The position numbers and the translations under genes were made by a program. From assembly GCA_000585015.1 (NCBI GenBank), contig JFAX01000007.1, positions 26,077-60,783 of the forward strand: a stretch of DNA of 34,707 nucleotides. The letters run 5' to 3'. How positions within the stretch are numbered: position 1 is the first letter of the stretch; every line of letters starts with the position of its first letter. The notes beneath the pieces were generated by a model. That model had not been told where the DNA came from and searched no databases. It saw only the letters and a list, made by a program, of their open reading frames with translations. Positions 1-34,707 of the stretch are shown piece by piece. Origin of the DNA: Candidatus Accumulibacter adjunctus. Its GTDB lineage: Bacteria; Pseudomonadota; Gammaproteobacteria; Burkholderiales; Rhodocyclaceae.

Positions 1-158
1 ACACCCTCTTCACGGACCCCACACCCGCCGAAGATCCAGCCCTCACTTGCCGCCAGCCCCCAGCAATCTGACCGCCTCAGCGGCGAAAGCGGGGGCTTCC
101 GGCAATCGGGGTGGATTCGGCAGGGTCATGCTTCAGGGCTGGGCTGAGGTACGTGTCC

Positions 159-187
159 TTGTATTTCCATCCACCAAGTGCTATATA
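159..187 (+). promoter_or_regulatory. sigma-70-like promoter of the activator gene
   Basis: A TTGTAT hexamer (159-164) and a TATATA hexamer (182-187) are separated by 17 bases, close to the sigma-70 consensus. They lie about 75 bases upstream of the ATG chosen for the sigma-54 activator at 263. The stretch is visibly AT-richer than its surroundings. The call rests on pattern only; no transcript start is known. Confidence 0.45.
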
Positions 188-199
188 AACCATATGGTT
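188..199. promoter_or_regulatory. 12-bp perfect palindrome, possible operator
   Basis: AACCATATGGTT is a perfect 12-bp palindrome directly after the putative -10 hexamer, so it would sit over the transcription start of the activator gene. That is a typical place for a repressor or autoregulator to bind. The binding protein is unknown. The 77-residue possible winged-helix protein at 1643 and the activator itself are candidates by inference. Confidence 0.3.
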
Positions 200-262
200 G
201 TTACGGACATTGTCTTGCTCCAGCGTGGTCGGCGCGCTGTCGGTAAATTTGTCGGGGGGAAC

Positions 263-1264
263 ATGGACATTCTGACTCAATTGAACCTGTTCGGACGTTC
301 CCCGGCCTTCCTCAAGGTGCTCGATCTGATCCGGCGCTTCGCTGGATGCGACGCGTCGGTCCTGCTGCAAGGCGAGACGGGCACCGGCAAGGAGATCGCG
401 GCACGCGCCATCCACCACCTGAGTCCTCGCCGCGACTTGCCGTTCGTTCCGGTGAACTGCGGCGCCCTCCCCGATACCTTGCTCGAGAACGAATTGTTTG
501 GGCACGAGCGGGGAGCCTTTACCGATGCTCGCGAAGCGCGCCGGGGATTGGTTGCTGCCGCAGCCGGTGGGACCCTGTTCCTCGACGAGGTCGAGGCGAT
601 GAGTCCACGCGCCCAGGTCGTGCTGTTGCGTTTCCTGCAGGATCACACGTATCGGCCGATAGGCGGCCAACAGTGCACGACCGCCCCACTTCGCGTGATA
701 GCCGCCAGCAACGCGGACCTCAGGCAAATGGCCAGCAACGAGCGTTTTCGCCTCGATCTGCTCTACCGGCTGGGCGTCCTGACGGTCGTCATGCCGCCCC
801 TGCGTGAGCGCGAAGGCGATGTGGAACTGCTCGCCGAGGCATTGCTGGCAAGACTCAGCGTGCAGTATGGGCGCCAGTTCGCTCGGCTGCATCCGGAGAG
901 CCTGCGCTGGATGCAGCGATATGATTGGCCCGGCAACGTCCGTGAACTGGAGAACGTGCTGCTGCGCGAATTGCTGCTCACCGATGCTTCGGAATTGCGC
1001 ATCGCCTCCCCAACGCCACCACCGAAAGCGGTCGATCAGTCAATAGCCGGCGAGGATAGCCGCGTCGGGTTCAGCCAGGCCAAGGCCGAGGCGATTCTAC
1101 GCTTCGAGCGCACCTATCTGGATGCTCTTCTGGCCCACGCGCACGGCAACATGTCCCTCGCTGCGCGCATTTCCAGCCAGGATCGCGGCGCCCTCAACCG
1201 GCTCGTCAAGAAGCACGGCATCAAGCCGGATAGCTACCGCCGACAATCCCTCCCCACCGCCTAG
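263..1264 (+). CDS. sigma-54-dependent transcriptional activator (AAA+ enhancer-binding protein)
   Basis: This 333-residue protein has the sigma-54 activator AAA+ domain: Walker A GETGTGKE (residues 37-44), the sigma-54 contact loop as GAFTDA (84-89) instead of the usual GAFTGA, and Walker B LFLDE (105-109). A Fis-type helix-turn-helix follows near residues 285-325. No receiver, GAF or other sensory domain precedes the AAA+ core, which begins almost at the N-terminus, as in PspF-type activators. The start at 263 follows a purine-rich GGGGGGA. The frame stays open upstream to 47, but that extension looks non-coding and overlaps the promoter. A consensus sigma-54 promoter faces the structural operon downstream, so this is probably its dedicated activator (inference). 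Without a sensory domain its activity is probably set by expression level or a partner protein. Confidence 0.92.
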   Translation: MDILTQLNLFGRSPAFLKVLDLIRRFAGCDASVLLQGETGTGKEIAARAIHHLSPRRDLPFVPVNCGALPDTLLENELFGHERGAFTDAREARRGLVAAAAGGTLFLDEVEAMSPRAQVVLLRFLQDHTYRPIGGQQCTTAPLRVIAASNADLRQMASNERFRLDLLYRLGVLTVVMPPLREREGDVELLAEALLARLSVQYGRQFARLHPESLRWMQRYDWPGNVRELENVLLRELLLTDASELRIASPTPPPKAVDQSIAGEDSRVGFSQAKAEAILRFERTYLDALLAHAHGNMSLAARISSQDRGALNRLVKKHGIKPDSYRRQSLPTA

Positions 1265-1274
1265 CAGTTCCGCA

Positions 1275-1305
1275 AGGCAGGCACTGCTGCGCCTGGCCTG
1301 CTTTT
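1275..1305 (+). terminator. Rho-independent terminator after the activator gene
   Basis: AGGCAGGC (1275-1282) and GCCTGGCCT (1291-1299) can pair with one bulged base around an 8-base loop, followed by GCTTTT. It lies 11 bases after the activator stop codon. It would separate the activator transcript from the sigma-54-driven operon. The T-tract is short, so strength is uncertain. Confidence 0.5.
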
Positions 1306-1333
1306 GAGGCTCGGCGCCTGTTCTCGTGCCTCG

Positions 1334-1453
1334 CTGGTGCTGACCAGTCCCACCTGAGGCAATTCCGTCTCACCCTGCCGCCGTGCCATCCGCTCAAGGA
1401 CTTGCGGCCCCACCAAGCACAAGACAGTGGGACCGCTGTGCCGCAGGGTCTTG
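1334..1453. promoter_or_regulatory. inverted repeats in the non-coding stretch, candidate enhancer sites
   Basis: The gap 1265-1642 has no convincing gene. It holds a perfect inverted repeat CTGGT-N4-ACCAG (1334-1347) running into GTCCCAC (1347-1353). The reverse complement GTGGGAC recurs at 1427-1433 inside the imperfect palindrome ACAGTGGGACCGCTGT (1424-1439). CAAGAC (1420-1425) and GTCTTG (1448-1453) flank it. These lie roughly 85-200 bases upstream of the predicted sigma-54 start, the usual range for upstream activator sites. That the neighbouring activator binds them is inference. Confidence 0.35.
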
Positions 1454-1509
1454 TCAGGCCGGACTTTCCGGCTCCTGCAAAATCAGGTACTTGACGTCCT
1501 GCTGCCGGA

Positions 1510-1524
1510 TGGCACGACTATTGC
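1510..1524 (+). promoter_or_regulatory. sigma-54 (RpoN) -24/-12 promoter of the injection-system operon
   Basis: TGGCACGACTATTGC matches the sigma-54 consensus TGGCAC-N5-TTGC with correct spacing. Transcription would start near 1536, giving a leader of about 107 bases before the first ATG at 1643. The site points into the structural operon and lies between the sigma-54 activator gene and the first structural gene, which strengthens the call beyond a chance motif match. Confidence 0.75.
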
Positions 1525-1642
1525 CTCCTATTTTGCCGTAGGCAGGTAACGGGGTCGCCAGAAGCTGGCAAGAGCCGAAGCGAAACACGCCAAGTCGCAA
1601 CAGCCGGCGGCAGGCATCGGCTGGGAAGACACGGGAGGCCGC

Positions 1643-1876
1643 ATGTACGGGAACGATCCGGAGGTCATTGCGCTCGCAGCCGAGATCGAGTGCTATCTCA
1701 AGGAGCACCCGGAAGCGGCGGACACCACGGAGCACATTGCCAGATGGTGGATTCTCAGGCAGCGGATCGAGATGGGGCTCGCTCTCACCCAGAAGGCTCT
1801 CGACCACCTCGAGGCGAAGGGAGTCGTCGAGCGCACCCAGCAGGGTCTTTACGGGCTTGCCCAGAGGCGTGGGTGA
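1643..1876 (+). CDS. small protein, possible winged helix-turn-helix, first gene of the operon
   Basis: This 77-residue protein has good coding character and a GGGAGG ribosome-binding site 4 bases before its ATG. Residues 5-35 look like an alpha-helical segment (IALAAEIECYLKEHPEAADT), followed by WWILRQRIEMG. The segment around residues 45-70 (ALDHLEAKGVVERTQQGLYG) resembles the recognition-helix and wing part of winged-helix proteins. A small DNA-binding regulator is the simplest guess, but no specific family was recognised. It could equally be a small adaptor of the particle. As the first gene after the sigma-54 promoter it is well placed for feedback control. Confidence 0.65.
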   Translation: MYGNDPEVIALAAEIECYLKEHPEAADTTEHIARWWILRQRIEMGLALTQKALDHLEAKGVVERTQQGLYGLAQRRG

Positions 1877-1922
1877 TGAGTTGCGATTTTCGACCGCACC
1901 GCTTTACCGGGAGCTGAACTCC

Positions 1923-2513
1923 ATGGCCAGTGATCGAGCGATCGCGACCGTCGGCAGGGCCATCGTCGGGCTGATGAAGGACCACTGCCGGGCCGATCTG
2001 GCGAGGGGCGCCGACTTCGAACTCTACGGTCCGCAGAACTTCGACAACCCGATGGGCTACGGTGTCTCGCTGATGCTCTATCGAATCGCGATCAACGCCA
2101 GCCCGCGTAACCGCCCGCCGCGCATGACGGCAACGGGAAACAAGATGCGGCCGTCGCTGCCGCTTGACCTCCACTATCTGCTGACAGTCTGGGCGTCGGC
2201 AGTCGATACGCAGCATCTCATGCTCGGCTGGGCGATGCGATTCCTGGAGGACCGGGGCGTGCTGCCCGCAGGCGTCCTCAATGCCTACGATGCCGAGCCC
2301 GATACCTTCGGCGCCGGGGAAGGGGTCGAACTGATTTGCGATCCGCTCGGACTGCAGGACTACCTGCAGATCTGGGACAAGCTGAAGACCCGGATGCCGC
2401 TCTCGGTGAGCTATGTCGCGCGGATGGTGCTGCTTGATTCCAAGTTGCCGATGAGCGCCCCCGCGCCGGTGCGAACCCGAGACTCCTCGGCCGGCGAAGG
2501 GGTGGTGCCGTGA
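1923..2513 (+). CDS. DUF4255 family protein (Pvc16/Afp16-like tail terminator/cap)
   Basis: This 196-residue protein looks like the DUF4255 (Pvc16 N-terminal) family: an N-terminal helix (ASDRAIATVGRAIVGLMK), then beta-rich segments with LSLMLYRI-like, LPLDLHYLLTVWA and HLMLGWAMRFLED motifs. In Afp/PVC particles this protein caps the distal end of tube and sheath and ends polymerisation. The frame is open upstream to 1668, but the ATG at 1923 has GGAG 9 bases upstream and gives the normal family N-terminus. It lies 46 bases after the small gene and overlaps the next gene by GTGA. Confidence 0.85.
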   Translation: MASDRAIATVGRAIVGLMKDHCRADLARGADFELYGPQNFDNPMGYGVSLMLYRIAINASPRNRPPRMTATGNKMRPSLPLDLHYLLTVWASAVDTQHLMLGWAMRFLEDRGVLPAGVLNAYDAEPDTFGAGEGVELICDPLGLQDYLQIWDKLKTRMPLSVSYVARMVLLDSKLPMSAPAPVRTRDSSAGEGVVP

Positions 2514-3415
2514 ACACACTCGCAGGCACCTCCGACCGAATCACCCGCGTGGCACTGTTCGGTGCCCGCTTTCTCGACACTGCGACCGGCGCGCCGGTCG
2601 CGGAGGGCCTGAGGGTTAGCCTTTTCCCGACCGGCCGGCCCGAGGCGCGTGCGGACGCGTTCGTCACGCGCGGCGGCATGTTCGCCCGGGAACGGATTCC
2701 CGGATTTGGCACCCTCGACTTCGGTAACGGGGTCGAGATCGTTCCCGATCTCGGTGCGGGCGACAAAACCTACTGGGAAAAGGCGGCCGCCGCCGATCGG
2801 CCCTATGTGGTCGAGGTCCGCGACCGACTCAACCGCTTCCTGCCAGTGTCGTTCCGGACAACGATTCCGACGCCGGGGCCGTTCGGGACTGGCGGCCCCG
2901 GCTCGGGCCTGCCCGAAGCCCGGAAGCTGTTTTCCGCCCCGGCGCGGCTTGCACCGCCATCGACGGCGGTGCTGCGCGCCGAGCTTCGCGAGCCCAAGTC
3001 TGCCGACTATCCGGACGGACGGCCACTCAAGCACGCGCTGTTCATCGTCGAGTGCGGCGGCAAGCCAGCGGGAACCGGGATCGCGGACGGCGATGGGAGA
3101 GCCGCCGTGATGTTTTCCTACCCCGAGCCACCGCCCACCTCCCGAGGTGCGGCAAGGAACAAGTTCTGCTGGCCGATCAGCGTGAAGGTGTACCACGCCC
3201 GATTGGCAGCACCAGCCGCCGACCGGCCCAGCAAACTGCCGGACATCGAGGACCTGCTCGCCCAGGAAAAGGACTCACTTCGGCTCAAGGTCTTCAAATC
3301 GCTGGCCCCGGACCCGGTCGAGGAACTGGACGTCCTGAAGCTCGAACTGGGGCAGGAACTGGTTCTCCGGACTTCGGGCTGGTCCTGTCTGTTCGCATCA
3401 TCATCATCCGCATGA
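2510..3415 (+). CDS. eCIS-associated hypothetical protein, beta-rich
   Basis: This 301-residue protein starts at GTG, overlapping the preceding stop by four bases (GTGA), so it is probably translationally coupled to the cap gene. The N-terminal half has a beta-sandwich look (TRVALFGARFLDTATGAPVA, then LRVSLFPTG). Residues near 175-215 (ALFIVECGGKPAGTGIADGD) resemble carboxypeptidase-regulatory-like or transthyretin-like folds. A charged helical segment near residues 240-285 precedes a Ser-rich end encoded by a run of TCA codons. The function is not recognised. Its place between cap and sheath suggests a structural or assembly role. Confidence 0.7.
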   Translation: MNTLAGTSDRITRVALFGARFLDTATGAPVAEGLRVSLFPTGRPEARADAFVTRGGMFARERIPGFGTLDFGNGVEIVPDLGAGDKTYWEKAAAADRPYVVEVRDRLNRFLPVSFRTTIPTPGPFGTGGPGSGLPEARKLFSAPARLAPPSTAVLRAELREPKSADYPDGRPLKHALFIVECGGKPAGTGIADGDGRAAVMFSYPEPPPTSRGAARNKFCWPISVKVYHARLAAPAADRPSKLPDIEDLLAQEKDSLRLKVFKSLAPDPVEELDVLKLELGQELVLRTSGWSCLFASSSSA

Positions 3416-3446
3416 CCGCCCGGTCTGCTCATCGAGGAGAGACAAC

Positions 3447-6400
3447 ATGCCCGAATACCTCGCCCCAGGCGTATACGTAGAGGAAACCTCCTACCGCGCC
3501 AAGTCGATCGAGGGCGTCAGCACCACCACCACCGGGTTCGTCGGACCCACTCGCTACGGGCCGATCGACATGGAGCCCGAGATCGTCACCAGCCTCGGAG
3601 ACTTCGAGCGCGTTTATGGCGACGGGCAGCCGCTCGAGTTCGCCGGCGGGCGTATGCACAACTATCTGTGGCACGCCGTGCGTGCCTTCTTCGAGGAGGG
3701 CGGCCGGCGACTATATGTCGCACGCACGTTCCTGCCGCTGCGCGACGCAGGCGCCTCCAGCGTCCCCCCACTCGCTGCCGATGGCAGGTCTTTCGTCAAG
3801 CTGCCTTCAGAGGAGACGCCTGAAGACGACGCCGTGTTCGTCAAGGCACGCTTCCCCGGTGCGGCCGGCGACCAACGCGTCAGTTTCCGGCTGGGCTTTG
3901 GCGGCAACGTCCTTGCCCGACGCAACGACGAGAAGAGCGACGGCCCGGGCAAAGGCACGGTACGAGGCCTCACAGAATTCGATCTGGTCGGTATCTTCGG
4001 GCCCAGTTTTCGGCCTAGCCAAGCGCCGTTACCGCCCTCGATTGAGGTACTGCGCGATGCCCTGCGCGCTTTGGCGGCCACCGACTCGGCCAGAGCCAAG
4101 ATGCTGGCCTCGAGCAATGTGGAATCGGCCGCTGGAATTGCCGCGCGCGATGCGGCTGCGGCTGCCGCAAGTGCGCGCACTCTCAACGAGTTGGAGGATG
4201 TCGTCAGCGCGCGCGAGGCGGCGCTGCTGCAAGCGCAGCGGGCGCTCGAGTCAGATAATGCGGAGGCTATCGCCGCGACGTCCGCGAAAGAGCTGGCTGT
4301 CGCCGCCAAGAAGGTGGCAGACAACGCGAAGAAGGCCGCGGAGGACGCCGCGACCGCCCAAGGAGCAGCCACCGGGGATGCTGCAAAAAAGGCCACGAAA
4401 AGCGCTGACGCGGCAGGGGCGACGGAGAAGGCCTTGCCAGCGGCGCTCAAGGACGGGGCCTTGCCGGAGGAGATCAAACTCGCTACCGATGCCGCCGACT
4501 CTGGCAAGACTCTCGCCGATGCCGCCAAAGAGGCTGCGGACGTCGTGGTCGAGACGCTTCCGGTCGACGCCACACAGCCGGAAAAGGACGCGGCCAATAC
4601 GGCCGCTGCCAAGGCCGACGAGAGTGCAAGAGCGGCAAAGGCCACTGTGGATACTCTCGCAACAGCGTTGAAACCAGCTGCTACCCCGGAGCAAAAGACC
4701 GCCGCCACCAAAGCCGCCAAAGAAGGTAAGGAAATCGCCGACGCCGCCAAAGTTCTTGCGGACAACGTGGTCACTCTGCTTGCAAGCGGCACGCTGCTCG
4801 CCAAGGTGAATGACGCCGCCGCGGCCGCGACCAAGGCGAACGAGCTTTTCGAAGCAGCCAAGAAGCGAGGCGAAGCAGCGACAAAGGCGATCCAAGACGG
4901 CGAGGACGCCGTGGCCGCGATCACGAAGGACCCAGACGGGCTGCTCGCCGAGGCCAGGCAAGCGCGCGACGCGGCCAAGACCCAGGCCGACATTGCGCGG
5001 GACACGGCAGCGACCTCATCGCAGCACGCGCTGGCGGTCACCAAAGCGCTCGAAGAGCTGACGGGCATTGCGGCAGGCACAGCCGTCGGCCGCCTGTACC
5101 TCGCCCGCTACAACGAACTGGCAAAGCGCTGGGAATTTCATGACAGCAGCGGCGTCGCAGCCTTTGGGGAGCATCAACTCGACCCCGACCCGAAGACCGG
5201 CCACAAGGTCTGCGTGGCAACGGTGACGGTAACGGTCGTCGCGGCAGGCCACCCCGCCAGCCAGTGGGCCGGCTTGCCGCTGGACCCGCGGCACAACCAG
5301 GCCGGCGAGCCCGACCACCTGCTGGCGCGGCTCGGCGAGAAACCGGGAACGCTTGCTGCGGCGCGTTCGCTGCCGGTTACGATCACCCTCGGAAAGAACC
5401 TGCTTGATGCCGCCGGCCAACCGCGGGCGGACGGTATCGCGCTCGCCCGACTGCTGTTCGACGAGATTCCCGACATCAAGAACAACGACAACATCCCGCG
5501 GGAACCATTCGAGACCCGCCTCAACGAGCTCAAGGGCGGCAATGACGGTCAGCGACCCGAAGGTGCCGAATACGAAGGCAAAGGCGACGAAACGGCCATC
5601 GGCAAGACTGGACTCAAGCTTCTCGAGGACCTCGAAGATATTTCCATCGTCGCGGCACCCGGTATCACCTTCGGCATGGAGCACGAGAATTGGCGGCCCG
5701 TGGCGCAGACGATCAACGGCCAGCTGCTCGGCCACTGCGAGCGCATGCGCTACCGCGTCGCGATACTCGACAGCGGCGATGGCCAATCGATCGGCGACGT
5801 ACGCTCGATGCGCGCCAAGATCGACTCCGCCCGCGGCCATGCTGCCCTCTACTACCCGTGGGTACGGGTCCTGGATCCGATCACCCGACAGGAAATCAAC
5901 CTCCCGCCGTCGGGCTTCGTGGCGGGCATCTACGCCCGCAACGATGTCGATCGGGCGGTGTACAAGGCGCCGGCCAACGAGGTGGTGCGCAGCGCGATCG
6001 GCTTCGAATTCCTCCTCAACAAGGCGCAGCAGGAGGTCTTGAATCCGGAAGGCGTCAACTGCCTGCGCTTCTTCGAAGGCCGCGGCTTCAGGCTGTGGGG
6101 CGCGCGCACCGTCAGCTCGGACCCGGAATGGAAGTATGTGAATGTCCGGCGCTACTTCGGCTACCTCGAACGTTCGATTGACAAGGGCACCCAGTGGGCC
6201 GTGTTCGAGCCCAACGGCGAGGCGCTGTGGGCAAACGTCCGACGGACCATCGAAGACTTTCTGCTCAACGAGTGGCAGAGCGGCGCGCTGCTCGGAGACA
6301 AGCCCGAGAAAGCCTATTTCGTCCGCTGCGACCGCTCGACGATGAGCCAGAACGACCTCGACAACGGACGCCTGATCTGCCTGATCGGCGTCGCACCACT

Positions 6401-6461
6401 CAAGCCGGCGGAGTTCGTCATTTTCCGCATCGGCCAGTGGACCGCGGACCGCAAGATTTAA
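3447..6461 (+). CDS. contractile tail sheath protein with a large Ala-rich insertion
   Basis: The N-terminus (PEYLAPGVYVEETSYRAKSI) and the C-terminal third (FFEGRGFRLWGARTVSS, YVNVRRYFGYLERSID, VFEPNGEALWANVRRTI) are classic phage-tail/eCIS sheath signatures (Pvc2-4/Afp2-4, T4 gp18 superfamily). The sheath contracts around the tube to drive injection. At 1004 residues it is far longer than ordinary eCIS sheaths. The excess is an Ala/Lys/Glu/Asp-rich, probably helical segment at about residues 198-545, after which sheath-like sequence resumes (GRLYLARYNELAKRWEFHD). The frame runs through without a stop. A GAGGAGAGA ribosome-binding site precedes the ATG. The matching tube gene follows 18 bases later. 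Confidence 0.95.
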   Translation: MPEYLAPGVYVEETSYRAKSIEGVSTTTTGFVGPTRYGPIDMEPEIVTSLGDFERVYGDGQPLEFAGGRMHNYLWHAVRAFFEEGGRRLYVARTFLPLRDAGASSVPPLAADGRSFVKLPSEETPEDDAVFVKARFPGAAGDQRVSFRLGFGGNVLARRNDEKSDGPGKGTVRGLTEFDLVGIFGPSFRPSQAPLPPSIEVLRDALRALAATDSARAKMLASSNVESAAGIAARDAAAAAASARTLNELEDVVSAREAALLQAQRALESDNAEAIAATSAKELAVAAKKVADNAKKAAEDAATAQGAATGDAAKKATKSADAAGATEKALPAALKDGALPEEIKLATDAADSGKTLADAAKEAADVVVETLPVDATQPEKDAANTAAAKADESARAAKATVDTLATALKPAATPEQKTAATKAAKEGKEIADAAKVLADNVVTLLASGTLLAKVNDAAAAATKANELFEAAKKRGEAATKAIQDGEDAVAAITKDPDGLLAEARQARDAAKTQADIARDTAATSSQHALAVTKALEELTGIAAGTAVGRLYLARYNELAKRWEFHDSSGVAAFGEHQLDPDPKTGHKVCVATVTVTVVAAGHPASQWAGLPLDPRHNQAGEPDHLLARLGEKPGTLAAARSLPVTITLGKNLLDAAGQPRADGIALARLLFDEIPDIKNNDNIPREPFETRLNELKGGNDGQRPEGAEYEGKGDETAIGKTGLKLLEDLEDISIVAAPGITFGMEHENWRPVAQTINGQLLGHCERMRYRVAILDSGDGQSIGDVRSMRAKIDSARGHAALYYPWVRVLDPITRQEINLPPSGFVAGIYARNDVDRAVYKAPANEVVRSAIGFEFLLNKAQQEVLNPEGVNCLRFFEGRGFRLWGARTVSSDPEWKYVNVRRYFGYLERSIDKGTQWAVFEPNGEALWANVRRTIEDFLLNEWQSGALLGDKPEKAYFVRCDRSTMSQNDLDNGRLICLIGVAPLKPAEFVIFRIGQWTADRKI
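4443..4784 (+). repeat. diverged ~74-residue internal repeat in the sheath insertion
   Basis: Residues 333-372 and 407-446 of the sheath align without gaps at about 22 of 40 identities (ALKDGALPEE / ALKPAATPEQ; GKTLADAAKE / GKEIADAAKV). The offset is 74 residues (222 bases). Weaker traces of the same helical pattern occur before and after. The codons have diverged, so this is an old duplication in a coiled or helical segment, not a recent DNA repeat. Confidence 0.7.
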
Positions 6462-6479
6462 CGAACAGAGGAGAGCGAA

Positions 6480-6932
6480 ATGGCTGTTCTACGAGAGCGC
6501 CCCTATGTGCAGTTCAACTTCCTCGTCGACCTGGGCAACGGCAATGCGGAGGCACCGCAAGCCGGTTTCCAGGAAGTGAGCGGCATCGGCATGGAAGTCA
6601 CCCTTGCGGAGTATCGCAACGGCAACTCCAAAGAAAACAGCGTCATGAAGATCAACGGGATGAACAAATCCACCGACGTGACGCTGAAGCGCGGGGTGAT
6701 CGGCTCGCTCGATCTCTATCAGTGGTTGCACCAGATTCGCAATGGCGACCAGAGCGCGCTGCGCACCGTCACCGTCCAGTTGCAGAACGAGGAGCACACC
6801 GCCGTCGTGGTCACCTGGAAGCTGCTGCGCGCCCGAATCATCAAGCACACCAGTGGCCCAATGAACGCCAAGGGAACCGACGTGGCGATGGAAGAGCTGG
6901 TGCTCGCCTACGAGCGGCTGGAGATGGAGTGA
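6480..6932 (+). CDS. tail tube protein 1 (gp19/Hcp-like, Pvc1/Afp1-like)
   Basis: This 150-residue protein has the standard eCIS inner-tube pattern: Y/F-rich N-terminal strand (RPYVQFNFLVDLG), FQEVSGIGMEV, a central MKINGMNKSTDVTLKRGVIG with the TLKRG motif, and a final MEELVLAYERLEM strand. Such proteins stack as hexameric rings to form the rigid inner tube that carries cargo. It is encoded 18 bases after the first sheath and just before the second. GAGGAGAG precedes the ATG at normal spacing. Confidence 0.95.
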   Translation: MAVLRERPYVQFNFLVDLGNGNAEAPQAGFQEVSGIGMEVTLAEYRNGNSKENSVMKINGMNKSTDVTLKRGVIGSLDLYQWLHQIRNGDQSALRTVTVQLQNEEHTAVVVTWKLLRARIIKHTSGPMNAKGTDVAMEELVLAYERLEME

Positions 6933-6933
6933 C

Positions 6934-9450
6934 ATGAGCGCCACCGCCACCCGTCGCTTGCCGGGCATCCGCTTCGAAGGGCGCCCGCGGGCGCTCGACG
7001 CTGCCTTGCCGCGCATGGACGTGGCGGCCTTCGTCGGTTTTGCGGCGCGTGGCCCCCTGCACCTGCCGGTGCCCATCGAGGGCCCTGAGGAGTTCCAGGA
7101 AGTTTTCGGGAACGACCTCAGGCTCGCTTGGGACCGTGTCCACGGACGTTGGGCAAACGCCCATCTGGCGGCCGCCGTACGGGCGTTCTTCGCCAACGGC
7201 GGCGTGCGCTGCTGGGTGGTACGGGTCGCGGGGCCGAATGCTTTCACCAACCGCTTCCGCTTGCCCGGACTGGCGCGCGCCGTCCGCACCGATAGCGGGT
7301 GGGTGCTCACCGCCGCGACGGCCCGCGCGCGCAGCGAAGGCAGTTGGTCGGATGAGCTGCGCGCCTGCACCCGGTTGCAGAGCCGTCCCGCCCAGGTGAC
7401 GATCGCCCGGGTACCCGTCTCGGGCGACGGCCTCGAACTGGAGCTGCGCGCGAGCCCGCCAGCGGCGGCTGGCGACCTGCTGCGCGTCGTCGCCGCGGAC
7501 GGCGTGCGACAGGCTTTCTTGCCTCTCAAGGAACTCGTCACCCTGCGCAAGGACGGCACGAGTTTGCTGAGCGTGGTGAGGGCGAGCCAGGCGCTTCTGC
7601 TGCCAGCGTCCGGCGCCAGCCCGCAGGATGCGGTTCTCGCTTCTTTCGAGTGGCCCAAGACCCGCTGCGACATTCTTTCGTTCGACCTGCGCGTGACCGG
7701 ACTGCAGGGCCGTCCCGAGTCGGACGTCGCCTCCTTCGACCTCCGGGTCGCTGGGCCGCAGGCGCGCCCCGAGCAGCTTGACGGGCTCGGCTTCGTTCCC
7801 GGGCACCCCCGGTACTGGAACGTCCTATCGACCGATGCCGAGCTTTATAGCGCTGGCAAGGCACTCGGCGGGTTTGCTGGCCAACGTTTCCCGCTGGCCG
7901 GCGACGGAGAAGGCGACCCCGATTTCTTCTTTCCGCGTGACATGTCGGGCCTGTTCGACGAGGAAAGCAAGCGCGAGGCTGACAGCCGCAGCAGGCTCGA
8001 GCGCGACGGGCTCGACCAGTTCAGCGCAGCGCTCTTCGTCGACCCGAACCTGCAGAAGAGCACACGCTCCACTCTGCTGGAACAAGCCGACTACCTCCGT
8101 TATCGCAGCCCGCTGCCGCGGCGCCTGCTCGGCGTGCACTCGCTGCTCGGCTGGAACGACCCGGCAGTCTCCGACGAGGTGACCGTGCTGGCGGTGCCCG
8201 ACGCCATGCACCGCGGTTGGCAGCGCGAGAAAGACACGTTGCCCGGGGAGTGGTTCGTCGTTCTGGAGGAACAGCCTGCGTCGACCCCTGCCGCCACCGC
8301 GACCTTCGCCGACTGCGCTTCGCCACTGCTGCCGAAGCTCGTCTGGCGGGATCCGGAATTCATTGCCGCCACCCGCACGCTGCGGCTGCACTGGAGCCCG
8401 GCGCCAGCCAACGCCGATTTGCAGTATCGGGTTGAGGAGTGTGCACTGCAGGACTTCGCCGTAACCGACTTCAGTCGCGCGGTCGCCAGTCCCGAACTCG
8501 ATTGCCCTGGCCGCGAGCCCGGCGAGGCCTTCTTCCGCGTGCGGGCCGAGTGCCAGCAGTGGACGGGTGCGTGGTCGGCGATCCTGCGCGTCCAGCTTCC
8601 GAGCCGCCACGAATTCTCACTATGCGCCCTGGACGAGAAATCCAGCACTCCGGCGTTGTTGCCGGTGCATGGCGCGCTACTGGACATGGCCGCCGCCCGT
8701 GGCGATCTGGTCGCGTTGCTGGCGCTGCCCGAGGACTGGCGGGAGAACGAGGTCCTGCTGCATGCCCGCCAGCTCGCCGAGCGCGATGGCGGCGATCACG
8801 ACCCATCGACCGGCAGTTTCGGTGCCCTCTACCATCCCTGGGCCTGCATGGCTGCGCCAGGGACGCCGCAGCCGCTTGCCGTGCCACCCGACGGCATCGC
8901 CGCCGGCATCCTCGCACGCCGCGCGCGCGAGCGCGGCGCCTGGGTGGCGCCGGCCAACGAAGCGCTGCGCAACGTCGTCGCGCTGACACCCCGACTGCTG
9001 CCCCAACGCTGGCTCGACCTTCAGGACGCGCGGGTCAACGTTCTGCGTCGCGAGCCGGCCTTCTTCACCATCCTCAGCGCCGACACCCTTGCCGGTGAGC
9101 CCGAGCTGCGACCGCTGCAAGTGCGGCGGCTGCTGATCCTGTTGCGCCGCCTCGCGCTGCGCATCGGTGCCGAGTTCGTCTTCGAGCCGCAGGGCGAAGC
9201 GCTGTGGGGAGCCGTCCAGCGGCGCTTCGAACGGGCACTCGATGATTTGTTCCGGCGCGGCGCTTTCGCCGGCGGCAAACCCGAAGATTCGTTCCAGGTG
9301 GCTGTACGTTCGGCGGCCAAACGCGCCGGCGAGGTGGATCAAGGCAGGCTGGTCGTCGAACTGCGGGTGCGTCCGGCACAGGCCCTGCGCTTCATTACCG
9401 TGCGGCTCACCCAGAGCGGTTCCGGCGCCGCCGTGACGGAGGTCTTCTGA
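6934..9450 (+). CDS. tail sheath protein 2 with a fibronectin-III-like insertion
   Basis: This 838-residue protein starts with a sheath-like domain (LPGIRFEGRPRALDAALPR, VAAFVGFAARGPLHLPVPI, AAVRAFFANGGVRCWVVRVA). It ends with the sheath C-terminal fold (GAWVAPANEALRNVVALTPR, FEPQGEALWGAVQRRFERAL, GRLVVELRVRPAQ). The middle is enlarged: residues about 465-555 look like a fibronectin type III module (TRTLRLHWSPAPANADLQYR, then FFRVRAECQQWTGAWSAI). In Afp/PVC particles minor sheath paralogs sit near the baseplate; the same role here is inference. It starts one base after the first tube gene's stop and overlaps the second tube gene by ATGA. Confidence 0.9.
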   Translation: MSATATRRLPGIRFEGRPRALDAALPRMDVAAFVGFAARGPLHLPVPIEGPEEFQEVFGNDLRLAWDRVHGRWANAHLAAAVRAFFANGGVRCWVVRVAGPNAFTNRFRLPGLARAVRTDSGWVLTAATARARSEGSWSDELRACTRLQSRPAQVTIARVPVSGDGLELELRASPPAAAGDLLRVVAADGVRQAFLPLKELVTLRKDGTSLLSVVRASQALLLPASGASPQDAVLASFEWPKTRCDILSFDLRVTGLQGRPESDVASFDLRVAGPQARPEQLDGLGFVPGHPRYWNVLSTDAELYSAGKALGGFAGQRFPLAGDGEGDPDFFFPRDMSGLFDEESKREADSRSRLERDGLDQFSAALFVDPNLQKSTRSTLLEQADYLRYRSPLPRRLLGVHSLLGWNDPAVSDEVTVLAVPDAMHRGWQREKDTLPGEWFVVLEEQPASTPAATATFADCASPLLPKLVWRDPEFIAATRTLRLHWSPAPANADLQYRVEECALQDFAVTDFSRAVASPELDCPGREPGEAFFRVRAECQQWTGAWSAILRVQLPSRHEFSLCALDEKSSTPALLPVHGALLDMAAARGDLVALLALPEDWRENEVLLHARQLAERDGGDHDPSTGSFGALYHPWACMAAPGTPQPLAVPPDGIAAGILARRARERGAWVAPANEALRNVVALTPRLLPQRWLDLQDARVNVLRREPAFFTILSADTLAGEPELRPLQVRRLLILLRRLALRIGAEFVFEPQGEALWGAVQRRFERALDDLFRRGAFAGGKPEDSFQVAVRSAAKRAGEVDQGRLVVELRVRPAQALRFITVRLTQSGSGAAVTEVF
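7678..7773 (+). repeat. tandem 18-codon repeat inside sheath 2
   Basis: SFDLRVTGLQGRPE and SFDLRVAGPQARPE follow each other with an 18-residue (54-base) period. The underlying DNA is also similar (TTCGACCTGCGCGTGACCGG versus TTCGACCTCCGGGTCGCTGG), so the duplication is fairly recent. It keeps the reading frame and probably lengthens a linker or loop before the conserved GLGFVPGHPRYW segment. Confidence 0.75.
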
Positions 9451-9917
9451 TGATTGCCGACGGTAGCGTCCGTCCCTTCTCGGCCTTCAACTTCGAGGTG
9501 CGGATCCGCCGCGAGGGTGAGACCGCTGCGCTCTGCGGCGGCACCTTCGCCGAGTGTGATGGACTCGACATGAGCCTGGACGTCAAGACCATCCGCCAGG
9601 GTGGCGACAACCGGCGGCAGATCCGGCTCGCCGGCCCCGCCGCTTACGGCCAGCTGACGCTCAAACGCGGCATGACCCAGGGCTTCGACCTGTGGAAATG
9701 GTTCTCCGATACGCTCGACGACCCCGGGCTGCGCGCCGACGCCGAGGTCGTGCTGTTCGCTGCCGACGGCAGCACCGAGCAGCTTCGTTTTGCCCTGACG
9801 CGCTGTCTCCCGATCAAGCTCAAGACGCCACCGCTCAACGCCCGCGATGGCGTGGTGGCGATCGAGGAACTCCAGCTCGCCTACGAAACACTCTCCGTAC
9901 CAGGAGCGTCACGATGA
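9450..9917 (+). CDS. tail tube protein 2 (gp19-like, Pvc5/Afp5-like)
   Basis: This 155-residue paralog of the tube protein at 6480 has the same order of motifs: FSAFNFEVRI, FAECDGLDMSLDVK, GQLTLKRGMTQGFDLWKWF, IKLKTPPLNARDGVVAIEEL, LQLAYETLSV. In Afp/PVC a second tube protein forms the first ring on the hub and links spike to tube. The same role is likely here because it immediately precedes the LysM adaptor gene. It overlaps its neighbours on both sides by ATGA. Confidence 0.92.
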   Translation: MIADGSVRPFSAFNFEVRIRREGETAALCGGTFAECDGLDMSLDVKTIRQGGDNRRQIRLAGPAAYGQLTLKRGMTQGFDLWKWFSDTLDDPGLRADAEVVLFAADGSTEQLRFALTRCLPIKLKTPPLNARDGVVAIEELQLAYETLSVPGASR

Positions 9918-10624
9918 GCGGGCTGGTGACGGCGAAGCTGTTCGAGCTGGACGACAAGCTCGAGGACGAGAAATCGGGTGGCAAGCGGGCCAGCGTGCAG
10001 TTCAACCCGGAAACGCTGAAGGTGACCTACGCCAACCAGATCGTCGATCCACCCACCGGCGCCAGCAACCCGGACAACGGATCGGCCAAAGGGCAGTTCG
10101 TCGGCGCCGGCAGCACCAGGCTGGCGCTGCAGCTCTGGTTCGACATCAACGTACCGATGCCGGGCAGCGAACCTTCGGTGGACGACGTGCGTCGCCTGAC
10201 GCAAAGCGTCACCCAGCTGATGCAACCGGAAGCGTCGGCAACGGACAAGCAAAAATACATTCCCCCGGTGGTTCGCTTCGAATGGGGTTCGTTCAAGTTT
10301 GACGGGGTCATCGAGTCCCTGGAAGAGACGCTGGATTTCTTCTCAGAGAAGGGCGTCCCGCTGCGCGCCAGCATGGCGCTGGTGATGTCGCAGCAGAAGA
10401 TTCTGATCATTCCCCTGGGCACCGCCGCCGGTCGCCAGCGGAAGTCGCCAGGCGCCGAACCGCTGGCGGCGGCGGCGCAGGGAAGCAGCGTGCAAGGGAT
10501 CGCCGCGGCGGCTGGCAAGGGTGGCAACTGGCAGAGCATCGCCAGCGCCAACGGCATCGAAAACCCGCGCCAACTGGCCGCCGGACAGCTCCTGAACCTG
10601 TCGACCGGCCGCAAGCGGTACTGA
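9914..10624 (+). CDS. LysM-containing baseplate adaptor (Pvc7/Afp7-like, CIS_tube family)
   Basis: This 236-residue protein starts at the ATG overlapping the previous stop (ATGA). The N-terminal 160 residues carry the contractile-injection tube-initiator pattern (ASVQFNPETLKVTYANQ, STRLALQLWFDIN, PPVVRFEWGSFKFDGVIESL, DFFSEKGVPLRASMALVMSQ). A C-terminal LysM-like module covers residues about 204-230 (WQSIASANGIENPRQLAAGQ). Homologs (T4 gp53, Afp7, Pvc7) glue baseplate wedges to the hub or first tube ring. An Ala/Gly-rich linker separates the two domains. Confidence 0.92.
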   Translation: MSGLVTAKLFELDDKLEDEKSGGKRASVQFNPETLKVTYANQIVDPPTGASNPDNGSAKGQFVGAGSTRLALQLWFDINVPMPGSEPSVDDVRRLTQSVTQLMQPEASATDKQKYIPPVVRFEWGSFKFDGVIESLEETLDFFSEKGVPLRASMALVMSQQKILIIPLGTAAGRQRKSPGAEPLAAAAQGSSVQGIAAAAGKGGNWQSIASANGIENPRQLAAGQLLNLSTGRKRY

Positions 10625-10635
10625 GGAGACGCATC

Positions 10636-10806
10636 ATGCCCGTGATCATCAGCGAATTCGAAGTCGTTCCCGAGCCCGAGCGGGAACCAGCCGCCGTCCA
10701 GGAGCACGACTCTCGGGAAAAGGTTGCGCCGCCGCCGGCAGCGCAGGATGTGGCGCGGATCGTGCAATTGCTGACCGAGCGCGCGCTGCGCGCGTGGGCG
10801 GACTGA
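10636..10806 (+). CDS. small eCIS protein, DUF5908-like (Pvc6/Afp6 position)
   Basis: This 56-residue ORF starts MPVIISEFEVVPEPEREPAA and ends in an amphipathic helix (VARIVQLLTERALRAWAD). The short N-terminal strand, charged linker and C-terminal helix resemble DUF5908 proteins, found between the LysM adaptor and the spike gene in Afp/PVC-type loci. A GAGGAGAC ribosome-binding site precedes the ATG and the next gene begins 3 bases after its stop. Its exact function is unknown; a small baseplate or chaperone component is likely. Confidence 0.75.
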   Translation: MPVIISEFEVVPEPEREPAAVQEHDSREKVAPPPAAQDVARIVQLLTERALRAWAD

Positions 10807-10809
10807 GCC

Positions 10810-11871
10810 ATGTCCGCCCGCGACAGCTCAGAGCTCGTGGCCCGGCCGACGCTGGTCGTAGACGAGCGCGACCAACTCGGGCTCGATCTGCTCGAACTGG
10901 CCATCCGGGAGTCCGCGGAGGGCCTCTATCGCTGCGAGGCGCTGCTCAACAACTGGGACAATACCGGCAACGGGGCAGGTTTTCTCCACTTCGACCGCCG
11001 CACGCTTGAGTTCGGCAAGCGTTTCGAAGTCAGACTCGGCAACGACACCCTCTTCGACGGGCGGATCATGGCGCTGCAGGCCGACTTCCCCGAGGCCGGT
11101 CGGGTGCCGCGCCTGCGGGTGCTCGCGGACGATCGCTTGCAGGACCTGCGGATGACCCGCCGCAGCCGGACGCTTGCCGACGTCAGCGACTCCGACGCCA
11201 TCGGCCGCATCGCCCGCGACCACGGCCTGACGGCGCAGGTGGACCTTTCCGGGCCGAAGCACAAGATCCTCGCGCAGGTGAACCAGAGCGACCTTGCGTT
11301 CGTGCGCGAACGTGCCCGGACCGCTGGCGCCGAGGTGTGGATGGCCGGCAGCACGCTGCACGTCGCACCGCGAAATCAGCGCCAGGGCGGGTGCCTGACG
11401 CTGGCACACGGCGGGCTGCTGCGCGAGTTCTCGGTGATCGCCGACCTCGCCGGGCAGCACAGCAAGGTCACGCTGGGCGGCTGGGATGTCGCCAGCAAGT
11501 CGGCCATCAAGGGCGAAGCCGAGGCGGCAGCGCTGGGCGGCGAACTGGGTGACGACGAAAGCGGCGCGGCGATCCTGAAGTCCGCGCTCGGCGAGCGGCG
11601 GCAAAGCGTTGCGCACACCGTTCCGCTGGCCGCCGACGAGGCGCGGACGCACGCCGAAGCCCGCTTCCGCGCGGCAGCGCGACGCTTCGTCGTCGGCCGC
11701 GGAGTGGCCGAAACCGACCCCGCGATCCGGGTGGGCGCCACCGTCGACCTGCAGGGTCTGGGGCCCTTGTTCAGCGGCAAGTACTACGTCTGCGAGACGC
11801 AGGTGCGCTTCGACGGCGAAGGCCTGCGCACCGAGTTCACCGGCGAGCGGCCAGGGCTGGGACGGCCGTGA
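10810..11871 (+). CDS. gp27/GpD-like hub protein (phage late control D family, Pvc8 N-half equivalent)
   Basis: This 353-residue protein matches the hub fold of phage late control D and VgrG N-termini. An N-terminal beta domain (RPTLVVDERDQLGLDLLELA, LYRCEALLNNW) is followed by GKRFEVRLGNDTLFDGRIMA, RLRVLADDRLQDLRMTRRSR and DSDAIGRIARDHGLTAQVD. A second barrel contains QVNQSDLAFVRERARTAGAE. The trimeric hub connects tube, spike and wedges. In Afp8/Pvc8 hub and spike are fused; here the gp5-like spike is a separate gene starting 16 bases downstream. Confidence 0.9.
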   Translation: MSARDSSELVARPTLVVDERDQLGLDLLELAIRESAEGLYRCEALLNNWDNTGNGAGFLHFDRRTLEFGKRFEVRLGNDTLFDGRIMALQADFPEAGRVPRLRVLADDRLQDLRMTRRSRTLADVSDSDAIGRIARDHGLTAQVDLSGPKHKILAQVNQSDLAFVRERARTAGAEVWMAGSTLHVAPRNQRQGGCLTLAHGGLLREFSVIADLAGQHSKVTLGGWDVASKSAIKGEAEAAALGGELGDDESGAAILKSALGERRQSVAHTVPLAADEARTHAEARFRAAARRFVVGRGVAETDPAIRVGATVDLQGLGPLFSGKYYVCETQVRFDGEGLRTEFTGERPGLGRP

Positions 11872-11887
11872 AAGGAAGCGTGAAGCG

Positions 11888-12607
11888 ATGATGCTCGACA
11901 CCGGACTACTCGAACAGGCGCTGCTGCCACGCGCCGCCACCGGCCTCGGCGGCCGCTGGTACGGCGTCTTTCCGGCCCTGGTCACCGACCTCAAGGACCC
12001 GGACGGACAGGGCCGCGTCAAGGTCACGCTGCCCTGGGCGCCCGACTCCGACGACAGTCGTTACGAAGCCTGGGCGCGGCTGGCGACGCTGATGGGCGGC
12101 AACAACCGCGGCAGTTGGTTCGTTCCCGACACCAACGACGAAGTGCTGGTCGCCTTCGAGGGTGGCGATCCGCGCCGTCCCTACGTGCTCGGCGGCTTGT
12201 GGAACGGCAGCGACCAGCCGCCGGACAGCATGGACGGCGGCGGCAACAACTACCGCAAGGTGCTGCGCTCGCGCAACGGCGTCAAGCTCACGCTCGACGA
12301 CCAGGACGGCCAGGAGAAAATGATCCTGGAAACCCCGGGCGGCCAGAAAGTGACCCTGAAGGACGGCCCCGGTGCGATCGAAATCGAGGACAGCAACGGC
12401 AACTCGGTGAAGCTGGAGTCCTCCGGCATCACCGTCAACGCCTCGGCCAAGGTCACCATCAACGCCAGCCAGATCGCCATCTCCGCCGGCCTGGTGACGG
12501 TGGACGCCGGCATGTCCCGGTTCAGCGGCGTCCTGCAGGCCGACACCGTGATCAGCAACTCAGTGATCAGTGCCTCGTACACGCCGGGCGCTGGCAACAT
12601 CTGGTGA
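11888..12607 (+). CDS. gp5/VgrG-like spike protein (OB fold plus beta-helix needle)
   Basis: This 239-residue protein starts at tandem ATGs (11888 or 11891) after GGAAG. Residues about 20-100 are the gp5 OB-fold (WYGVFPALVTDLKDPDGQGR, VTLPW, WARLATLMGGNNRGSWFVPD, VLVAFEGGDPRRPYVLGGLW). Strand-turn repeats follow that typically form the triple-stranded beta-helix (VTLKDGPGAIEIEDSNGNSV, ITVNASAKVTINASQIAISA). No lysozyme domain is present. It makes the piercing spike on the hub. The C-terminus ends in GNIW with no PAAR domain. Confidence 0.92.
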   Translation: MMLDTGLLEQALLPRAATGLGGRWYGVFPALVTDLKDPDGQGRVKVTLPWAPDSDDSRYEAWARLATLMGGNNRGSWFVPDTNDEVLVAFEGGDPRRPYVLGGLWNGSDQPPDSMDGGGNNYRKVLRSRNGVKLTLDDQDGQEKMILETPGGQKVTLKDGPGAIEIEDSNGNSVKLESSGITVNASAKVTINASQIAISAGLVTVDAGMSRFSGVLQADTVISNSVISASYTPGAGNIW

Positions 12608-12612
12608 AAACG

Positions 12613-14757
12613 ATGAATCCGCACACGACTCTCTGGACTTCGCCGGCGCCGCTCTGGGGCCGCTTCGACAGCAGCCCCGGCAGCGTGGCGGCGGCGCTCG
12701 CCACGGATCAGGCGCGGCCGGCGATCCTGCGCTTCGCCAGCGATGACTTCATGGATCAATTGCTGGCCATGCTGGCCGCCGACCCGCGGCAGATCGGCAG
12801 CCTGATCGCCCGCCCCGAGACCTGGCGCAGCCCGTCGGGCGACGCGCCGGACCTGATCGAGCGCGTGCCGCTGCCGCGGCTGGCAAGGGCACTCACTCGC
12901 CTGCGCAAGCGCCAGGCGCCGTCGACCGCACTGTCGCCAAGCACGCACGCGGTCGTCGAGAAGGAGAACGGCGTCGAGCGCAGCAAGCCGCTCAAGCTCT
13001 ACCAGCCTGCCCACCAGCGCTACTACCTGGTCGGTGCGAACCTCGTCTGCGAGCGGGTCGGCTTCCCCGATCGCACCCTCGGCGCGACCGGCAGCGAGCA
13101 CGTCGGCTTCGTGCTGCGGCGGCTGTTTCCCCCCAAGGGAAAGGAGGAAGGGCCGCCATTCGAGGAGTACGCCTTCGTCAAGGACGCCAGCGACGCACGC
13201 TGGCAACGCATCGCAGCGGACGCCGGTGTCGCCGATCCGGCGGCGAAGCTGCTCGCTGGAGAGGAACTGCTGCCGCTCTTCCCGCTCAACTTCCGCGACG
13301 ATGCCGACCATCCACGGCGTCTGCTCGCGGGTCTGGTGCCGGTGGGCCGGCGCGAGGAGTACATGAGTACCTACAAGCAGCACGAAACGCTGCTCGAGGG
13401 AGCCCGGCCCGGCGGGTTGGCGCCCGGAGGGACCATGATGACGGCGCGCAAGGAACAGTTCAAGATGGAAGTCACCGAGCCGTGGAAGAATCTGATCCGC
13501 TCGGCCTACACCGCCGCCCCGCGTATCGTGGACGACGGGTCCATGTCCAAGGATCAGAAATCGGACGAGAAGTTCGACTTGCCAAGGCGGAAACGTGACG
13601 CGGCAACGGCGGCGAACGACCAGGCACAGGGACAGTCGTGGCTGATCCTGCTCGACTTCGCCGATTTCCTGTACCTGCACCTGCGACCGGTCTGGGATTG
13701 CGTGCTCGACCCGTCGCAACGCGATGGCCTGAAAAACGAAAACCAGCGGCGTTTGTTCGACTGGCTCAATGGCACCGCCATCGGCTCGGGATGGCCGATC
13801 AGCGGCGGCGGGCGCGCTTTTGCCAGCAACCTGCGCGACGCGCTCAAGCGCATCCGGGAGAAGGACGAGGTGCGCCAGGGTCTCGAGGGGGCGACGCGGC
13901 CGTTCCCGGAGACTATCGATACCGAACCCGCCTGGCCCAGCTTCCTGTATCTGCTGGCCGGGGTGAACAAAGTGAACGACTCGTTCGTTGCCGGTGGCGT
14001 ACACGAATCACTTGCCAAGCTGGCAGGCCCGCAAGCGGAAGCCGACGATGTCGGCGCCGATTTTCCGCCATCGTCATCGTCATCGTCACCGTTGCTGGCG
14101 GCCATCGACCAGCAGGTCGCGTCGCTCGATAAACTGGTGCAACTCGTCATCACCGCAATCGACCCCGACGCGCCGGCCACGCCGGCGCCACCGCTGCCCT
14201 TCGCGCTTCGCCTGCGCGACGCGCTGAAAAGCACCGCGGGCGACCCCGGCTGGTTCGTCCTGCGCTGCGTTCATGTGCGTTGCGATTGCGGCCCGCTCAA
14301 GCCGGCCGTGCTGAGCGCCGCCAGCGAGCGCTTCCAGCTCGCGAGTTTCTTCGATCCGGATGCACCGGCGCGGCCAATCCGCATCTCGCTGCCGCTCGAC
14401 ACGACGACGGCCGGCCTGCGCAAGCACAGCCGGAACACGGCCTTCGTCATCTCCGACGTCCTCTGCGGCCAGATCCAGCGTGCCAAGGGCCTGGGTTTCG
14501 TCGACCTCGTGCTCTCGGTGCTGCCCTGGCCGTTCCACAAGGATCTCGACCTGCACGAGATGGGGCCCTGCCAGCGCGGTAGTACACCGATCGGCATGAT
14601 CTGCTCGCTGTCGCTGCCGATCATCACCATCTGCGCGTTGATCCTGCTGACCGTCATCGTCAGTCTGTTCGACCTCATCTTCCGCTGGCTGCCGTGGTTC
14701 GTGATCTGTTTTCCGATCCCGGGCCTCAAGGCCAAGAAAACTGGAGGCTCGCCATGA
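12613..14757 (+). CDS. large unassigned eCIS protein with a C-terminal hydrophobic anchor
   Basis: This 714-residue protein lies between spike and gp25, where Afp/PVC loci usually carry the PAAR tip. Most of it looks soluble and alpha/beta (LFPLNFRDDADHPRRLLAGL, LDFADFLYLHLRPVWD). A Ser hexad near residue 490 and a Pro-rich linker follow. Residues about 661-704 hold two adjacent strongly hydrophobic stretches (LPIITICALILLTVIVSLFD, then RWLPWFVICFPIPG), consistent with a membrane hairpin or a buried hydrophobic tip. No signal peptide is seen. The ATG at 12613 is chosen; an in-frame GTG at 12604 is possible. It overlaps gp25 by ATGA. The function is not recognised; membrane attachment or tip formation is inference. 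Confidence 0.82.
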   Translation: MNPHTTLWTSPAPLWGRFDSSPGSVAAALATDQARPAILRFASDDFMDQLLAMLAADPRQIGSLIARPETWRSPSGDAPDLIERVPLPRLARALTRLRKRQAPSTALSPSTHAVVEKENGVERSKPLKLYQPAHQRYYLVGANLVCERVGFPDRTLGATGSEHVGFVLRRLFPPKGKEEGPPFEEYAFVKDASDARWQRIAADAGVADPAAKLLAGEELLPLFPLNFRDDADHPRRLLAGLVPVGRREEYMSTYKQHETLLEGARPGGLAPGGTMMTARKEQFKMEVTEPWKNLIRSAYTAAPRIVDDGSMSKDQKSDEKFDLPRRKRDAATAANDQAQGQSWLILLDFADFLYLHLRPVWDCVLDPSQRDGLKNENQRRLFDWLNGTAIGSGWPISGGGRAFASNLRDALKRIREKDEVRQGLEGATRPFPETIDTEPAWPSFLYLLAGVNKVNDSFVAGGVHESLAKLAGPQAEADDVGADFPPSSSSSSPLLAAIDQQVASLDKLVQLVITAIDPDAPATPAPPLPFALRLRDALKSTAGDPGWFVLRCVHVRCDCGPLKPAVLSAASERFQLASFFDPDAPARPIRISLPLDTTTAGLRKHSRNTAFVISDVLCGQIQRAKGLGFVDLVLSVLPWPFHKDLDLHEMGPCQRGSTPIGMICSLSLPIITICALILLTVIVSLFDLIFRWLPWFVICFPIPGLKAKKTGGSP

Positions 14758-15152
14758 TCAACAACGCCGGGCGCATCTTCGGTCGCGGCATCGCGTTCCC
14801 GCCGCGTGTCGGTGCCGATGGCCGCGTCGCGTGGTCCGAGGGCGAGGCCAACGTGCGCGAGAGCCTGCGCATCATCCTCATGACCGAGCCGCGCGAACGC
14901 CTGCACCTGCCGGCTTTCGGGGGCGGGCTACGGCAGTTCCTGTTCGAGCCCAACAACCCCGGAACCCGCCATCGCATCCGCGAAACCATCGAGGAAGCAC
15001 TCGCCCGCTGGGAGCCGCGGGTGCGCCTGCAGGCAGTGAGCGTCGAGCCGGACCCCGTCGACCCGGAAGCAGCGGTGGTCACCGTCACCTACCGCCTGGT
15101 GGCAACGCAGGCGCTGGAACGGGTCAGCCTCTCGCTGCAGCTCGCCAGCTAG
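14754..15152 (+). CDS. gp25-like baseplate wedge protein (Pvc9/Afp9-like)
   Basis: This 132-residue protein belongs to the GPW/gp25 family. It shows the diagnostic VRESLRIILMTEPRERLHLP, FGGGLRQFLFEPNN and HRIRETIEEALARWEPRVRL, then a YRLVATQALERVSLSL strand. Gp25 is the baseplate component that starts sheath polymerisation. Length is normal for the family. The ATG overlaps the stop of the hydrophobic-tail gene (ATGA), so the two are probably translationally coupled. Confidence 0.95.
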   Translation: MINNAGRIFGRGIAFPPRVGADGRVAWSEGEANVRESLRIILMTEPRERLHLPAFGGGLRQFLFEPNNPGTRHRIRETIEEALARWEPRVRLQAVSVEPDPVDPEAAVVTVTYRLVATQALERVSLSLQLAS

Positions 15153-15161
15153 GACGACGCC

Positions 15162-17555
15162 ATGCCCCTGGTTCCGCCCCCGCTCGACAGTCGCAAATAC
15201 CAGGATCTTCTGGACGAGGCCCTGGCGCGCATTCCGGTGCACACGCCGGAGTGGACCAACTTCAATGCCAGCGATCCGGGCGTCACGCTGATCGAGATCT
15301 TCGCCCACATGACGGAGAGCCTGCTCTACCGCGCCAACCAGATCCCCGAGCGCAACCGCGGCAAGTTCCTCCAGTTGCTGGACGTTCCGCTGGCCCCCGC
15401 GGCTTCCGCCCGGGGGCTGATCACGATCAGCAACGACAACGGTCCGCGCGACGAGGTGATCATCAACGGCGGGCTCGAGGTGCTCGCCGGCGACATCGCT
15501 TTCCGTAGCGAGCGCGGGCTCGACGTGCTGCCGCTCGAAGCGCGACTGTACACCAAACGCCTCGTCACCGACCCCACCGGCGAGCTCGACGCGCATTACA
15601 AACTGCTCTATGCGTCGCTGCGGCCGCAGGAGAGCGACGCCGCGAGCAAACCCACGCTCTACGAAACCGTGGCTTTCGACGGAGAGAGTGCGCAGGGCCT
15701 GAGCCTGGGTGACGATACGGTCGACGGCTGCCTGTGGATCGCGCTCCTGGTACGCAGCCGCGACTACGCACAGGCCGCACAGGCGCCGGACAAGGAGAAG
15801 CTGCGGCAAAGCCTGCGCGAAGCGCTCGCCGGCAAGACGCTCAACCTCGGCATCGTCCCGGCGCTTGGGCAGACCGAGCGCCGGCTCGAGCCCGGCGGCC
15901 GCACCGCCGACGCCAAGCAGCCACTGCTGCGCTTCCAGATGCCGAAGCTGCCCAAGGGCGGCAAGCTGCCGAAGGCACCCGCGCCGCGGGAGGCCGAGTA
16001 TCGTGCGCTCGATGCCCGCGCGCGCGTCGATGTCCTGCTCGAACCAGGCGTCGTCGAAATCCAGATGCCGGCGGCCGACGAAATGCGCCTGTGGGACGAT
16101 CTCGACCCGCTCGAAAAGGGCTCCGGCGACTTTCCGCCGGCGCTCGACGACACGCGGCTCGACGAACGCGTGCTGACCTGGATCCGCGTCGCCTCCGACG
16201 CACCGGTTCAGTCGCGGCTGCTCTGGGTCGGAATCAACGCCGTCGAAGTCACCCAGCGCGACCGTGTAATGAGCGAAGTGCTCGAGGACGGCAGCGGCGA
16301 GCCCGACCAAGTGCGCACCCTGGCCCATCCGCCGGTAGTTCCCGGTTCGCTGCGCGTATTCGTGGGGCAGCCCAACGGCGAGCAAGGGGCTTGGGAGGAG
16401 TGGCGTTGCATCGACGACCTGTTCTGTGCCGGCTGCGAAGTGCGCGTCGTCGACCCGCGCCAGCCGCCCGGCGCGCCAGTGCCGGAAGCGCGCGAAGACC
16501 GGGTGTTCACCGTCGACGCCGAGTCGGGAACGATCCGTTTCGGCGATGGCTTCCGCGGCCGGCGGCCGGCCGCCGATGCGCGCCTGCGCGCGACCTACGA
16601 CAGCAGCCGCGGCCCCGCCGGCAACCTCGGGCGCGGCGCAATCAACAGCGCACCGGCGCTTCCCGGCGGCTTCAAGGTCGCCAATCCGGTCCGCACCTGG
16701 GGCGGTGCCGCCGCCGAAGCGCAGGCCGAGGGCGAGAAACAGATCGCCCGCTATCTGCAACACCGGGACCGGCTGGTAACCGCCGGCGATTTCGAAGCAC
16801 TGGCGCTGCGCACGCCCGGGCTCGCCGTCGGCCGCGTCGAAGTGCTGCCGGCGTTCATCCCGGAACTCTCTCCCGACGCGCCCGGCAACGCCCCCGGCGC
16901 GGTGACGCTATTGCTCATCCCGAGCTACGACCCGCTGCACCCGGACACGCCGGAACCGGATCGCCTCTTCCTCAACGCCGTCTGCACCCACCTCGACCCA
17001 CGGCGGCTGATCACCACCGAGCTGATCCTGCGCGGACCCGACTACCGCGACCTCTGGATCACCGTCGGCGTCGATGTGCTCGCCCTGGGGCGCAGCGTGC
17101 CCGAGGTGCGCGACGACGTGAAGCTGAAGCTGCTCGACTTCCTGTCGCCGCTGCGCGGCAGCGGCCTGCCCGATAGCGACGCCGCGCTGGTCACCCCGGA
17201 ATACGCCGACATGCGCAAGGGCTGGCCGCTGCGCAAGGCCGTGTCGGCGCTGGAGCTGATGGCGGTGGCCAGCCGCGTGCCGGGTGTACGGCTGGTGCGC
17301 GGCGTGCGCCTGGCCGATCCGGACGGACGTGAAGCGCCCGAGATCGTCATGCGCGGGCTGCAACTGCCGCGGATCGCCGGCATCGCCGTCGAAGTGGGCG
17401 ACGCCCGCGACCCGCGCGAGCTGATCGGTGGCGTGCCGCAGGCAGGCCCTGACGGGCAAAGCAGCGGACAGGCGGGTATTGGCGAACAGGGCAGCGCAAG
17501 CCGCACGCGCCGGCCGCGAATCCTGCCGGTGCCGGTCATTCCCGAGCAATGCTGA
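15162..17555 (+). CDS. baseplate J / gp6-like wedge protein (Pvc11/Afp11-like)
   Basis: This 797-residue protein is a putative baseplate assembly protein. The N-terminus has the conserved FNASDPGVTLIEIFAHMTES and YRANQIPERNRGKFLQLLDV. The middle has the J-domain motif FTVDAESGTIRFGDGFRGRR, then VTAGDFEALALRTPGLAVGR. The C-terminal domain contains YADMRKGWPLRKAVSALELM. It forms the wedge ring around the hub with the tail-protein-I partner encoded next. A Gln/Gly/Arg-rich tail follows. The stop overlaps the next ATG (TGATG). Confidence 0.94.
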   Translation: MPLVPPPLDSRKYQDLLDEALARIPVHTPEWTNFNASDPGVTLIEIFAHMTESLLYRANQIPERNRGKFLQLLDVPLAPAASARGLITISNDNGPRDEVIINGGLEVLAGDIAFRSERGLDVLPLEARLYTKRLVTDPTGELDAHYKLLYASLRPQESDAASKPTLYETVAFDGESAQGLSLGDDTVDGCLWIALLVRSRDYAQAAQAPDKEKLRQSLREALAGKTLNLGIVPALGQTERRLEPGGRTADAKQPLLRFQMPKLPKGGKLPKAPAPREAEYRALDARARVDVLLEPGVVEIQMPAADEMRLWDDLDPLEKGSGDFPPALDDTRLDERVLTWIRVASDAPVQSRLLWVGINAVEVTQRDRVMSEVLEDGSGEPDQVRTLAHPPVVPGSLRVFVGQPNGEQGAWEEWRCIDDLFCAGCEVRVVDPRQPPGAPVPEAREDRVFTVDAESGTIRFGDGFRGRRPAADARLRATYDSSRGPAGNLGRGAINSAPALPGGFKVANPVRTWGGAAAEAQAEGEKQIARYLQHRDRLVTAGDFEALALRTPGLAVGRVEVLPAFIPELSPDAPGNAPGAVTLLLIPSYDPLHPDTPEPDRLFLNAVCTHLDPRRLITTELILRGPDYRDLWITVGVDVLALGRSVPEVRDDVKLKLLDFLSPLRGSGLPDSDAALVTPEYADMRKGWPLRKAVSALELMAVASRVPGVRLVRGVRLADPDGREAPEIVMRGLQLPRIAGIAVEVGDARDPRELIGGVPQAGPDGQSSGQAGIGEQGSASRTRRPRILPVPVIPEQC

Positions 17556-20500
17556 TGGACGCCAACGGCACCCGCTTTCACCTGCTGCTCGGCGATGCCG
17601 ACTGGAAGTCGTGTCGCTGCACGCGCCAGGCCGACGCGCCTGGTGCGCAGTGGCAAGCGCCCTACGACGCGAAGGCAGCGGCGAAGCCGGCGAACGATTC
17701 GCCGGCGCCAGCCGAGTGGAACTCCGAGGCGAGCGAATTGACGTTACGGCGTCGCCCGTTCCGGTTCGACCCGGCTCCCGCCGACACGCCGGTCGACGTG
17801 CAAACTGACCGGCGCGGCGCCGCGGCCGACCTGTTCGGCAACTGGTACTGGGTGGACGAGAGCGGCACCGGCATCCGCGTGCGCTCGGCCGGCAGCGGCA
17901 GCATATCCGCTTTCTGGCCGCCGGAGCCCACCGTGCCCCCTGCGTCGCCAGGCGGATTCGCCCCTGCCGAAAGCGCGTCGACTGCCGCAACCGGAACCAC
18001 GCTGGGCGGCGTGGCAGTCACCGCCGAACACTATCTCGCGGTCGGTACGCTGCAGCCGCCGGGGCTGTTGATCTTCGATCTCTTCTCGGGCGGACCGCCG
18101 CGACAACTGCTGTGGCCCGCAGCGATCGAGTTCAAGCCCTTCGACCTCGCGGCCTGCCCCCTCGGCCGCCTCGGTGAACTCGCGATCCTCGACCGCATGA
18201 ACCGCCGCTGCTGGATCCTCGACCGCCACTTTCAGGTCGTTCGCCGCGACCAGCCGGAGGTAACCGGCGGCGAACCGGCGGCGCAGACCTTCCAGCCAGA
18301 CCCCGGCGACGGCAGTCGACGCATCGTCGGCCGTGTCGTCGGCCGTGTGTCTCCGGCGGGCATTGGCCTCGACGACGCACTGGCGCTGCCGACGACCGAA
18401 GCTGCCGCAATCGAGGCGCTGGCCGACGGCACGTGGCTGGTTCTCGCCAATCCTCCCGGCCCGAAGCCGACTGGTTTTTCCGAGATCCTCGTGGTCCGGA
18501 ATGGCCAGCTCGCGCAACGCCTGTCGACCGAGCCGATGAAGGACGAAATCGACCGCGAGACCCGCGATGGCTTCTCGCTGATCGGCCATGACATGGCCCT
18601 CGTTCCCGGCACCGGGGCAAAGATCGGGGCAAAAACCGGCGCCAAGGACAAGGCTTGCGAACTGGGCCGACTGTACATCGCCGACTCGGGCGGCAACCAG
18701 AGCTACGTTTTCCGCCTGGTCGACGACGGCGCCGGAGTCCTTTCTCTCGATCCGCTCCCCGAATACCTGCCGATGCGCTGCTTTCACGGTCGCGGGCTGG
18801 TCGTCTACGGCGGCATGCCGTATTACGACTTCGCCGAGACCTGGGTGCCGCTGGTACGCCAGCCGCGTCCCCGCCATGAACCCGAGGCCAGCGTGCGGAC
18901 CCGTATCTTCGACGGTCGCCAACCCGACTGCGTCTGGCATCGCCTGCTGCTCGACGGCAGCATTCCCACCGACTGCCGGGTGCGGGTATGGAGCCGGGCC
19001 GGCGACGAGCAGGAGCAGATCGACTTCCTGCCCTGGGTCGATGAGCCACCACTCTATCGGCGTAGCGACGGCAGTGAGCTGCCCTGGCTGCGCTCGCCCT
19101 GGCCGGCCAGCCGAGGCTCGGCGCCGGGCGCGGGCACCTGGGAATTGCTGCTGCGCCACGCGCGCGGCCGCTACCTGCAGTTGCGTCTCGACCTCACCGG
19201 CAACGAACGCAGCACGCCACGACTGCGGGCGCTGCGCGTGTGGTACCCGCGCTTCTCGTATCTCGCCGAGTACCTGCCGGCGGTGTATCGCGAGGATGCC
19301 GGCTCGGCCGCTTTCCTCGACGGCTTCCTGGCCAACCTCGAGGGATTCTGGACTGCCACCGAAGACCGTATCGCGGCGGCGCAGATCCTCTTTGACTGGC
19401 GCAGCGCGCCGGCCGAGGCGCTCGAGTGGCTCGCCGGCTGGTTCGGTGTCGCGCTCGACCCGGCCTGGGACGAGCCTCGGCGACGGCTGTTCATCCGTCA
19501 CGCGATGCTGTTCTTCCAGTACCGCGGCACCGCGCACGGCCTGCGCCTGGCGCTGTCGCTGGCGCTCGACCGTGAGATCGACGAGGGCCGCTTCACGTCG
19601 CCCGAGCGCGTGAAGCCGAAGCGTTTCGGCGTGCGCCTCATCGAGAAGTACCAGACACGCAAGTTGCCCGACGTGCTCTTCGGCGACCCCTCGCAACTCG
19701 AAGCGCCGGCGGTCCCGGAAGCAGACAGCAAGCCCTGGAGCCCGGCCGAAGGGGGCCTCGCGCTGCGCCGGCGCTACGCGCGTTTCACCGGCAAGCCCGA
19801 GAGCCCCTTGCCCGAGTTCCCGCTGCTGGCCCCCGAGCAAAAAGCCGGCATCTGGGCACAGTTCTGCGAGCAGGCGCTCGGCTACACGCCCTGGGCGGCG
19901 GCGCTGGAACGGCAAGCGTGGCGCCTTTTTCTCGCCACTGTGTATGTCGACGGCGACGCCCTCGACCGCGCCTGGCGCACGCAATTCGCCGACTTCGACC
20001 GCATCGACCTGCCCGCCGACCAGCCGGCCGACGCCGTGATCGGCAAGGACTGGCTGGCCTACATGCGGCAAACGGCACCGGCGCGAATGCCCGTCGAGCG
20101 AATCGCCTGGCAGGCCTTTCTGCGCAGCCGCCATGCCACCCTCCGCGCGCTCAATGCCCGGTACGCCACCACTTGGCAGGCCTTCGACCTGATCCCGCTG
20201 CCGGACCGCCTGCCGGCCGACGGCGCCGCGCTGGAGGACTGGTTCCAGTTCGAGAGCGCGGTGCTGGCGATGCGCGGCACCGCGCACCGCTTCAGCGTCC
20301 TGCTGCCGATGCCGACCGGTCCCGAAGTGACACCCGACGAGCCGCAACGCCGCCTCGACCTCGCCAGACGCATCGTGGCGCTGGAAAAACCGGCGCATAC
20401 CGTCTTCGACCTGCGTTTCTACTGGGCGATGTTCCGGGTTGGCGAAGCGCGGCTCGGGCACGACACCTTGATCGACATCGGCGCGCGCGAGCGCCTGATT

Positions 20501-20611
20501 CCGCCGCTGGTGCTCGGCCGCGGCTACCTGGGCGAGGCTTGCGTCTCGCCAACCGAGATCGAAAGCCGCGCCGATCGCCGAATCCTCGGCCGCGACCGGC
20601 TGAACCCTTGA
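17555..20611 (+). CDS. tail protein I-like baseplate wedge protein, enlarged (Pvc12/Afp12-like)
   Basis: This 1018-residue protein is assigned from its tail-protein-I domain at about residues 567-690 (YLAEYLPAVYREDAGSAAFL, LEWLAGWFGVALDPAWDEPR, FFQYRGTAHGLRLALSLALD). It is preceded by about 550 residues of beta-rich, propeller-like sequence (HYLAVGTLQPPGLLIFDLFS, LYIADSGGNQSYVFRLVDDG). A C-terminal part carries a 63-residue tandem repeat. Gp7/Pvc12-type wedges form the periphery of the baseplate. The start is the ATG overlapping the gpJ stop (TGATG); another in-frame ATG at 17549 is equally possible. Length is at the high end for this role. Confidence 0.88.
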   Translation: MDANGTRFHLLLGDADWKSCRCTRQADAPGAQWQAPYDAKAAAKPANDSPAPAEWNSEASELTLRRRPFRFDPAPADTPVDVQTDRRGAAADLFGNWYWVDESGTGIRVRSAGSGSISAFWPPEPTVPPASPGGFAPAESASTAATGTTLGGVAVTAEHYLAVGTLQPPGLLIFDLFSGGPPRQLLWPAAIEFKPFDLAACPLGRLGELAILDRMNRRCWILDRHFQVVRRDQPEVTGGEPAAQTFQPDPGDGSRRIVGRVVGRVSPAGIGLDDALALPTTEAAAIEALADGTWLVLANPPGPKPTGFSEILVVRNGQLAQRLSTEPMKDEIDRETRDGFSLIGHDMALVPGTGAKIGAKTGAKDKACELGRLYIADSGGNQSYVFRLVDDGAGVLSLDPLPEYLPMRCFHGRGLVVYGGMPYYDFAETWVPLVRQPRPRHEPEASVRTRIFDGRQPDCVWHRLLLDGSIPTDCRVRVWSRAGDEQEQIDFLPWVDEPPLYRRSDGSELPWLRSPWPASRGSAPGAGTWELLLRHARGRYLQLRLDLTGNERSTPRLRALRVWYPRFSYLAEYLPAVYREDAGSAAFLDGFLANLEGFWTATEDRIAAAQILFDWRSAPAEALEWLAGWFGVALDPAWDEPRRRLFIRHAMLFFQYRGTAHGLRLALSLALDREIDEGRFTSPERVKPKRFGVRLIEKYQTRKLPDVLFGDPSQLEAPAVPEADSKPWSPAEGGLALRRRYARFTGKPESPLPEFPLLAPEQKAGIWAQFCEQALGYTPWAAALERQAWRLFLATVYVDGDALDRAWRTQFADFDRIDLPADQPADAVIGKDWLAYMRQTAPARMPVERIAWQAFLRSRHATLRALNARYATTWQAFDLIPLPDRLPADGAALEDWFQFESAVLAMRGTAHRFSVLLPMPTGPEVTPDEPQRRLDLARRIVALEKPAHTVFDLRFYWAMFRVGEARLGHDTLIDIGARERLIPPLVLGRGYLGEACVSPTEIESRADRRILGRDRLNP
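19919..20263 (+). repeat. tandem 63-residue protein repeat at the C-terminus of the wedge protein
   Basis: Two adjacent segments, starting at W789 and W852, share a pattern of Trp, FL, a short helix, LD/LN, a Thr, then FD-x-I-x-LP, PAD and a final DW (for example FADFDRIDLPADQPAD and WQAFDLIPLPDRLPAD). The DNA is diverged, so this is an old module duplication. A degenerate, shorter trace may precede it near residue 735. Confidence 0.65.
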
Positions 20612-20627
20612 TGCAGGAGAGCATGCA

Positions 20628-21968
20628 ATGAGCTGCTTTGCCAACGATGTGGCCCTGGTCGGGACGAAGACGCCGGATCCCACCCGGCACGTCAACTACG
20701 TCCAGGGCATGGTGCTCGGAGTGGACGACTTCACCCAGGAGTTCGCCTACCTCGCGGGGCGCGACCAGTGGCTGGCGCGCGACCTGCTGGGCTACGGAAC
20801 GGTGCGCGGACTTGCGGTCGACATCGAGGACGACAAAGCTAAAGCCTCGGATTCTCTGCAGAAGTGGAAAGTCACGGTGACAAGCGGCGCTGCCCTCGAT
20901 CCCTGCGGCCGGCTCATCTGCGTGCCGCGTGACCAGTGCGGCTACCTGAACGACTGGCTGAAGGGCCATGCCGATGCAGTCGGGAAGAAGGTGACCGGGG
21001 TGGAAGGATCGCTCGACCTTTATCTCACCCTCTCCTACGGCGACTGCCCAACCGATTCGGTACCGATCCCGGGCGAGCCCTGCCGCAGCGAGAGCGAACT
21101 CAAGGCCCCGTCACGAATTGCCGACGACTTCCTGCTCGAGCTGAGCGTCGATCCGCCGACCCAGATGGAAGACGAGTGGCTCGGGAAATTCATGGCCTGG
21201 CTGGGCAAGGTGCGCGTCGATGCCGGGTCAGGGGTCACGCCCGAAGACTTCGCCAAGAAGGTGGGCGCCTGGGAACCCGAGGCAGCGGAACCGCCGCTGG
21301 TGCAGCCGACCAGCGACTGGCTGCGCGACGCGCTGCGCGTCTGGGCGACCAAACTGCGTCCGGCGGCTTATGGCCGAAGCTGCGGCTGCGCGACCACGAC
21401 CACCTCTTGTCACGACGAGCGCGTGCTGCTGGCAAGGATCACGCTGACCGTCGAGCAGCCGAGCGGACAACCCTGGCGAGTCAAGGCCTTGTCGAAGCTG
21501 GACGAGAGCGCGCGCCCGGTTCTGATCCACCTGCGCATGCTTGCCCAACAGCTTCACCCTCTGACGCCGACGACGGCTTCGGCAACGACGCCCTCGGAAC
21601 CGACGGCCTCACAACCGGTGCGCGTCACGGTGTCGACGATACGTACCGTCGCCGCCGGGAAGTTGCGTGGTGACAACGTCGCCGATGGACCGGTTCTCGG
21701 CAAACTGCGGATAGCCGGTGTCGAACCGGGAAAGATCACGTTCACCTTCGATGGCTATGCGAAACCGGCGGATGAGCACCAATACATCGTCAAAGTGCTC
21801 GCCTTGTCACACGCAAACGTCCGGGCACCGGTGGTCCGTTTCCTCGCCTACACCGACGAGGGCTTCGTGCTGCGGGTGAACCCCAACTCCAAGGCCAATT
21901 CGACGGTCGCCATCCTCGAACAGATCGAGTTCATCCTCGAGGTGGACGAGATCCGGAATACCCCATGA
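20628..21968 (+). CDS. eCIS-associated hypothetical protein, Cys-rich
   Basis: This 446-residue protein starts after AGGAGAG. The N-terminal motif HVNYVQGMVLGVDDFTQEFA, then YGTVRGLAVDIEDD, is related to the one in the next gene (NFFNGRLLTGPDLGREQDAR, then HGIARGLEVLAG). Cys residues cluster near residues 87-160 and again near 250-262 (SCGCATTTTSCHDERVLLA). A beta-rich domain with Ig-like spacing makes up the C-terminal third. The function is not recognised. Its place after the wedge genes, where Afp/PVC loci carry fibre and fibre-attachment genes, suggests a peripheral baseplate role (inference). Confidence 0.75.
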   Translation: MSCFANDVALVGTKTPDPTRHVNYVQGMVLGVDDFTQEFAYLAGRDQWLARDLLGYGTVRGLAVDIEDDKAKASDSLQKWKVTVTSGAALDPCGRLICVPRDQCGYLNDWLKGHADAVGKKVTGVEGSLDLYLTLSYGDCPTDSVPIPGEPCRSESELKAPSRIADDFLLELSVDPPTQMEDEWLGKFMAWLGKVRVDAGSGVTPEDFAKKVGAWEPEAAEPPLVQPTSDWLRDALRVWATKLRPAAYGRSCGCATTTTSCHDERVLLARITLTVEQPSGQPWRVKALSKLDESARPVLIHLRMLAQQLHPLTPTTASATTPSEPTASQPVRVTVSTIRTVAAGKLRGDNVADGPVLGKLRIAGVEPGKITFTFDGYAKPADEHQYIVKVLALSHANVRAPVVRFLAYTDEGFVLRVNPNSKANSTVAILEQIEFILEVDEIRNTP

Positions 21969-21987
21969 CCTGCCGGGAGACGCACAC

Positions 21988-23283
21988 ATGACCGCCAGAC
22001 TGATCGAGCAGGCCATCGCCGAGGGCGGCATCCGCTCGGTGAACTTTTTCAATGGGCGGCTGCTCACCGGCCCGGATCTCGGCCGCGAACAGGACGCGCG
22101 TCGTGAGGCCGACCGGCGTGTTGCTCAGGCGGCGGGTCACGGCATCGCCAGGGGTCTCGAAGTACTCGCCGGTTCCCCGGGCAGCGACGGGCCGGTGGTC
22201 ACCGTGCAGCCAGGTCTCGCCGTCAGCCGCAGTGGCCACACGCTCTACCTCGAATCCGCGACCGAGGTGGTGCTCGGCCGGCGAGCGCCACCGCGTGTCG
22301 CCGCTGCGCGCACCTTCGACGACTGCAAGCTCAGGGGTGGCAGCTATGCCGCAGAACCGGGCGTCTACCTGCTGACCCTGGCGCCCGCCGAAGACCGTGA
22401 GGGCCATGCGCTGACGAACGCGCTCGATGACTCGGCCGTGCCGTGCAATACGGATGCGCTGATCGAGGCGGTGCAGTTTCGCCTGCTGCCGATTGGCTCG
22501 CTGCTCAAAGACGAGCACGCCGCCGTCGACCAACGAACGCCTTTGCCCGACGCGACGGCGCGACTCAGCCTGCTGCGCAACCGCATCGCCCACCGCTGCT
22601 TTGGCACCGACGCCCTGCGCGCCTTCCTAATCGACCCGTTGAGCGCCGGCGGAAAGCCCTACGGCCTGCTCGCCAAACTGGCCGACCATGTGCTCACGGC
22701 CTGCGACGTCCCCCTCGCCATCGTCAAGCTCGAAATGGAAATCGACTTCGTCGACCAGTGGTGCGTCCGCCGGCGGATCACACGCCCCTCCGCAGCCGGC
22801 CCGTGGGCGATGCTCGCCGACGACCGGCGGCAGGCGGAGGGCGAGGCGATGTTCCTGCAGTTCCAGGAGCAGCTCGCGGCGCTCGTCGGATCCACCGGCG
22901 TCGTCGGTCAGTTCGCCGCCTGCAAACGCTTCGATTACCTGCCGCCGGCCGGCATTCTCCCGCTGCCGGGCACGGTGAGCGACGAGGTAGCGGCGATCGC
23001 GACCTTCTTCGACGGCCTCGTCGTGCGCGGCCCCGCCTTCATCGAGGGCGCGCGCTTCCAGGCGCTGATCCGCAGCTCATTTGCCTACCCGCCGGTCGAC
23101 CTTGGCAGCGGCGAGTTGATTTGGCTGTACTACGTGCGCGAGAACCGACAGGCGATCGACAATAAGAAGTTCATGCCGAGCCCCACTGCCTGCCTGGTGT
23201 TCGCCAGCGGCCAGATGCCTTGCCAGGCCGGAGCGCGGTTCGAAGTTTCAAGTTCGAGCTACGGCAACTATGCGATTGACTAG
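21988..23283 (+). CDS. eCIS-associated hypothetical protein, N-terminal domain shared with the preceding gene
   Basis: This 431-residue protein begins with a short helix, then SVNFFNGRLLTGPDLGREQD, AAGHGIARGLEVLAG and VTVQPGLAVSRSGHTLYLES. This N-terminal layout occurs in many tail-associated loci and is weakly shared with the upstream protein. The central region is helical and the C-terminus beta-rich, ending in a Ser-rich stretch. GGGAGA precedes the ATG. The role is unknown; a peripheral structural protein is likely. It is the last gene before a visible fall in GC content. Confidence 0.75.
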   Translation: MTARLIEQAIAEGGIRSVNFFNGRLLTGPDLGREQDARREADRRVAQAAGHGIARGLEVLAGSPGSDGPVVTVQPGLAVSRSGHTLYLESATEVVLGRRAPPRVAAARTFDDCKLRGGSYAAEPGVYLLTLAPAEDREGHALTNALDDSAVPCNTDALIEAVQFRLLPIGSLLKDEHAAVDQRTPLPDATARLSLLRNRIAHRCFGTDALRAFLIDPLSAGGKPYGLLAKLADHVLTACDVPLAIVKLEMEIDFVDQWCVRRRITRPSAAGPWAMLADDRRQAEGEAMFLQFQEQLAALVGSTGVVGQFAACKRFDYLPPAGILPLPGTVSDEVAAIATFFDGLVVRGPAFIEGARFQALIRSSFAYPPVDLGSGELIWLYYVRENRQAIDNKKFMPSPTACLVFASGQMPCQAGARFEVSSSSYGNYAID

Positions 23284-23319
23284 GCCAACAAGGCTGCACT
23301 ATCTAAGAGGAGAGTCCAC

Positions 23320-24627
23320 ATGCCGAGTACCGTACTAAATATGGGGAGAGGTGTCCGATCTGGTGATGTAGTCGTATCGGTCACGGAAATCGCAACACTG
23401 TTCACTGGCAAGCCGAATCTTACTGAGGCACAGGTTCGGGATTTGCTCACCCAACTCGTCATGGGTAGAGCCGAGGAGGTCAGGCCAGGTGATCTGATCA
23501 AAGCCGATCTCATCAATGCCATTCTCGCGCGGCTCGATTTCCTCGCCTCTCGTGTCGCACTGCTGGAGGCTGCCAAACCGGCAGGAGTAACGGGCGTCGT
23601 CATTCGCGAGCCGAGCTCCAGTACGATACTAGAGATAGGAAACCGGCTCATCATCAAAGGTGACAATCTCCTTCCGGAGTCGGTAGTAATGATCGACCAG
23701 ACTAAAGTATCCGGCCTTAAGGGTTCGGCCACAAACGCTACGCTCGTCCTCGATCGCATTCCTCCGATAAACATTGGCCAGGGGCGGATGGTGGAATTGC
23801 GCGTCTCGAACACAGCAGGGGCGGACGTCGCTCAGTTCAGGCTCAATCCGCCGACGCTAACGATGCCAATCGGAGACTTTCTCGTCGGTGCCACTGGGGG
23901 GCCCGTTCCCGATCCGGGCGCCGCGGGTTACCAGAAGAAGGGACACTATTCGTTCACGTTCACCATCACGTCTGGCGTCCAGCCCGACGAATATTTCAAG
24001 TTGCTTCCTCAAGTCGATGCCGGCTGGCAGGCCGTGGCCACGCCCCAGGAGATATTGATCGAGGCCGCTACTGCCCAGCCGACGGTAAAGACCGTCAGTG
24101 TCGCGGTGGACATACCCGATAGCGCCTCGCCCGGCGAGACGGGCAACTTGACCCTCCTCGTGCAATCGAAACGCGACTCGACGCTTGCCCGGCGCTCGCA
24201 GCCCGTAAAGATCAAGGTGAACGCCAGTGCCGAGCCTCCGCGCAATATGACACCGGAGCTCGGCAGCACATCGGGTGGAGCGGCGGCGATGCGCAAGAAC
24301 GCGGACGGAAAGATGACTGGCCTCATCATTCCGGATGGGCCCGATTCTCAACTGATCCTCAAGACCAACGTCCCCGCGGACGGCGACTATCGGATCGACA
24401 CGAATAAGCTATCCAAGTTCTTGGATGACACATCCGGCAAGTGGTCCGCCTCCGTTACGCAGAACGGAATCGTCAAGCTCAGAGCGCCTACGGACACGAT
24501 TAGCGTTACCGTCACCGCAAAGCAAGGTGCGCAAAACGCCAAGATGGTTGTCGACATTGTTTCCGTGACGGACGCGAAGAATTCCGGGTACCTCGAACTC
24601 GAGGTCGAGCCTTGGGACGGGACCTGA
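23320..24627 (+). CDS. hypothetical protein with Ig/IPT-like beta domains
   Basis: This 435-residue protein has AGAGGAGAG as ribosome-binding site. Residues 1-85 are mostly helical (LTEAQVRDLLTQLVMGRAEE, LINAILARLDFLASRVALLE), suited to oligomerisation or docking. About three beta-sandwich units follow. The first resembles IPT/TIG domains (EIGNRLIIKGDNLLPESVVM); the second contains GHYSFTFTITSGVQPDEYFK; the third holds ISVTVTAKQGAQNAKMVVDI. No signal peptide is seen. The architecture would fit a fibre or decoration protein, but no family was recognised. Codon use is visibly less GC-rich than in the upstream structural genes. Confidence 0.7.
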   Translation: MPSTVLNMGRGVRSGDVVVSVTEIATLFTGKPNLTEAQVRDLLTQLVMGRAEEVRPGDLIKADLINAILARLDFLASRVALLEAAKPAGVTGVVIREPSSSTILEIGNRLIIKGDNLLPESVVMIDQTKVSGLKGSATNATLVLDRIPPINIGQGRMVELRVSNTAGADVAQFRLNPPTLTMPIGDFLVGATGGPVPDPGAAGYQKKGHYSFTFTITSGVQPDEYFKLLPQVDAGWQAVATPQEILIEAATAQPTVKTVSVAVDIPDSASPGETGNLTLLVQSKRDSTLARRSQPVKIKVNASAEPPRNMTPELGSTSGGAAAMRKNADGKMTGLIIPDGPDSQLILKTNVPADGDYRIDTNKLSKFLDDTSGKWSASVTQNGIVKLRAPTDTISVTVTAKQGAQNAKMVVDIVSVTDAKNSGYLELEVEPWDGT

Positions 24628-24686
24628 GATTCCCTCCGAACAGCCACTGAGGTCAACGAGTTATATTTTTTAAAAGGAGCCAAAAA

Positions 24687-26690
24687 ATGACCATGTTTAC
24701 TTTCAAGATGCCGGACCTGTTGCGTCGCTCGCGCAGGTTGCATCTGGCGGTTGCCTTGGTGGCAGCGCAACTTCTTGCGGGAGCCCCGCTTGCGCTGGCC
24801 GACGACCCGCTCTGCATGAACGATCTTGCCCAAGCGCCCCTACTCGACGGTGACATCAGGAACGACGACGGGTGGACAAGGGCGAATCAGTACGAGTTCG
24901 GAAACGGAACACCGATCCCCGATGCGGTGGTGCAGATGGGGAGGCATGGCGATAACCTCTATTTCTCGTTTGAGGTGTATCACGATGACGAATGGCATTC
25001 GGAAGACAAGATAGTCCTGCTGCTGGGACCGGCCATCAACGACCCCACCAAGGACATGCGCATTCACATCCATCCGGTAACTGCCCTCAATACCCCCCTG
25101 AACGGCTCGTATGTGCCGAAGTTGTGGCTCAACAGCAACACCTGGAGCACGACGGGGCGGGAGACCTCGCCGGACGCCACGCCAGCCGGATTGACTGCAC
25201 AGGTCCGTACCGTGAATGGCCCCGGGGACGGAACCAGTCCAGCTGGGAAGAAGGACAACTCCTACTTCGTGGAGGTCAAGGTTCCGGTCGCGAGCCTTGC
25301 CAGCACGGGAAAGATCAAACTTCACTTCAACGTGCTACGGTTATACACGGTCACCTCTGCGAGTGGGGCCATTCTGCACAAGATGCAAGGACAACTCAAC
25401 TGGCCGATAGACGCCAAGCTGAAGGAAATACCTCCCAATTCGCCCGCTAACCCATCCGCCGAGGCACTGATGACCGAACCAGCCCGTATCACATGGGGCG
25501 AGGCGGTTACGACGGCCTGCAACGGCGTCAGGGTAAAGAAGGTGTGGCTTAATAACGAGTCGAATGCAGGCTCAGGCGGCACACTGAACTCTCCACCTGT
25601 GGGCGGGTCGGCTACGAACAGCTATTACGTCCGTCTGGAGAATTCCGGAACCGCAAATGCCCAAGGCATCCTGGCAAGCATCAAATCGAACCGCTTCGGT
25701 ATTGCTAACCTGACCGCCTTCGGACAGGTTCCTGCCGTTCCCAATCCTTTAGGGCCGTCGGGCATGATCAACGGCGTCAGCGCAGCCTCCAACAACATCG
25801 CCGACCTCGGGCCGGCAACGTGGACGATCAGCCGAGCCGAGTGGGAAACCAAGTATCAGTCTAATAGAACGGTATGCTCGTTCGTCACCCTCGATGTCGA
25901 CCCCAATCTGCCCGTTGGTACCCGGGTCAACATTGCGAATCGATACTATATCTGGAACACGTCTTTCGCCCCGGCGTCCGTGCTTCAGAATTCCGCGGTT
26001 CTGGATAGCAGCGGCTTTGCTCCTCCGGCAGACGGTAGCGGAATTCAACAGTTCGATTTGAAAACCTTTGTCAAGGAAATTCCGGGGATCACGGCCGGGA
26101 CAGACGGGCTTTTTCCGGCAGCACGAGCTGAGGGTTCCGAGAAGCGTCTGCTTGATTCGGTTGGTCAGAATGCACTTCAACGCCTGAATGCCGTCAGTCT
26201 TTACCGTGCGGGGGCGAGCTTCTACGGCAACACTGTGTGTGCGTATCGCCGTACGGGGCGCTACATCAGCATGGGCGGAGTTTCGGTGGAGGTAGCCGAA
26301 CGGACACCGTGCTTTGCCAACTGGGCCTTCCACAAAGAGAAAATGGAAAAATGGATTGGTAGCATGGTTGCGCAGTGCCCGCAAGGCACAAGCCACGATC
26401 CCAACTGCCGCATCGAGCGCGACCCTGCCACCGGTGACCAGGCGATTTCAGTTTCGGTCGGGCAAGCGCTTGATCTGATGACCCGCATCGAGGCGGTGGA
26501 GTCCAAGTTGCCGTGCGCTTGCGGTGACTGGAAGTGCCAAGTGGGGAGTATCTTCACGGAATCCGGTTCTTCTGGTCTGCTTGCCGGCACCGTCGCGCTC
26601 TTCGGTACCCTCGGTGTCGGTGGGCTGGCCTTCCGGCGACGCGGAAGCGATGTCGGCAGGCCGGTTCCTGCCGACATCGCCTCGGAGTGA
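24687..26690 (+). CDS. secreted, membrane-anchored protein with an N-terminal CBM9-like domain
   Basis: This 667-residue protein has a Sec-type signal peptide (RRSRRLHLAVALVAAQLLAG, then a likely ALA-D cleavage near residue 39). Residues about 50-210 resemble carbohydrate-binding family 9-like (CBM9/DOMON-type) domains: LDGDIRNDDGWTRA, GDNLYFSFEVYHDDEWHSED, KIVLLLGP. The middle is Ig-like (NSYYVRLENSGTANAQGILA). The C-terminus has a Cys cluster (CACGDWKC), then one transmembrane segment (LLAGTVALFGTLGVGGLAF), RRR and an 18-residue tail. This resembles CTERM-type sorting signals, but no known CTERM motif is present. AAAAGGAGCC precedes the ATG. The next gene, for an Lgt-like enzyme, starts 12 bases later. 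The role in the injection system is unknown; envelope attachment is a guess. Confidence 0.82.
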   Translation: MTMFTFKMPDLLRRSRRLHLAVALVAAQLLAGAPLALADDPLCMNDLAQAPLLDGDIRNDDGWTRANQYEFGNGTPIPDAVVQMGRHGDNLYFSFEVYHDDEWHSEDKIVLLLGPAINDPTKDMRIHIHPVTALNTPLNGSYVPKLWLNSNTWSTTGRETSPDATPAGLTAQVRTVNGPGDGTSPAGKKDNSYFVEVKVPVASLASTGKIKLHFNVLRLYTVTSASGAILHKMQGQLNWPIDAKLKEIPPNSPANPSAEALMTEPARITWGEAVTTACNGVRVKKVWLNNESNAGSGGTLNSPPVGGSATNSYYVRLENSGTANAQGILASIKSNRFGIANLTAFGQVPAVPNPLGPSGMINGVSAASNNIADLGPATWTISRAEWETKYQSNRTVCSFVTLDVDPNLPVGTRVNIANRYYIWNTSFAPASVLQNSAVLDSSGFAPPADGSGIQQFDLKTFVKEIPGITAGTDGLFPAARAEGSEKRLLDSVGQNALQRLNAVSLYRAGASFYGNTVCAYRRTGRYISMGGVSVEVAERTPCFANWAFHKEKMEKWIGSMVAQCPQGTSHDPNCRIERDPATGDQAISVSVGQALDLMTRIEAVESKLPCACGDWKCQVGSIFTESGSSGLLAGTVALFGTLGVGGLAFRRRGSDVGRPVPADIASE

Positions 26691-26702
26691 GGCAGCATAG
26701 GC

Positions 26703-27473
26703 ATGTCCACACTGATCGGCAACCCTCTCCTCTACTGGGGGGCGGGAGTGGCGGCCACGCTCGCCGTCGCGGTGTGGCAGGCTGACCGGGCACGGCTGGA
26801 CCCTTGGGCCATGTACTTGGCAGGCATCGCCGGCTTTGCGGGCGGTCTTGTCGGCGGCGGGGTCTACGCGCTGCTCGTTGGTCCGGAGCATGCCCACCAG
26901 GCGTCGCAGACGCGCGGGGCTCTCGGGGCGCTTGCTGGCGCAGCGGCCTTGGCTTGGTTTCTGCTGCGGATTCGCGGCGAGCGTTACTTGGACTACGCGG
27001 ACGCGGCGGCGCCAGCGATAGCGCTGGGCTATGCGGTGTACCGCTTCGGCTGCTTCTTCAACGGCTGCTGCTTTGGCACGCTCACCACGGTTTCATGGGC
27101 GGTAACCTTCGGCCGCGGAACAGAAGCATTCGCTAGCCAAGTGGCGGCCGGTTTGATCGCGCAGGACGCGGCTCACACGTTACCGGTGCACCCGGCACAG
27201 TTCTACCATGCCACGGTGGGCATTGTCGGCTTTCTCTTGTTGCTCCGGCTGCCTAGTACGGTGTCCGGCACGCGGCTGGCATTCGCCCTCGCCTTCTACG
27301 GGGCGACGCGGTTAACAATCGAGTTCCTGCGGGCCGACGCCCTTCCGGTTGTGGGTCCGCTCGACGTCAACCAGCTCGTGTGTCTCGCGATGATGGTCGG
27401 GGGCGCCCTTGTGTGGCTGTTCCGCCCGTCGGTAAAACGTTCTTGTGTCGCCCTCGAGGAGCACTCCCCTTGA
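26703..27473 (+). CDS. Lgt-family (prolipoprotein diacylglyceryl transferase-like) membrane protein, non-canonical
   Basis: This 256-residue polytopic membrane protein has the Lgt-family core: FAGGLVGGGVYALL, a helix pair, then YRFGCFFNGCCFG where true Lgt has GRIGNFINGE-type sequence, LPVHPAQFYHATVGIVGFLL and ATRLTIEFLRADALP. The Arg residues of the central motif and of the IEFLR segment are kept. The HGGL motif of true Lgt appears as RGAL, so the conserved His is absent. It may therefore act on another lipid-transfer substrate than ordinary prolipoproteins. It sits between the membrane-anchored CBM9-like protein and a structural gene, overlapping the latter by TGATG. The upstream protein is a possible substrate (inference). 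Confidence 0.82.
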   Translation: MSTLIGNPLLYWGAGVAATLAVAVWQADRARLDPWAMYLAGIAGFAGGLVGGGVYALLVGPEHAHQASQTRGALGALAGAAALAWFLLRIRGERYLDYADAAAPAIALGYAVYRFGCFFNGCCFGTLTTVSWAVTFGRGTEAFASQVAAGLIAQDAAHTLPVHPAQFYHATVGIVGFLLLLRLPSTVSGTRLAFALAFYGATRLTIEFLRADALPVVGPLDVNQLVCLAMMVGGALVWLFRPSVKRSCVALEEHSP

Positions 27474-29584
27474 TGGCGCAAACGGGGGCCAGTGGCACGT
27501 CGATCGGACGGCTACGCCTGAGGAGCGGTGGCCGAGACACACTGGGCGCTTCGCTATGTGCCGAGGCGATGCTGGCAACGGTCGACCTGCAGCCCCCTGC
27601 CCTGTCGCCAACTGCGGTCCTCCTGATACGTACCCTGCGGGATCCGCTGCCCGGTTCGATTTCTCTTCGCCGCTTCGCAGCGGTCCCGCCGCGCTGGCAG
27701 GCAGCGGTGACCGGTGCGCTCGACCAGGCCGCGCAACGGGCGGTGCGCCCCGCGTTGGGGGCCGTCCCGGCCGGTGCCGAGGCGGTCCTGTTCGCCGACC
27801 GCGCCGAACTGCTCGCCTGCCTCGCCCATGACTGGCTCGCCGGCGTCGCTGCCGCGCGCTGGTGGTGGCAGGCCCTGTTCAACCGACAGGATCTTCACCG
27901 GGCGGTGAGCCGAGCCTGGAGCGAATCACCCGAGTTTGTCCCCGCGATGTTCGAGCGCCTCGCGCGTGAGGGTGTCGCGGTTGGCTTCGTGCAGGCACTC
28001 GACGCGCCGGTCGCCGAGGCAATGCTCGAAGCCCTCGTTCTGGCCCATGGGCTTGGCTCGCTGCGGGCAGCGCTGGTCAGAGCCAAGCGCCCCGCCGGCG
28101 CAGCAGCGTCGCTCAGCGGGAACGGCGGGCGGGAGCGAGATATCGACCAGGCACCGGCGATCACCATGGCACGCGCCGGGGCGACCACCTCGCCGGTTCC
28201 GGTTCCCCCTGCGCCAGCGCCGCCGTTGATCGCCCATCGCGTACCAGAGGCGTTTGCTTCACCGCTGTCGTTCCGCCAAAGGGCTCTGCTGGCAGTAGCG
28301 CTGTCGCTGGCGCGCGCGCCCGCCGAGGCGCGTAGCACCGGGTTTGCAGTGGCCATCGCGCTCTGGCTGCGGGCTGTGGATGAGGCTGATACCTCTGGGC
28401 CGCAGGTTCGTCGAGCAGCAAGGGGCGAGCCGGGCTGGGCTTGGCAGCCGCAGGCAGCGAACCAGGGCGCCGCCGACGCTGGGGAAGGGCCTTCTGCGAC
28501 CGGCAAGTCGGTCACAGTGGCCGCATTCCGGAGCGCACCGCACTCGGAAGCTGTGCTGCCGAGGCTCGACGCCGGCCAGGAAGACTCCGCCGCGCCGCCA
28601 TCGCCATTGGCCTCGCACGATTCAACCGGACTCAGGCGAGCGCCGCACGACGCCGTTGCGCCGACCGCACCGCCGCCGATTACCCTGACGAACCTGGCCC
28701 CGGTGACCATACAGCCGAGCGCGTTGGTCCCGGCCGGCGATCAGGCGCGCAGCCCGGTGCCGATCGATTCTGCCTTCGTCGCAGACTCCGCAGCCGTCGC
28801 CTCTCCGTTCGATGACGCGCAGACGACCGCCTTCGAGGGCCGGGTCGTGGCGACCGAATTCGGCGGTCTTTTCTGCCTGATCAATGCCGCCCTCGCGCTG
28901 GGCCTCTACGGCGACTTCACGATGCCGGCCGAGCGGGGAATCGACCTGTCGCCGTGGGATTTCCTCGCGCTCGCCGGAGAGCATCTCGCCGGCGCGGAGT
29001 TCCGTGGTGACCCGGCCTGGCCGCTGCTCGCCCAGCTCGCGGGACGGACCGAGGGCGAGGCTCCCGGAGCGCACTTCGCGCCGCCGCCGGAGTGGCGCAT
29101 GCCGGCCGCCTGGCTGACACCCTTCGCTGACTGGCGCGGTCTGTGGCGCCGGCAGAACGACGCCGCGCGGCTGCGCGTGTTGCACCCGGCGGGTTTCGTG
29201 CTGGTCGACGTGACGCGCGATGGTTCGCCGGTCGAGGAGCAGATACACCAGGAGCTGCGCCCGTACCGGGAAGAACTCCGCTTTCGCCTGCGCGCCCGGG
29301 GCGAGCAGCCACCGGCCGAGGACGTGTCACCGTTCGACCGCTGGTGCGGCTGGCTGCTGCCCTACCTCGGGCGGCGACTGGCGCTCGCCATGGGCCTGCG
29401 CAACGTGCGACGCGCGGCAAGGCTCTTGCTGCGGCAGCCGGCACGCATCGAGGTGTCGGCGGCGCGCGTCGACATTCACCTGCGTCTGGCCGACCTGCCG
29501 ATCAGCGTGCGGCTCGCCGGCCTCGACCGCGACCCCGGCTGGGTGCCGGCGGCCGGTCGCTTTCTGGCTTTCCACTATGACTGA
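27473..29584 (+). CDS. large eCIS-associated protein, possible tape-measure (Pvc14-like)
   Basis: This 703-residue protein starts at the ATG overlapping the Lgt-like gene's stop. The N-terminal 200 residues are Ala/Leu/Arg-rich (SIGRLRLRSGG, then long helical stretches). Residues about 215-450 are a low-complexity Pro/Ala/Ser linker. The C-terminal 250 residues hold a conserved-looking domain (ATEFGGLFCLINAALALGLY, SPWDFLALAGEHLAG, WCGWLLPYLGRRLALAMGL). Position directly before the AAA+ gene matches Pvc14/Afp14, the tape-measure protein that sets tube length. Sequence similarity to that family is not clear to me, so the role is inference from order. The stop lies 8 bases inside the AAA+ gene. 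Confidence 0.7.
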   Translation: MAQTGASGTSIGRLRLRSGGRDTLGASLCAEAMLATVDLQPPALSPTAVLLIRTLRDPLPGSISLRRFAAVPPRWQAAVTGALDQAAQRAVRPALGAVPAGAEAVLFADRAELLACLAHDWLAGVAAARWWWQALFNRQDLHRAVSRAWSESPEFVPAMFERLAREGVAVGFVQALDAPVAEAMLEALVLAHGLGSLRAALVRAKRPAGAAASLSGNGGRERDIDQAPAITMARAGATTSPVPVPPAPAPPLIAHRVPEAFASPLSFRQRALLAVALSLARAPAEARSTGFAVAIALWLRAVDEADTSGPQVRRAARGEPGWAWQPQAANQGAADAGEGPSATGKSVTVAAFRSAPHSEAVLPRLDAGQEDSAAPPSPLASHDSTGLRRAPHDAVAPTAPPPITLTNLAPVTIQPSALVPAGDQARSPVPIDSAFVADSAAVASPFDDAQTTAFEGRVVATEFGGLFCLINAALALGLYGDFTMPAERGIDLSPWDFLALAGEHLAGAEFRGDPAWPLLAQLAGRTEGEAPGAHFAPPPEWRMPAAWLTPFADWRGLWRRQNDAARLRVLHPAGFVLVDVTRDGSPVEEQIHQELRPYREELRFRLRARGEQPPAEDVSPFDRWCGWLLPYLGRRLALAMGLRNVRRAARLLLRQPARIEVSAARVDIHLRLADLPISVRLAGLDRDPGWVPAAGRFLAFHYD

Positions 29585-31709
29585 TCCGTCCGAACTGGCC
29601 AACGCACTGGCGCAACCGCTAGCCAGTCTGCCGCGCGACGCCGCGATGCATTTCCGGCTGTGTTTCTACGGCGCGATCACGCGCGTGATCGCCCGCCTGG
29701 CCGAGAACGCCGGTTCGTTCGAGCGGGTGTTCAAGGATTTCCCTTTCCTGGCGCACTACGCCAACCAGCTCGCCGACCACGGCCTGGCCGGCGTGGCGGG
29801 CGACCAGGCGGTGCTGCGCTGGGCCGACGCGGTGCGCGCCTGGGAGGACGCACACGGCGGAGAGTCTGGCCAGGATGGTCACGATGGCGACGAGGGCCAC
29901 CTGCCCTTGCGTGCGCTGCGCGAGGCGCTCGACCTGGACGACGACGAGATCGCGCTGCTGATGACCGTCGGGCTGCCGGAAGAGGATGCACGCTTCGGCG
30001 CCTTGTTCGCGCGGCTCAACGGCGCCAAGGGGCTGCGCCGCCCGACGGTCGGTCTGCTCGCCGCCTGGTGGACGGGCGACAGCGGCGATGGCCACGATAG
30101 CCACCATAGCCATGCTCGCGACGTGCACGCAGCGATCCGCCACCTGACGGACTGCGGGCTGCTGGCGCCGGTCAGCCGCGAGCCGCCGCGGGCCGAGTGG
30201 CAGCTCGCAGTGCCGCACCTGCTGTGGGACGCCTTGCGCGGCGTCGCCGTCGAGCGCCCGGCCGCCTGGGCACGCTACCGGCCGGCGCGGAGTCTGGCCC
30301 CGCTGGACACCTTGCTGATCGAGCCTTCGCTGCGGCAAGAGGTCGAGGGGGTGACCGCGCTGCTGGCCGCGAATGCGCTGCCAGCGGTGGTGGTACGCGG
30401 CCCGCGCGCCAATGGCCGGCGGACGCTGCTTGGCGCGCTGGCGCGCGCGACTGGCCGCGGCCTGCTGGAGATCGACGCTTCGGCACCCGAGAGCGACGAG
30501 CGCTGGCGGCTGGCCGGGCCGCTGGCGACGCTGCTGCACGCGCTGCCGGTGCTGCTGCTGCAACCCGGCCCCGGCGAGACCGCGGCGGTGCCCGAGTTGC
30601 CCGGTCACGTGGGTCCGCTGGGCGTGGTGATGGGGCGCCAGGGCGGCCTCTCCGGCGCCGCCGTGCAGCAGGCGGTGCAGATCGACCTCGACATGCCGGC
30701 GCCCGACGAGCGCCGCGAGCACTGGCGGGCGGCGCTCGGGAGCCGGGCGTGCACCGATCTCGAGGCGGTCGCCGGCGCGCTGCGGCTGGGCCGCGGCAGC
30801 ATCCGCCGAGCGGCGGAGCTGGCCGCGATGCGGGCAACGCTCGCCGGGCGCGCGGCGATTACGCCGGAGGACGTGCGCGTGGCGGCGCGCAGCCTGCACC
30901 GGGAGGCGCTGGAAACGATCGCCAGCCCGGTCAGCGGCGGCGGCGACTGGCGCCATCTGGCGGTGCCCGAGCCCACGCGCCTGGACCTGCACGATCTGGC
31001 GCTGCGTTGCCGTCACCGCGAGAGCCTGGGCCGCCTCGCCGGCGGGCCGGCGGGGGCGGCGAACGCCGGCGTCCGGGCGTTGTTCAAGGGGCCGAGCGGT
31101 ACCGGCAAGACGCTCGCCGCGCGGCTGCTGGCGAACACCTTGGGCAAGGACCTCTACCGCGTCGATCTGGCGGCGGTGGTGAACAAATACATCGGCGAGA
31201 CCGAGAAGAACCTCGAACGTGCCTTTTCGCGTGCCGAGGAACTCGACGTGATGTTGCTGCTCGACGAAGGCGACGCCTTGCTCACCCGGCGCACCGACGT
31301 CGGCAGTTCGAACGACCGCTACGCCAACCTCGAAACCAACTACCTGCTGCAGCGGGTGGAATCCTTCACCGGCATCCTGGTCGTCACGACCAACGCCGGC
31401 GACCGTATCGACGGCGCTTTCGCGCGGCGCATGGACGTGGTGGTGGATTTTCCGCTGCCGCAGGCCGAGCAGCGCCGCACCATCTGGGATCTGCACCTGC
31501 CTGCCGGCCACGCCGTCGCCGAGGCGCCGTTGTGGGACGTGGCGCAGCGCTGTGCGCTCTCCGGTGGCCAGATCCGCAACGCTGCGCTGCACGCAGCGCT
31601 GCTGGCCTTCGACCGCGGTACGCCGCTCGGCGATTCCGACCTGCTCGCCGCGGTCCGCCGCGAGTACCGCAAGTCCGGCGGCGTGTGCCCGCTGCGGCAA
31701 AGCGCCTGA
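29577..31709 (+). CDS. AAA+ ATPase of the contractile injection system (Pvc15/Afp15-like)
   Basis: This 710-residue protein carries a complete C-terminal AAA+ module: Walker A FKGPSGTGKT near residues 503-512, Walker B MLLLDEGDALL near 558-568, and VTTNAGDRIDGAFARRMDVV with sensor and arginine-finger residues. An N-terminal AAA-like half has a degenerate P-loop (RGPRANGRRTLL, near residue 275) and probably cannot hydrolyse ATP. Two Gly/Asp/His-rich linkers lie near residues 95-107 and 165-180. Eight bases overlap the preceding gene. In Afp/PVC loci this ATPase is essential for assembly or cargo loading. The start is the ATG at 29577, where the frame leaves the shadow of the upstream gene. Confidence 0.93.
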   Translation: MTDPSELANALAQPLASLPRDAAMHFRLCFYGAITRVIARLAENAGSFERVFKDFPFLAHYANQLADHGLAGVAGDQAVLRWADAVRAWEDAHGGESGQDGHDGDEGHLPLRALREALDLDDDEIALLMTVGLPEEDARFGALFARLNGAKGLRRPTVGLLAAWWTGDSGDGHDSHHSHARDVHAAIRHLTDCGLLAPVSREPPRAEWQLAVPHLLWDALRGVAVERPAAWARYRPARSLAPLDTLLIEPSLRQEVEGVTALLAANALPAVVVRGPRANGRRTLLGALARATGRGLLEIDASAPESDERWRLAGPLATLLHALPVLLLQPGPGETAAVPELPGHVGPLGVVMGRQGGLSGAAVQQAVQIDLDMPAPDERREHWRAALGSRACTDLEAVAGALRLGRGSIRRAAELAAMRATLAGRAAITPEDVRVAARSLHREALETIASPVSGGGDWRHLAVPEPTRLDLHDLALRCRHRESLGRLAGGPAGAANAGVRALFKGPSGTGKTLAARLLANTLGKDLYRVDLAAVVNKYIGETEKNLERAFSRAEELDVMLLLDEGDALLTRRTDVGSSNDRYANLETNYLLQRVESFTGILVVTTNAGDRIDGAFARRMDVVVDFPLPQAEQRRTIWDLHLPAGHAVAEAPLWDVAQRCALSGGQIRNAALHAALLAFDRGTPLGDSDLLAAVRREYRKSGGVCPLRQSA

Positions 31710-31718
31710 GGTTTAGCG

Positions 31719-34655
31719 ATGGCCACCCGCTCCCCCGCCAAAGCCGCCGCGCCGAGTACCAAGCCAACAGCGCCACCAGCGCCGGCAGCGTCGCGCCCGC
31801 GACCGGCGGCCGCGCTCGCGCCGTCGACGAAGCAGGCGGGCGGTGCGGCCGTCAAGCTCGGCGGCGAAACTCCCGCGGGCGACGATCTCGCGCCGGGCGT
31901 GATGGACCTCAAGACGATGGGTGGCACGTTCAAGCCGCCGGCGCCGATTGCCGCCTTCCTCGACGGTCGTCAGCGCTCGCGCGTCAGTACCCGCTTCGGC
32001 AAACTGGCCGACGGGGCGATCGAGGTCGAGACGCGCGCCAAGGGAAAGTATCAGGTCCGCAACCAGCGCCTGTCGCTTTCGCACCCGCTGTTCGCGCGCA
32101 TCGGCGAGGCGGCGCCGGGGCTGGCGCCATGCATCGAGGTGAACGTCGCGAGCGAGAAGATAGAGGGCCGCGTTGGCTTTGCCGCCGGCGCCAAACTCGA
32201 CGCTTTCGACGCCCAGATCGGCAAGGCGCCCGAGCTGCTGGGGCTGGTCGGGATCAGCCTCGGCGCGCTCTCGGGAGTCGTCAACAGCATCGCCGGCGGC
32301 AAGCTGAAGGTCGGCCTGAGCAGCGTCCCGATCACGCTCGGCCAGGCGTTCAGCGGCAAGGTGACGCTGGTCGCCGAGGACGAGACGATCACTTTCGACG
32401 CCAGTGCGACGATCAACGTCAAGGGCCTGGCCACCGGCAACCTCGAGATGAAGCGCACGGCCGACGGGCTGATCACCGGCAAGGCGGCGGTCGGGCTGCA
32501 GTTGCCGAAGAACCTCAGCGGCAGTGTGGACGTGGCCTGGGACGGCCGCGCGGTCAGCGGCGAGGGCAAGGTCGGCTACAAGGGCGAGAAGCTTTCCGGC
32601 GATGTGACGTTGCGGCTGATGGAAAGAGCGCAGGCGCAGCAGCTCGAGGAGCAAAAGAAGGCGCCACCGGAGCAGGCGCCGCCGGCGCCTTCGCCCGCTG
32701 CCGCCAAGGCGGCGAAGAAGGTCGACTACGTGGTGTTCGGCGAGGGCGACCTTGCCTTTGCCTTCAACGCCTGGCTCAACGGCACCGCGCACGTCATCGT
32801 GGACCCCAAGGGCTACGTCACGATCATCGGCAAGATCACGCCGCAACAGGAGTTCGAGCTTTTTCCGCAGAAGGATTACGTCAAGCCGCTCTTCAAGGTC
32901 GAGATCCGGGCCTCGTACGGAATCCCGGTGGTCGGCAATATCTTCATCTTCGCCAACGTCGGGATGGACGCCTTCGCCAAGCTCGGCCCGGCGAAGTTCT
33001 ACAAGATCATCGTCCAGGGCACCTACTCGACCGACCCCACCAAAGCCAGGGACTTCAGCATCCAGGGAACGCTGAACATCTCGGCGGCAGCCGGCGCGCG
33101 GCTGCGCGGCGAGGCGGGGGCGGGGCTCGAAGTGCTCGGCCACGACATCAAGGCCGGCGCCGGCGTGAACGGCATCGCCGGCATCAAGGGCTACGCAGAA
33201 GCGACGCCGACCATCGGCTATCGCGAGAAGGCCGCGCCCGGCGAGGACAGGAAAGGCGAGTGGTTCATCCGCGGTGACCTGGAGATCGTCGGCCAGCCTT
33301 TCCTCTGCCTCAGCGGCGACCTCTTCGTCGAGATCGACGCGCCGTGGTGGTCGCCAGTGCCCGACAAGAAGTGGACCTGGCCACTCGGCGGCAAGGAGTG
33401 GCCGCTCGGCAGCTCGCTCGGCTTCGGCGCCTCAATCGACTACGTATTCGGTTCCGGGCAGTGGCCGAAGCTGGACCTCAAACCGGTCGAGTTCTCCGCC
33501 GACAAGTTCATGACCGATCTCTATGCCGACAAGGCGAAGTCGGGCAAGGGCGGCGATATCGAGAAGCCCGGCAAGTGGAACGACAAGAACAGCAAGGCCG
33601 CCGACCCGCCGCCGAAGTCGTCGCCCAAAGGCAATGCCACCGCCGGCAAGGCGCCGGCGCTATCGCCCGCGAAGTCCCGGGTTCAGCCCGGCGGCACCGG
33701 CAAGGGCGGCAAGCACGTCGATCCCAACGCACGTACGGCAACAGGGAAATCGGTCAAGCAGTATCAGGATGAGGCGGTGAAGAAGGGGGGTAAGCCCGCG
33801 GGGGGTGAGGTCAAGGCGGGGAGCGGGAAGGCGGCGGGGGCCGGCAAGGACAAGGATTCACGCCGCGAGCAGGTAACGCAGGCACTGGGGGCACTGGACC
33901 AGGTCACGGCTCGGCATGCCAAGGACGGCGCCGGCAAGGAAACCGTCGCGACCGACGTCAAGGCCGTCCGCAGGAAGTTCTCCGAGGTGTTCAAGTCGCT
34001 TGATGTGGTCGACGGCGGAACGACATGGGACTACGCCTATGAGATCAACCCAAAAGGAAAAGGAAAAGGGCCAAAACAGGTAAAGAAGGCCGCGGCCCTT
34101 TCGTATCCGAAACCAATGAAGCTTGCTGGAGAGACTGTCGGCACGGAGATGACGATCGACTGGATGAACCACAAGTTCCCCAAAAAGCATCCGGGATCCC
34201 CTCCGAAATCTGGCGTCCAGCAGAAGCTGATGGACCTCCTGCCTACCGAGCCGGGCAACAAGAGCACCCACAAGTTCGTTCGCGGCCATTTGCTCAACGA
34301 ACACCTCGGCGGCGAAGGCGTCGCCGAGAACCTCTTCCCGATCACGGGGTTCGCGAATAGCAAACATCTGCACTCGACTGAAAGCCGGATCAAGAAGTGG
34401 GTCGAAGAGAAGAAGGACAAATGGGTCTGGTATCGGGTTCGCGTCGGCTCATTCAAGAATGACTTGACGTCGAATGACGTCGACAAGAACTATGTCGATA
34501 GCACGTTGAGTTGCGAAGCCGCGTTAAAGGACGAATCCGGAAAGAAAGCCGAGGCATTCCAGACGACGATCACCTCAACCTACCGGGATCCCAAGCGGAC
34601 CGCTGCCGTCATCGAGGAACTACCAACGACAGGAGGCCGCAAAAAGCAACCATGA
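31719..34655 (+). CDS. putative injected effector: long beta-rich N-terminus with a C-terminal DNA/RNA non-specific endonuclease domain
   Basis: This 978-residue protein begins with a Pro/Ala-rich disordered stretch (about 1-50). Long beta-rich regions follow (about 60-300 and 340-600; for example YVVFGEGDLAFAFNAWLNGT and FLCLSGDLFVEIDAPWWSP), then a Lys/Gly/Pro-rich linker (about 605-720). Residues about 740-978 form the toxin part. KFVRGHLLNEHLGGEGVAEN, then LFPITGFANSKHLHSTESRI, matches the EndoNS/His-Me-finger pattern of polymorphic toxins, with H857 as likely general base and N871 as likely metal ligand. The gene ends the operon segment, 9 bases after the AAA+ gene. The nuclease-encoding part looks less GC-rich than the N-terminal part. 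No DUF4157 HExxH domain is present. Effector role is inference. Confidence 0.85.
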   Translation: MATRSPAKAAAPSTKPTAPPAPAASRPRPAAALAPSTKQAGGAAVKLGGETPAGDDLAPGVMDLKTMGGTFKPPAPIAAFLDGRQRSRVSTRFGKLADGAIEVETRAKGKYQVRNQRLSLSHPLFARIGEAAPGLAPCIEVNVASEKIEGRVGFAAGAKLDAFDAQIGKAPELLGLVGISLGALSGVVNSIAGGKLKVGLSSVPITLGQAFSGKVTLVAEDETITFDASATINVKGLATGNLEMKRTADGLITGKAAVGLQLPKNLSGSVDVAWDGRAVSGEGKVGYKGEKLSGDVTLRLMERAQAQQLEEQKKAPPEQAPPAPSPAAAKAAKKVDYVVFGEGDLAFAFNAWLNGTAHVIVDPKGYVTIIGKITPQQEFELFPQKDYVKPLFKVEIRASYGIPVVGNIFIFANVGMDAFAKLGPAKFYKIIVQGTYSTDPTKARDFSIQGTLNISAAAGARLRGEAGAGLEVLGHDIKAGAGVNGIAGIKGYAEATPTIGYREKAAPGEDRKGEWFIRGDLEIVGQPFLCLSGDLFVEIDAPWWSPVPDKKWTWPLGGKEWPLGSSLGFGASIDYVFGSGQWPKLDLKPVEFSADKFMTDLYADKAKSGKGGDIEKPGKWNDKNSKAADPPPKSSPKGNATAGKAPALSPAKSRVQPGGTGKGGKHVDPNARTATGKSVKQYQDEAVKKGGKPAGGEVKAGSGKAAGAGKDKDSRREQVTQALGALDQVTARHAKDGAGKETVATDVKAVRRKFSEVFKSLDVVDGGTTWDYAYEINPKGKGKGPKQVKKAAALSYPKPMKLAGETVGTEMTIDWMNHKFPKKHPGSPPKSGVQQKLMDLLPTEPGNKSTHKFVRGHLLNEHLGGEGVAENLFPITGFANSKHLHSTESRIKKWVEEKKDKWVWYRVRVGSFKNDLTSNDVDKNYVDSTLSCEAALKDESGKKAEAFQTTITSTYRDPKRTAAVIEELPTTGGRKKQP

Positions 34656-34707
34656 TCATGCAGGGGGCACACATGCCCGTATGCTCGTAATCATTCACTC
34701 CCCTACA
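34656..34707 (+). other. window end after the effector gene
   Basis: Only 52 bases remain. No hairpin terminator is visible and no immunity gene is contained. An ATG at 34681 opens a frame (MLVIIHSPT) that runs off the edge, but it has no good ribosome-binding site, so it is not called as a gene. Confidence 0.4.

Follow-up and report, generated by a model that had tools for sequence, protein, structure and literature searches.

What switches on an eCIS, a phage-tail-like injection particle, is poorly understood, and the locus analyzed here raises the question of whether an eCIS operon can be under sigma-54 control through an activator of its own. By the window we mean the whole 34.7-kb stretch of DNA that was analyzed (contig C7:26077-60783 of a 4.4-Mb genome). 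Judging from the sequence and its comparison across related genomes, we consider it very probable (about 0.88) that sigma-54 RNA polymerase drives the eCIS operon from a promoter at 1510-1524 and that the polymerase does so only once remodeled by the adjacent activator. A sigma-54 promoter would give a strict off state for costly eCIS particles. This reading predicts a start site and, for relatives, a binding sequence, which makes the control directly testable.

The eCIS genes of the window

The eCIS was recognized by a single cluster in the window that holds genes for sheath, tube, Pvc16, baseplate and AAA ATPase.

1923..2513, + strand: Pvc16-like protein, first eCIS gene (PF14065, 9.2e-34)
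3447..6461, + strand: tail sheath 1, 1004 aa (PF04984, PF17482)
6480..6932, + strand: tube protein 1 (PF06841)
6934..9450, + strand: sheath-like protein 2, 838 aa (weak PF04984 match, 0.0096, below cut-off)
9450..9917, + strand: tube protein 2 (PF06841)
9692..10624, + strand: CIS tube/LysM protein (PF19266, 2.1e-23; true start inside the frame)
15162..17555, + strand: baseplate assembly protein (TIGR02243, 8.1e-74)
29220..31709, + strand: AAA ATPase of the eCIS cluster (PF00004, 1.1e-22)

A type VI secretion system (T6SS) was considered and rejected: VipA/VipB, TssF and TssG were absent by Pfam from 23 window reading frames (scanned at E <= 0.001, 0.01 or 1 according to subset, one of them a mis-framed orf1), and the same families were detected in the T6SS loci of relatives.

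The sheath-like and tube genes at 3447-9917 form tandem pairs, two of each, and the Pfam sheath domains of the first sheath are confined to its last third. A prolipoprotein diacylglyceryl transferase gene (LGT, 2.9e-32) lies within the cluster at 26703-27473. At the cluster's end, the 978-aa product of 31719-34655, which carries a DNA/RNA non-specific endonuclease domain at its C-terminus, looks like cargo. The same genome carries a partial second eCIS on a short contig (L057, G000:C45:1-8000), whose remaining ~1.1 kb of upstream DNA holds neither an activator nor a good sigma-54 site.

A single-domain activator precedes the operon

263..1264, + strand: single-domain sigma-54 activator (bEBP), 333 aa, loop GAFTDA (PF00158, E 9.5e-60; AAA_lid_14)

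The sigma-54 activator gene that the original prediction placed before the eCIS operon was confirmed. Its product has the Sigma54_activat AAA+ domain with Walker A and B that marks a bEBP; by sequence reading, Walker A is GETGTGKE and the L1 loop GAFTDA, and GET-G-[TS]-GKE and GG-[TA]-LFLDE were present in 12 of 12 aligned activators. A domain scan of the 333 aa found no N-terminal sensor domain. Pfam gave no HTH in the activator at E <= 0.01, though a conserved C-terminal motif is present, and across the aligned family the form of this motif varies with whether a locus has the UAS palindrome described below. The label 'PspF-type' was apt for the domain layout and wrong for equivalog status, the PspF equivalog model TIGR02974 giving 241.3 bits, under its cut-off of 443.55.

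The loop read GA[FY]TDA in 43 of 44 members of the activator family (the exception, L148, has GAFTTA) and GAFTGA in 6 of 8 own-genome paralogs, the loops of the other two being unread. Passages of PMC4641369 list GAFTDA among loop variants that would maintain activation and give target operons for DVU2106, which bears it. In a passage of PMC10714721, sigma-54 was not recovered with a GAFTDA protein, and the loop change was left open as the cause. The window's genome contains rpoN, three HU/IHF-family genes and 14 Sigma54_activat matches, 8 of which, besides the neighbour activator, are strong (E <= 8.5e-58). On plasmids the activator had no match at E <= 1e-70.

Promoter elements upstream of the operon

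1510..1524, + strand: sigma-54 promoter TGGCACGACTATTGC (-24/-12), exact to TGGCAC-N5-TTGC and conserved in relatives
1481..1493, + strand: IHF-like site AATCAGGTACTTG, exact to WATCARNNNNTTR, starting 29 bp ahead of the -24 box
1446..1461, + strand: weak, doubtful remnant of the family UAS palindrome, with 2 mismatches to GGGTCN6GACCC

The sigma-54 consensus, the IHF consensus and the site weights used here are what we take to be the accepted ones. The consensus promoter that had been predicted proved to be the only exact match to TGGCAC-N5-TTGC in the window (1 found, 0.10 expected by chance), and its GG and GC doublets are kept in relatives. Taking the C of the GC doublet (1524) as -12 would place the transcription start at about 1536, the same position as originally proposed. 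Across the whole genome there were 19 exact -24/-12 matches and 10 for a reversed control pattern, so a lone exact match is weak, and it is place and conservation that carry the argument. A consensus scan found no sigma-70-like promoter in 1-2000 (0.3 expected).

The terminator and inverted repeats that the original prediction set before the operon were at chance level. One terminator-like stem was found (1278-1295) and 1.4 were expected, the window's inverted repeats were not above chance, and we retained neither as a functional element. The best window match to the family UAS, at 1446-1461, was likewise rejected on its 2 mismatches; it is probably no real site, the HTH of this activator being different.

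Activator and promoter occur together across eCIS loci

A Pvc16 profile matched 30 of 61 genomes. We compared 41 eCIS loci, made up of the window locus and 40 fetched regions, one of them the second locus of the window's genome. The activator was present in 16 and absent from 25. Over the 1300 bp leading up to the first eCIS match, the best site reached a score of 14 or more (of 15) in 13 of the 16 loci with the activator and in none of the 25 without it, where the first BLAST match was often the sheath, so that the 1300 bp scanned may be coding, and some of which lie near contig ends (L025, L027, L057). Fisher's test gave 3e-8 with relatedness ignored; since the loci are interrelated, neither this value nor the shuffle p-values given below are independent. 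A wider scan of 2500 bp at score 14 gave 14/16 against 0/25. Two loci without an EBP, L036 and L048, contain an exact match to TGGCAY-N5-TTGC lying some 2 kb ahead of the eCIS genes.

The check that had been proposed, a search of related eCIS loci for a conserved activator and -24/-12 site, thus came out in favor of the prediction, in that the two co-occur where the activator is present. The expectation failed in part, 25 of the 41 loci being without the activator; since many related eCIS loci lack both activator and promoter, we regard the control as that of one eCIS group and not of all. Among the EBP-less Accumulibacter eCIS, no obvious regulator was seen in 10 genes chosen from those lying upstream at seven loci (L025, L026, L030, L033, L039, L061, L062).

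Promoter, orf1 and eCIS genes stood in conserved order in most of the activator-bearing related loci. The best site between activator and orf1 scored 12.7-15 in all 23 eCIS loci tested, with a shuffle p <= 0.05 in 22 and <= 0.01 in 14; p <= 0.05 was reached in 4 of 9 T6SS-type loci and 4 of 6 others. Left out of this test were L122, with orf1 3.6 kb off, and L124, L128, L132, L139 and L143, in which orf1 was not found. Ten Accumulibacter loci had two sigma-54-like sites, [AC]TAGCACG-N4-TTGCT 5' of orf1 and TGGCACG-N4-TTGC 5' of pvc16.

An upstream palindrome marks the promoters of many relatives

With at most 1 mismatch allowed, GGGTC-N6-GACCC occurred in 28 of 52 regulatory regions, whereas 30 shuffles averaged 2.0 such regions and never gave more than 6; for this count the L049 region was limited to 1300 bp (it was extended for the spacing and helix comparison), and L179, L198 and L203, which duplicate L147, L031 and L029, were excluded, as they were from the tree. 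In L001 and L023-L062, 31 of 50 palindrome matches fell within the 13,777 bp of activator-eCIS DNA, out of 441,321 bp. Copies were often paired, 20 bp apart. From the nearest copy to the -24 box, start to start, the distance was 89 bp in 9 of 10 main-type Accumulibacter pvc16 promoters, 90 bp in the tenth and 112 bp in two second-type loci.

Grouped by activator helix as read by script, the palindrome was present in 22 of 25 regions with ERR, 3 of 17 with DRG, DRS or DRR, and 4 of 10 in which the helix was another one, misread or cut. The window activator is DRG-type and the window has no palindrome; the same is true of its nearest relative, L130, whose activator is 74% identical and has the same QDRG helix. 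No clear common palindrome was visible when the three nearest promoter regions were aligned.

A composite pattern of palindrome, spacer and promoter gave 9 matches in 28 Accumulibacter genomes, one in each of nine, and 0 for the reversed control. All 9 sit between the genome's own activator and its pvc16 genes; the window's own genome had none. No other result points so strongly to an activator that is dedicated and has one main target. Taken with the 13/16 and 0/25 counts above, it argues for the dedicated sigma-54 control of the eCIS operon that the original prediction had put forward.

For the IHF element, 54 sites were reduced to 46 promoters by dropping 6 that were in genes or secondary and 2 with <60 bp upstream. 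The IHF consensus was exact within 75 bp before the -24 box in 5 of the 46, the window promoter among them (200 shuffles: mean 0.145, maximum 2); with one mismatch allowed, the count rose to 12 (mean 2.9, maximum 8). In many relatives the best match fell at the same register (-28 to -30); the main-type Accumulibacter promoters matched poorly, with 2-3 mismatches.

The activators of L148, L174, L181 and L225 form a branch of their own with the C-terminal end KK(D/N)RRA(F/L)FEL(M/I)RKH, and other upstream repeats were seen in L225 (TTTTGTCC..GGACAAAA), L148 (TTTTATCC..GGATAAAA) and L174 (CATCC..GGATG). It looks as if, in this branch, a change in the activator helix had gone along with one in the DNA site.

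The first gene of the operon encodes a small partner

1643..1876, + strand: ORF1, 77-aa winged-helix-like partner, first gene of the operon (weak winged-helix matches only)

The gene at 1643 had been taken for the first structural gene, a description that we revise: its product is this 77-aa winged-helix-like protein, and the first eCIS gene is the Pvc16-like one at 1923. The ORF1 family has the signature AADT-x-EGI-xx-WW, which in the window copy reads AADTTEHIARWW, with EHI. No Pfam or NCBIfam match above cut-off was obtained for the family, and Pfam gave no match between ORF1 and PspA.

An ORF1 profile, built from eCIS-linked copies, allowed a search independent of activator and promoter. 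It matched 13 of 369 genomes of the class, the window's own included. In the other 12, orf1 had an eCIS downstream in 9, a T6SS in 1 and neither in 2, one of these at a contig end. All 12 had a best -24/-12-like site of 12.6-15 of 15 located 70-136 bp 5' of orf1, scores that come without a shuffle control and of which 6 of 12 exceed 13.3, the best of the EBP-less loci. In 7 of the 12 the fetched DNA also contained the activator, in 2 of those on the opposite strand. The small partner protein is a good marker for such loci.

PspA is a feedback regulator of PspF. By analogy, and with less confidence than we have in the promoter, we infer that ORF1 is the best candidate for a partner that sets the activity of the activator, as a feedback regulator; a partner would have this role since the activator itself lacks a sensor domain.

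The activator family extends to T6SS loci

Among 300 genomes of the order there were 31 activator matches of at least 382 bits, the next scoring 337. An eCIS lay directly downstream of 10 of them and on the same contig, with the activator past its far end, in 3; a T6SS accompanied 9, immediately after the activator in 7, about 6 kb further downstream in 1 and on its other side in 1; and 9 had no contractile machine in the fetched flanking DNA, one of these being at a contig end. Within a set of 27 genus relatives the family was present in 13, all of which adjoin an eCIS, and absent from 14. Three genomes with an eCIS and no neighbour activator (G014, G016 and G026) had no such EBP elsewhere at E <= 1e-100.

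In a tree of 50 proteins, 40 (30 eCIS, 6 T6SS, 4 other), the window's activator among them, grouped together with support 100/99, and outside that group were 6 own-genome paralogs and 4 eCIS-linked activators of another type. The six T6SS activators formed a single nested branch (100/96), so that, if the paralogs mark the root, the module passed to the T6SS lineage a single time.

At the T6SS-type loci with activator and orf1 (L134, L136, L137, L138, L141, L142, L149, L140/L165 and L144/L170), the two genes adjoin T6SS operons (VipA/VipB, Hcp, gp25, TssF, TssG). In L134, L136, L137, L141 and L142, -24/-12-like boxes lie ~600-1060 bp past the activator, with TTGT or TTGA replacing TTGC. Upstream of four eCIS loci, L175, L234, L236 and L239 (Solimonas, Sphingomonas, Novosphingobium and Aquabacterium), there is an EBP of a different branch with sites of 12.7-14.4, which suggests that sigma-54 control of eCIS may have arisen repeatedly. 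L125:2780-6429 holds an activator, a full-score sigma-54 site and orf1, followed not by an injection machine but by papain-family protease and peptidoglycan-binding-domain genes; this is perhaps a remote effector operon.

We also searched named genomes by sheath. Among the best 80 of at least 594 loci, a set biased to the window's sheath and with little upstream DNA at several loci, an EBP was found upstream in 20 (15 at >= 327 bits, 5 weaker) and orf1 alone in 2 more. These 22 loci span beta-, gamma- and alpha-proteobacteria; judged by title, 25 of the 80 best loci lie outside Pseudomonadota (Actinomycetota, Cyanobacteriota, Chloroflexota, an archaeon and others), and none of those is among the 22. 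The named carriers, for example Pseudorhodoferax, Aliikangiella marina and Lysobacter psychrotolerans, are places to look for the signal that switches an eCIS on.

Alternative explanations

The site could be real and the eCIS be driven from it by another EBP of the genome, with the neighbour activator serving other promoters. Room for this is left by the 8 other strong Sigma54_activat domains, the 19 exact -24/-12 matches genome-wide against 10 for the reversed control, and the absence of the family UAS from the window. We nevertheless think it very improbable, given that activator and site co-occur (13/16 against 0/25), that G014, G016 and G026, whose eCIS has no neighbour activator, have no such EBP elsewhere either, and that in the 9 genomes having the composite UAS-promoter pattern it marks the eCIS promoter only. 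Equally poor are the chances that an undetected vegetative promoter mainly transcribes the eCIS, leaving the sigma-54 site as a relic or minor promoter. In its favor, 25 of 41 related eCIS loci have no sigma-54 module, and consensus scans for sigma-70 sites can miss the promoters of GC-rich bacteria; against it stand the count of zero sigma-70-like sites in 1-2000 and the recurrence of the site, the IHF-like element and the gene order in different families and in alpha-, beta- and gamma-proteobacteria.

It is also conceivable, though unlikely, that the promoter mainly makes ORF1, and that ORF1, as a DNA-binding protein, then activates or represses the structural genes. The ten Accumulibacter loci with separate sigma-54-like sites for orf1 and pvc16 would suit such an arrangement. 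The window itself does not, as only 46 bp separate ORF1 from pvc16 and no second site lies there, so that read-through from the one to the other is expected.

A model for the control of the operon

For direct sigma-54 transcription of the eCIS operon under the adjacent activator, we envisage the following course. The activator would bind upstream DNA as an oligomer, IHF would bend the promoter DNA, and ATP hydrolysis would open the promoter, after which transcripts would continue through ORF1 into pvc16, sheath and tube. The sensor-less activator may in turn be controlled by a partner, and here, with less confidence, we would name ORF1 as the candidate, it being the first product of the activated promoter.

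The comparisons show that the window is no isolated case: it belongs to a widespread module that has a regulator-like second gene and a T6SS branch. A bolder proposal, for which we would give somewhat less than even odds, is that a portable cassette of sensor-less GA[FY]TDA activator, 'AADT-EGI-WW' winged-helix partner and UAS-IHF-sigma-54 promoter constitutes a general contractile-injection switch of Pseudomonadota, which would have arisen with eCIS and been acquired once by a T6SS lineage, the partner acting as the sensor or anti-activator that sets the time at which the machine is made.

Comparison with known systems

Among openly accessible journal papers, judged by title and the start of the abstract, we found no literature on sigma-54/RpoN control of eCIS; what came up was mostly on T6SS or its hosts, as with PMC6653060, a T6SS study from the literature joining contractile injection and sigma54/RpoN. 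In one paper that mentions sigma-54, extracellular contractile injection occurs solely in the title of a reference. We found none that joins Accumulibacter with contractile injection. Sigma is not mentioned in passages of PMC10598620, PMC12961389, PMC12923769 and PMC11297309. The eCIS regulators given in PMC8213781 are BTAD, RfaH and GerE, the last of LuxR type and present in 25.8% of loci. These resemble the window in that regulator genes adjoin eCIS loci; the terms sigma and enhancer are absent from the main text of that paper, whereas the window regulator is a sigma-54 activator. DVU2106 of Desulfovibrio vulgaris is, like the window activator, a single-component GAFTDA activator with target operons, but in the passages of PMC4641369 that describe them these are cell-division operons, with no injection particle.

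One regulator family would tie the control of eCIS to that of T6SS. Sigma-54 control of type VI secretion was reportedly described by Bernard in 2011, and VasH is known to have a regulatory N-terminal region. In the sections of PMC10482370 that describe sigma-54 and EBPs for T6SS, the likeness is clear, a contractile injection machine being opened by sigma-54 and a cluster-encoded EBP. VasH serves a T6SS, whereas the window has an eCIS, an EBP without an N-terminal domain, the loop GA[FY]TDA and a dedicated small partner.

The PspF/psp system differs from the window in that the window activator is under the TIGR02974 cut-off and ORF1 has no PspA match. The psp operon has an IHF site, a sigma-54 promoter and a regulator-like first gene, and it is in this layout, with a sensor-less EBP beside the operon, that the two are alike.
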